IMG/VR virus record: IMGVR_UViG_3300034093_001023
Span: 1 to 37,014 of that record
Source: a virus
Length of the DNA stretch: 37,014 nucleotides
Strand: one strand, 5' to 3'
Within the stretch, counting starts at the first letter, position 1. Each line of letters opens with the position of its first letter. Of this stretch, positions 1-37,014 are shown piece after piece. The position numbers and the translations under genes are program-made. The notes below the pieces were generated by a model. It saw only the letters and a list, made by a program, of their open reading frames with translations. It searched no databases and was not told where the DNA came from.

Positions 1-339
1 CAACGTGTTTAGGTTAGCCAACAGTACAGTATCATTGGTAGTTGGAGTCATCATCACTGAATCTGTAGGCACTTTGATCAATCTATTATCGGCCTGCATG
101 GCTCTCAGCATGGGCCTGCCATCCGGAAATGGACGTATGTGCATCATCTCGCCAAACTCAAATGCTTCCTGAGCCTGATCAGTTTCTACCAATGTCATGA
201 TCGAATCATGATATTGATCTGGCAGTTGAGCCACAGGTAATACTAGAGCCATATTTGACTCTCCTGGCAGAGTTCTAAACACTACCAATACCTTGGCACC
301 TGTGTTTTGAATTCTACCTATGTGTTTTAAGCTTCTCAT
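1..339 (-). CDS. conserved phage protein, 3' end outside window
   Basis: An open frame of 113 codons starts at the ATG at 339 and runs off the left edge, so the C-terminus is missing. It begins MRSLKHIGRIQNTGAK and continues with an acidic segment (QAQEAFEFGEMM) and FPDGRPMLRAMQADNRL. I see no catalytic motif, signal peptide or membrane segment. It follows the gene at 340-579 directly, with 0 bases between, so it should be in the same operon. The sequence resembles small conserved proteins of T4-like marine phages as I remember them, but no function is known to me. It is a real gene because the frame is open, starts just after the upstream stop and has normal composition. Confidence 0.7.
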   Translation of the reverse strand, partial: MRSLKHIGRIQNTGAKVLVVFRTLPGESNMALVLPVAQLPDQYHDSIMTLVETDQAQEAFEFGEMMHIRPFPDGRPMLRAMQADNRLIKVPTDSVMMTPTTNDTVLLANLNTL

Positions 340-579
340 TTAGGCTTCCTTTTTAGATACAGCTTCAAGGAAGGAATTTAGTTTGTTGAAACTTTTACCA
401 ACTGCTTCCAATTCTGCTGCTTTGAACGCTCCTCTGCTTGTTGCAACTTCGATGATATTTTTCACAGCTAGCAGATCGCTGATATTTAAATCAGGACCTT
501 GTGCTGCTGGTGTATCTGTTGCCGCAGGCGCTGCTTCGGCTGGTGTCTCTACGACTTGTTTGTTAACTTCTTCTGACAT
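340..579 (-). CDS. small conserved phage protein, Ala-rich N-terminus
   Basis: 79 residues from MSEEVNKQ. The start at 579 is preferred over the longer frame beginning at 603 because AAGGAG lies six bases upstream of this ATG, and its first base is the last base of the previous stop (TAATG). Residues 10-30 are an Ala/Pro/Thr-rich, acidic, probably disordered arm. The rest (ISDLLAVKNIIEVATSRGAF, then FNKLNSFLEAV) is a compact helical domain. The same arrangement occurs in conserved hypothetical proteins of T4-like cyanophages as I remember them. No enzymatic motif is visible. Translation is probably coupled to the 579-848 gene. Function unknown. Confidence 0.75.
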   Translation of the reverse strand: MSEEVNKQVVETPAEAAPAATDTPAAQGPDLNISDLLAVKNIIEVATSRGAFKAAELEAVGKSFNKLNSFLEAVSKKEA

Positions 580-848
580 TAGTTTCTCCTTAGGTGTGGG
601 CATGCAAGCATGAAATAGGTTAATTCTTTTTGATCTTCGAAACCTACAAAATGTGAAGATCTCAAATTTCCACTCTTATCCAGAGCAGGCTTTTTACAGA
701 TATAATATCTGCCTTTGAGCTTGATCTTGATCCAGTCTTCAATGCCTTCAAATATCTCAGAATCTGTGATATTCAATTCAGTGAAATGTGGAGCTACAGT
801 CTTCAGCTTGCGCTGTTGTAGTACGTCCATTGGATTAAGGTCAAACAT
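579..848 (-). CDS. conserved phage hypothetical protein (89 aa)
   Basis: 89 residues starting MFDLNPMDVLQQRKLK. The middle reads EDWIKIKLKGRYYICKKPAL and the end FEDQKELTYFMLACPHLRR, an alpha/beta pattern with no catalytic motif that I recognise. No Shine-Dalgarno sequence precedes the ATG. Instead a perfect TATAAATA box ends nine bases before it, so the late transcript should begin about three bases upstream of the start codon. The stop overlaps the ATG of the 340-579 gene by one base. It is probably a late or virion-associated small protein; the function is unknown. Confidence 0.7.
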   Translation of the reverse strand: MFDLNPMDVLQQRKLKTVAPHFTELNITDSEIFEGIEDWIKIKLKGRYYICKKPALDKSGNLRSSHFVGFEDQKELTYFMLACPHLRRN

Positions 849-856
849 AGTGAAAA

Positions 857-864
857 TATTTATA
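857..864 (-). promoter_or_regulatory. T4-type late promoter box TATAAATA
   Basis: Exact TATAAATA on the minus strand, in the 24-base gap upstream of the gene starting at 848. In T4 this box sits at -13 to -6 and is read by gp55 with gp33 and the sliding clamp. By that geometry the start site is near 851, giving a leader of about three bases. Confidence 0.6.
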
Positions 865-872
865 CGGTGGGA

Positions 873-1271
873 TTATTTGGGGGTGGATTCTTGGCTAAGT
901 CTTTTGCTCATGGCTCTGTTGTGCCCTAGCTTTCTAACATCTCCACTGAGCAGATACAGTTCAAAAGCAGCTTTTTCTTTCATTACTATGATGTGTTTTT
1001 TATTGACAAAAAATGGTGAATCAATATAATTATCTAACCAAAGTAGCACTTGCGGAGTAAATGCAAATTCTTTGGGAAACTCTATCTTGTAAGTTTTTAT
1101 TTTAGCATACTCTTCAATGAATTCCAAGGCCTGGTCAGTCAATCTCAATCCTCCTTGTTTTTTATTTCTAAAACTCCACCACCATAAGGCTTTATAGTCT
1201 TTGATATTTTTTTCATTGACGGGTAGTTCTGCTGCCTGTAAGAACGCCTTGGTATAGGCATCTTTGTTCAT
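873..1271 (-). CDS. conserved phage hypothetical protein with WWWSFRNK motif
   Basis: 132 residues. The recognisable part is a Trp-rich motif near residues 29-35 (LWWWSFRNKKQGGLRLT), followed by IEFPKEFAFTPQVLLWLDNYID and a basic C-terminus (KLGHNRAMSKRLSQ). I recall similar proteins across T4-like cyanophages and pelagiphages, always annotated as hypothetical. There is no signal peptide or membrane helix. The start at 1271 lies one base after the stop of the upstream gene at 1273. Function unknown. It may be structural or regulatory, and nothing in the sequence decides this. Confidence 0.75.
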   Translation of the reverse strand: MNKDAYTKAFLQAAELPVNEKNIKDYKALWWWSFRNKKQGGLRLTDQALEFIEEYAKIKTYKIEFPKEFAFTPQVLLWLDNYIDSPFFVNKKHIIVMKEKAAFELYLLSGDVRKLGHNRAMSKRLSQESTPK

Positions 1272-1272
1272 A

Positions 1273-1557
1273 TCATTTAATCTCTTCGCCAGAGGTGAGT
1301 TTGAAAACTGCGAAGTCTTTGGTCTTAAACAGTCTGTTCAATTTTTTAGCAAGATTGTGTGCGTGACCGGGATTTGAAAATGAAACTTTTTTATATTTTG
1401 GTCCCGGATAGCTGGCTACAAGACTACCGCTTTTGAGATTGAATGGTTGGCCGTTATAGAACACAGCCCAGATAGCTTCCGAGTCAAGAATCTGCTCAAT
1501 CTTGTAGGTTTCCTTACTAGCATATTCTAAAAGAATTTTTGGTTTGGGTCTGCTCAT
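1273..1557 (-). CDS. conserved phage hypothetical protein (94 aa)
   Basis: 94 residues, basic, starting MSRPKPKILLEYASKETYK. The beta-rich pattern (AIWAVFYNGQPFNLKSGS, then KKVSFSNPGHAHNLAKKLN) suggests a small nucleic-acid-associated or capsid-associated fold. No catalytic motif is seen. AGGA lies about eight bases before the ATG, within the loop of an inverted repeat whose 3' arm reaches the start codon, so translation may depend on RNA structure. A late-type CATAAATA box lies just upstream. Function unknown. Confidence 0.75.
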   Translation of the reverse strand: MSRPKPKILLEYASKETYKIEQILDSEAIWAVFYNGQPFNLKSGSLVASYPGPKYKKVSFSNPGHAHNLAKKLNRLFKTKDFAVFKLTSGEEIK

Positions 1558-1583
1558 ATACGTGTTCCTAATTAACCACGTAT
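1558..1583 (-). promoter_or_regulatory. inverted repeat enclosing the ribosome binding site
   Basis: Arms ATACGTG (1577-1583 on the minus reading) and CACGTAT (1558-1564) are perfectly complementary and flank a 12-base loop. The loop carries AGGA, the Shine-Dalgarno of the gene starting at 1557. The hairpin could limit or time translation of that gene. This is inference from sequence only. Confidence 0.35.
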
Positions 1584-1584
1584 A

Positions 1585-1592
1585 TATTTATG
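1585..1592 (-). promoter_or_regulatory. late promoter-like box CATAAATA
   Basis: CATAAATA on the minus strand, one base from the T4 late consensus, followed by TATA. It lies in the 42-base gap upstream of the 1273-1557 gene, immediately before the inverted repeat, so a transcript from it would begin with that hairpin. Confidence 0.45.
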
Positions 1593-1599
1593 TTTTTTT

Positions 1600-1848
1600 T
1601 TAGAACTGACCGCCGTCGAATTTAACGTCTATTTGTGTAGTAGATTCTTTGATTACTGCCAGCATTTGATGTATTTCGCTAACAGTTTTACCTAACTTCG
1701 CAGTCATCAGTGCTAACTCTGCAGTTAGTTCACGTGCTTCTTGTAAACTCATACGTATTTCTTTCTGCTGGCTACGTTCTGCCACCTGAGTGCGTTGGAT
1801 AAGCTTCTGTATAGTTGGTAATGTATCTGGTAAGTTATTTTGTGACAT
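1600..1848 (-). CDS. small helical (coiled-coil) phage protein
   Basis: 82 residues, almost entirely predicted helix: LPTIQKLIQRTQVAERSQQ, then RMSLQEARELTAELALM and KLGKTVSEIHQMLAVI with a heptad-like spacing of hydrophobic residues, ending IDVKFDGGQF. This helical body with a short beta C-terminus recurs in T4-like marine phages as I remember them, but has no known function. The start overlaps the end of the gene at 1835 by 14 bases. It might be a structural connector or a core component, but nothing proves it. Confidence 0.75.
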   Translation of the reverse strand: MSQNNLPDTLPTIQKLIQRTQVAERSQQKEIRMSLQEARELTAELALMTAKLGKTVSEIHQMLAVIKESTTQIDVKFDGGQF

Positions 1849-2311
1849 TAGCCAATACCTGTTTCATTTCTAGATCAGTCTTGAATGGTCCTTTGTAAGC
1901 ATATCTTTCAAGAGTGATTTTTTTAGGACAAAAGCTCTTGACCCATCCCTTCTCAAACTTTATACAATAGTACCCTGCACAGTATAGGCTCTTGGAATCA
2001 CTGCTCTTTGTGAATAGAGGAAGTTTCTTACGAATGTCAAACATGGCATTGTGCGGCTCGGCACTAGTGGCATATCCATGCACTTCATTAGGCAATGATG
2101 TGTCGGCTTCTTTAACAATCTTTACCGTGAAAAACTTTTTACCAAATTGTTTAGTTAAACTATCTTTGGTGTCATAAATCTTTACACCTTCTTCATTGCT
2201 CATGAAAAATCTATTGTCATCATCTTTTCTTAGAGTAGCAATCTTCTCTCCATTCGATTCTACGATCCAAAATTTATTTGCTATGATAGGTTTAGCATGT
2301 ATGTCTGTCAT
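1835..2311 (-). CDS. conserved phage hypothetical protein with SKSLYCAGYY motif
   Basis: 158 residues from MTDIHAKP. An in-frame ATG at 2380 is possible, but GGGAG five bases upstream of the 2311 ATG and the overlap of the longer form with the upstream nuclease gene favour 2311. The C-terminal half carries the conserved string DIRKKLPLFTKSSDSKSLYC followed by AGYYCIKFEKGWVKSFCPK. I remember this pattern as a widespread hypothetical protein in cyanophages. Cysteines are present but not in a clear zinc-binding arrangement. Function unknown. The position just downstream of the FEN nuclease suggests co-expression with replication genes. Confidence 0.75.
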   Translation of the reverse strand: MTDIHAKPIIANKFWIVESNGEKIATLRKDDDNRFFMSNEEGVKIYDTKDSLTKQFGKKFFTVKIVKEADTSLPNEVHGYATSAEPHNAMFDIRKKLPLFTKSSDSKSLYCAGYYCIKFEKGWVKSFCPKKITLERYAYKGPFKTDLEMKQVLANVTK

Positions 2312-2354
2312 TGTTTTCTCCCAACAGGTGTCTGTTTTAATTTCACAGGTGTCT

Positions 2355-3362
2355 TCATACTGACAAGGTTTGAGTTTCATTCACGTATCTCGCATTGAGT
2401 GGTTCTGCATAACTCTGTGCCTGATCAGCAATCTTTTTCAAATCCCACAGATTACAGAACTTGATTAATCTTATACCAACTTGACTCACATTCTTTTGTT
2501 CGGCAGTAGCAGTAGTAATGGTGTTTACAATTATCTCTTTGATGTTATCAGGCTGATGTGTTAAATCGATAAGTCGACGATTGCGTTCATAATCTTCTAA
2601 CACACGATGTTCTACACCATTGTGGTCAGACCATCTCTGAAGCATGAGATTGTTCCACGCATATCCTTTGCTTGTACGATCTTCGAACGCTTCAGTAAGA
2701 CCCACTTTTTTGCTTGTGCCTTTAGTACGTACACCCGGATACGCTGAGAAGACATTATCACTGGTATCACCACGCATACATTTTTCGAACAGGAGCCATT
2801 CTGGATTAGGGGCTGGCTTGGGCTCTTGTGTTTTCTTGTCAATGACCGGTTTGCCTTTGTCATCAAAGATTCCTTGGTGTGTGATAGTGGTTTCCATTAC
2901 ACCGTTGTACTGTGTGACATTGGGTGCAATTAATTGGACAAAGTCTGTGTCTGTGCTGATAATCACGTGTTTGTCATTTGGATGTGTTTGTATCCAACCA
3001 GCAATTAAATCATCTGCTTCTAACTGCGGATTTTGTAGCACAGTACAGTTGGTCTTATCTGTGATAAAGTCTTTGAATGTATCAAATGCTTCCCAAAAGA
3101 TTTTTTCTTCGTCTGCTTCTTTTTCTGTGTGTGCGGCACGTTGAGCAGCACGTTGAGCTTTGTAAGGAGTATAATAGTCTTTACGCCAGCTACGTCCCTC
3201 TAAACAGAATATGACATGACTGCCTTCAAACTGCTGCCAAGCCTTGCGAATACTGTTTAATGTGATGTGAAATGCCATGCCTAGTTTGATATCAGCGTCA
3301 CCGTTGATAACGTGACGAGCACGAAAGAATGTGTTTGCTGTATCAACTAAGATATAATTCAT
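2355..3362 (-). CDS. rnh: 5'-3' exonuclease / flap endonuclease (T4 RNase H-like)
   Basis: 335 residues of the FEN/PIN superfamily that in T4 (RNase H) removes RNA primers and flaps from lagging-strand fragments. The acidic metal ligands are visible in order: D7 in ILVDTAN, E115/D117/D118 in QLEADDLIAGW, D138/D140 in ISTDTDFVQL, and D199/D202 in MRGDTSDN. The basic arch is SWRKDYYTPYKAQR (residues 58-71). The usual Asp before the arch is Glu55 here (CLEGRSWRK). After the active site a helix-hairpin-helix-like region (YPGVRTKGTSKKVGLTEAF) should bind the duplex. Length matches T4 RNase H (305). The start overlaps the upstream gene by four bases. Confidence 0.9.
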   Translation of the reverse strand: MNYILVDTANTFFRARHVINGDADIKLGMAFHITLNSIRKAWQQFEGSHVIFCLEGRSWRKDYYTPYKAQRAAQRAAHTEKEADEEKIFWEAFDTFKDFITDKTNCTVLQNPQLEADDLIAGWIQTHPNDKHVIISTDTDFVQLIAPNVTQYNGVMETTITHQGIFDDKGKPVIDKKTQEPKPAPNPEWLLFEKCMRGDTSDNVFSAYPGVRTKGTSKKVGLTEAFEDRTSKGYAWNNLMLQRWSDHNGVEHRVLEDYERNRRLIDLTHQPDNIKEIIVNTITTATAEQKNVSQVGIRLIKFCNLWDLKKIADQAQSYAEPLNARYVNETQTLSV

Positions 3363-3799
3363 AGATTGTCTTTCTTTACTGTTTTAATATCAATTAGGCC
3401 TGTGTTTACAGGACCGCCAAAATCGCCATCAACTACTACATTAGCACACAGTTCACGGAACCAACGATCTATGATTTCTTCGTCCTTGTCTCCGTCTTCA
3501 CCGTATCCCTCTTGCTTTAATTTTAACACAAAAAGGTCGTTCCAGTCAAGTTCAAAAAAGCCATTACGCACATTATCTTTATTGACATGTGTTTCGAGTA
3601 CACCCACCCAAGGTTCTTTTTTACGTGTTGCACGTTCTTTTGGTGATAGTTTGGCCTGCGTTTCTGCTTCTGTAGCACGTTCAGCAGCGGCAGTGGCTGC
3701 TTTGGCTGTTTCAGCAGCTTCGGCTGCGATACCTATAGATCGTTCTGCTTCTGCTCTAATCTTGTCAATACCAAATAACTTTTCAATCCATTTATTCAT
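3359..3799 (-). CDS. conserved phage protein with Ala-rich helical N-terminus
   Basis: 146 residues in two parts. Residues 14-52 form a long Ala/Glu-rich helix (IAAEAAETAKAATAAAERAT), then a basic linker (SPKERATRKKEPW). The C-terminal domain contains VLETHVNKDNVRNGFFELDW and an acidic stretch (EGYGEDGDKDEEIIDRWFRE). The C-terminal part resembles a conserved T4-like cyanophage protein of unknown function. The stop overlaps the FEN start (ATGA), which suggests co-translation with the nuclease. No enzyme motif is present. Confidence 0.75.
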   Translation of the reverse strand: MNKWIEKLFGIDKIRAEAERSIGIAAEAAETAKAATAAAERATEAETQAKLSPKERATRKKEPWVGVLETHVNKDNVRNGFFELDWNDLFVLKLKQEGYGEDGDKDEEIIDRWFRELCANVVVDGDFGGPVNTGLIDIKTVKKDNL

Positions 3800-4107
3800 T
3801 ATGTTCCCAACCCGTAGTGTAATTTAGCCAATGTATTAGGATCAAGAGTAGCTGGATCTTTTTGACTCATCACTTCTCTCCATTTCTTATATGCTCGAGA
3901 ACCGTCTCCCTTAGCTTTAACTCGTTGCCCGCATTCGTTACAAGCATGGAATGCTGATACGAAGTCTTTTCCCTTATCAGTAACAAATACTTCAAAATCC
4001 TCAACAGTAAATTTATCAACGCACCCATTAAATGTGCATCTAACCTGCATAGTCTTAGGATCGATAAAACTAATATCTTCCTTCTTTTTTGCCATACGTT
4101 TAACCAT
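3799..4107 (-). CDS. small Cys/His protein, possible zinc ribbon
   Basis: 102 residues from MVKRMAKKKEDISF. I place the start at 4107 because it overlaps the queE stop as TAATG and GGGGA lies upstream; an ATG at 4119 is also in frame. Candidate metal ligands are C24 and C29 (CTFNGC) and H55, C57 and C60 (HACNECGQR), a CxxxxC...HxCxxC set that could hold one zinc ion. The C-terminus is PATLDPNTLAKLHYGLG. I recall similar phage hypotheticals. It could be a small nucleic-acid-binding or regulatory factor. It sits directly downstream of queE and is probably cotranscribed with it. Confidence 0.7.
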   Translation of the reverse strand: MVKRMAKKKEDISFIDPKTMQVRCTFNGCVDKFTVEDFEVFVTDKGKDFVSAFHACNECGQRVKAKGDGSRAYKKWREVMSQKDPATLDPNTLAKLHYGLGT

Positions 4108-4961
4108 TATGTTCCCCATTCATTTTTAAACAGTGGTACCTGCAGTCTATCACTGTATCGTAATCCCATCTTCATTGCTAGTTCAGCAACACGGCGATTA
4201 TTTAGTGTGTATACACTTTCAACACCGCCCACAGGCATGAGATAGCAATGTCCAGTGAATCCTTCTGCACGATATATATCTAAAGTTTCTAACGCTTCTT
4301 CGGCATCTTCTTCTGTGGCTATTACAAATTTAAGATAGGTATGCCCAGCTTCTTGATATTCACAAACAACATCCGGCTTTATGGCTTCGTGTCTAGCTTC
4401 GCCCGAACAACTGAGCTTGGCACTGACACTAAACGTAACCTCTCTATCCCACGCAGTAGCGGTCCACTCTCCTAGATAGTGTTTAAACTCTGGAGTTAGC
4501 TTTTGAGTACCGTTTGTTTCGAAAGTAATTTCTTTAAGACTACGCATACTTTCGTGCTCTAACAGGTCCGGATAAGCACGTTGCCAACCTAGCAAGGGCT
4601 CGCCACCTGTGATAACTAAGTGTTCTTCTTTCCAGTGATCCTGTGGAAGAATTTCCATAATGCGATCTGTAATTGCTTCACTAGTAAGCATTGGACTAAG
4701 ATTCTTAAAGTCAGGATGCCAGCTTGCATAACTATCACAACCTGTGCTAACTAGTGGCAGCTCTTTGTAATCCTTAAAAGGATGCATAGCATTCATAACT
4801 GCGATGTTGTCTGCTTCCGTACTTAGTTCACCACGTGGCATACCAAAGCCAGCACATTTAAAGTTACAACCAAATGTGCGTAGAAACACAGAAGGAACAC
4901 CCATATAGCGTCCTTCACCTTGTATGCTGTAGAACAGCTCTGCGATTTTAATTTTGCTCAT
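4107..4961 (-). CDS. queE: QueE-like radical SAM, 7-carboxy-7-deazaguanine synthase
   Basis: 284 residues. QueE converts 6-carboxytetrahydropterin to 7-carboxy-7-deazaguanine using SAM and a [4Fe-4S] cluster. Visible marks are SIQGEGRYMGVPSVFLRTFG (12-31), the first two cluster cysteines C32 and C36, TGGEPLLGW (118-126), and ETNG. The third cysteine is not two residues after C36 as in the usual CX3CX2C. The next candidate is C75 in STGCDSYASW, where CDSY resembles the typical CDTxYS, so about 36 residues appear inserted into the cluster loop (GMPRGELSTEADN region). It is preceded by a perfect sigma70 promoter that would make a leaderless mRNA. It partners with FolE, the QueD-like protein and the DpdA-like enzyme in this window. 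Confidence 0.85.
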   Translation of the reverse strand: MSKIKIAELFYSIQGEGRYMGVPSVFLRTFGCNFKCAGFGMPRGELSTEADNIAVMNAMHPFKDYKELPLVSTGCDSYASWHPDFKNLSPMLTSEAITDRIMEILPQDHWKEEHLVITGGEPLLGWQRAYPDLLEHESMRSLKEITFETNGTQKLTPEFKHYLGEWTATAWDREVTFSVSAKLSCSGEARHEAIKPDVVCEYQEAGHTYLKFVIATEEDAEEALETLDIYRAEGFTGHCYLMPVGGVESVYTLNNRRVAELAMKMGLRYSDRLQVPLFKNEWGT

Positions 4962-5139
4962 TGTTTATTATACCTTTATGTATGAAATTTGTCAAGTCCT
5001 CTTTGACCAGGCTCCACGAACCATCGTTGTTATCAATCCAATTTAAACAATCACCTTCTTTCCAACCAGCCTCGTCTAATAAATCCTGCGGCAACGATAG
5101 TATACCATCTTCTTCAACAGTCACGGTCCATGATTTCAT
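4948..5139 (-). CDS. AbrB/MazE-type swapped-hairpin DNA-binding protein
   Basis: 63 residues with the AbrB/SpoVT-like pattern of about 45 residues: WTVTVEEDGILSLPQDLLDEAGW (positions 4-26, with the typical LP..LL...GW) followed by KEGDCLNWIDNNDGSWSLV. These form two-strand swapped-hairpin dimers that bind DNA; family members are transition regulators or antitoxins. No toxin gene lies next to it, so a phage transcription regulator is more likely than an antitoxin. Its end overlaps the queE start by 14 bases and the queE promoter lies within it. The start overlaps the upstream stop as ATGA. Confidence 0.75.
   Translation of the reverse strand: MKSWTVTVEEDGILSLPQDLLDEAGWKEGDCLNWIDNNDGSWSLVKEDLTNFIHKGIINNEQN
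4967..4995 (-). promoter_or_regulatory. perfect sigma70 promoter TTGACA-N17-TATAAT for queE
   Basis: On the minus strand the -35 TTGACA is at 4995-4990 and the -10 TATAAT at 4972-4967, separated by exactly 17 bases. It lies inside the 3' end of the AbrB-like gene. Five bases separate the -10 from the queE ATG, so the expected start site (6-7 bases after the -10) falls on or next to the A of the ATG. Confidence 0.75.
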
Positions 5140-5354
5140 GTTGTATACCCCATGCTATCAGGATTTCTTTTACGTTCTTCATCTAGCCGCTCTTTGATCA
5201 TTTTCCTACATTCTACTCTAACCTGAGGAGGGATATCTGGATGAAAGTCTAAGTCTCTACAATTATAGTATCTGCCAGGCGGTTCACCCCAGTTGTTGAT
5301 GGCAATTAAAAAAACTGCTATAAACGCCGCAATGACTATTAAGATATTTTTCAT
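5136..5354 (-). CDS. small single-pass membrane or secreted protein
   Basis: 72 residues from MKNILIVIAAFIAVFLIAI, a hydrophobic segment at residues 3-20 that is either a signal anchor or an uncleaved signal peptide. The remainder is polar and would lie in the periplasm: YYNCRDLDFHPDIPPQVRVE, then CRKMIKERLDEERKR. Its two cysteines could form a disulphide. The start at 5354 is chosen because it overlaps the previous stop (ATGA); the ATG at 5381 would extend it by nine polar residues. I recall similar small proteins in cyanophages. Function unknown. Confidence 0.7.
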   Translation of the reverse strand: MKNILIVIAAFIAVFLIAINNWGEPPGRYYNCRDLDFHPDIPPQVRVECRKMIKERLDEERKRNPDSMGYTT

Positions 5355-5551
5355 ATATAGTCGCTGACTAATAGTTGGCATATGAGTCCTTGATGATCGT
5401 CGTCAAATACAAAATTCATATAGGTGTCTGTTAACTCTGTGGTGTATTTGTCCCCAGGTAATCCGAACCGTTCTATGATTGATACCGTGATTTCGTCCCA
5501 AACAGGAATACTACCTGCCTTGGGACTCCACGGTACATGCACAGTTACCAT
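5351..5551 (-). CDS. small conserved phage protein (66 aa)
   Basis: 66 residues, MVTVHVPWSPKAGS followed by WDEITVSIIERFGLPGDKYT and a C-terminal beta segment (YMNFVFDDDHQGLICQLLV). The mixed alpha/beta pattern resembles a small conserved cyanophage hypothetical protein. No catalytic motif is visible. It overlaps the HIT gene upstream by seven bases and the membrane protein downstream by four, so it is embedded in one operon. Function unknown. Confidence 0.7.
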   Translation of the reverse strand: MVTVHVPWSPKAGSIPVWDEITVSIIERFGLPGDKYTTELTDTYMNFVFDDDHQGLICQLLVSDYI

Positions 5552-5925
5552 TTTCTATAGTTGCCTCTTTCTGGAATAACATGTCGAACCCCGCCTGTGG
5601 GATCTTCCATGTCACCGTTGCGTCTGGGAATTAAATGAACATGCGGATAAGGTACAGTCTGTCCAGCTGCCTCTCCCCAATTTATTCCAATATTGAATCC
5701 GTCCCATTCACCACTGTTAACTTTTTCTTGACCAAGTCTAAGTGCGTCAGCAAAACAATCTTCAATAACGCCCACGGCTGAATATTTAGGTACGAACAAC
5801 AAATGTCCTTCTGTTACAGGATACTTATCTTTAAAAACAACCACGTGAAAGTCGTCTTGTACAACATCATTCCACGGTGCTTGTCCTGCATCACGTGCAT
5901 CATCTAATGAATAATGTAGATTCAT
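5545..5925 (-). CDS. HIT-family nucleotide hydrolase-like protein
   Basis: 126 residues. HIT proteins hydrolyse or transfer nucleotides at the alpha phosphate through a histidine triad. Here the core is GEAAGQTVPYPHVHLIPRR (84-102). It keeps the last two histidines (H95, H97, with H95 as the likely nucleophile), but the first triad position is Y93. The N-terminal strand KYPVTEGHLLFVPKYSA (34-50) is typical. The C-terminus GGVRHVIPERGNYRKW is like that of phage HIT proteins I remember. It lies among nucleotide-metabolism genes and may clean up nucleotidyl intermediates. The substrate is unknown. Confidence 0.85.
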   Translation of the reverse strand: MNLHYSLDDARDAGQAPWNDVVQDDFHVVVFKDKYPVTEGHLLFVPKYSAVGVIEDCFADALRLGQEKVNSGEWDGFNIGINWGEAAGQTVPYPHVHLIPRRNGDMEDPTGGVRHVIPERGNYRKW

Positions 5926-6149
5926 CGTTTGTATTCCTGTTTTTCTTTGGGAAGATCGTCTTCTCGAATAACAAACTCACGGCCGCCTAAACTGCCAACA
6001 AATGCTCGAGTACGTTCAGCGTAGGCCAATCGAAGTTTAATAGTTTGAAATGCCACTTCTAAAAATGCTTTGGGCTTGTAATTTAGTACATGCATATCAA
6101 AATCTTTGCCATTATCAGTACAATGCACTTTGATCTGTGTATCAATCAT
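5922..6149 (-). CDS. small conserved phage protein (75 aa)
   Basis: 75 residues from MIDTQIKVHCTDNGKDFDMH. The start at 6149 overlaps the upstream stop as ATGA and has GGTGG upstream; the frame also opens at 6170. Continues HVLNYKPKAFLEVAFQTIKL and ends in a charged tail (DDLPKEKQEYKR). No enzymatic motif. The position between the phosphoribosyltransferase and the HIT gene suggests coexpression with nucleotide genes only. Function unknown. Confidence 0.7.
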   Translation of the reverse strand: MIDTQIKVHCTDNGKDFDMHVLNYKPKAFLEVAFQTIKLRLAYAERTRAFVGSLGGREFVIREDDLPKEKQEYKR

Positions 6150-6685
6150 TTGGTCCACCAATCTTCCCAAGGAAAATCAATCCATACATCGTTTTCGGCT
6201 TTGTTAACTTCCATACCAACATAATCCATCTTAACATTGCACTTGCTGGCAAGATTATCTACCAACACAGCAAATTTAACGTTATTGTTCCATACTTCTT
6301 CCCAGGCTGGATCATCTGGAAAGCAACCACTTGGCCAATCCTGCATGATCCAATTAAGGGTGGTTCCTTGATCGTTGATATCGTCTACAATCAGAATGTT
6401 TTTAAAAGTGGTATCGTCATTAACAGTACGTTCCTTGGATAGCGGACCTAGTGCATCCTCAGCCATCCAAAGATTACTTTCAGGACCAACTTCTCCGTCA
6501 CGTAAACTAACATTTAATGTATGCAACGGAATATTAAAATATTGACTGATCATAACGGCAGGAATTAATCCGCCTCGAGTAATACCTACAATATAATCGG
6601 GCCGCCACGTTCCTGTAGCAAGCTCTCTACAAATCTTGCCGACTAACCCATTTACCTCATGCTGGTTGATTTTGAGTTTGTTCAT
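6146..6685 (-). CDS. phosphoribosyltransferase (type I PRT fold)
   Basis: 179 residues. The PRPP-binding loop is clear: NILIVDDINDQGTTLNWI (96-113), preceded by PDYIVGITRGGLIPAVMIS (29-47), the GITRGG turn typical of hypoxanthine/xanthine/guanine PRTs. Such enzymes join a purine base to PRPP to form a nucleotide and pyrophosphate. The substrate cannot be decided; a purine or a purine analogue is plausible, and a 7-deazapurine base cannot be excluded given the neighbours. The start at 6685 has AAGGA upstream and overlaps the cupin gene by 29 bases. Length is normal for the family. Confidence 0.85.
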   Translation of the reverse strand: MNKLKINQHEVNGLVGKICRELATGTWRPDYIVGITRGGLIPAVMISQYFNIPLHTLNVSLRDGEVGPESNLWMAEDALGPLSKERTVNDDTTFKNILIVDDINDQGTTLNWIMQDWPSGCFPDDPAWEEVWNNNVKFAVLVDNLASKCNVKMDYVGMEVNKAENDVWIDFPWEDWWTK

Positions 6686-7124
6686 TTCTATCCTTAAGAT
6701 ACTGTTCGTGTTGTATCCATTTGTTGTTGACTAAAAATCCCCATTCACGTTTATGGGGACCTGGCATAAACAGGGTCCAGGCAGTTATTCCAGGCCTAAG
6801 CTCTATACGATGATAGCTGTTAGACCCACAAATACGGAAGTGACCAGGACCACGCCAATGCTTAGTTTCTCCAACCATTTGGCCATCTTCAAAATTAGGA
6901 GTGTATTCATAGTAACCACCTTTTAATATCAGTGTAGCATACGGCCACGGATGATCGTGTACATCATCGGGATCACCCTTGAGAAATTTGTGTAAAAATA
7001 CGTTGAATGGAAAACGGTTTCTTTCTTTCAAGAATAGATAGAACCGTTCTAGATACGGTTCATTATTAACACGATCATAAATGATACGCTTACGGCCTAA
7101 TCGTTCAAGCAGTTTCAAAAACAT
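6657..7124 (-). CDS. cupin-fold protein
   Basis: 155 residues. The metal-binding cupin motif 1 is DDVHDHPWPYATLILKGGYY (52-71), with H55 and H57 as likely ligands and G68-G69 in the turn. Motif 2 is likely near SYHRIELRPGITAWTLF (102-118), with H104. The N-terminus YLERFYLFLKERNRFPFN resembles a phage cupin group I remember. Cupins range from dioxygenases to sugar isomerases, so the reaction is unknown. It lies between the MBD4-like glycosylase and the phosphoribosyltransferase and overlaps both, so a role in base or nucleotide chemistry is possible. Confidence 0.75.
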   Translation of the reverse strand: MFLKLLERLGRKRIIYDRVNNEPYLERFYLFLKERNRFPFNVFLHKFLKGDPDDVHDHPWPYATLILKGGYYEYTPNFEDGQMVGETKHWRGPGHFRICGSNSYHRIELRPGITAWTLFMPGPHKREWGFLVNNKWIQHEQYLKDRNEQTQNQPA

Positions 7125-7524
7125 TATTAACTTCTTCCTTGAGATATCTTATCAGTTCTTTATCCGTGGGCATCACACTATAATTGTTCTTGTAAAAAAT
7201 TTCATAGCTGTCGCTGCCGTATTTTCCAATGCCATATAACATTGTAGCATCATTTCCGTCCCAAGTCAAATAGTCTTGACTCATTCTAATCAATCGATTG
7301 TAACGAACGTTCAGCATTCCTAAGGGCTGGATTATGCTTTTGACAAACTCTTCTTCTGCGTGTAATAGTGCTAATGCTGTAGGAAACCAATATAGGAATT
7401 CGGGTAGTGTTGTCTTTACCGCTTTACGACCGGTTTGGTTAAGCATGATCACACCAACAAAGTGTTGCCAAGCATCATCGACTTGTTGTTGAACCATTAG
7501 ATCGTCACGTAGAGGTTTGATCAT
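7105..7524 (-). CDS. HhH-GPD DNA glycosylase, MBD4-like
   Basis: 139 residues from MIKPLRDD. The start at 7524 is chosen because it overlaps the upstream stop as ATGA with AAGG upstream. The whole protein follows the catalytic domain of vertebrate MBD4 as I remember it: FVGVIMLNQTGRKAV (22-36), IIQPLGMLNVRYNRLIRMSQ (64-83), the helix-hairpin-helix turn YGIGKYGSDSYEIF (97-110), and MPTDKELIRYL (118-128) with D121 at the catalytic Asp. There is no Fe-S cluster, as in MBD4. MBD4 removes T or U opposite G. The phage target may be deaminated bases, or an unusual base in its own or the host's DNA. Confidence 0.8.
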   Translation of the reverse strand: MIKPLRDDLMVQQQVDDAWQHFVGVIMLNQTGRKAVKTTLPEFLYWFPTALALLHAEEEFVKSIIQPLGMLNVRYNRLIRMSQDYLTWDGNDATMLYGIGKYGSDSYEIFYKNNYSVMPTDKELIRYLKEEVNNVFETA

Positions 7525-7739
7525 TCTACACCTTCGCCAAACCAATCATCAACTTGATGTTCTGCCTCTTCCTGTGTCATTGCGTGTACAAAAATACGAG
7601 CAGGCTCGCCTACAGTATGTTGAATATTAAATTTTACAACACCTGCAGGAATAAGCTCCCAATCTCGTTCTACAATAAACTCTTGTAGATTTTTAGCACG
7701 AAAGATTAAATTGTCTGTGAGATCTTTTGCAGTATTCAT
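7521..7739 (-). CDS. small hypothetical protein (72 aa)
   Basis: 72 residues: a helical N-terminus (MNTAKDLTDNLIFRAKNLQ), then a beta-rich stretch (WELIPAGVVKFNIQHTVG, ARIFVHAMTQEEAEHQVDDW) ending acidic. The fold may be a small alpha/beta domain. No catalytic motif is visible. It is translationally coupled by four-base overlaps to the DNA glycosylase downstream and to the 7736-8032 gene upstream. Function unknown. Coupling suggests the product is needed at levels similar to the glycosylase. Confidence 0.7.
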   Translation of the reverse strand: MNTAKDLTDNLIFRAKNLQEFIVERDWELIPAGVVKFNIQHTVGEPARIFVHAMTQEEAEHQVDDWFGEGVE

Positions 7740-8032
7740 TGTTGGCCTCGGACTATGTTCTTGTTCAACGCTTCGTCGTCACTGCGCAGTTGATCTTCCA
7801 TGTACAACATCAATTGATGTTTATACATATCTTCTGAAAGTCCATGCCAACCAATGCACTTGCCAGTAGGACTACGGCCGCAGCCGCAACGACCGATATC
7901 TTCTGTGTTTTCTTCAACTCTCACTTGCATGTCTTTATCCTTTTTACCAAATATTTTTTCAAAATTATTAGCGAATTCATCTTGACTTACGCTAAATGGT
8001 CTTGGTTTACTTCCTTTTCCACCGTCACTCAT
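7736..8032 (-). CDS. small protein with CDGSH-like metal motif
   Basis: 98 residues. Residues 1-33 (MSDGGKGSKPRPFSVSQDEF...) are polar and resemble short phage proteins. A Met at 35 could be an internal start of a second product. The C-terminal part holds RCGCGRSPTGKCIGWHGLSE (48-67): C-x-C-x2-S-x4-C-x-G-x-H. This is close to the CDGSH signature (C-x-C-x2-S-x3-P-x-C-D-G-S-H), which binds a [2Fe-2S] cluster with three Cys and one His. A zinc site is the alternative. It lies three bases downstream of folE with GAGG before the ATG. Function unknown. Confidence 0.7.
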   Translation of the reverse strand: MSDGGKGSKPRPFSVSQDEFANNFEKIFGKKDKDMQVRVEENTEDIGRCGCGRSPTGKCIGWHGLSEDMYKHQLMLYMEDQLRSDDEALNKNIVRGQQ

Positions 8033-8034
8033 AA

Positions 8035-8772
8035 TTACCTCGGCGCAAATTCTTGTTGTAGTTTGATGTTATCAAAGAACTCTTTCTTTGTATGCGGATC
8101 ATCTTTGAATGTTCCTTTTAACACTGTGGTCTGTGTTAGACTAGAGTGTGCCATAATGCCTCTATTCTCACAGCATCCATGGATAGCTTGAACATAAACA
8201 GCTACATTTTCGCTGTTTGTAGCTTTCATTATTTCTCGGGCAATGTCGTTGCAGAGTTCTTCCTGTAGTGTACCTCTACGGGCACACCACTGAGCGATCC
8301 TTGTGTACTTGCTTAACCCAATAAGTTTCTGTGCCGCAATAATTCCAATATAAGCCACCCCAGATACAGGCTGGTGATGATGACTACACATACTACGAAG
8401 CTCACTTCTAACCACCAACATACCTTCGTACCGATCTGTGCTGTCATTGGGGAATGCTGTTGCCTCTGGTGATGGTTCATATCTTCCTGCCATTATTTCG
8501 TTAAAATACATTTTAGCAAGACGACGAGCCGTGCCTTTCGAGTTAGGATCGTTTTCTCGATCAATCAGCAAGCGATCTAGCACAGTTTCAAATGCTGCTG
8601 CGGCTTCGTTGATGAGTTTTTCTTTATCGCCGTCGTGCAAGTAATCGGCAATGTTGTCACCTGCCCAGAAACGTTTGTTGTCACGTTTCATCTTAAAGCG
8701 AATAGCATCGCCTAGGTAACCTTCTTCATAGCCCTTGTCGTCTATGTTATTGTATGTTACTGATTCTGTCAA
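8035..8772 (-). CDS. folE: GTP cyclohydrolase I
   Basis: 245 residues. FolE opens GTP to 7,8-dihydroneopterin triphosphate, the first step to folate and to 7-deazaguanines. Zinc ligands are visible: C129 and H132 in MCSHHHQPVSG, and C200 in AIHGCCENRG. The core IGLSKYTRIAQWCARRGTLQ (151-170) matches the family (GLSKlaRivd.fArR.Q.QE). The extra N-terminus (about 60 residues) is charged. The start is TTG at 8772, supported by GGAG six bases upstream. It has its own sigma70-like promoter. With QueE, the QueD-like protein and the DpdA-like enzyme here, it probably feeds a DNA modification pathway rather than folate alone. Confidence 0.92.
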   Translation of the reverse strand: MTESVTYNNIDDKGYEEGYLGDAIRFKMKRDNKRFWAGDNIADYLHDGDKEKLINEAAAAFETVLDRLLIDRENDPNSKGTARRLAKMYFNEIMAGRYEPSPEATAFPNDSTDRYEGMLVVRSELRSMCSHHHQPVSGVAYIGIIAAQKLIGLSKYTRIAQWCARRGTLQEELCNDIAREIMKATNSENVAVYVQAIHGCCENRGIMAHSSLTQTTVLKGTFKDDPHTKKEFFDNIKLQQEFAPR

Positions 8773-8810
8773 TTTATTCTCCGAGTTAATGACGTGGATG
8801 TCTTTGTATT

Positions 8811-8839
8811 AGTATACAGGTTTATTTAGATTTTTGCAA
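8811..8839 (-). promoter_or_regulatory. sigma70-type promoter TTGCAA-N17-TATACT for folE
   Basis: Minus-strand -35 TTGCAA (8839-8834) and -10 TATACT (8816-8811) with a 17-base spacer, in the 85-base gap upstream of folE. The predicted start site near 8804 gives a leader of about 32 bases carrying the GGAG Shine-Dalgarno. The spacer contains CTAAATAA, slightly like a late box. Confidence 0.6.
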
Positions 8840-8857
8840 GTAGTTTAAGAAAATATT

Positions 8858-9481
8858 TCATTTTATTGTCAATGCTGCTTCTCTACCTCCAAAATTTCCT
8901 CTAACAAACATATTAAATGCAACAGAAATTCTATCATCCTTAGAATTGTTTATTTCTACTGAATGCATTACATTTGAAGGAAATATGATTATATGATTTT
9001 CAGTTGGAGTAATAGACCATGTACTACTATTAAAAATATTTTGTTCTGAAAATTCTAAACTAATTGTGGGAGAAGCAAACCCTAAATATGTTTGATATTT
9101 GTGAAGTGTAAACTGTCCTGTCTCTTCTGCTGCCGTCTTTAGATATAACACTCCCGAAAACAACGAATTGACATGTCTATGTGCATGTGCAGAGCCACCT
9201 GGCAAAAATTTAACAGCCCATGAAGTTGTTATATAAAATTCTGTCTCGGGTTTGATTTTTAAAAGATTATATGCATAATCATCGAATGCGTTGAGAACTT
9301 TATTTCTAATTTCTAAACATTTAGGATCATCTAATAATGTAACATTTTCAGTGATAAATCCTTTGGTATCAGACATTGAGTTGAACTCTAAGTTTGAAAT
9401 GTAGTCAACACTTTTAGAAGAGATTGGATCTACCTCAGATGTGTAAATAGGAACACCAAATAAAGAAGCTGCTGCCGGCAT
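8858..9481 (-). CDS. 2-oxoglutarate/Fe(II)-dependent oxygenase
   Basis: 207 residues of the phage 2OG-Fe(II) oxygenase type (as I remember, TIGR02466-like). Candidate iron ligands are in HAHRHVNSLFSGVLYL (99-114, H101/H103) and H173 in FPSNVMHSVEIN, with R184 in DDRISVAFNMF positioned for 2-oxoglutarate. The N-terminal LFGVPIYTSEV is typical of the family. These enzymes hydroxylate amino acids, bases or small molecules. The target here is unknown; hydroxylation of a modified base is possible in this neighbourhood. Codon use is somewhat more AT-rich than its neighbours. The Shine-Dalgarno (GAGAG) is weak and nine bases away. Confidence 0.8.
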   Translation of the reverse strand: MPAAASLFGVPIYTSEVDPISSKSVDYISNLEFNSMSDTKGFITENVTLLDDPKCLEIRNKVLNAFDDYAYNLLKIKPETEFYITTSWAVKFLPGGSAHAHRHVNSLFSGVLYLKTAAEETGQFTLHKYQTYLGFASPTISLEFSEQNIFNSSTWSITPTENHIIIFPSNVMHSVEINNSKDDRISVAFNMFVRGNFGGREAALTIK

Positions 9482-9501
9482 AGGGTATAATCTCTCTATA
9501 G

Positions 9502-10599
9502 TTATGTTAACATCTTTAATAGTTCGTTACAACTAAAAAAGTTTTCTTTTAATGCATCTACCTGTTTATTCAGGATTGGTAGACGTGTTTTATAATTGGC
9601 CATGTGTTCTATAATTAAACGACACAGATCTGGACGATATACAGTGTATGCATCAAAACTTTCAGTCCATCGGCTAGGATACTTAAAGGTATCAAATGCC
9701 ATTTCACTGTAGCTGAGTCTATCTGGTACTAATGGTATCGCATCAACAATAGCGCCTTCGTACCAACTGATGCCCAGTGTTTCTTGTAGGTTGGCGCTAA
9801 ACACCATCTTTGCTTCGCCTAGCAAATTATGATATTCGTTCTTAGTTAGTTGTTGGTCTTGACATACTACGAATTCATATTGTGGTAAGTGTTCTTTTAA
9901 GTCACGGAATATTTCAACCTGTTTCTCGGGAGCGATACGATGCGGGAACAAGATAAGATCACGTTTGGGCATGTTCTTATACATTAGCAATGTATCTGGC
10001 ATATACTCCATGGGCCACCCTGTGCGTACAACCTTGTTATTGAATACAGTATCATCTAAGACAGTCTTATACATTGTTTGTCTACGATCCGGATCTGCTT
10101 GGATCAAGTTTTCGTAAAACATATGAATATGAAAGTCTGTAGCAAAGTAGTTGTGATCAAATGCGTGATAGAAACTCTTCTCAGCATTTCTAACCCAAGG
10201 CTTATCTCCCACAAGCCGTCCTAAGAAGTCTTGTGGGTCATAACTGCCAGCATGCCATAGGCCATGGGTAGTTACTGGTATACCTAGTAACTCACTCATG
10301 TATTTTAGATTAATGATACCTGGATGCCAAGCATCAGTAAACACAAAATGATCGCCGGGATTAACGGATCCGTTACAAAATAACCGACCCATCTGCTCCA
10401 CTTGACTAGCCTTGTATATATTAGTGCCGCCAAAGTTGAGAAATGCTCCAGGAGTGGTAGCACTAGGAATGTCCGTAGGACCTGATATAATGTTGACATT
10501 GTGTCCTGCCTTTTTAAGCAATGCCGGCACATGAGTTTTCCACTGACCTGTATATCTAGTCTCTACCGCTTCAAGATCAATAAGGAAAACTCGTGCCAT
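9502..10599 (-). CDS. GT-B glycosyltransferase
   Basis: 365 residues. The C-terminal Rossmann domain shows the features of nucleotide-sugar glycosyltransferases: RDLILFPHRIAPEKQVEIFR (223-242), then VFSANLQETLGISWYEGAIV (272-291), where the E7-type ETLGISWYEG contacts the donor, followed by PLVPDRLSY. The N-terminal half (IDLEAVETRYTGQWKTHVPA, then TDAWHPGIINLKYMSELLG) is highly conserved in marine T4-like phages as I remember. The acceptor is unknown: DNA bases, virion proteins or host surface glycan. Its position between folE and the QueD-like gene makes a modified DNA base one candidate. No signal peptide is seen, so it is cytoplasmic. Confidence 0.8.
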   Translation of the reverse strand: MARVFLIDLEAVETRYTGQWKTHVPALLKKAGHNVNIISGPTDIPSATTPGAFLNFGGTNIYKASQVEQMGRLFCNGSVNPGDHFVFTDAWHPGIINLKYMSELLGIPVTTHGLWHAGSYDPQDFLGRLVGDKPWVRNAEKSFYHAFDHNYFATDFHIHMFYENLIQADPDRRQTMYKTVLDDTVFNNKVVRTGWPMEYMPDTLLMYKNMPKRDLILFPHRIAPEKQVEIFRDLKEHLPQYEFVVCQDQQLTKNEYHNLLGEAKMVFSANLQETLGISWYEGAIVDAIPLVPDRLSYSEMAFDTFKYPSRWTESFDAYTVYRPDLCRLIIEHMANYKTRLPILNKQVDALKENFFSCNELLKMLT

Positions 10600-10602
10600 T
10601 CT

Positions 10603-10827
10603 TTAACCTCTCTTTTGAAAGTTTGGTCTGTTGCCTTGATATGGACGTCTTGGCCGCTTGCTGGCAAGATACGATCCATAGTTTTGACTATCTCTGCGAT
10701 AGAGATCTGCTGGATTAAAATCGCAGAGTTGAATTCTGCACCAATCGTGGTAGGCCTCGAGGTCTTCCCACACCTTTACAACGTCAGGACGATTTTCAAA
10801 GTACCTGTAGTCCTTGTAGTTTTTCAT
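10603..10827 (-). CDS. small conserved basic phage protein
   Basis: 74 residues: MKNYKDYRYFENRPDVVKVW with an aromatic-rich N-terminus, then DWCRIQLCDFNPADLYRRDS and an Arg/Gly/Pro-rich disordered tail (RPRRPYQGNRPNFQKRG). The tail is suited to nucleic-acid or protein binding. Similar proteins are conserved next to the glycosyltransferase in T4-like marine phages in my memory. The Shine-Dalgarno AAAGGAA lies upstream of the ATG. No enzymatic motif. Function unknown. Confidence 0.75.
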   Translation of the reverse strand: MKNYKDYRYFENRPDVVKVWEDLEAYHDWCRIQLCDFNPADLYRRDSQNYGSYLASKRPRRPYQGNRPNFQKRG

Positions 10828-10838
10828 CTGTATTCCTT

Positions 10839-11234
10839 TTAGTATTTGATGAATGAACCATTTTCTCCGTCTTCGGAGACCTCAATCCAAACCTCACGGC
10901 CTGGATACTTTTGTGAAATAGTGTCGTATAATTCGTCCGACATCATTTCGCAACTTTTATGATCTAGCGACAAAACACCTTGTGCGCTATGATACAGTTG
11001 TTCAAGCCACCGCTTGAACTGTATGAATTCCACATCTCTATCATTGTGGGTGACACTAAGCCATACCCTAAAATGGAAAATATGACGATGAGGATTAGCA
11101 AGAAACGATACATCATATTGATCTCCTGTTGCTAGGTTAGGGTCTGTTGCGGCCGCAGGATAGCAGTGAATGCCTTCCTTTTGAAATGTGACCCAAATCA
11201 TTTTAAGCGGTCGTTGGTCTTGTCTAATGATCAT
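10839..11234 (-). CDS. QueD/PTPS-like T-fold protein
   Basis: 131 residues. I infer a 6-pyruvoyl/6-carboxytetrahydropterin synthase relative from pattern. HRHIFHFRVWLSV (49-61) sits where QueD has HGH followed by a strand. EFIQFKRWLEQL (69-80) matches the DFxxLK helix, LSLDHKSCEMM (88-98) the LDHxxL segment, and YPGREVWIEVSEDGENG (110-126) the last strand with its pterin-binding Glu (E121). QueD makes 6-carboxytetrahydropterin from the FolE product, the substrate of QueE. Zinc ligands could be H23, H49 and H51, but the spacing is unusual, so activity is uncertain. The start overlaps the upstream stop (ATGA). Confidence 0.55.
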   Translation of the reverse strand: MIIRQDQRPLKMIWVTFQKEGIHCYPAAATDPNLATGDQYDVSFLANPHRHIFHFRVWLSVTHNDRDVEFIQFKRWLEQLYHSAQGVLSLDHKSCEMMSDELYDTISQKYPGREVWIEVSEDGENGSFIKY

Positions 11235-11611
11235 CGCAGTTGTTCCATGGTAATGATTTTACTTAATGCGTCGCCGAGATCTTTGTCGTCGGTGACTACG
11301 TGTAGACTGTGTCGATTCTCATCGCTCTTACGGTCATACTTGGTAGTTTCGATAATAGTACCACCACTGGCACCATATACACTTAATCTGAATCCTTGAG
11401 AATGCAAGTCCGGACCATCGCTGTCTTCAGGAGCATAGCACTCATTGGGTTGACTATCGTTCATCAACCAGTTGCGAATTCTTTGTTTAATGGTTAGTTT
11501 CATAGGTCTTTCTTCTAGGTATGGTCTTGCACGTTTTATTTTATTGGCACCGGTAATTCTAGGAATGCGTCTTTGACTAGCTGTCGATGCTACTGCGTAT
11601 CCACCACTCAT
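11231..11611 (-). CDS. conserved phage protein, AbrB-independent regulator or unknown
   Basis: 126 residues if started at the ATGA overlap at 11611. The conserved part seems to begin at the internal Met at 11503 (MKLTIKQRIRNWLMNDSQ), so a 90-residue product is possible. The body contains GFRLSVYGASGGTIIETTKY (71-90) and ends DDKDLGDALSKIITMEQLR, a beta-sheet followed by a helix. I recall this as a conserved hypothetical protein of T4-like cyanophages. The basic N-terminal extension (RRIPRITGANKIKRAR) would be unusual. It lies between the QueD-like gene and an unknown gene upstream of the DpdA-like enzyme. No catalytic residues are evident. Confidence 0.65.
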   Translation of the reverse strand: MSGGYAVASTASQRRIPRITGANKIKRARPYLEERPMKLTIKQRIRNWLMNDSQPNECYAPEDSDGPDLHSQGFRLSVYGASGGTIIETTKYDRKSDENRHSLHVVTDDKDLGDALSKIITMEQLR

Positions 11612-12141
11612 TTGATAATCTCATCTTTGCCATATTGATCCCAATTAGTGAAGCGATCTCTTCCTAATAGATCCTGTAGGTTATGACACCACACCCCAGG
11701 ATTGCTTGCGTTAAAGTCTTTGTCATCTATCTTCAATGTAGCATTGTAACCTAGTTGATTAATGTAAGGTAATTTTACACTGATCTGCGGAATAAATCTA
11801 CGCTTTTCGGTAAGGCCGCTTTCGAGTAATCCTTCTGCTTCGCTGACATCAAAGTCTAGTGTACACCAGAATTCGTGTTCGCTATCTAAACATACATAGA
11901 TCATATTTTCCCACGGACGCCACGTTGCAGCATCATTGACGCCTAGAGTTTTAAAACTTTGATTAGCACCAAAATAGATATGCTCACATTCGTACTTGCT
12001 AGCCAGTTCCATGATGGTATATGGATCGTGTACACCTACGACAAACAATGTTTTCATTCCGTAGGCAGGAGTACGTTCAATTTCAATTCCTACAAAGAAA
12101 GTAATAGATTCTTTGACGCCTTCGGTGTATGTTCTTTTCAT
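11608..12141 (-). CDS. unknown protein in the deazaguanine gene block
   Basis: 177 residues, not assigned to a family. It begins MKRTYTEGVKESITFFVGIE and includes GMKTLFVVGVHDPYTIMELA (28-47), a strand-turn-helix like a Rossmann or TIM-barrel unit. Then come YFGANQSFKTLG, CTLDFDVSEAEGLLESGL and a C-terminal half with FIPQISVKLPYINQLG, DDKDFNASNPGVWCHNLQDL. The mixed alpha/beta layout and conserved-looking GANQSF and NPGVWCH motifs suggest an enzyme or a partner protein. It lies two genes from the DpdA-like gene and next to the QueD-like block, overlapping both neighbours by four bases, so a role in that pathway is worth testing. Confidence 0.7.
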   Translation of the reverse strand: MKRTYTEGVKESITFFVGIEIERTPAYGMKTLFVVGVHDPYTIMELASKYECEHIYFGANQSFKTLGVNDAATWRPWENMIYVCLDSEHEFWCTLDFDVSEAEGLLESGLTEKRRFIPQISVKLPYINQLGYNATLKIDDKDFNASNPGVWCHNLQDLLGRDRFTNWDQYGKDEIIK

Positions 12142-12365
12142 AGTTCCAATCCGTTTCTTCTTGCTTCTTGTTCTGCCTGTGCTTCTTGCATCACTGCGTT
12201 GTGCTTGTGTTTAAGTATAACAATATCGTCCTTTAAACGCAACCTCTGTTTCTTCATTTCGTCTATTTTTAGGTCATCATAGATGCCAGTTTTCTCCATA
12301 CTGTCTATCTGTTTGTCCAAAACTCTGTGAGCTTCTTCTAGATGCTTGATTTTATTTTGATACAT
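12138..12365 (-). CDS. YdcH/DUF465-like helical hairpin protein
   Basis: 75 residues. The first two thirds match the DUF465 (YdcH) pattern: HLEEAHRVLDKQIDSMEKTG (8-27), then DDLKIDEMKKQRLRLKDDI (30-48), two antiparallel helices linked by a short turn. The C-terminal helix is Gln/Glu-rich. Bacterial members are small soluble proteins of unknown function; in marine phages they are common. An excellent Shine-Dalgarno (AAGGAG) precedes the ATG. It follows the DpdA-like gene by nine bases and is in the same operon. Confidence 0.75.
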   Translation of the reverse strand: MYQNKIKHLEEAHRVLDKQIDSMEKTGIYDDLKIDEMKKQRLRLKDDIVILKHKHNAVMQEAQAEQEARRNGLEL

Positions 12366-12374
12366 GTTAACTCC

Positions 12375-13985
12375 TTATTCTACAACCAAACTGTTCAACT
12401 CGTCATCGTCTGGATTGGCAAAATCAATTTCGCCTGCTTTCTTACCATCATCGAAATCAAATAAGTTACCAAATGTATTAGCAGCAGGACCACCTTGTAA
12501 GCGTGAACCTTCTAGTGATTTCAAGAACTGCGCACCAGTTTCAATCATATCAAACGCTTCTGCTTTGGTTTTAGTATTGAATAGTTCTTCAACAAACGTA
12601 CCAAAGTAAAGAATCTTATTCGGAACCCAATCGCTGAATTCAATTTCTTTCTTGCCTTCAATGCTCTTCATACGCCAGTCCGGAGTGAATCTAGTACATT
12701 CGATATCCATCAACTGTTGAGCACGTTGCACGGCCTTGATATGGCATTCTACATTATGCCCCATCATTAGTGCGTAGCTGAAACTATCCCAACTAGTCTT
12801 GTTTGGAATCTTGCCTAGTTTGTTAAGTCTCGGAACTTCCTGATAGTGTTCTGGATTCAAGTGATTAAACTTGACATCGCCGAGTTCAGCATCTGTCTTG
12901 CGAACACCGTAGTTGTAATATGCAATATCGCCCATGGTCAAACGACTTCCAAACTCACTTTCAAACGGAAACGGAATATCAAAACGTCCTGAAAGTGCTT
13001 TATTGTCCGGAGCCTTGTCCATGATAACACTCCAACGCTTGTTGGTGTGCTGTGCATTTGTGTATACAAGTCCGTGAGCAGTAGCAATGAACGGGCTTGC
13101 ACAGTCGAAGCTGATTGTAAGTTCTGGATTGATATGCTTACGGATTTGACGTTGAATCTGTGTTAGATAACAACTCCAGTCTAATTGTGCTGTACCCAAG
13201 AAGTGAATCCAGTTCTTACCTGTAAGCATGCCTTCGTCACGCATGGTCATTAGACGTTTGAGTGTGATGTCCATCTTACACATATTAGCGCCACCGAACG
13301 CCCATCCTTCTGCTTCTTTTCCTGCAAATGGTCCTTTAGGATCGCTAAACTCTACAACACCACGATACCACTTTTCCGCTGTGTCCCAATCACCGCCTTG
13401 CAGTACGTTAAGCCACTTGGTAGCTCCCAAGCGATTATCTAGAAAGTACTTGTTATTATAACGAGTCTTTTCTAAACAGTCTTCGAATGTTTTTAACCCA
13501 GTCTTTGGACTGTGGATATGGTCACATGCCCACGTAGGCACGTCTAACATCATACTCCAATCGGCAGTTGCTTCTAGCCATTCGAGAATCTTTTGACGTG
13601 TCTTAGTAGCTTCTACACCTTCGAAGTTCAACCAATCAAATTTAAGAACACCTTTACCGATCTGGTAACCACCAGAGTCACCTAAGATCATTGTGTTACC
13701 ACGATCACGCTGTTGTATCATTGATTCCTGATCTTGTGCTTTGATAACATCAAGTTGAGCGTGGCCTGCTGAATACAGAGCATACTTATAGGTAAAGTAT
13801 CCTTGATCTGGATTAAGAAAATTCATTCCTTCAATTCCTTGATCAAACCCTGCAGGAATACGATCCTTTGATACAAACTCTTCTAATCGCTGTTTTGCAA
13901 CATAAGTGGAATAGAAAGAACTAATCGCTGGCAGATATACTGCATAGTCCTTTTGCAATGGTGTTAGATTAACTGGTGGTTTCAT
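12375..13985 (-). CDS. dpdA: TGT-superfamily transglycosylase, DpdA-like
   Basis: 536 residues. tRNA-guanine transglycosylases and the DNA-acting DpdA enzymes exchange guanine for a 7-deazaguanine base. TGT marks appear in order: ILGDSGGYQIG (100-110) for the DSGGFQ base-binding Asp (D103), MMLDVPTWACD (145-155), LNVLQGGDW (192-200) for the QG segment, GWAFGGANM (227-235) for GYAVGGLAVGE, FLGTAQ (262-267), and ISFDCASP (291-298), where D294 is the nucleophile position of MFDCVxPTR. The zinc-binding C-terminal domain of tRNA enzymes (CxCxxC) is not visible. The C-terminus is acidic. With FolE, QueD-like and QueE here, a DNA-modifying role is more likely than tRNA. Overlaps the upstream gene by 17 bases. 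Confidence 0.8.
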   Translation of the reverse strand: MKPPVNLTPLQKDYAVYLPAISSFYSTYVAKQRLEEFVSKDRIPAGFDQGIEGMNFLNPDQGYFTYKYALYSAGHAQLDVIKAQDQESMIQQRDRGNTMILGDSGGYQIGKGVLKFDWLNFEGVEATKTRQKILEWLEATADWSMMLDVPTWACDHIHSPKTGLKTFEDCLEKTRYNNKYFLDNRLGATKWLNVLQGGDWDTAEKWYRGVVEFSDPKGPFAGKEAEGWAFGGANMCKMDITLKRLMTMRDEGMLTGKNWIHFLGTAQLDWSCYLTQIQRQIRKHINPELTISFDCASPFIATAHGLVYTNAQHTNKRWSVIMDKAPDNKALSGRFDIPFPFESEFGSRLTMGDIAYYNYGVRKTDAELGDVKFNHLNPEHYQEVPRLNKLGKIPNKTSWDSFSYALMMGHNVECHIKAVQRAQQLMDIECTRFTPDWRMKSIEGKKEIEFSDWVPNKILYFGTFVEELFNTKTKAEAFDMIETGAQFLKSLEGSRLQGGPAANTFGNLFDFDDGKKAGEIDFANPDDDELNSLVVE

Positions 13986-14334
13986 ATTCTCTCGATAGTT
14001 TTGCTGTAATGTCTAATTGTTGTCTTGCCTGTTCTAGATTGTCTAGTGCTATTTTAACAGCCTTGTTCTCTTTGGCCAAGCTCTGCCACATCATTTCTTC
14101 ATCACGCTTCTTACGTGCCCATTGTATAATGTCTAGCACATCTTGATCTAGGCTTACGGTAGCGTAACTGCTAGATATTGTTTGCCAATTTGATCCGTTA
14201 AACACTTCTAGTTCGGTGTTGTGGATACGCATCATCCCAGTCATTGGGTTGCTTGAGTTTGGACCGACATATGGTAGGGCGGTATTTCCGCCACCAACCG
14301 TAATGCCTGTTACGCCTTGTAAACCTTTGATCAT
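13969..14334 (-). CDS. conserved phage protein, beta N-terminus and helical C-terminus
   Basis: 121 residues. The N-terminal half is Gly/Thr/Ser-rich (ITVGGGNTALPYVGPNSSN, TELEVFNGSNWQTISSS), resembling repeat units of phage fibre or baseplate proteins. The C-terminal half is helical (LDIIQWARKKRDEEMMWQ, then NLEQARQQLDITAKL). It lies between the clamp gene (three bases downstream of it) and the DpdA-like gene. I recall similar genes beside gp45-like genes in marine T4-like phages. Function unknown; a structural role is plausible from the N-terminus. Confidence 0.7.
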   Translation of the reverse strand: MIKGLQGVTGITVGGGNTALPYVGPNSSNPMTGMMRIHNTELEVFNGSNWQTISSSYATVSLDQDVLDIIQWARKKRDEEMMWQSLAKENKAVKIALDNLEQARQQLDITAKLSREYETTS

Positions 14335-14336
14335 AT

Positions 14337-15074
14337 TTAGGCAGCTTGTGCTGGGATGATATATTTGTAAGTAGCAAGTCCGCTATCTAGAGTGATCTGA
14401 ATAGCACCTTCATTGCTCAACGACATCTTAGTGGTGTTGGTATCTGCAATCTTAAGTATGCTCAAGATTGGCAGCACAGGCCAAGTCCAACCACGATCTA
14501 GTTTGCCTGCAACGTTTTGCGCAAACACAAACTCACCACCGTGTGTTGATGCATCGCCGAATGTAAATTTAAGATTACCACCTTCAGTTTTTGCAAGGAA
14601 CGTAGGATGCTCTGAGTTCGCACCTGCTTGGAAGTTGAAACGGATCACAGAAGTCACTGAAGGTTCAATTTCTACGTCCCACTTGACACCACGGAACTTC
14701 ACAGTCTTCATCTTTTCGTTGATGATTTCTTGATTCATAAAGCGATAATCGTTCTTGAAGTCGCTGTCTTTGTTTTCAAAATGCAGGCCCACTGGCAAAG
14801 TTTCACCATTGCGTTCTGCTGTGGTGATACTGATCTTTGCGCCTTCTTTGTACTCTGCACCTTCTAGCAGATATTTCAACTTGTTCAGTTGCGGCATACC
14901 AAATACACCGATCATATCCGGATAAGGATTAGCAGTTTCTGCTTCCATGATTACTGAACGGTCATCTGCCATTGAGTTAATAGTTGTGCCTTTGTCTGTA
15001 CCTGTGACCTTGACTGTGGTCAAGAAGCCTAGATTCTGCGTATGGCTAACGATGTCTTGTAGTATATCTTTCAT
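14337..15074 (-). CDS. 45: sliding clamp, T4 gp45-like
   Basis: 245 residues, close to T4 gp45 (228). The trimeric clamp tethers gp43 to DNA and, in T4, also activates late transcription with gp33 and gp55. The sequence is beta-rich, with the typical clamp feel: MADDRSVIMEAE (35-46), FGMPQLNKLKYLLE (58-71), and C-terminal TTKMSLSNEGAIQITLDSGL followed by ATYKYIIPAQ. The gene has its own sigma70-like promoter and AGGAG before the ATG. It lies directly downstream of DNA polymerase in the order gp43-gp45, while gp44 is far away at 33124. The match is by family pattern, not by alignment. Confidence 0.85.
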   Translation of the reverse strand: MKDILQDIVSHTQNLGFLTTVKVTGTDKGTTINSMADDRSVIMEAETANPYPDMIGVFGMPQLNKLKYLLEGAEYKEGAKISITTAERNGETLPVGLHFENKDSDFKNDYRFMNQEIINEKMKTVKFRGVKWDVEIEPSVTSVIRFNFQAGANSEHPTFLAKTEGGNLKFTFGDASTHGGEFVFAQNVAGKLDRGWTWPVLPILSILKIADTNTTKMSLSNEGAIQITLDSGLATYKYIIPAQAA

Positions 15075-15097
15075 TAAGAATTCTCCTGTATATTAAG

Positions 15098-15126
15098 ATT
15101 ATATTTAGATCTAGAGTAAAAAGCAA
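15098..15126 (-). promoter_or_regulatory. sigma70-type promoter TTGCTT-N17-TATAAT for the clamp gene
   Basis: -35 TTGCTT at 15126-15121 and perfect -10 TATAAT at 15103-15098 on the minus strand, with a 17-base spacer. The gap between DNA polymerase and the clamp gene is 59 bases. The predicted start near 15091 leaves a leader with AGGAG eight bases from the ATG. The -10 overlaps CTAAATA, so dual early and late use is possible. Confidence 0.6.
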
Positions 15127-15133
15127 CCGCAAT

Positions 15134-17803
15134 TTACTCAAAGTCAAAAAGTTTTGCGAATGTATTGTCCGACCTTGTTGAACTGATGTCCCATTCTAGA
15201 ACACCAATAAGGTTTCCTAATTTTTCATCTATGACTGTGGTCTCCATTTCTGCATCATTGAAAGGCAGATCTTTGAACCACTGTGGCAATCTCAGTTCAT
15301 CTACAGGATAGGCTACGGAAGTATGTCCCATGGGGTTGTCTTTGATCTTGCACACAATTACTTTCATGCCATCCACAATCTGCATGGAGTATTTGTCATC
15401 CATCATACGCTTGAGAGTGTTCCAATTCAATGAAGCTCTGACATGTCCGGGCATGTTGGTCTTACCAGCTTTCTTTTCCTTACTGGCATACTCAGTGATG
15501 TTATTGGCACGTTTGGGTGAACCCTTCTCCCAACCTGGTCGAGTTTTAAACTCTGTGCGGAAATCAGTAATATATTGCAGTATCTCTTCTTTGGTCACAC
15601 CAGTTAGTGTTTTAGTTAGTACTTCACTCAAGAAGTCTTGTATAACAACCGGGGTATCTGAACGCTTGAGGTCAAGTCCCATGGCTTTGATCTTGCCTGG
15701 CTTGCCTTCTGTGTCTGCTCGTTTACCTTCTTTGTCGTAGTAGAGCACTGCATATCGCTTTTTGGTGATGAACAATCCTTTGCTTGCAACAATTTCGCGA
15801 CCTGCTTTGATGACCTCAGCTCTGGTTCTAGGGACATGAAATGCTTCCTGCATGAATTTAACAAATGTGCCATTCACCGTTTCTCCTATGGTATCATAAA
15901 GTTCAACCACTGATTCTCTATTCCAGGGAATCAGCCCTTTCTCAATGTCTTTTTTCAGGGTAGCATACGCTGAAAAATAACAAGAGTCTGTGTCACCGTA
16001 TATGACCGCTCGACCGATGTGGTCATACTCTCCGGTAATAATTTCATTAACTTTAGATGCCATGTGTTTGGCAATTTGTCGTCCAGTTAGTGTGGTACTC
16101 TGACCAATCCTGTTATCAAAGAATCTACAGCCTGGATTTAAAATCGCACCATAGAGACTGTTTAACAGAATCTTCTTGACCAACTGTCGCTTGTCCCAGT
16201 ATTCTTCTTCAATCTTGTTACCAGCTTGGATACATTCTTTGAGCTTGGCCTGCATTTCTTTACGTTCTTTGTACCAACGAGCCAACAGTCCCGATATCAC
16301 TCCTTCAGTTTCATAAGTGAATATGGTACCGTTGGCACTAATCATCCAGGGCTGGTTGCTGTCGAATATAAGATCATAAGCCTGTGCCGCACTTAATGTA
16401 TCAGAACCACCACCTTCCCAGTCAATATTAACTTCTCTACCTACTTCTCGATTCATTACTGCGGAATACTCAAGACTACCAAATATACCTTCCCATGCTG
16501 ACGCAAATGATTTTCCTTTGGCCATTTCTGCAGCAATATAGTCTTTGGTTCCATCCTGTCGTAACTGGCCAACGATGGTTTCGGGGCCCATATTCAAAGC
16601 CCGAATAGCACTAGGATAGAGACTATTAATGTCAAGAGAGCCAATCCATTCATGTATACCTTTCTTTGGATATGCAACGTAAGCACCAGCAGCCTGTGTG
16701 TCTCCGTGCTCTTCCATCTTTTTGCGATTAGGAACTATCATACCTCTGCGATGAGCTTCGTTAATAATAGCTTGTTCGGTTACTGCTACTGCGCCCATGG
16801 TGGTTGCTAACAGCACTGTGTTTTCGTGTGCAATTGTATTAGCCAAGTCGATGAATTTTAATTTTCTATCAAGTTTCTCAAGAAGCATACAGTCATTGAT
16901 GTTGTATTCGATGAATGTTTTGAAGTCATTGTTGTACAATTGATCCAACGTGCCTTCATATTGTGTTTTACGCTCACCTAATTCGTATTCAGCAATTGCA
17001 TCCAATCGATATGTATGGCGTTCTTCATAGGTATACTTGCGATATAACTCAAGACTGTCTATATGAACACGCCCATGGAAGTCATAGGTAGTAGCAGTTT
17101 TGCCAAACTTTTCATATTCACGTTTCTTAGGAAAACAATTCCACAGACAAAATCGTCTTGTATCTTCTTTGCTGAGAACTTTGGTAACACGGTTAACGGT
17201 GTATGGAATATCAAAGCCCTCTGAATTCCAGCCACTTAGCACATCCGACTCTTGTATTAGATCCAAGAAAGTATTCAACATGTCTGCTTCGTTATCAAAC
17301 AGCATTGTATTGGGAAATTCTTCAACCTGACGTTTAGCCTCTTCCATACTCAACGTCTTAGGAGGAATAGCCAAACATACCATAGTCTGCATCCATTGAA
17401 GATACACAGCAATGGCAGTGATTGGCATAAACGGATCATCAGGTGATGCATAGCCACGTTCTGGATCGAAGTCAACCTCAATGTCGAAGAATGCTACATT
17501 TAGCTTAGGAGCATCTTGATTGAGATAATGATCTTCTAGGCATCGATAGATAGGATTGATGTCTGACTCGTAGAGTCGTTTGTTTGAATGAATAGCAAGT
17601 TCTTTGCGATGTTCTTTGACATTCTTTGAACTAACTCTGCTTAGTGGTTCGCCCTTGATGGATTGGAACTTGCCTTTGGGGTCGTTGTAATAGAATATGT
17701 GCCTGGCAGGGTAATCTTTGAAATGCCTCTGCCCTTTGTCGTCACGCTCAACGACAAGTATCTTGTCATCGTCGCGATTATAGTATGCGTCTACGAAACT
17801 CAT
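15134..17803 (-). CDS. 43: DNA polymerase, family B (T4 gp43-like)
   Basis: 889 residues from MSFVDAYYNR; AGGAG five bases before the ATG at 17803 decides the start over 17833. The 3'-5' exonuclease motifs are AFFDIEVDFD (Exo I, about 104-113), SGWNSEGFDIPY (Exo II, 190-201) and YNINDCMLL (Exo III, 300-308). The polymerase motifs are SLDINSLYPSAI (A, 389-400), KILLNSLYG (B, 544-552) and YGDTDS (C, 602-607) with both catalytic Asp. The C-terminus TFAKLFDFE resembles the clamp-binding tail of T4/RB69 gp43. All catalytic residues are present. Length matches T4 (898). A hairpin like the T4 gp43 autogenous operator lies just upstream. Confidence 0.97.
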   Translation of the reverse strand: MSFVDAYYNRDDDKILVVERDDKGQRHFKDYPARHIFYYNDPKGKFQSIKGEPLSRVSSKNVKEHRKELAIHSNKRLYESDINPIYRCLEDHYLNQDAPKLNVAFFDIEVDFDPERGYASPDDPFMPITAIAVYLQWMQTMVCLAIPPKTLSMEEAKRQVEEFPNTMLFDNEADMLNTFLDLIQESDVLSGWNSEGFDIPYTVNRVTKVLSKEDTRRFCLWNCFPKKREYEKFGKTATTYDFHGRVHIDSLELYRKYTYEERHTYRLDAIAEYELGERKTQYEGTLDQLYNNDFKTFIEYNINDCMLLEKLDRKLKFIDLANTIAHENTVLLATTMGAVAVTEQAIINEAHRRGMIVPNRKKMEEHGDTQAAGAYVAYPKKGIHEWIGSLDINSLYPSAIRALNMGPETIVGQLRQDGTKDYIAAEMAKGKSFASAWEGIFGSLEYSAVMNREVGREVNIDWEGGGSDTLSAAQAYDLIFDSNQPWMISANGTIFTYETEGVISGLLARWYKERKEMQAKLKECIQAGNKIEEEYWDKRQLVKKILLNSLYGAILNPGCRFFDNRIGQSTTLTGRQIAKHMASKVNEIITGEYDHIGRAVIYGDTDSCYFSAYATLKKDIEKGLIPWNRESVVELYDTIGETVNGTFVKFMQEAFHVPRTRAEVIKAGREIVASKGLFITKKRYAVLYYDKEGKRADTEGKPGKIKAMGLDLKRSDTPVVIQDFLSEVLTKTLTGVTKEEILQYITDFRTEFKTRPGWEKGSPKRANNITEYASKEKKAGKTNMPGHVRASLNWNTLKRMMDDKYSMQIVDGMKVIVCKIKDNPMGHTSVAYPVDELRLPQWFKDLPFNDAEMETTVIDEKLGNLIGVLEWDISSTRSDNTFAKLFDFE

Positions 17804-17808
17804 TTTTT

Positions 17809-17832
17809 CTCCTATGCAATTTTGGGCTTGCA
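17809..17832 (-). promoter_or_regulatory. candidate translational operator hairpin of DNA polymerase
   Basis: Minus-strand RNA would form TGCAA / TTGCA (5-bp perfect stem, 17828-17832 with 17815-17819) closing an 8-base loop GCCCAAAA. One base later comes the AGGAG Shine-Dalgarno (17813-17809) of gp43. T4 gp43 represses its own translation by binding a hairpin of this same geometry, a 5-bp stem and 8-base loop next to the Shine-Dalgarno. The loop sequence differs from T4. Confidence 0.6.
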
Positions 17833-17877
17833 AATACCAATTGTGCGGTTTATGGCCCGCCTACCTTCTTACTTTAT

Positions 17878-18168
17878 TTAATTAATTAGCATTCTTACTA
17901 GACCAAATGTATCAATTGCGGTTAGCAAGATATAGTTAGCCAGCATACCAAAACTTTTACGAGTGTAAGCAGCCCACGCATACATAGCACAGCCACTAAT
18001 CCAGATAGGATATAATACGAGAAGAGGAGGATTAGGGACTGTGACTGCCATGGTGATTGAACAACCAATACTAACAGCCCAAGCAAGCAACTCAATGAAA
18101 AAACGTAAAGGATGAGTTCGATAATCATCTCGGATCCAATCAAAGGTTGGTTTTAATAGTTCATTCAT
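17878..18168 (-). CDS. three-helix membrane protein
   Basis: 96 residues with three hydrophobic segments: FIELLAWAVSIGCSITMAV (24-42), PLLVLYPIWISGCAMYAWA (48-66) and FGMLANYILLTAIDTFGLV (73-91). The N-terminus (WIRDDYRTHPLRF) is charged and probably cytoplasmic. Similar small integral membrane proteins sit near gp43 in T4-like marine phages as I remember. It could be an inner-membrane protein altering host physiology, a holin-like protein or a membrane anchor; the sequence does not decide. Overlaps the dsbA stop by four bases (ATGA). Confidence 0.75.
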   Translation of the reverse strand: MNELLKPTFDWIRDDYRTHPLRFFIELLAWAVSIGCSITMAVTVPNPPLLVLYPIWISGCAMYAWAAYTRKSFGMLANYILLTAIDTFGLVRMLIN

Positions 18169-18425
18169 TCAGGAAGTTTTTTAGTAACACCAAGGATCAT
18201 TTCAATCTCGCTCCATTCTGCTTCGTGGTCTTTCCAATTGTCTTTGTGTGCGATGCGTATGGCTTTGTTGATCCAACTGGGTTTGATTTGTAATTCTTCT
18301 GCAACAGCTTTTACAGTTTCTTTAAGACCTTCATTGAGATCCTCTACTTCACGAAGCACATTAGATCCTTCGTTGATTAATCTTTCAAGTTTGGCTTTTT
18401 CTTCCGGTCCGTACATTTTTGACAT
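18165..18425 (-). CDS. dsbA: dsDNA-binding protein DsbA (T4-like late factor)
   Basis: 86 residues, similar in length and helical pattern to T4 DsbA (89). It shows NEGSNVLREVEDLNEGLKE, TVKAVAEELQIKPSWINKAI (37-56) and RIAHKDNWKDHEAEWSEIEM (57-76), a helix-turn-helix-like middle. T4 DsbA binds late promoter regions of double-stranded DNA. This is a DNA protein, unrelated to the disulphide enzyme of the same name. The gene has its own strong promoter, whose -10 lies in a 17-base palindrome, which suggests regulated early or middle expression. AGGAG lies eight bases before the ATG. Confidence 0.8.
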   Translation of the reverse strand: MSKMYGPEEKAKLERLINEGSNVLREVEDLNEGLKETVKAVAEELQIKPSWINKAIRIAHKDNWKDHEAEWSEIEMILGVTKKLPE

Positions 18426-18440
18426 TTGTTCTCTCCTATA

Positions 18441-18457
18441 TGACTATTATATAGTCA
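18441..18457. promoter_or_regulatory. perfect palindrome TGACTAT-TAT-ATAGTCA over the dsbA -10
   Basis: Seven-base arms with a three-base centre, perfect on both strands. It covers the TATAAT -10 of the dsbA promoter (18451-18446). Placement on the -10 is typical of a repressor operator. The AbrB-like or another phage-coded dimer could bind. Whether it is bound is not known. Confidence 0.5.
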
Positions 18458-18474
18458 TAAAAAAAGCCAGTCAA
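18446..18474 (-). promoter_or_regulatory. sigma70-type promoter TTGACT-N17-TATAAT for dsbA
   Basis: -35 TTGACT at 18474-18469 and -10 TATAAT at 18451-18446, spacer 17. The -35 is part of the 3' stem arm of the upstream terminator hairpin and the spacer contains its T-tract. The predicted start near 18439 leaves a short leader with AGGAG. Confidence 0.7.
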
Positions 18475-18493
18475 CCTATGACTGGCCTTTTTA
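18459..18493. terminator. intrinsic terminator, bidirectional shape
   Basis: GCCAGTCA (18466-18473) and TGACTGGC (18479-18486) form an 8-bp perfect stem with a 5-base loop. It is flanked by seven A on the left and a T-tract on the right, so U-tracts follow the hairpin on both strands. On the minus strand it ends the transcript of the 18509-19354 gene, 16 bases after its stop, and doubles as part of the dsbA promoter. Confidence 0.8.
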
Positions 18494-18508
18494 CACTTTT
18501 TGGTTAAA

Positions 18509-19354
18509 TTACTTTTGTGTTTCGCTTAGTACATCGTACATTTCGAATTCACCACCGTTGCGTTCATATACCAAACCTGCGTATAGATCAGCTTTCATAC
18601 CTTCACCTAGTTTGTTACGAGCTACACGTTCTGCCCAAGTAAACAATGCTTTGTCTACAGCATCAATCTGTTGTTGTCCGCCGCTTTCTTGAACTAGTTG
18701 TACCATTTGTTTGAAAGACAGTTTTGTTTCTACGCTTTCTTTAACTGTTTTCTTCTTATCTTTTGGCATCATCTTGCTTTCGGTTTTCTTAGCAAAAGGA
18801 TTTACACCTTTCTTAGGACCTGCTTTCTTGTCAGCAACTGCCTTTTTCATTGGCTCTTTCTTGTCGCCGTCTTTGTCCATGTCTAGGAAGTCTGGCTTAG
18901 ATCCTTCTGCCATCTTTTCTTTCTTGGCCATTTTCTTTTTCTTATCAGCAGCTTCTTCTTTCTTGGCTTCAACCATCTTCATGAACTTGCTTTTAAATTC
19001 TGGTTCTACACTTTCTTTCTTGGCTTTTTTCTTTGGCTTGTCATCTTCGTCATCAGCTTCTTTTTCTTCACTGCCACCATAGGCCTTGCTGCTCTTGTGA
19101 ATAATGCCTGTTTTTGTTTTTTCAACAGTGCCAGTGGCGATGTTTTTCTTGTCGCCTACTTTCATGTCGTCCGCTTCTTTGACTTCTTCGTCTTTCTTTT
19201 TCTTGGCTTCTGAAACATAAGTTGTTTGCCCAGATAGAACACGAAGTTGTGCATCTTCATTTAATTGCACAGATTTTGGCAGCTCTGGTGCTTTTGGGGT
19301 ATCGATTTTACCGTCGATACTTTCTATTTTGCTGATTAACGATTTGAAGTCCAT
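18509..19354 (-). CDS. Lys/Glu-rich low-complexity protein, putative prohead or virion protein
   Basis: 281 residues from MDFKSLISKIESIDG. AGGA eight bases before the ATG at 19354 is preferred over GTG at 19360. The middle (about 50-200) is a charged KKKKDEEVKEADD-type region with an EF-hand-like loop FLDMDKDGDKKEPMKKA. The C-terminal domain is folded: FKQMVQLVQESGGQQQIDAV, then FTWAERVARNKLGEGMKADL. The charged low-complexity body recalls phage scaffold, core or internal head proteins. A late-type GATAAATA box precedes it and a terminator follows it, so it forms a single late unit. Confidence 0.75.
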   Translation of the reverse strand: MDFKSLISKIESIDGKIDTPKAPELPKSVQLNEDAQLRVLSGQTTYVSEAKKKKDEEVKEADDMKVGDKKNIATGTVEKTKTGIIHKSSKAYGGSEEKEADDEDDKPKKKAKKESVEPEFKSKFMKMVEAKKEEAADKKKKMAKKEKMAEGSKPDFLDMDKDGDKKEPMKKAVADKKAGPKKGVNPFAKKTESKMMPKDKKKTVKESVETKLSFKQMVQLVQESGGQQQIDAVDKALFTWAERVARNKLGEGMKADLYAGLVYERNGGEFEMYDVLSETQK

Positions 19355-19380
19355 GTTCACATTCCTAAAAGTGTATTATA

Positions 19381-19388
19381 TATTTATC
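19381..19388 (-). promoter_or_regulatory. late promoter-like box GATAAATA
   Basis: GATAAATA on the minus strand, differing from T4 TATAAATA only in the first base. It overlaps the stop codon of the 19384-19569 gene and lies 26 bases upstream of the 19354 start, leaving room for a leader with AGGA. Confidence 0.5.
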
Positions 19389-19569
19389 TTTTTACTAAAG
19401 ACCCGCCAGTTAACAGATTAGTTCCTTTGAGATCTAATGCGTTTTTTGCGGTTCCGTCCTTGTTTTTTGCTGTTTTTCCGGGTTTATTCTTGTATACAGC
19501 ACCTATAGCTACATTACCAGCACTGGTAGCGCCTGCTGTTGCTGATTCTAAAATTTCACGTATTTTCAT
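19384..19569 (-). CDS. small phage protein with capsid-targeting-like N-terminus
   Basis: 61 residues from MKIREILESATAGATSAGN. The start at 19569 is chosen because the longer frame (19593) would overlap the upstream gene; no Shine-Dalgarno is evident. The rest is Gly/Ala/Lys-rich (KNKPGKTAKNKDGTAKNALD) and ends LLTGGSLVKR. The first nine residues (MKIREILES) resemble the T4 capsid-targeting sequence of internal head proteins (MKTYQEFIAEA). An AATAAATA box ends six bases before the ATG, which suggests a nearly leaderless late message. The small basic body would fit a DNA-packaged internal protein. Function not shown. Confidence 0.6.
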   Translation of the reverse strand: MKIREILESATAGATSAGNVAIGAVYKNKPGKTAKNKDGTAKNALDLKGTNLLTGGSLVKR

Positions 19570-19573
19570 ACTG

Positions 19574-19906
19574 TTATTTATTCTTCTTAGCACGGCCTGC
19601 TTTCATGTTAGCCAACCAGTGCGCTAATTGTCCTTTGCGCCCGCCCTGTTTAGCAGTTTTACGTAGACTACTTACTGATGCTTTAGTATTGATGCCGTGT
19701 CGTTTACTGTCGCCTTTATCCTGGGGATTCTTACCATCAGCAAAGTTTTCATGCTCAATGCTCTCTCCGCCACCCTCTCCGCCACCGCCGTCGCCGCTGT
19801 AACCAGTAGCATAGCCGTAACCGCCGTAAGGTCCTGGGCCGTAAGCAGCCCAACGCGGTCTGCGTTTTCTTTTTTTCTTTTCAACAACAAATTCACTTGC
19901 TCTCAT
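19574..19906 (-). CDS. Gly-rich basic phage protein with capsid-targeting-like N-terminus
   Basis: 110 residues beginning [20 protein letters not shown]. After a strongly basic stretch follows a Gly/Tyr-rich segment (YGPGPYGGYGYATGYSGDGG) with GGGGEGGGES, then a conserved-looking C-terminus NTKASVSSLRKTAKQGGRKG and QLAHWLANMKAGRAKK. The first nine residues fit the MRxxE-hydrophobic pattern shared by several neighbours. The C-terminal basic helix could bind DNA. Probably a virion-associated or internal head protein; no enzyme motif. Overlaps the upstream gene by four bases. Confidence 0.65.
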   Translation of the reverse strand: MRASEFVVEKKKRKRRPRWAAYGPGPYGGYGYATGYSGDGGGGEGGGESIEHENFADGKNPQDKGDSKRHGINTKASVSSLRKTAKQGGRKGQLAHWLANMKAGRAKKNK

Positions 19907-20133
19907 ACTTGTGAATATGGATTACGAGGAAGATCAGTGCCGTCGTCTTCTGGATAAACCGTGTATTTGTTGTAGGCTTTCATGGCATTGTAATTTGCTA
20001 ATTTTTCTGCAGATCCTAGCCCGCCCATGTTGTGTGCAATTTTTAATTCGTGTATAGGGTCGTCTGGAGAGAGATAGCAGTCGTCATCACTATTTTGTAA
20101 AATATTATCGCTGGTAATTTTATATTGTTTCAT
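19903..20133 (-). CDS. small conserved phage protein (76 aa)
   Basis: 76 residues from [20 protein letters not shown]. The start overlaps the stop of the Fe-S carrier gene as ATGA; a longer frame opens at 20154. Contains [20 protein letters not shown] and ends [16 protein letters not shown]. Conserved-looking turns ([15 protein letters not shown]) suggest a structured protein, but I recognise no family. It is coupled to the Fe-S carrier gene upstream and the Gly-rich protein downstream. Confidence 0.65.
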
Positions 20134-20456
20134 ACTGAGAATGAACTTCCACAACCACAGGTTGATTGTGCATTGGGATTTTTAATTACAAACTGACTGC
20201 CTGTGATATCTTCTTGATAATCAATTTCAGCACCTTGCAGATACTGCATACTCATAGCATCGATGACCATATTGTATTCTGTACTGATCGGAAATTCAAA
20301 ATCATCTTCATTTTTGATTTCGTCAAAGGTAAAGCCATAACTAAATCCTGAACACCCACCGCCTTGTACAAATGTTCTTAGCATGAGGTTGGGATTGTTT
20401 TCTTCCATGAGTAGATCTACTACTTTGATTTTTGCTGATTCTGTAATTTCAACCAT
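20130..20456 (-). CDS. A-type Fe-S cluster carrier (IscA/ErpA/SufA-like)
   Basis: 108 residues, the usual family length. A-type carriers receive and deliver Fe-S clusters. All three ligands are present: C35 in [13 protein letters not shown] (30-42), and C100 and C102 in [11 protein letters not shown] (98-108). [16 protein letters not shown] at the N-terminus is typical. A possible client is the phage QueE with its [4Fe-4S] cluster, or the CDGSH-like protein. Homologues are known auxiliary genes of marine phages. Position among probable virion genes is notable. Overlaps both neighbours, so it is within the same operon. Confidence 0.92.
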
Positions 20457-21018
20457 TTGATGTTATACCTTCTTTAGACATATAATCGCCTTTGAATTTA
20501 CTATCACTAGCAGGCCCGGTGTCCATTTGGCTGTGAGCCTTACCACTGTCGGTGTACGGAGCTTTATCTAGATAGTCTTTGTCTTTGGGTTTTACACGCT
20601 CAAGACTATAATCGTAATATTTAATACCTTTGGACTTTAAGAATTTTGCAAGAGCGTCACCAGCCTGGCCTGGAGATTTATATGCTGTTCCTAGGTTAAT
20701 ATCTTTTGTAATAGTGTTACCATCAACTTTAAAGGTTACATGAGCAACAATATCTGGAAGAAAGTCTTCGCCTGACGGAGCATCTTGTGCTTGAGCACTG
20801 CCTAACGCACCCAGACCGATAGCGCCTGCTACCGCGGCCTTCTTACCAAATTTTTTAATATCATCCCAACCTTCATCTACATCTTGTTTTTTATGCTTGA
20901 CATCGCCTTGCTTGGCAGCTCGCTTTTTATCTTTGTGTGCGCCAGCACCTGCGGTCTTTTGATTTTTAGCAACAAAGTTTCTAGGTTTTGTAGCCGGTAC
21001 AAAATCTTTTGCTCTCAT
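20449..21018 (-). CDS. putative virion protein with basic N-terminus and internal hydrophobic segment
   Basis: 189 residues. Begins [20 protein letters not shown], then a basic stretch with [20 protein letters not shown] (25-44), a pattern I recall in many T4-like cyanophage proteins. A hydrophobic segment ([20 protein letters not shown], 60-79) ends with an AQA motif like a signal-peptidase site, although it lies 60 residues in. The C-terminal domain ([20 protein letters not shown], then [20 protein letters not shown]) looks folded. The N-terminus fits the capsid-targeting-like pattern. Function unknown; internal head protein or ejected protein are possible. Confidence 0.65.
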
Positions 21019-22112
21019 ATGGTTATACCTCTTGATCTAATGCCACCTTTGCTTTTAACTTTGCCTAGTTCCTCTAGAGCGTGACGGATTTGTTCCATGT
21101 TCATTTTTAGTTCGTCGAACTGACGAGCCATTAGTTGCCACTCACCTGGACTGGCGTTTTCAGCACGAGATGCAAGATCTTTTAATTGTCCGGCAGCACG
21201 TAACATACGATATTTTAACTTAGCAGGATTGGCTTTGTCGTGGCTGTGAATCATGGGATTCATTGGTTCACTGGGATCCATCTCGATAGGTGCTTCGGTT
21301 ACACTTTCGCCTGCCATTGATTTTTTAAGTTTCCATTGCTGTATAGAATTCCATTCTCGATCAGTAAGTTCAATACCTCTGCGACGCTTATCTAACAGCA
21401 GTTTAATCCACGCATCATCGTCACCTCTTTTATTGCTAATGACTCTGGAGTCTTTGGCAGGATCCCATTTTTTCTTTGGTGGCTCGCTTTTAAGAAAACT
21501 TAAAAATCCTGCTTCTTCTATGTCTTCGTTGATACCCATACCTTTACGCACCGCAGCAAACAACGGTTTGGCAAGTTCTCCGGCACCTGTGGCTTCTTGG
21601 AAGCCTTCGAAGTCATTGTTAGCAGCAGCTGATCGTGCACCGCTGGCACTGACTCCTGCTACACCCTCGGCTCCGTCTTCGCGGTCTCCACTGCTGGCAA
21701 AATCAATAACATCGAATTTATAAAATCCGTGTGCCTTGCCTTCTACACCATTGTATTGTGTGATAAGACTTTTCATATCCTCTAGGCGATCTGAACCTGC
21801 TACAAAGGTTGCTGCGTTATATCCCTGTTCATGCAGATAGCTGGCTACTTTGCCGATGGTGTTTAATGCAGCATTCTCTACTACATCTTTGGCATACTGT
21901 GGGAACATTTCTTTGATAAACTTTATCTTGGTGCCATAATCTAAGGGGTTTTTCTTTTTGTCTTGAGTTTGACTGACAAAAATTTTCATTTCGCCACCTT
22001 GGCTTTTCATGGTATCTAATACTTGTTTGTGTCCAATAGTAGGGGGATTCATTCTGCCAAAGCAAAATGTCACATGTTTGGTTCCGCCCTCGAATAATTC
22101 ATTTAACAACAT
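21015..22112 (-). CDS. nucleotidyltransferase-like protein, possible packaged enzyme
   Basis: 365 residues. After a capsid-targeting-like start (MLLNELFEGG) comes a cytidylyltransferase-type fold: FCFGRMNPPTIGHKQVLD (16-33) with TIGH at the T/HxGH position, VAGSDR (104-109), and VSASGAR (154-160) at the place of ISSTxxR. Such enzymes (NMN or pantetheine-phosphate adenylyltransferase) transfer AMP or CMP. The second half is linker and helical (WDPAKDSRVISNK, LTDREWNSIQQWKLKKS, then PGEWQLMARQFDELKMNMEQ) and may be structural. The combination resembles a large internal or core protein with an enzymatic domain. Substrate unknown. Confidence 0.75.
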   Translation of the reverse strand: MLLNELFEGGTKHVTFCFGRMNPPTIGHKQVLDTMKSQGGEMKIFVSQTQDKKKNPLDYGTKIKFIKEMFPQYAKDVVENAALNTIGKVASYLHEQGYNAATFVAGSDRLEDMKSLITQYNGVEGKAHGFYKFDVIDFASSGDREDGAEGVAGVSASGARSAAANNDFEGFQEATGAGELAKPLFAAVRKGMGINEDIEEAGFLSFLKSEPPKKKWDPAKDSRVISNKRGDDDAWIKLLLDKRRRGIELTDREWNSIQQWKLKKSMAGESVTEAPIEMDPSEPMNPMIHSHDKANPAKLKYRMLRAAGQLKDLASRAENASPGEWQLMARQFDELKMNMEQIRHALEELGKVKSKGGIRSRGITI

Positions 22113-22447
22113 TAATCGTAGTCGCCTTTTTCTATGTGTTTTTCTTGTTCGTCGGCAATTCGTTTGGCCAAGTCTATGAGTTTGTCTTTGGGAAACTTTT
22201 GTTCTGAGTCATCGATATCATATTTGTCGCAATAATGCCCCATGCACTTTTCTAATGGGCGGATATACACCTTGAACACATTGGGATTACCTCTGTGTTC
22301 GCGATGACGTTTTACCGCAGGAAAAAAATACTGGTCCAGCATTTTCGAATCGTTGTCGATGAAAAATTTTAAATCATCAAGCCAATCAATTTCTTGTTGC
22401 TCGTCTTTGGGTGCGCCAATGGCACTGAACATTTCTTTTAATAACAT
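22112..22447 (-). CDS. conserved phage protein with capsid-targeting-like N-terminus
   Basis: 111 residues from MLLKEMFSAIGAPKDEQQEI. The start at 22447 is set by the TAATG overlap with the upstream stop and GGAG seven bases away. The body is helical and conserved-looking: IDWLDDLKFFIDNDSKMLDQ, then FFPAVKRHREHRGNPNVFKV and RPLEKCMGHYCDKYDI. Two cysteines and nearby histidines (CMGHYC) could bind a metal. The first residues fit the pattern of the neighbouring putative head proteins. Function unknown. Confidence 0.7.
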   Translation of the reverse strand: MLLKEMFSAIGAPKDEQQEIDWLDDLKFFIDNDSKMLDQYFFPAVKRHREHRGNPNVFKVYIRPLEKCMGHYCDKYDIDDSEQKFPKDKLIDLAKRIADEQEKHIEKGDYD

Positions 22448-23733
22448 TACCAGCTCCGGCAAGACCAGTATCTAGCTTTATGACGAGGTCCTGGATTAGC
22501 ACAATTATGTCTAGCACGGAATGATTTTCTACGTGCCGGATTAGATTTTTTGATACGCATTTTCTTGTCACCGAAGTTTACTTTGACAATATTGCCGTTG
22601 GGCTTGCGTACATATACTTTAGACTTCTTGACGTCACCTGTCATCTTTTTACCTAAGGGTACTTCACGACCTTGGTATTTGGCTTCGTCTACACCTTGCG
22701 TTGCGTACTTAGCATACACATCGCTGTTTTCACCGTAGCCGTGTCGTCGCGCCATTTGTTGTAACTGCTCTCGAGTCTTGCCTTTGAAGTATTCTTTCTT
22801 TTCATCATCTGACATTAGACGAATTTTCTCTTTGATTCGAATCACTGACGCTGGCATAGAACCCTCTGCTACATCTTCCTCGTAGTTCTGTGCTTTCATG
22901 TAATCACGTGCTGTATCTATGTAGTCCACAGCTTTGGTAATCTTGCTTTGCACCCATTCTGGAAGATTGTCGTCTGCTCGTAGGATACTGTATAGTTCTT
23001 CAGCAGCATCGTCGATGGTGCGTAAATCGTCTTTGGCCATGTCGCCTTCGCGATCATATTCGCCGTAGTTCACAGGTGCATCTGGGTCTTCAGGACCATG
23101 ATCTTCGTTTTTCTTATTATGATGTTTCCACGCTGTAGCATAAGCGATACCGCGTTCTTTATCTGTTAGCTCGCCGTCCTTGGCATATCCTTTCTTGATA
23201 TGCTTGACCATACGTTCGGATTTATCGCCGGGGGGAGCTTTTTCCATAGTAACATCTTCGCCGACTTTGACACAGTTATCTACAGTCTTGCCACCTTTTT
23301 GTTTAGTGCCCATACGCTTGTAGCCCTTCCAACAGGCTTTGCCATCAACACCTTTTTGTTTGTCTTCTACTAGTTCACCTTCTAAGAAATCCAAACCTTC
23401 ATTGGTTAACATTTCTAGAGCTAGATCATCTAGCTCAATAACAATGCCATCTTCTAGGATGTCTACAATAGTAGTTGCGATCTCGTGATCTTCTGAAAAG
23501 CTAATACCAAACTCGTCGCCTACCTCAAATGATTCTGCAAATCCTTTGGCTTTGGCCTCTTTTTCAAGATCAGCCTTGCGTTGCATAATTGCTTGTTTGA
23601 TTTCTGGATCTTGAGAAGCAACGGGATCCATTTGCAAATCCTGAAGGGCTTTGCGTTTGGCCTGAAGGTCTTCAGGATTTCTTAATTCTGTTTCGCTTAC
23701 AATAGCGTCTAACTTAGATAAAAGGTCTCTCAT
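22447..23733 (-). CDS. large modular virion or prohead-associated protein
   Basis: 428 residues in several modules: a helical N-terminus (MRDLLSKLDAIVSETELRNP), an acidic beta section (GDEFGISFSEDHEIATTIVD), a short WKGYKRMGTKQKGGKTVDNC motif (about 138-157), a KKGYAKDGELTDKERGIAYA module (175-194), and a strongly basic C-terminus SNPARRKSFRARHNCANPG followed by RHKARYWSCRSW. I recall these modules shuffled among structural proteins of T4-like cyanophages. The basic Cys-containing tail would bind DNA or the capsid. A late-type GATAAATA box precedes the gene. A head-core or internal protein is likely; this is inference. Confidence 0.75.
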   Translation of the reverse strand: MRDLLSKLDAIVSETELRNPEDLQAKRKALQDLQMDPVASQDPEIKQAIMQRKADLEKEAKAKGFAESFEVGDEFGISFSEDHEIATTIVDILEDGIVIELDDLALEMLTNEGLDFLEGELVEDKQKGVDGKACWKGYKRMGTKQKGGKTVDNCVKVGEDVTMEKAPPGDKSERMVKHIKKGYAKDGELTDKERGIAYATAWKHHNKKNEDHGPEDPDAPVNYGEYDREGDMAKDDLRTIDDAAEELYSILRADDNLPEWVQSKITKAVDYIDTARDYMKAQNYEEDVAEGSMPASVIRIKEKIRLMSDDEKKEYFKGKTREQLQQMARRHGYGENSDVYAKYATQGVDEAKYQGREVPLGKKMTGDVKKSKVYVRKPNGNIVKVNFGDKKMRIKKSNPARRKSFRARHNCANPGPRHKARYWSCRSW

Positions 23734-23757
23734 AGCATTCCTCGGGAGGTCATACTA

Positions 23758-23765
23758 TATTTATC
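23758..23765 (-). promoter_or_regulatory. late promoter-like box GATAAATA
   Basis: Minus-strand GATAAATA in the 44-base gap before the 22447-23733 gene, with AGGA five bases before its ATG. A weaker sigma70-like pair (TTAACA-N16-TATAGT, 23781-23754) overlaps it, so both programmes may be served. Confidence 0.5.
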
Positions 23766-23777
23766 GAACTTTAACTG

Positions 23778-24143
23778 TTAATGATTATAACGGATTTCGG
23801 TGATTGTGCCTTGTTCTAGCTGATAAGCCACACGTATGAACACAAATTTTCCAGTAAATGTGCAGGCAGCGTTGGCAGTGACGGGTGTGCTATCAATAGC
23901 AGTTAACACAGTGTCTGTGCTGTCGAGAACCACATCAAACCAGTCGTTGACGCCGGGATTTAGGTCTAGAGTAGCCTGTACTTTGATGCTTCCCTTAAAC
24001 TCGTTCAGTTCAACAGTCATAGTATGCACACCGTTACCATTCTTATAGTAACCTGCTCCTATGTGTTTTTCACCGTATTGCCACGTAGAAGGCTGACTGT
24101 CGTCAGTGATATTTGATAATAGAACTATAGTTTCTCTGCTCAT
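23778..24143 (-). CDS. putative virion protein (beta-rich)
   Basis: 121 residues from MSRETIVLLSNITDDSQPST. It is nearly all beta: VHTMTVELNEFKGSIKVQAT, then NDWFDVVLDSTDTVLTAID and CTFTGKFVFIRVAYQLEQGT, ending EIRYNH. The pattern of short strands and Thr/Ser/Val content resembles phage tail, neck or fibre-associated sandwich proteins. There is no Shine-Dalgarno before the ATG, and a late-type box lies five bases upstream. Function unknown. A second start (TTG) is one codon upstream. Confidence 0.7.
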   Translation of the reverse strand: MSRETIVLLSNITDDSQPSTWQYGEKHIGAGYYKNGNGVHTMTVELNEFKGSIKVQATLDLNPGVNDWFDVVLDSTDTVLTAIDSTPVTANAACTFTGKFVFIRVAYQLEQGTITEIRYNH

Positions 24144-24146
24144 CAA

Positions 24147-24830
24147 CTATTTATCGCATACTACAAAGTTGTATACCCTGCCCACAACGTCAGCACCACG
24201 CAATTTCATCATTAGCAGTGTAGATTCATCTTCAACCAACACATATCTACGGTCCCAGTTCCAATCTGTGGTCAAGAACCAACGTTCGATAGCTGGAGTA
24301 CAGGTTATTCTAGGGGTCTGCGACTTCAACCAAGCTAGATATCTCTGTTTGCCTTCACGGTCTTTGGCCATTTTATGGGGCAGCAGATACACACGATAGC
24401 GATATCTGTCCTTGGGTAGCTTACTCACAGTGATACAGTTCTGTGAATTATTTAACACATCAAGATTGTTGCTGTTAGGTTCAAACCTATGTATCAAATA
24501 ATCTTGGCTGTGCAGGCTGAGTTTCTCATAGAACTCGGGATCGTTGGTATAAACATCTAGTCTGTTTCTTTCAACTCTTGTTGCATACATATCTGCATCG
24601 TGGGCACTTAAGAAATCACAAAGACTGATTATTATTTCTTTATTAACTGAGGCCCTGCGCCAATTTTCATAGTGATATCCGCTGTCGCTGTCAGAATGGC
24701 TCAACCAACTCTTGATGTTTGATAACGGCTGTGTGCGAAATACCACGCAGCCGTCTACCAACAGGCTGATTTTATATAACCATTTGTTATAAAACTTACG
24801 ACTGGTTGATTTGGTTTTCAGTTGTAGCAT
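24147..24830 (-). CDS. unrecognised protein overlapping clpA (227 aa)
   Basis: 227 residues, not assigned. It starts MLQLKTKSTSRKFYNKWLYK with a basic, aromatic N-terminus, followed by ISLLVDGCVVFRTQPLSNI and NKEIIISLCDFLSAHDADMY. The C-terminal half includes RYRYRVYLLPHKMAKDREGK, RWFLTTDWNWDRRYVLVED and LLMMKLRGADVVGRVYNFVV. The many Arg/Tyr/Trp residues suggest nucleic-acid or nucleotide contact. It overlaps the end of clpA by 35 bases, so the frame runs alongside the C-terminal tail of the unfoldase. No catalytic motif is identified. Confidence 0.65.
   Translation of the reverse strand: MLQLKTKSTSRKFYNKWLYKISLLVDGCVVFRTQPLSNIKSWLSHSDSDSGYHYENWRRASVNKEIIISLCDFLSAHDADMYATRVERNRLDVYTNDPEFYEKLSLHSQDYLIHRFEPNSNNLDVLNNSQNCITVSKLPKDRYRYRVYLLPHKMAKDREGKQRYLAWLKSQTPRITCTPAIERWFLTTDWNWDRRYVLVEDESTLLMMKLRGADVVGRVYNFVVCDK
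24148..24155 (-). promoter_or_regulatory. late promoter-like box GATAAATA, near-leaderless
   Basis: Minus-strand GATAAATA that also encodes the last codons of the 24147-24830 gene (D, K, stop overlap). It ends five bases before the ATG at 24143. With T4 spacing, transcription would start at the start codon. No Shine-Dalgarno is present for the downstream gene, which fits a leaderless message. The overlap with coding sequence makes chance possible. Confidence 0.4.
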
Positions 24831-27153
24831 CTTGTTCTTGTGTAGTTGCTGCTTCAGCGTTGCGTTGCGCCCTGAGAGCTTTTTTCTCTTCCTTGGTCAA
24901 CGGTTTTGGTATCTCAACAACTGTAAAATCAAGTTTGTCGTCGACTATATCTACAGTGACTCTACCGCCATTTACTAGATCGCCGAACAATACTCTACGA
25001 CTTAGCGGGCTCTTGATCTCGTTGTCTATGATTCTGGCCAATGGTCTTGCTCCCATCTTCTTGTCGTAGCCTCGATCTGCTAGCCAACGAGTGGCCTTGG
25101 CGTTGACCACAATCTCAATGCCTTTGTCTTTTAATTGACTGTTGAGATCAGCCACAAACTTCTTGACGATCTGGATGACCGTATCGCCACTGAGTTTAGA
25201 GAACTTGATCACAGCATCTAATCTATTGCGGAATTCCGGACTAAAATGTTTCTTGATGGCTTTGTCATCTTCACCGTCTCGTTCCAACTCTCCAAACCCA
25301 ATGGTGTTAAGTTCGTTGTCTGCTGCTCCAAGATTTGATGTCATAATCAATATGGTGTTGCGACCATCAGCTTGTTTGCCATTGGATCCTGTAATAAAAC
25401 CGTTGTCCATGAATGCTAGAAGAATATTCATAACATCTGGATGAGCTTTTTCAACTTCGTCTAACAGTAAGATAGCGTTGGGTGTTTCTTGTAACTTGGT
25501 AATAAGTTGTCCAGCATTGTCTTCGTAACCGACATAGCCCGGAGGAGCACCAATCAATCTTGCCACGGAATGTTTCTCCTGATATTCGCCCATGTCAAAT
25601 CGAATTAGTTGCATGCCCATTTTATCTGCTAACTGTTTAGCAGTTTCGGTTTTACCGCAGCCGGTAGGGCCTAAGAATAGGAAACTACCAATAGGCTTGT
25701 TAGGTGCTTTCATGCCAGCTTGACTTACAAATATCTTATCTAACAATGTATCTACAGCGCCATCTTGGCCGTAGACCACTCCTTTCATCTGAGTGTCTAG
25801 ATCTGCAAGATTTTTGCTTTCTTTTTGCGCCACTGTTTCCAACGGCATGTTAATCATCTTGCTGAGTTCGTAGGTAACTTGTTCTATGTCTACAATCTGT
25901 GTAACACCTTCCATGCTCTCGTCATCTTTGAGTTTGTATCTAGCACAGGCACAGTCAATGATATCGATAGCCTTATCTGGTAGTTTTTTATCTGCCATGT
26001 ACTTGACGCTGAGCTTGACTGCTTGCTCAATGGCTGCGTCGGATATTTTCACATTGTGATGCTGTTCGTAATATTTCTTTAGACCTTTCAGGATCTTCAC
26101 GGTCATTTCTGCACTAGGCTCTTCAACGGTCACACGTTGGAATCTGCGCATCAGCGCACGATCGGCTTCAAAGTGCTTGCGATATTCTTCCCATGTGGTA
26201 GATGCTATCAGTTTGAGAACACCTTTGGTAAGTATGGGTTTTAACATATTGGCCATGTCGTTGGAACTGCCATTTGCAGCACCTGCACCATTCATCATAT
26301 GTGCTTCGTCGATGAACAAGATGATATTGCCTTTCTTCTCCAAGGCTGACAGCACTGCTTTAACACGTTCTTCGAAATCGCCGCGATACTTGGAGCCAGC
26401 TAACAGAGCACTGATGTCTAAGGTATAGACTTGATGGTCTTTGATGAATTTAGGAACCTTACCTTCGTGTATCTTACGAGCAATGCCTTCGGCAATGGCA
26501 GTTTTACCTACTCCTGGATCACCCACCATCAACACGTTGGCCTTGTTTCTGCGAGCCAGCACCAACTGTATTTTTTCTATTTCGTCATCACGACCTATCA
26601 CAGGGTCAAGTTTTCGCTGCTTGGCTTTGAGGCTGAGGTTGGTACAGAATTGATTCAGTATCCGATCTATTTGATTTGAGTTCACTATTCTTGTTTCGAC
26701 TTCTGCGTCTTCGGTTATCTGTACATTTTCTTGGAAATACTTCACAAACTTTTCTTTGGTCACTCCGGCTTTGGTAAGAAAGTAGTAACCGAAACTATTT
26801 TTCTCTGACAGCACACTGATAATGATATCTGCTATTTCCATACGCTGTCTGCCGCTAAACAACACCTGTGTGAAGCAGCGATTCAACACACGTTCTACAC
26901 TGTTGGTCTTTTTAGGTTTTGCGTTGACATTGGTAGTTTTAATATCATTGAGATTGTTTCTCAGATAGTGTTCGATGTTTGTTTTGACAAATTTAGCATC
27001 AGCACCGAAACTTTCTAACAGTTTATAAGAATCCTCATCCTCCATGATACCATAGATAATGTGTTCAATGGTTATGTACTCATGGCTCAGGGTCTTGGCC
27101 ATCTCTACAGATTTTTCAAAGATTTCTTGTAGACTCTTGCTGGGTTCAATCAT
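24796..27153 (-). CDS. clpA: ClpA-type AAA+ unfoldase with ClpP-docking loop
   Basis: 785 residues, close to E. coli ClpA (758). Domain order: N-domain (1-145, SLQEIFEKSVEMAKTLSHEY, HEYITIEHIIYGIM), NBD1 with GDPGVGKT (211-218) and IDEAH (281-285), NBD2 with GPTGCGKT (495-502) and LLDEVEKAHPDV (563-574). There is no ClpB-type middle coiled coil. NTIGFGEL (616-623), upstream of FSPEFRNRLDAV, sits where ClpA has its IGL loop for docking ClpP. ClpA unfolds substrates for ClpP. No clpP is in the window, so it may use host ClpP or act alone. AAGGA precedes the ATG. Overlaps dnaJ by eight bases. Confidence 0.93.
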   Translation of the reverse strand: MIEPSKSLQEIFEKSVEMAKTLSHEYITIEHIIYGIMEDEDSYKLLESFGADAKFVKTNIEHYLRNNLNDIKTTNVNAKPKKTNSVERVLNRCFTQVLFSGRQRMEIADIIISVLSEKNSFGYYFLTKAGVTKEKFVKYFQENVQITEDAEVETRIVNSNQIDRILNQFCTNLSLKAKQRKLDPVIGRDDEIEKIQLVLARRNKANVLMVGDPGVGKTAIAEGIARKIHEGKVPKFIKDHQVYTLDISALLAGSKYRGDFEERVKAVLSALEKKGNIILFIDEAHMMNGAGAANGSSNDMANMLKPILTKGVLKLIASTTWEEYRKHFEADRALMRRFQRVTVEEPSAEMTVKILKGLKKYYEQHHNVKISDAAIEQAVKLSVKYMADKKLPDKAIDIIDCACARYKLKDDESMEGVTQIVDIEQVTYELSKMINMPLETVAQKESKNLADLDTQMKGVVYGQDGAVDTLLDKIFVSQAGMKAPNKPIGSFLFLGPTGCGKTETAKQLADKMGMQLIRFDMGEYQEKHSVARLIGAPPGYVGYEDNAGQLITKLQETPNAILLLDEVEKAHPDVMNILLAFMDNGFITGSNGKQADGRNTILIMTSNLGAADNELNTIGFGELERDGEDDKAIKKHFSPEFRNRLDAVIKFSKLSGDTVIQIVKKFVADLNSQLKDKGIEIVVNAKATRWLADRGYDKKMGARPLARIIDNEIKSPLSRRVLFGDLVNGGRVTVDIVDDKLDFTVVEIPKPLTKEEKKALRAQRNAEAATTQEQDATTENQINQS

Positions 27154-27991
27154 TAGATGTTCCTTGTTTGATTTGTTTGATCATGTTAATCTGTTCTGGG
27201 TTAAGATTTTTCGGCACTGTGATCTTGATACGGATTAGTAGGTTACCTCGTTGTCGTGTGCGCATATTAGGTAGACCCTCTCCTTTGCAACTCATTACAG
27301 TATCGGGCTGTGTACCGGGCGGCAAGTTCATTGATAATGTTTTGCGATCTAGTGTTTGTATTTCTATGCTGGCTCCCAGCAATGCATCCCATACACTTAC
27401 TACTTGTTCTACGATCAACGATGTGCCTTCTCGTTTGTATCTGGGGTGTTCACGCACTATGACATTGACTAATAAATCTCCCGGCTTAAGACCTGGGATT
27501 GAATCATCACCCATGCCTTCGTATCTAATCTGTTGCCCATTTTCTATACCAGGCGGGATTTGAATATTGATCATTTTATTCTTGCCGGGTATACTAACTT
27601 CAGCAGTAAAGTCCTTGCCGTTGAGTACATCTTCTAAGGTAATTTCCACGTTGATGTTCAATGATCTATTTCTACGTTGGGGTTGGCGACCAAATCCGCC
27701 AAACCCAAAATTACCAAAAATGTCATTCATATTACCCGTGTTAAAATGGAACTCAAAAGGTCCTTGACCTCCGCCCATGCCGCCCGGCTGTGCATTGGGA
27801 TCGCCACCGAGGTCAATGATTTGTTTTTTCTGAGGGTCGCTGAGAAATTCGTAGGCCTGTGATATTTCTTTGAACTTCTTTTCATCACCGCCTCGATCCG
27901 GGTGATATTTCATGGCCATGCTTCGGTATGCCTTTTTTATTTCGGCATCACTAGCGTTTCTTTGTAGTCCTAGAGTATTGTAGTAATCCAT
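27146..27991 (-). CDS. DnaJ-family co-chaperone, CbpA-type (no zinc finger)
   Basis: 281 residues. The J domain is YYNTLGLQRNASDAEIKKAY, with the DnaK-stimulating HPD at residues 30-32 (MKYHPDRGGDE). A Gly/Phe region (GGMGGGQGPFEF, FGNFGFGGFG) follows, then two C-terminal beta domains (LNINVEITLEDVLNGKDFTA, PPGIENGQQIRYEGMGD, NLPPGTQPD). The CxxCxGxG zinc finger of DnaJ proper is absent, as in CbpA. J proteins deliver clients to DnaK. Paired with clpA here, it may remodel host or phage proteins or substitute for a host J protein. The gene has a consensus promoter and no Shine-Dalgarno. Confidence 0.93.
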   Translation of the reverse strand: MDYYNTLGLQRNASDAEIKKAYRSMAMKYHPDRGGDEKKFKEISQAYEFLSDPQKKQIIDLGGDPNAQPGGMGGGQGPFEFHFNTGNMNDIFGNFGFGGFGRQPQRRNRSLNINVEITLEDVLNGKDFTAEVSIPGKNKMINIQIPPGIENGQQIRYEGMGDDSIPGLKPGDLLVNVIVREHPRYKREGTSLIVEQVVSVWDALLGASIEIQTLDRKTLSMNLPPGTQPDTVMSCKGEGLPNMRTRQRGNLLIRIKITVPKNLNPEQINMIKQIKQGTSND

Positions 27992-27997
27992 GCTTAT

Positions 27998-28026
27998 ATT
28001 ATATGATAAAAAAAGGACTGTGTCAA
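27998..28026 (-). promoter_or_regulatory. perfect sigma70 promoter TTGACA-N17-TATAAT for dnaJ
   Basis: -35 TTGACA at 28026-28021 and -10 TATAAT at 28003-27998 with 17 bases between. The -35 lies in the loop and 3' arm region of the terminator at 28008-28037, and the spacer contains its T-tract. ATAAGC separates the -10 from the ATG at 27991, so +1 should be the A of the ATG. Confidence 0.75.
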
Positions 28027-28037
28027 GCAGTCCTTTT
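28008..28037. terminator. intrinsic terminator, bidirectional shape
   Basis: AAAAGGACTG and CAGTCCTTTT form a 10-bp stem around a 7-base loop (28021-28027), with A-runs on one side and T-runs on the other. It lies 25 bases after the stop of the 28062-28343 gene on the minus strand and ends the lysis-region transcript. The promoter of dnaJ is built into it. Confidence 0.8.
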
Positions 28038-28061
28038 ATTTAATTAGAAATTTACTGAGCT

Positions 28062-28343
28062 TTATTTTTTCTTTTCAGGAACTGCTGTGCCTTCATGTTT
28101 TTCACGCACTTTGACTTCTTTGCAGTTTTGTTTTGGTTTCTTGGTCTTTGCATCCATCACAGGCTTACCATCTTTGCCCTGTTGATCCACACAGACTTTT
28201 TTAGTCTTTGGTGTATCTGCTTTGGCAGGTGCTGCTGGTGCCGCAGGTGTTGTAGCTGTTGGTTTCTTTGGTTCTTCTTTTGCGCAGGCTGCTGTACCAA
28301 ATGTTAACATACCTGCAAAAATTGCTGTGGCTAATAATTTCAT
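28062..28343 (-). CDS. secreted Lys/Pro/Ala-rich protein
   Basis: 93 residues with an N-terminal signal peptide: MKLLATAIFAGMLTFGTAAC (1-20), with possible cleavage by signal peptidase I after ACA or a weak lipobox at C20. The mature part is Lys/Pro/Ala-rich (KEEPKKPTATTPAAPAAP) followed by KVCVDQQGKDGKPVMDAKT and a basic tail with a second cysteine (QNCKEVKV). The composition suggests a periplasmic protein, perhaps a lysis or envelope modulator given its place after the lysis genes. No known family is recognised. Good Shine-Dalgarno (AAGGAAA). Confidence 0.75.
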   Translation of the reverse strand: MKLLATAIFAGMLTFGTAACAKEEPKKPTATTPAAPAAPAKADTPKTKKVCVDQQGKDGKPVMDAKTKKPKQNCKEVKVREKHEGTAVPEKKK

Positions 28344-28344
28344 T

Positions 28345-28467
28345 TTATTTTTCCTTTTTAGCCAACATGGCTTGAACTTTTTCTTGTATAGCTTTTGCCC
28401 AGAAAGGTTGTGGAAAATTCCACCCTACAAATGCACCTACTGCTACCCATAATAATATATCTAACAT
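28345..28467 (-). CDS. 40-aa single-pass membrane protein
   Basis: A short frame of 40 codons: MLDILLWVAVGAFVGWNFPQ, then PFWAKAIQEKVQAMLAKKEK. AAGGAG lies seven bases before the ATG at 28467, strong support for translation. Residues 3-16 form one membrane helix, followed by an amphipathic basic helix. I remember similar short proteins (GWNFPQP) in T4-like cyanophages. It lies in the lysis region directly downstream of the holin-like gene, so a small holin, antiholin or other lysis protein is plausible, but no evidence fixes this. Confidence 0.75.
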   Translation of the reverse strand: MLDILLWVAVGAFVGWNFPQPFWAKAIQEKVQAMLAKKEK

Positions 28468-28480
28468 GTAAAATCTCCTT

Positions 28481-28984
28481 TTATAGTTCTGGTTGATCTG
28501 GCTGCATAGGCATTGGTTTGCCCGAGCTGCTTACTGCGGTTGTTGGCTTAGGGGCGCTGGTAAAGCTGCTGGCGCTGAATCCTGTTGCTGGAGCTGCAAA
28601 CGGTCCTGCTCCAGTTGTTGGACTACTAACAAAGCCTGTTGAAATTGGTGCTGCTGGAGCAGGACTAAACGTTGGTGCAGGTGTTGATGTTTGTGCTCCG
28701 CCATTGTTTGCTCCGTTTAGTTTTTCTTGTGTACGACCAAATGCCGCGATACCTAATACAGCACCCATTGCGATATGGAATAGTCCTGCACCTTGTAGGG
28801 TCAGCGGATTCCATTGAGTAATAGGAGTGCTAGTCATAGTTTGCAACAAACTCCACAGTATCGGGAATACGATCATGTCGAACATACAAACTACCATATA
28901 CATCCAACCCATCATTGGACGCCATTTGCTGTTCATCCAATCTTCTTTTTTCTTTTCGCTCTCGCTTTTTACTTCTTCTGACAT
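28481..28984 (-). CDS. holin-like membrane protein
   Basis: 167 residues. After a charged N-terminus (MSEEVKSESEKKKEDWMNSK) come two membrane helices, MMGWMYMVVCMFDMIVFPIL (24-43) and LQGAGLFHIAMGAVLGIAAF (63-82), followed by GRTQEKLNG. The pattern WRPMMGWMY...PLTLQGAGLFH...GRTQEK is one I remember as a holin family of marine phages. A long Pro/Ala/Ser/Thr-rich C-terminal tail (85-167) is probably disordered and cytoplasmic. Holins open the inner membrane so that the endolysin reaches the wall. It sits next to the spanin genes and endolysin, which supports the call. Confidence 0.75.
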   Translation of the reverse strand: MSEEVKSESEKKKEDWMNSKWRPMMGWMYMVVCMFDMIVFPILWSLLQTMTSTPITQWNPLTLQGAGLFHIAMGAVLGIAAFGRTQEKLNGANNGGAQTSTPAPTFSPAPAAPISTGFVSSPTTGAGPFAAPATGFSASSFTSAPKPTTAVSSSGKPMPMQPDQPEL

Positions 28985-29011
28985 AGTTTTCGCTCCTATT
29001 TGTCTGCTGTA

Positions 29012-29632
29012 TTATTTAACTGATTCGAAGATTTTCTTCTGTTCTCGGTACCATTCTTGCCACATTTTTAATTTTTCTGCGTTTTCGTGGCAGGAACCGT
29101 AGTTTTCAACGACTCTGTCGAGGAGTTTACTGGCTTCAACTCCGCTGGGGGTTCCATCAGTTGCGGCGGCACGCTCGGGAACTTCATTACGACTGGCGCT
29201 GTCGTGCAAGCTGATAGTAGACTTAGGCAAAGTACACTGAGCATCAAGTTGCTTGCCCGCAACTTCTTTGATAATTTCTCTGTTAACATAGACGTTTTCC
29301 TTGACTATTTTGATTTTTTCTACAATTTTGGTTTCTATTACTGTGTTGACCTGCTGACTTTTTTCTTCAGCGGCCTTAACTTTTGCTTCTAATTCCCTAA
29401 CACGTTCTCTCCATGCCATTTCTGTTCCGTAACTGCCAAACAAATAACTACCAGCTACTAGTAATACGACCCCAACTAGTTCTGCCGGTAGTTTGTATTG
29501 AGAGATTAGAGGAATCCATGTGACCAATTTGCTGGCCACATATAAACCAACCCCAACAGCAATCAATAGGTAAGTGATCCAGAGGAAGAAACTATCTGGA
29601 ATCAGTGCCAGCACCCACTGAATCTGCCACAT
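29012..29632 (-). CDS. i-spanin-like inner-membrane protein (Rz)
   Basis: 206 residues: membrane helix near residues 15-32 (FFLWITYLLIAVGVGLYVA), a second hydrophobic segment (PAELVGVVLLVAGSYLFG, 49-66), then a long periplasmic coiled coil (MAWRERVRELEAKVKAAEEK) and C-terminal region VNREIIKEVAGKQ to CTLPKSTISLHD. Spanins connect inner and outer membranes and are needed for the last step of lysis in Gram-negatives. The two membrane segments differ from the single N-terminal anchor of lambda Rz. It lies just after the endolysin, and the o-spanin is encoded inside it, in another frame. Confidence 0.8.
   Translation of the reverse strand: MWQIQWVLALIPDSFFLWITYLLIAVGVGLYVASKLVTWIPLISQYKLPAELVGVVLLVAGSYLFGSYGTEMAWRERVRELEAKVKAAEEKSQQVNTVIETKIVEKIKIVKENVYVNREIIKEVAGKQLDAQCTLPKSTISLHDSASRNEVPERAAATDGTPSGVEASKLLDRVVENYGSCHENAEKLKMWQEWYREQKKIFESVK
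29068..29289 (-). CDS. o-spanin lipoprotein (Rz1) embedded in the i-spanin gene
   Basis: 73 residues, entirely within the i-spanin gene in another frame of the same strand. The signal peptide MLTEKLSKKLRASNLMLSVL continues to a lipobox LSAC at 25-28, giving a lipidated C28 and a mature protein of about 46 residues. The mature part is Pro-rich (APVVMKFPSVPPQLMEPPAE), as in Rz1 proteins, which link to Rz across the periplasm. AAGGA lies eight bases before the ATG at 29289, so it is translated on its own. Embedding of Rz1 in Rz is known from lambda, but the sequence here is unrelated by eye. Confidence 0.85.
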   Translation of the reverse strand: MLTEKLSKKLRASNLMLSVLCLSLLSACTTAPVVMKFPSVPPQLMEPPAELKPVNSSTESLKTTVPATKTQKN

Positions 29633-29634
29633 TA

Positions 29635-30264
29635 TTAATGTGCTCCGAATATATGCAGAGCATGTTCGTAGTGTTTGATTCTATCCTCAAGTCCAATAGT
29701 ACCACCATTGATACGCTTGGTTAGTGTGAGAATGTCACCTTTGTCTGCCCATTGATTTAAATTGTTTTGATCCCAGAAGAAGCAGGCGCTTTGTACAGCA
29801 CCTTCGAATGTCTGTAGATATTCTGATGCTTCTTCTACAGGAACATCTATACTGGCTGCAAAAAATGTATAATTGTCTTTACCGGTCAATTGGATAAGTC
29901 CACGTCCGCAGTATTTAAAGCCATCACCTGACTCTTCTGGCCCATTGCCCATACGATTAGCATAGACTCTATTCGCAATCTTTTCTGGCTTGTTAGCGTA
30001 TGTGGCTGCGATAGCATCGTCTGGAAAGTATTTAGGAAACACTTTTCTAAGACTGGCTGCTTTGTAGTTTAGATTTTCTTTGAGGAACACAAACCCGCCA
30101 CTCTCATGAGCGCACTGTGCCAAGAAGGCTGCTACACGTTGCGGAGTATTGATATCGTATTCTGGAAGTATGGCATCCAGTGCATCGTACCAGTTCTGTA
30201 GATATTGGTTTTTTGGCAGCATTTCTTTCAGCTGCGCTTTGGTAAAATCGAATGTAAAGCTCAT
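29635..30264 (-). CDS. endolysin, GH19 (chitinase/muramidase-type)
   Basis: 209 residues from MSFTFDFTKAQLKEM; the start at 30264 has GGA upstream and avoids the long overlap of the 30366 frame. The GH19 core is visible: AAFLAQCAHESGGFVFLKEN (45-64) with the catalytic Glu at E54 (HESGG) and E63 (KEN), then KYCGRGLIQLTGKDNYTFF, and RINGGTIGLEDRIKHYEHA. GH19 enzymes in phages cut the peptidoglycan sugar chain. There is no signal peptide, so release depends on the holin-like protein. It is followed by the spanin genes in one operon. Confidence 0.9.
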   Translation of the reverse strand: MSFTFDFTKAQLKEMLPKNQYLQNWYDALDAILPEYDINTPQRVAAFLAQCAHESGGFVFLKENLNYKAASLRKVFPKYFPDDAIAATYANKPEKIANRVYANRMGNGPEESGDGFKYCGRGLIQLTGKDNYTFFAASIDVPVEEASEYLQTFEGAVQSACFFWDQNNLNQWADKGDILTLTKRINGGTIGLEDRIKHYEHALHIFGAH

Positions 30265-30266
30265 TA

Positions 30267-31019
30267 TTAGATCCTTTTTAATAACATCGAACGTTGACCG
30301 TTGTTGAACACAAATGTGTCCCCTATTTTGTTTATGTTGTAGTCTCCCAACACCTTTGTGAGCCAAAACACTTCACTGGTAGCTGCTTGATCTACAGTAT
30401 ATCCATCTGTGATGCCTTCTAAGATAGATTCTGTGTTGCCATCTTTGACAATTTCTAAACGAACCTGAGAACCAAATGGCTTTGATATAGTAACCACACT
30501 GCCATCTAGGCTGAGATTGTCCATCAGTGTCTTTGAAAAGAACTGTTTCACATCCTCAGTTTTGTTTCGGTTCACAAACTCTTTGTATTCATTGACACTG
30601 GATGGTATATTAGACTTGAGGTTGTTAGTGGTAACTTCATGCACTTGAGTCTGTTTATAATATTTAAATTTGAATTCATCTAGGCCTGTGAGTTTTTTAA
30701 CACCGTAGGTTAGTTCTTGTATCTGTTCTGCAAGTCTGGGGCTTCTACTGATTTCTACGAACACGGAATATTCCCCGTTGTTGTCTTCGCCACTGCTGAC
30801 ATCAGCATCTAGAACGAACTCATAACCTTTTTCAATAAACTCCATGAGATCCTTGGCAGGTGATCGGTCTTTGACCTTGAAGCTGACCACGCAGACATCT
30901 TGATCTTCGCCCATTTTTGATCTAAATGAATCAACTTCAAATACATCATGGACCATCTCTTTTAGGTCGGTGGCTCTTAGCCCTTCGTTAAGCTGCTGGT
31001 TGTTCTGCTGGTTGTGCAT
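30267..31019 (-). CDS. conserved phage protein, possible virion component
   Basis: 250 residues from MHNQQNNQQLNEGLRATDLK, preceded by AGGA nine bases upstream; a longer frame from 31079 is less likely. It overlaps the upstream gene by 32 bases in a CAG/CAA-rich stretch. The body is beta-rich (CVVSFKVKDRSPAKDLMEF, NGEYSVFVEISRSPRLAEQ) with FKFKYYKQTQVHEVTT and a C-terminal unit KVLGDYNINKIGDTFVFNNG. It resembles structural or neck-type proteins of T4-like phages in size and layout only. Function unknown. It directly precedes the endolysin gene. Confidence 0.7.
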   Translation of the reverse strand: MHNQQNNQQLNEGLRATDLKEMVHDVFEVDSFRSKMGEDQDVCVVSFKVKDRSPAKDLMEFIEKGYEFVLDADVSSGEDNNGEYSVFVEISRSPRLAEQIQELTYGVKKLTGLDEFKFKYYKQTQVHEVTTNNLKSNIPSSVNEYKEFVNRNKTEDVKQFFSKTLMDNLSLDGSVVTISKPFGSQVRLEIVKDGNTESILEGITDGYTVDQAATSEVFWLTKVLGDYNINKIGDTFVFNNGQRSMLLKRI

Positions 31020-31527
31020 TTGCCATATCCTGTGCTTGTTGTTCTGCTGGGTCGATTGAAGAATTAATAATGTTAGCATTAACGATATCTTCGATCTTGT
31101 TTTTATCTAATTCTGTATAGCCTCTATTGATGTCACTCATCAGCTTCTTAGGCATACTGATCTTGATCATCCATATGTCTTTGTGATCAATTTTACCCTT
31201 GCGTGTGCCGGGCCGTATATCGTCGGGAGTTTTAATCTTTCGAACTGTAGCGATCTTGCTTTCTGCCACCTGTACTCTACAGCCGTATTCCAGCAGTCTT
31301 TTTCCGCCTGCAGGTTCCGGAAGCTGATCTTGTGGCCACATAAATGTGCATTCCACATAGTATCTGCTTTCTTTTGGCCCTTCTACAAGCTCACCGTCGA
31401 TCCAGCTGTCAAACACATACACATCTAATTCGTCCAACACACGCTCAAAGTCTTTGAGCAGTTGTAGACTGTTGTTAGACCCGTAGATCTGTTCAATATT
31501 GCTGATGATATCTTTAATGTCTGCCAT
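30988..31527 (-). CDS. conserved phage protein, possible virion component
   Basis: 179 residues from MADIKDIISNIEQIYG. GGGAG precedes the ATG at 31527, and a late-type GATAAATA box lies 22 bases upstream. Regions include DELDVYVFDSWIDGELVEG (48-66), YYVECTFMWPQDQLPEPAGG and KIDHKDIWMIKISMPKKLMS. The C-terminal tail is a Pro/Ala/Gln-rich flexible arm (AEQQAQDMANAQPAEQPAA). The fold is alpha/beta with an acidic surface. Late promoter control suggests a virion or morphogenesis protein. No function is recognised. Confidence 0.7.
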   Translation of the reverse strand: MADIKDIISNIEQIYGSNNSLQLLKDFERVLDELDVYVFDSWIDGELVEGPKESRYYVECTFMWPQDQLPEPAGGKRLLEYGCRVQVAESKIATVRKIKTPDDIRPGTRKGKIDHKDIWMIKISMPKKLMSDINRGYTELDKNKIEDIVNANIINSSIDPAEQQAQDMANAQPAEQPAA

Positions 31528-31541
31528 ATTATCTCCCTTTG

Positions 31542-31549
31542 TATTTATC
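31542..31549 (-). promoter_or_regulatory. late promoter-like box GATAAATA
   Basis: Minus-strand GATAAATA located 15 bases upstream of the 30988-31527 gene, with GGGAG between box and ATG. It faces away from phoH, so the intergenic region 31528-31667 serves two divergent transcripts. Confidence 0.5.
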
Positions 31550-31596
31550 GTCAAAATACAAACATAACACATATCTTTTAGAGCCAGGGGTTAAAT

Positions 31597-31640
31597 ACAC
31601 ATGTGTTCGGACACGGACACTACGGTTTGAGGTCCGTGCC
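31597..31640 (+). promoter_or_regulatory. phoH leader: palindrome and hairpin
   Basis: Upstream of phoH on the plus strand: a perfect 10-base palindrome ACACATGTGT (31597-31606), then GGACAC twice in tandem (31609-31620), and a 7-bp stem CACGGAC (31612-31618) with GTCCGTG (31632-31638) and a 13-base loop. They lie in the leader before AGGAGG (31651-31656). No clear sigma70 or late promoter is visible for phoH, so this segment probably contains its control. The palindrome could be an operator and the hairpin a regulatory RNA element; both are inference. Confidence 0.45.
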
Positions 31641-31667
31641 TAACACTTACAGGAGGGCTAACCTTAT

Positions 31668-32408
31668 ATGAAGCGAAAAAGAGCGCAAGTTCAGCAAAAC
31701 GAGCAATATGATCCACGATTCCCTAACAATGTAATAAATATTGATCATAGATTAAATGAAAAACGCAGAAGAGTACAGATTTATCCCAAGAGTCTAAGCC
31801 AAGAGACTTATCTACTTAAACTAAACGATCCCAACAAAATGATTGTATTCGCTATCGGCCCAGCCGGTACGGGTAAAACCATGCTGGCGGTTCAATGGGC
31901 TATAGATCAACTCAAGTACGGATCTGCAGATAAAATCATTGTTACTCGACCTGCTGTGAGTGTTGATGAAGAACACGGATTCTTGCCCGGGGACCTAAAT
32001 GAAAAAATGGCACCTTGGACCAAGCCAATATTTGATGTGATCGCAGAAAATTTCAATGCCAGAGAAATAGAAAATTTTATCAAAGAAGGAGTGATAGAGA
32101 CCAGTCCTTTGGCATACATGCGAGGTAGAACTTTTAAAAACGCAGTGGTGGTAGCTGATGAGATGCAGAATGCCACACCGAGTCAGATGAAAATGCTACT
32201 GACTCGCCTAGGACAAGGTAGCCAAATGGTAGTCACAGGAGACCTACAACAGGCTGATCGTCCTAGCAATAACGGCCTACTAGAATTTTTGGGATTGTAC
32301 AACAACTTCCAAGGCCACAGATATGTGGATCTAGTAAAATTTGATGTTCAGGATGTTGAACGTCACGAAGCTGTCAAAGAGATATTATCAATATACGGCG
32401 ATAGTTAA
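31668..32408 (+). CDS. phoH: PhoH-like ATPase
   Basis: 246 residues, the only plus-strand gene in the window. PhoH proteins are P-loop ATPases of the superfamily 1 helicase-like group; phage copies are frequent in marine phages and their role is unsettled (RNA-related functions are suspected). Walker A is FAIGPAGTGKTMLAVQWAID (61-80), and Walker B is VVVADEMQNATPSQM (160-174), followed by the sensor TGDLQQAD. The N-terminus is basic (MKRKRAQVQQNEQYDPRFPN). AGGAGG lies 11 bases before the ATG. It converges with the 32405 gene so that their stop codons overlap by three bases (TTAA). Confidence 0.93.
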   Translation: MKRKRAQVQQNEQYDPRFPNNVINIDHRLNEKRRRVQIYPKSLSQETYLLKLNDPNKMIVFAIGPAGTGKTMLAVQWAIDQLKYGSADKIIVTRPAVSVDEEHGFLPGDLNEKMAPWTKPIFDVIAENFNAREIENFIKEGVIETSPLAYMRGRTFKNAVVVADEMQNATPSQMKMLLTRLGQGSQMVVTGDLQQADRPSNNGLLEFLGLYNNFQGHRYVDLVKFDVQDVERHEAVKEILSIYGDS

Positions 32409-32647
32409 TCTTTAGGGAGGTAGGGGGTCAAGCGATCCCCTAGTACTCTTTTGTAAAACTCAATCATGTCATCATATCCTGCGTCGGGATTGAGACCGTT
32501 CTTGATCACTGCTTTCTTGCCAAGGTCTAATATAACCTTAGACATTTGAAGGTCGGTGCTTCTATAGTGCCTTTTAAACTCAGTGACTTCGTCATATTTG
32601 CCATCAGGCTTCTTGATGTATTTCACTATCATGTATCTATTATCCAT
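32405..32647 (-). CDS. small conserved phage protein (80 aa)
   Basis: 80 residues: MDNRYMIVKYIKKPDGKYDE, then VTEFKRHYRSTDLQMSKVIL and DLGKKAVIKNGLNPDAGYDD, ending in a helix MIEFYKRVLGDRLTPYL. The first half is beta-rich, basic and conserved-looking. A similar small protein occurs in T4-like marine phages in my memory, without function. Its stop shares the TTAA sequence with the stop of phoH on the other strand. The start overlaps the DUF2452 gene by eight bases. Confidence 0.75.
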   Translation of the reverse strand: MDNRYMIVKYIKKPDGKYDEVTEFKRHYRSTDLQMSKVILDLGKKAVIKNGLNPDAGYDDMIEFYKRVLGDRLTPYLPKD

Positions 32648-33134
32648 CTATGCTATTTCCTTCTTGATCTATTTCCATCCAAGTGTGATCACCCATGTAT
32701 TTTACCTGAGCCTGATATTCGTAGTCTTCGGGAGCAGAGCTGGACCAGTCGTTAGGACCATTCTGTGTTAACAACGTATGCTGTTTTCTCTTATCCCATA
32801 CTATCCAATAGACGTTGCCCATCACTGGTTGAAACTGATACACCGCGGCATGAACAGCATCTGTGATTTCTAATCTACGTTTGATGGCCTGTGCTTGGTT
32901 TTCTAACACATTAACTAATTCTACAATCCGATCGTATTCTTGCTGGGCAAACATTCTAGCATGATTGATCATTAGATCTTTTTGCTTGGTTACCGGGACT
33001 AGCTCAAATTTAACTCCGCCTGCTTCCGTGGGATACTCTGATACATTCTTATTAAAGAACGGTACCAGTGTTCCGCCTATGTCAGCATCAAAACTATTTC
33101 TGCCTTTGGCTAGATTTGATTTTTTATCCGACAT
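32640..33134 (-). CDS. DUF2452-like protein
   Basis: 164 residues. Pattern matches the DUF2452 family as I remember it: NVSEYPTEAGGVKFELVPVT (30-49), a middle helix MFAQQEYDRIVELVNVLENQ and QAIKRRLEITDAVHAAVYQF, then QPVMGNVYWIVWDKRKQHTL and YQAQVKYMGDHTWMEIDQ. The function of the family is unknown; members occur in phages and bacteria. It lies directly downstream of the clamp loader, in the place where T4 has gp62 and regA, so a replication link is possible. It overlaps the clamp loader end by 11 bases. Confidence 0.8.
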   Translation of the reverse strand: MSDKKSNLAKGRNSFDADIGGTLVPFFNKNVSEYPTEAGGVKFELVPVTKQKDLMINHARMFAQQEYDRIVELVNVLENQAQAIKRRLEITDAVHAAVYQFQPVMGNVYWIVWDKRKQHTLLTQNGPNDWSSSAPEDYEYQAQVKYMGDHTWMEIDQEGNSIDG

Positions 33135-34047
33135 TAATCTTTGATAATTTTACCAGCGTGGCAGCAAGATTAATTTCTGGATCAATGATTAGTGTGTGAT
33201 CAACTAGACCTTGCTTAATAATCTGCAGAGCCTTGTCTTGATTTTCCTCTGCACCAAATATATCTAGATGATTGTAGAGCCATACAAATACTTCCTGCAT
33301 CTCTTCAGCACGTAGTTTGCCGCACAGCATCTTACGTGCTTCTTGTATCTTTCCTGCTCTAAACAACTCAACCATGTCAAACTTCCACTCGGCAGATCCC
33401 ACATCCTCTTTGGTTGCACTGTGCAATTTGGCATCATTGGTATTCTGTTGCAGTAGATTCAAACATTTACGCAGGTCGGGATAGGTAGTAGACACATACA
33501 TATCCAGTGTGTCTAAATCAAATTCGATATTTTCTTCAACCAACACAGTAGCAGCACGAGCAGTGAATTCAGTTTGATCTAGTTTTGAGAAATGCCATTG
33601 TTGGCAACGACTGTGCAGTGCTGGAACGATCATATTAGGATTATTACAGGTCAAGATAAAACGAGCATAATTGCTGTATTCTTCTATGATACCTTTCAAC
33701 GAATCCTGTGCTTGCGGACTTAGTCGATCTGCTTCGTCTAACAGCACCACCTTAAAGGCACCCCAAGCGATGCTGCTGATGAATGGCACTATCTTGTTAC
33801 GGATAAAATCAATACCTGTTTCTCTACTGGCGTTTACTTCTAGTACATCAGCATCAAGGATTTCGATTTCATTAACCAGTATCTTGGCCATTGTTGTTTT
33901 GCCAATGCCCGGAGGTCCGCTCAACAACAAATGTGGAATGCTTTTTTCTTTTACCCAAGTTTCGACCTGTTTTCGTTGTGCAGAATCACGCCATACATAC
34001 CCTTCCATTTTTTTAGGACGGTACTTCTCTACCCATAGTTCTTTCAT
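33124..34047 (-). CDS. 44: clamp loader large subunit (T4 gp44-like)
   Basis: 307 residues, close to T4 gp44 (319). AAA+ RFC-type ATPase that opens the gp45 clamp and loads it on primed DNA. Walker A is LSGPPGIGKTTMAKIL (42-57), Walker B VVLLDEADRLSPQAQ (100-114), sensor 1 FILTCNNPNMIVPAL (130-144), and the arginine-finger SRC motif is at 146-148 (HSRCQQWHF). The C-terminal collar (residues about 230-307) is helical. The small subunit gp62 is not visible in this window; the neighbouring DUF2452 protein does not obviously replace it. AAA+ motifs leave little doubt on family. Confidence 0.93.
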   Translation of the reverse strand: MKELWVEKYRPKKMEGYVWRDSAQRKQVETWVKEKSIPHLLLSGPPGIGKTTMAKILVNEIEILDADVLEVNASRETGIDFIRNKIVPFISSIAWGAFKVVLLDEADRLSPQAQDSLKGIIEEYSNYARFILTCNNPNMIVPALHSRCQQWHFSKLDQTEFTARAATVLVEENIEFDLDTLDMYVSTTYPDLRKCLNLLQQNTNDAKLHSATKEDVGSAEWKFDMVELFRAGKIQEARKMLCGKLRAEEMQEVFVWLYNHLDIFGAEENQDKALQIIKQGLVDHTLIIDPEINLAATLVKLSKINVG

Positions 34048-34235
34048 TCTTTCGCCTTTGTTATAATGTCTTGTGTTAGTATACTATTTTTACTGTCAAT
34101 AAGCGAGAACTCGTGTAACCGATCAGCACACTTACGTATGTCGTCATGTAGTTGTCCCTGTCCGACTTCTTCAGCAACAGTTCGTGCAATATCGTGCAAT
34201 GCGATTACCGCATCGACTAATGCAATATTCCTCAT
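34044..34235 (-). CDS. small helical phage protein (63 aa)
   Basis: 63 residues: MRNIALVDAVIALHDIARTV followed by AEEVGQGQLHDDIRKCADRL and HEFSLIDSKNSILTQDIITK. It is helical with an amphipathic pattern. It resembles short conserved proteins beside gp44 in T4-like marine phages as I recall. The start overlaps the 55-residue membrane protein stop (ATGA) and the stop overlaps the clamp loader start (ATGA), so all three are translated together. Function unknown. Confidence 0.75.
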   Translation of the reverse strand: MRNIALVDAVIALHDIARTVAEEVGQGQLHDDIRKCADRLHEFSLIDSKNSILTQDIITKAKE

Positions 34236-34399
34236 ACCAGTTCCTCGATAATGCCCAACCCTTCTGCTAGAATCAACAATGAACCTGCAACAAGCAAGTT
34301 TCCGTCAATTAGAAAAACTCCTGCTATAATCCGTAATCCACTCTTTACAAGGCTAACATAAAAATGTCCCTTGCTTGTATCTTTAGGTTGAACTTCCAT
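34232..34399 (-). CDS. small membrane-associated protein (55 aa)
   Basis: A short open frame of 55 codons between mazG and the 34044 gene: MEVQPKDTSKGHFYVSLVKS, then GLRIIAGVFLIDGNLLVAGS and LLILAEGLGIIEELV. It is strongly supported by tight junctions on both sides: TAATG with the mazG stop and ATGA with the next start, with GGAG ten bases upstream of the ATG. Residues 20-51 are hydrophobic and could form one or two short membrane helices. I recall similar small hydrophobic proteins in T4-like cyanophages. Function unknown. Confidence 0.75.
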   Translation of the reverse strand: MEVQPKDTSKGHFYVSLVKSGLRIIAGVFLIDGNLLVAGSLLILAEGLGIIEELV

Positions 34400-34770
34400 T
34401 ATTTTTTCTCCAAGTAACCTTTTAGATCAGGTGGGGTCCACCCGTCAGGCTTGAGAACTTTGCCATCTTCACGTTTAATCACTTTGCCTGTCTTTTTATC
34501 AATCTTGGCAAAGTTTGTGCTCATAACTTCTTTCCAGGCACCTTCGGCATCAAAGCCGGCTGAGTGAATAGCACCTATGGTCACAACCAGCATGTCGATG
34601 AGAGCATCAAGCATTTCTACTTTATCTTTGTTGAGAATCGCTTGATTAAGCTCTTCAGCTTCTTCCTCAATCAACCCAAGATACATATTAAATTGATCTC
34701 TATTTTCTGTATCTGCGGTTTGATCACAGGCCCGCATGAATTTTTCTTGATCACGAAACGGATTAGTCAT
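34399..34770 (-). CDS. mazG: MazG-like nucleotide pyrophosphohydrolase
   Basis: 123 residues of the all-alpha NTP pyrophosphohydrolase type. The EExxE motif is at LIEEEAEELNQAILN (32-46), with DALIDMLVVTIGAI (55-68) containing the downstream Asp metal ligands. MazG enzymes hydrolyse NTPs or dNTPs, and in phages were proposed to adjust nucleotide pools or ppGpp. The C-terminus NFAKIDKKTGKVIKREDGKV and WTPPDLKGYLEKK is like the cyanophage form. A promoter with a perfect -10 lies upstream, and AAGGAG precedes the ATG. Confidence 0.88.
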   Translation of the reverse strand: MTNPFRDQEKFMRACDQTADTENRDQFNMYLGLIEEEAEELNQAILNKDKVEMLDALIDMLVVTIGAIHSAGFDAEGAWKEVMSTNFAKIDKKTGKVIKREDGKVLKPDGWTPPDLKGYLEKK

Positions 34771-34779
34771 ATAACTCCT

Positions 34780-35019
34780 TCAAGACTTTAATATTTTTAT
34801 TATATGCTTTTTTTCTTGTGTTTGCAACCACTCCTGTTCCAAATCACCGAAGTCGGGTGATCTAGCCAAGGCTTGATCTACAAGTTGTTTGATCTGATAG
34901 AGATCTTGTTTGCAGTGCCATTGTGTGTACCCGTCATTATACGGACTAGAGATTTCTCTGGCGAGACTATGCACTTGGGAAGTGATATTACCTACTTCCC
35001 AGTTTTTCTTAAAGCCCAT
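34780..35019 (-). CDS. small conserved phage protein (79 aa)
   Basis: 79 residues: MGFKKNWEVGNITSQVHSLA, then SPYNDGYTQWHCKQDLYQIK and QLVDQALARSPDFGDLEQEW. It is predominantly helical. The motif SPYNDGYTxWxxKxDLYxxK is one that I remember from a conserved T4-like cyanophage protein of unknown function. It overlaps the co-chaperonin stop by one base. No enzyme motif is present. It is in one operon with the co-chaperonin. Confidence 0.75.
   Translation of the reverse strand: MGFKKNWEVGNITSQVHSLAREISSPYNDGYTQWHCKQDLYQIKQLVDQALARSPDFGDLEQEWLQTQEKKHIIKILKS
34799..34827 (-). promoter_or_regulatory. sigma70-type promoter TTGCAA-N17-TATAAT for mazG
   Basis: -35 TTGCAA at 34827-34822, perfect -10 TATAAT at 34804-34799, spacer 17. 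It lies inside the 3' end of the 34780-35019 gene. The predicted start near 34792 gives a leader of about 22 bases that includes AAGGAG. It would drive mazG, the two small genes and the clamp loader. Confidence 0.65.
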
Positions 35020-35438
35020 TAGCTGATCTTAGATAAGTTTCCTGGCATAAAATCTTCTGGATTAATATTCATACTTGATCCATTTGAAAATTCCTGACCA
35101 ATATAAAAGTCATTTGGTCTTTCGTCGGCAACTGCTATAACAGACTTTGTTTCGACTTTTTGAAATTCTTTCTCACCGTCACCGTCGTTGATTTTAATCT
35201 TACGAGTCCAGCGACCGTGTTCAATAAGAATCCACTGCCCGACCTTGACATCAAGATCGCATTCATCTCCGACTTTATAAACTTCGGCCCAACGAGGTTT
35301 GACACCGTGTGCTTTACCGTCATCACTTTGGACAACAATGCCGCCTGCGGTTGTCATTTCGCCCATGTCCATGTTGATAACAAGAAGGTCTTTTGACAGG
35401 GGGCGAACCTGCATGTGTCGTGCTTGGAAATTAAACAT
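35019..35438 (-). CDS. co-chaperonin, gp31/GroES-like
   Basis: 139 residues. GroES-like beta fold: VRPLSKDLLVINMDMGEMTT (11-30) matches the I(R/K)PLxDRVLV strand, AGGIVVQSDDGKAHGVKPRW (31-50) the TxGGIxxP mobile-loop region, and AEVYKVGDECDLDVKVGQWI (51-70) the V.aVG.G....vkVGd.Vl strand. EHGRWTRKIKI follows. T4 gp31 replaces GroES so that GroEL can fold the major capsid protein gp23. It probably does the same for this phage. Length is between GroES (97) and gp31 (111) plus a C-terminal tail. AAGG precedes the ATG. Confidence 0.85.
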   Translation of the reverse strand: MFNFQARHMQVRPLSKDLLVINMDMGEMTTAGGIVVQSDDGKAHGVKPRWAEVYKVGDECDLDVKVGQWILIEHGRWTRKIKINDGDGEKEFQKVETKSVIAVADERPNDFYIGQEFSNGSSMNINPEDFMPGNLSKIS

Positions 35439-35446
35439 AGTTTACC

Positions 35447-35677
35447 TTATTTCTTATTACCGCGAGCAGCCACTTCCTCATGCAATGCATTGGGGTTCTG
35501 AGCATAATAGTCCGCCAACACTTGTTCACGTGTGCGTACTACTCTGCCGCCTTCACCAATTTCGTCACCGCGAGCGTTGACTTTCATATTACCTACAGCT
35601 GGAGTTTTTTCAAATCTCAAGCTCATCTTTTCCATGTCAATTTCTTTGCCTCTCATAGAGGTATAAGTTCTTCCCAT
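35447..35677 (-). CDS. small conserved phage protein (76 aa)
   Basis: 76 residues from MGRTYTSMRGKEIDMEKMSL. AAGGAG six bases upstream decides the start at 35677 over the 35746 frame. The core VGNMKVNARGDEIGEGGRVV is highly conserved-looking, with a helix REQVLADYYAQNPNALHEEV at the end. I recall a similar protein next to the co-chaperonin gene in T4-like marine phages. No enzymatic motif is visible. Function unknown, possibly a head assembly partner given its neighbour. Confidence 0.75.
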   Translation of the reverse strand: MGRTYTSMRGKEIDMEKMSLRFEKTPAVGNMKVNARGDEIGEGGRVVRTREQVLADYYAQNPNALHEEVAARGNKK

Positions 35678-35678
35678 T

Positions 35679-36143
35679 TTATTCTCCTTTAAAGAATTCG
35701 TTGATTGGTAGTTTGTATTTAACACTGTCAATTTTGTGTACGCCAATTATGAATAGCACATAGCTGGCTACGGAACTGCCTCTTCCTACTCCCCAGACTA
35801 TGTTATTGGCCCTAAGAGTATCTACCACATATTTCATAGTTTTTAACACATGAATCATATCATGCTTGGCAAACAGTTTCAACTCTTCAGCAACTCGTTC
35901 TCGAATGTCAGGAGTCGGACACTGCTGATATAACCAATCTAAAATATCCATGGTTTTATATTCGTAAGGTACGAACCAATTGGTAGCGTCTATTTGTTGC
36001 GGGGGTATTGGATAATTTAAGTGTTCTTGCTGTAATCGACTTACGTATTGATTTAGGTCATCAGAAGTCTGACAATGTTCCAGTATATCTGGTCCGTGTC
36101 GCATCACACCTTGTATGAGTTGTTGAGTAGTATTAGTCCACAT
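35679..36143 (-). CDS. DnaE (Pol III alpha)-like short protein
   Basis: 154 residues. The C-terminal end WGVGRGSSVASYVLFIIGVH and KIDSVKYKLPINEFFKGE resembles the GPGRGSAAGSLVxYxLGIT.IDPxxYxLLFERFLN segment of bacterial DNA polymerase III alpha, a nucleotide-binding part of the palm. The rest (HEHCQTSDDL-like, NYPIPPQQIDATNWFVPYEY, RVAEELKLFAKHDMIHVLKT) also follows the region preceding that segment. The catalytic Asp triad of DnaE lies beyond this fragment and is not present. So it is a partial homologue retained in T4-like marine phages as I recall. Possible roles are nucleotide binding or interaction with host polymerase. Confidence 0.75.
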   Translation of the reverse strand: MWTNTTQQLIQGVMRHGPDILEHCQTSDDLNQYVSRLQQEHLNYPIPPQQIDATNWFVPYEYKTMDILDWLYQQCPTPDIRERVAEELKLFAKHDMIHVLKTMKYVVDTLRANNIVWGVGRGSSVASYVLFIIGVHKIDSVKYKLPINEFFKGE

Positions 36144-36363
36144 TGATCAATTGACCTAAATCACCATCTGCCTGTTTCAATTTCTGAGAATGTCTCTTTG
36201 CGAGTTCTTCTCTATATATTGTAACAAAAGTAGATAGCTGTGTCAAGAGATCTCTGCTGCCCATTCTAGCCGCAGCGTAATATTTTTTATTCAATTCGAT
36301 CAAGCGATTTTCAATCTCTTGATCTTTGAATCCAGACAAGTCGCCACTTAATGGATGGAACAT
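36133..36363 (-). CDS. small conserved phage protein (76 aa)
   Basis: 76 residues from MFHPLSGDLSGFKDQEIENR. The start at 36363 fits a TAATG overlap with the upstream stop; the frame also opens at 36417. It is mainly helical (IENRLIELNKKYYAAARMGS, LLTQLSTFVTIYREELAKRH) with an acidic end DGDLGQLINVD. I recall a similar protein in T4-like phages. A sigma70-like promoter lies inside this gene (36218-36246). Function unknown. Confidence 0.75.
   Translation of the reverse strand: MFHPLSGDLSGFKDQEIENRLIELNKKYYAAARMGSRDLLTQLSTFVTIYREELAKRHSQKLKQADGDLGQLINVD
36218..36246 (-). promoter_or_regulatory. internal sigma70-type promoter TTGACA-N17-TACAAT
   Basis: Perfect -35 TTGACA (36246-36241) and -10 TACAAT (36223-36218) with a 17-base spacer, within the 36133-36363 coding sequence. 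It would drive the DnaE-like gene starting at 36143 from about 36211, leaving a 68-base leader. It might give an early supply of the downstream genes including the co-chaperonin. Confidence 0.55.
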
Positions 36364-36944
36364 TAGCTGTATAATCCGAGATAGTTCATCCAAATCACCG
36401 TGGCACTGTGTTGCCACACTTCAATGATCACAGGATCGGTAGCTGATGTAACCGTTACGCTTCCTGGAAATCCAGGAGATTTTTTAATCACGGTACCGCC
36501 TGAAGTAATAAATGTGATTGTTCTGGCGGTACCATCACCATACAGTTCTAGAGTGGCTTTACCGATCTGCCCAAGGCCTGTGACATCCACCGCTCCGGTA
36601 GGAAATTCAGAGAATGACAAACTGGTATTAGCACCAAACTTGATCACATGATACATGGCCTGTTTGAAGCTGACATCTTGGGTACCCGCTACGATAGCAG
36701 AACCGTAGTCCTTTTTACGCAGATACGCATCATTGAGTGTGACAGACCCTACAATGTTGTAAAGGAAATCGTTGTCACCGTCTGTTCTAGCTGCATTGTC
36801 CTGTAGGTCGGTGATCTCTGTTTTGGCAGTTGAGAAGTTGGTTTTGATAGTATCAAAGTTATCTCTAAACACCTGCGTGTCGTTGTCCTGGCCAGCTACA
36901 GGAAAGTTTTCATTTATTGCTGCGAAATTGATAAGGCTTGTCAA
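36363..36944 (-). CDS. putative tail or fibre-associated structural protein
   Basis: 193 residues with a TTG start at 36944, supported by GGAG ten bases upstream and by overlap with the previous stop (TTGA). The N-terminus INENFPVAGQDNDTQVFRDN, then FDTIKTNFSTAKTEITDLQD is a helical part I recall at the start of marine phage structural proteins. The rest is beta-rich (ATLELYGDGTARTITFITSG, PGSVTVTSATDPVIIEVWQH), like fibre or baseplate domains. Function as virion component is inferred from composition and the motif. Confidence 0.7.
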   Translation of the reverse strand: MTSLINFAAINENFPVAGQDNDTQVFRDNFDTIKTNFSTAKTEITDLQDNAARTDGDNDFLYNIVGSVTLNDAYLRKKDYGSAIVAGTQDVSFKQAMYHVIKFGANTSLSFSEFPTGAVDVTGLGQIGKATLELYGDGTARTITFITSGGTVIKKSPGFPGSVTVTSATDPVIIEVWQHSATVIWMNYLGLYS

Positions 36945-37014
36945 GGTAATTTTTCTCCACGTTGCGGGAATGCAAGGTATTTATCCTCTATTTCTCCGTC
37001 TATAATATCTATTA
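36941..37014 (-). CDS. 3' end of an unknown gene (5' end outside window)
   Basis: The last 23 codons of an open frame enter from the right edge and encode IDIIDGEIEDKYLAFPQRGE plus KLP. The TGA stop overlaps the TTG start of the next gene (TTGA), so the two are probably translationally coupled. Too short to assign. A GATAAATA sequence (36978-36985) falls inside the frame. Confidence 0.5.
   Translation of the reverse strand, partial: IDIIDGEIEDKYLAFPQRGEKLP

Follow-up and report, generated by a model that had tools for sequence, protein, structure and literature searches.

A viral gene cluster for a putative deazaguanine DNA modification, combining an altered QueD paralog, a divergent transglycosylase and a glycosyltransferase

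Deazaguanine DNA made without QueC has precedent, and the DpdA transglycosylases include further subfamilies (DpdA3 and DpdA4); Cui is said to have described, in 2023, phages with dCDG and dDG together with a predicted decarboxylase named DpdL. Among the described systems are the phage DpdA2 systems of the Vibrio phage nt-1 / KVP40 type (Hutinet 2019). A passage of the same paper (PMC6884629) already considers 7-carboxy-7-deazaguanine (CDG) as the base of phage Bipper, which is without queC.

Our analysis confirms a cluster of deazaguanine-type genes in the window (the whole stretch of DNA analysed, a linear fragment of 37,014 bases), with all members on the minus strand within 10 kb, as a sequence-only reading had claimed. 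It lies near a DNA polymerase gene, in a context of replication genes:

4107-4961, minus strand: QueE, 7-carboxy-7-deazaguanine synthase (phrog_2076, E 1.5e-53)
6146-6685, minus strand: phosphoribosyltransferase (PF00156, E 1.3e-14)
8035-8772, minus strand: FolE, GTP cyclohydrolase I (PF01227, E 4.9e-40, 137.3 bits, cut-off 27)
8858-9481, minus strand: accessory 2OG-Fe(II) oxygenase (PF13759, E 3.5e-19)
9502-10599, minus strand: GT4-like glycosyltransferase, 365 aa
10839-11234, minus strand: QueD paralog, T-fold by alignment, 131 aa (phrog_17812, function unknown)
11231-11611, minus strand: small ORF, 126 aa, between the paralog and the next gene
11608-12141, minus strand: conserved protein of unknown fold, 177 aa
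12375-13985, minus strand: most probably a divergent TGT/DpdA-type guanine transglycosylase, 536 aa (motifs DSGGYQ, D103; MLDVP, D148; QGG, Q196; HFLG, H261; ISFDC, D294)
15134-17833, minus strand: family B DNA polymerase (PF00136, E 5.1e-35; phrog_262, E 2.8e-200)

Conservation was counted in 80 contigs picked for carrying the transglycosylase, each count covering only those long enough downstream. The QueD paralog lies downstream of the transglycosylase in 48/48 such loci, the glycosyltransferase in 37/37, the 11608-12141 gene in 64/66 and FolE in 32/33, so the grouping is not due to chance. The phosphoribosyltransferase is found in 25 of 27 loci, and the small ORF is less conserved (45/55). 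The sequence-only reading had named the glycosyltransferase, the 11608-12141 protein and the oxygenase as candidates for further steps; the first two are conserved, but the oxygenase, present in 2 of 35 loci, is ruled out as a core step. FolE, QueE, a TGT-fold transglycosylase, an altered QueD paralog and a GT4-like glycosyltransferase are found together and conserved together, as established at the level of sequence or fold.

The assignments of FolE and QueE made from the sequence held. FolE carries C129, H132 and C200 at exactly these positions. In QueE, a radical SAM protein, C32, C36 and C75 are invariant in 8/8 aligned QueEs, and some 38 inserted residues separate the second and third cluster cysteines; phmmer links it to a solved QueE (6nhl) at E 9.7e-8. 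NCBIfam FolE and QueE models match the two proteins at scores under the models' cut-offs. Homologs of the 11608-12141 protein occur in 13 records in all, with about 45% identity in PA5oct-like phages and about 30% in Acidovorax phage ACP17, and in named phages they accompany the glycosyltransferase. Its predicted model (pLDDT 80) gave no convincing fold match: the best PDB hit has E 0.12, the best VIA-align hit is to SpoIIAA-type proteins (Z 6.4, not convincing), and the best viral match is its own ACP17 homolog.

The small T-fold protein, for which the sequence-only reading named no coordinates, had been counted as QueD; its active site differs. The catalytic cysteine before HGH/HGY (C38) is invariant in 9/9 phage QueDs and is replaced by leucine in all 11 paralogs aligned. 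An Asp-His pair is likewise invariant in the alignment of nine QueDs; two of the 11 paralogs (those of the window and ACP17) have an Asp-His adjoining an SCE motif, not aligned with the QueD pair. H23, H49, H51, E96 and E121 are invariant in the paralogs (11/11); H49 and E121 align with invariant QueD residues and H51 with a QueD H/Y, and H23 is unaligned with the first QueD histidine. The profile link to QueD is weak (E 5.8e-4, probability 29, 40 columns), PF01242 does not match the window's protein at E 0.01, and the paralog profile reaches a PTPS homolog in the PDB (2dj6) only at E 0.31, ranked below another, unrelated match. Separate PTPS/QueD genes lie elsewhere in the genomes of relatives.

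We regard this paralog as the best candidate for a QueC-less step beyond CDG. The sequence-only reading had proposed CDG or the product of a phage-specific step should QueC be missing, which stays plausible. That the paralog acts on CDG is slightly more probable than not; that it does so by decarboxylation is a more tentative proposal. Our estimates for both points, and for the explanation as a whole, were reduced slightly because of a QueC-like match in phage D479 (below) and the Asp-His pair of the window's paralog.

The alternative that survives best, though unlikely, is that the inserted base is CDG itself (dCDG), with an accessory or binding role for the paralog. Where QueC is lacking the pathway ends at CDG, which is the base considered for Bipper, and dCDG reportedly occurs in phages; however, the five invariant residues of the paralog resemble a retained metal- and base-binding site, which would suggest an enzyme. 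A little less credit goes to the idea that a host QueC performs the next step on phage-made CDG, giving preQ0 or a known derivative, with the paralog a second, degenerate QueD. QueC scored over the cut-off in 11/14 cellular control genomes, and in the phages examined the paralog has FolE or QueE nearby. Yet a protein that has lost the QueD cysteine is retained throughout the loci counted, its presence mostly coincides with a missing phage QueC, and at least 6 of 12 paralog-carrying genomes already have a PTPS/QueD gene (PA5oct, Phosso, ACP17, BUCT-ZZ01, phiST and RHph_I1_18, the count covering the six genomes searched).

That the pathway runs without QueC, as had been claimed, cannot be read from a fragment of this length, and relatives are mixed. 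Ten of the 12 named phage genomes with the paralog have no QueC match. Xanthomonas phage X1 has one of 16.2 bits (the cut-off is 22), in a protein that by eye looks like an NAD synthase. D479 has a partial QueC-superfamily match of 32.8 bits, equal in strength to that of the QueC annotated in Moby (32.6), in a protein with the P-loop SGIDS rather than SGGxDS. All four comparison genomes without the paralog have QueC (172.1, 170.9, 183.3 and 32.6 bits). By these matches, the QueD paralog tends to replace QueC in phage genomes.

It is less likely again that the virus has its own QueC elsewhere, of the superfamily type encoded by three relatives (G001, G002 and G005), and a preQ0-based product. 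PF06508 matches in all three (16.6 bits, or 24.8 with neighbours, in G001; 16.2 in G002; 27.8, 25.4 and 23.9 in G005), a zinc-type cysteine motif is present, and Moby's annotated QueC also scores low against NCBIfam QueC (36.8 bits). With NCBIfam QueC, whose cut-off is 150.3, G001, G002 and G005 nevertheless score 16.2, 12.7 and 28.7, and TilS outscores QueC for G001 and G002. The cysteine spacing is 20 in G001 and G002 and 7 in G005, where three annotated phage QueCs have 7-9; some 70 kb or more separates the genes from the cluster; and in PA5oct, ACP17 and Phosso the paralog and the glycosyltransferase occur together while QueC gives no match.

The protein encoded at 12375-13985 is most probably a divergent DNA guanine transglycosylase, judged by profile comparison and a predicted model. 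It belongs to the TGT superfamily, its D103 lying in DSGGYQ and its D294 in ISFDCASPF, both at the catalytic positions recognised earlier; these aspartates are invariant in 8/8 aligned proteins, and the DSGG and S-x-D motifs occur in 27/27 rows. Its model (mean pLDDT 71) has a TGT fold: every one of the 50 VIA-align matches listed is a TGT (Z 19.5 for the best, with 300 residues aligned at rmsd 4.7), and Foldseek reaches QTRT1 at E 3.2e-6, with best TM-scores to TGT of 0.38 by query and 0.53 by target. Profile and fold comparison provided the identification where sequence searches of Pfam, NCBIfam and the PDB failed; at E 0.01 no Pfam family matches the protein, NCBIfam gave nothing meaningful, and PF01702 found no transglycosylase in 18 records, including those that carry DpdA2. 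Of 17 phage records, 16 label the gene product a hypothetical protein and one leaves it unannotated.

The profile matches that of phage DpdA2 at E 1.3e-7 (unrelated profiles give 0.21, 0.35 and 0.41), and the two share the motif order D-S-G-G-x-Q, D-x-P, Q-G, H-x-L-G, S-x-D. DpdA2 is the nearest of the profiles tested; the DpdA of phage 9g was not matched (E 0.46). A genome search with the DpdA2 profile did not pick up the present proteins, which appear to form a family separate from DpdA2. Their slot is interchangeable, with PA5oct carrying this transglycosylase and ACP17 and X1 carrying DpdA2 in the same place. Among viral contigs, the Phosso transglycosylase has two relatives, and none were found for those of Vibrio 2.275.O and PA5oct. 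It is very improbable that the enzyme acts on tRNA and that the phage merely boosts host queuosine: tRNA TGTs share its fold and are its closest solved structures, but their zinc site CxCxxC (at 302 in E. coli TGT) occurs in 0/27 rows, the closest tested profile is that of a phage enzyme, a DNA polymerase gene is near, and DpdA2 fills the same slot in related operons.

The glycosyltransferase has an EX7E motif at 273-281 (ETLGISWYE; E273, E281). PF00534 matches the X1 homolog at E 8e-12 and does not match the window's protein at E 0.01. Its profile is found in 14 of 24 records; in the six named phages among these the gene adjoins the transglycosylase or the paralog, or lies one gene away from Gat-QueC. 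Of the 12 genomes with the paralog, those that match one of the two transglycosylase profiles all have it (5/5), and those that match neither do not (0/7). The ACP17 glycosyltransferase retrieved one record from viral contigs, at 100% and as long as ACP17 itself. By this distribution the gene belongs to the modification module, and the odds that it glycosylates the inserted base appear about even. In a literature search that included PA5oct and ACP17 and drew largely on sources short of full text, we noticed no report of a sugar on deazaguanine, or on any purine, in phage DNA; a sugar step on deazaguanine DNA would be new.

A phage DNA 7-deazaguanine pathway, as proposed from the sequence, is well supported overall, apart from the QueD assignment, and it is very likely that a deazaguanine replaces guanine in this phage's DNA. 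For our explanation as a whole, an operon with the QueD paralog, the transglycosylase and the glycosyltransferase, we estimate a probability of roughly 0.6. CDG would come from FolE and QueE together with a QueD whose gene lies elsewhere; the paralog, in the place of QueC, would process it, most likely by removing the carboxylate to give 7-deazaguanine; and the transglycosylase would exchange guanine in finished phage DNA for this base. The released guanine could be salvaged by the phosphoribosyltransferase, a possible role for a protein whose nearest NCBIfam model is xanthine phosphoribosyltransferase (under its cut-off) and whose homolog lies next to QueE in PA5oct. The glycosyltransferase would then place a sugar on the inserted base, and guanine-containing sites would be masked from host nucleases.

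The complete version, in which a repurposed QueD decarboxylates CDG, a new DpdA family inserts the product and a GT4-type enzyme attaches a sugar to give glycosylated 7-deazaguanine, is offered as a speculative proposal, rather doubtful as a whole. A plain 7-deazaguanine would remove the usual handle for a sugar; decarboxylation would leave a nucleophilic pyrrole carbon at position 7, and the link may therefore be a C-glycoside. In PhiXhv-12 a related gene lies beside a PIG-L deacetylase and Gat-QueC, which would yield an amino-sugar version. Also weighing against our explanation are the seven of 12 paralog-carrying named genomes that match neither transglycosylase profile and the QueC-superfamily proteins of the three relatives and D479.

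With this cluster the phage deazaguanine systems gain a divergent family of transglycosylases, and their QueC-independent branch a candidate enzyme. It also points to a purine of phage DNA as a target of sugar decoration. The isolated phages PA5oct, ACP17, X1, Phosso and BUCT-ZZ01 carry this or a sister module. If guanine is exchanged for a deazaguanine, the DNA of such phages could be hidden from bacterial defences, and the modified base might aid them against those that target DNA.

Compared with known systems, the cluster shares with the DpdA2 type FolE, QueE and a TGT-family enzyme that lacks the zinc motif and has the same order of catalytic motifs; KVP40 and Moby (both examined), in contrast, have QueC and show neither the QueD paralog nor this glycosyltransferase family. 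QueC-less systems of the Cellulophaga phage phiST type have QueD, QueE, FolE and the same paralog with no QueC match; they show no glycosyltransferase of this family, and two profiles found no transglycosylase in them. It is in such phages that Cui is said to have described dCDG and dDG. ACP17 and X1 have FolE, QueE, the paralog and the glycosyltransferase close together, and ACP17 also has a homolog of the 11608-12141 protein; their transglycosylase, however, is of the DpdA2 family. In the Pseudomonas phage PA5oct group the same transglycosylase (43%), glycosyltransferase (41%) and paralog (54%) are consecutive, whereas FolE, a PTPS/QueD gene and the 11608-12141 homolog (45%) lie far from the operon. 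In the glucosyl-hydroxymethylcytosine of phage T4, a base is altered and then glycosylated in DNA; if the proposed sugar step is right, the present cluster would work alike, with a different base and a different route of insertion.

To judge from sequence comparisons, the gene cluster on the minus strand of the window, a linear fragment of a virus genome (37,014 bases), is real, is conserved, and is one variant of phage DNA modification with 7-deazaguanines. Its genes, with the neighboring polymerase beyond the transglycosylase, are as follows.

4107-4961, minus, QueE
6146-6685, minus, phosphoribosyltransferase
8035-8772, minus, FolE
8858-9481, minus, 2OG oxygenase
9502-10599, minus, glycosyltransferase
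10839-11234, minus, small T-fold protein (QueD paralog)
11231-11611, minus, protein of unknown function
11608-12141, minus, protein of unknown function
12375-13985, minus, transglycosylase, 536 aa
15134-17833, minus, family B DNA polymerase

Checking of the window proteins bore out the residue positions that the sequence-only reading had claimed for FolE and the transglycosylase; no fold could be assigned to the 11608-12141 protein. Between cluster cysteines 2 and 3, QueE has an insertion of about 38 residues, of a kind found in five of eight aligned phage QueEs. A cysteine-dioxygenase-like protein (phrog_4786) is encoded at 6657-7124; of the 29 related loci long enough to judge, 26 have it.

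The transglycosylase has 582 relatives among the viral contigs searched. Conservation was counted in the best 80 of these, which are the closest relatives and not a spread of all 582, and a locus was counted only if its downstream sequence exceeded 1.5 times the distance plus 500 bases. Under this rule the T-fold gene (48/48) and the glycosyltransferase (37/37) are always present, followed by FolE (32/33), the 11608-12141 gene (64/66), the phosphoribosyltransferase (25/27), and the 11231-11611 gene (45/55); the 2OG oxygenase is found in just 2 of 35. QueE was seen in 32 of the 80 contigs, none of which met the length rule at its distance. In one of these contigs, L005, 21 window genes were found, all at 100% protein identity; it probably comes from the same virus.

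The transglycosylase matched no Pfam family at E 0.01, and its sole NCBIfam match was an unrelated model (E 0.24). With a structure model built from 27 sequences (mean pLDDT 71), Foldseek gave only three matches at E ≤ 0.001, all chains of two mouse QTRT1 entries; all 50 rows listed by VIA-align were TGTs (best Z 19.5, 300 residues, 4.7 Å). Its profile matched a DpdA2-type profile of six proteins (from X1, ACP17, BUCT-ZZ01, Moby, pf16, and KVP40) with a probability of 94.1 and E 1.3e-7, against E 0.21 to 0.41 for three control comparisons with or between unrelated profiles; the alignment pairs D103 with the aspartate of the DpdA2 DSGG motif and D294 with that of S-x-D. The same profile gave E 0.0014 (probability 17) against the lone E. 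coli TGT sequence and E 0.46 against 9g DpdA. The zinc motif CxCxxC of E. coli TGT is found in none of 27 transglycosylase relatives and none of the six DpdA2 proteins. After these comparisons with DpdA2, 9g DpdA, and TGTs, we call the protein a putative divergent DpdA-type enzyme, which may or may not be the same as the DpdA3 reportedly described by Cui in 2023.

The strongest argument for function is that the window-type and DpdA2 transglycosylases occupy the same slot, as gene orders in named phages indicate. Of the 17 phage records with the window-type family, four show only a stretch of 34%, at 23% identity. PA5oct has transglycosylase, glycosyltransferase, and T-fold gene in a row, with QueE a few genes further. 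The order in ACP17 is QueD, a small gene, FolE, a homolog of the 11608-12141 gene, DpdA2, glycosyltransferase, T-fold gene, and QueE; in X1 it is FolE, three genes, glycosyltransferase, DpdA2, T-fold gene, and QueE. BUCT-ZZ01 has QueE, XGPRT, a small gene, QueD, FolE, a second GT-like protein, DpdA2, T-fold gene, and glycosyltransferase. In Phosso the T-fold gene adjoins the glycosyltransferase, with FolE and QueE close by and the transglycosylase distant. In Vibrio phage 2.275.O the transglycosylase is accompanied by FolE, QueC, and QueF; neither the paralog nor the glycosyltransferase was found there by profile search. The second GT4-like protein of BUCT-ZZ01, a Synechococcus phage, lies on the other side of DpdA2 (L115:5653-6996) and scores 24.6 bits with PF13692, under the cut-off of 27. 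Stenotrophomonas phage Moby has, between FolE and QueC-DpdA2-QueE, a gene that carries the annotation inositol-3-phosphate synthase (L116:2660-8074).

The T-fold paralog is present in 27 phage records. An alignment of 11 members shows H23, H49, H51, E96, and E121 to be invariant. In all nine canonical phage QueDs aligned, a Cys precedes HGH/HGY and an Asp-His pair is present. The paralogs have Leu at the Cys position (11/11), and Asp-His stands beside their SCE motif only in the window and ACP17 (2/11). When five paralogs and six QueDs were aligned jointly, the paralogs lacked the segment bearing QueD's Asp-His, and H23 was unpaired with QueD's first zinc His. The profile link between paralog and QueD is weak (E 5.8e-4, against 0.26 for the control). 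Seven of 13 records have PTPS-family genes elsewhere, and the six without are contigs of 68-139 kb; the best NCBIfam model for the PTPS-family protein of one relative (G002) is QueD, at 55.7 bits where the cut-off is 89.25.

Among the 13 records, QueF is found in Vibrio 2.275.O alone, and PF06508 is strong only there (172.1 bits), against 16-28 bits in the relatives G001, G002, and G005. With the NCBIfam QueC model (cut-off 150.3) these three score 16.2, 12.7, and 28.7 bits, compared with 173.2 for KVP40, 161.9 for 2.275.O, 150.1 for 9g, and 36.8 for Moby. The cysteine spacing is 20, 20, and 7 in G001, G002, and G005, against 9 in KVP40 and 2.275.O and 7 in Moby. Because of these scores and spacings the three proteins are probably other members of the QueC superfamily, G005 least surely. 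The window-type variant probably lacks QueC. By eye, G005 has several SGG-loop ATP-pyrophosphatase-like proteins, asparagine-synthase-like or QueC-like, within a few kb (L086, L089, and L090). The QueC-like gene of G002 overlaps, again by eye, a SPASM-type radical SAM-like gene (L088:1093-3049), hinting at a separate biosynthetic pair.

QueC was sought in 12 of the 27 paralog records (PA5oct, Phosso, ACP17, X1, RHph_I1_18, phiST, Bakedbeans, Ahp1, D479, BUCT-ZZ01, MA9V-3, and Roos); the remaining 15 comprise ten further PA5oct-group records, another ACP17 record, and four from Cellulophaga. Ten of the 12 genomes gave no QueC match; X1 gave 16.2 bits, under the cut-off, and D479 a partial match above it (32.8 bits), with SGIDS in place of SGGxDS. 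Four paralog-less genomes, 2.275.O and PhiXhv-12 (by profile) and KVP40 and Moby (by absence from the 27 records), all have QueC or Gat-QueC; since the Moby match is only 32.6 bits, D479 is indistinguishable from it by score. This distribution, with D479 as one doubtful case, suggests that the paralog acts at the QueC step, on CDG. Neither transglycosylase profile matched in 7 of the 12 paralog-carrying genomes, which may use another DpdA family.

The glycosyltransferase profile matched 14 of 24 records: all eight IMG/VR relatives (one truncated by the contig end) and PA5oct, Phosso, ACP17, X1, BUCT-ZZ01, and PhiXhv-12; tblastn added further PA5oct-type and Xanthomonas/Erwinia records. The gene adjoins the transglycosylase or T-fold gene in the first five of these phages. 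The EX7E motif is present in the window protein and four of six aligned relatives, and missing from the BUCT-ZZ01 and PhiXhv-12 proteins (24-25% identical). In the Xanthomonas phage PhiXhv-12, Gat-QueC (PF06508, 168.2 bits) is followed by one PIG-L deacetylase gene and then the glycosyltransferase relative (L121:4669-7903, PV764601.1 120910-124144), suggesting a possible amino-sugar on deazaguanine; that Gat-QueC is annotated as glutamine-fructose-6-phosphate aminotransferase. Split by whether one of the two transglycosylase profiles matches, the 12 genomes with the paralog have the glycosyltransferase in 5/5 with such a match and 0/7 without, so the sugar would be an extra final step confined to one branch.

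DpdA2 was described by Hutinet 2019, who found it by HHpred beside preQ0 genes of nt-1 and pointed to phage Bipper, which lacks queC and could carry CDG as its base (PMC6884629). The QueC motif is given as C(x)8CxxCxxC in PMC13329287, which cites Cui 2023. The accessible text of PMC12028318 reports dPreQ1 in a vibrio phage with a deazaguanine pathway, and the available parts of PMC12707154, PMC13390438, and PMC12904381 make no mention of a sugar on deazaguanine. Besides a transglycosylase of a divergent type and a QueD paralog whose active site is altered, the window-type variant has a glycosyltransferase that the sequence data link to the pathway. In 2023 Cui reportedly described dCDG and dDG and predicted that a decarboxylase, DpdL, acts on CDG; should the T-fold protein prove to be DpdL, decarboxylation of CDG would already be a predicted step.
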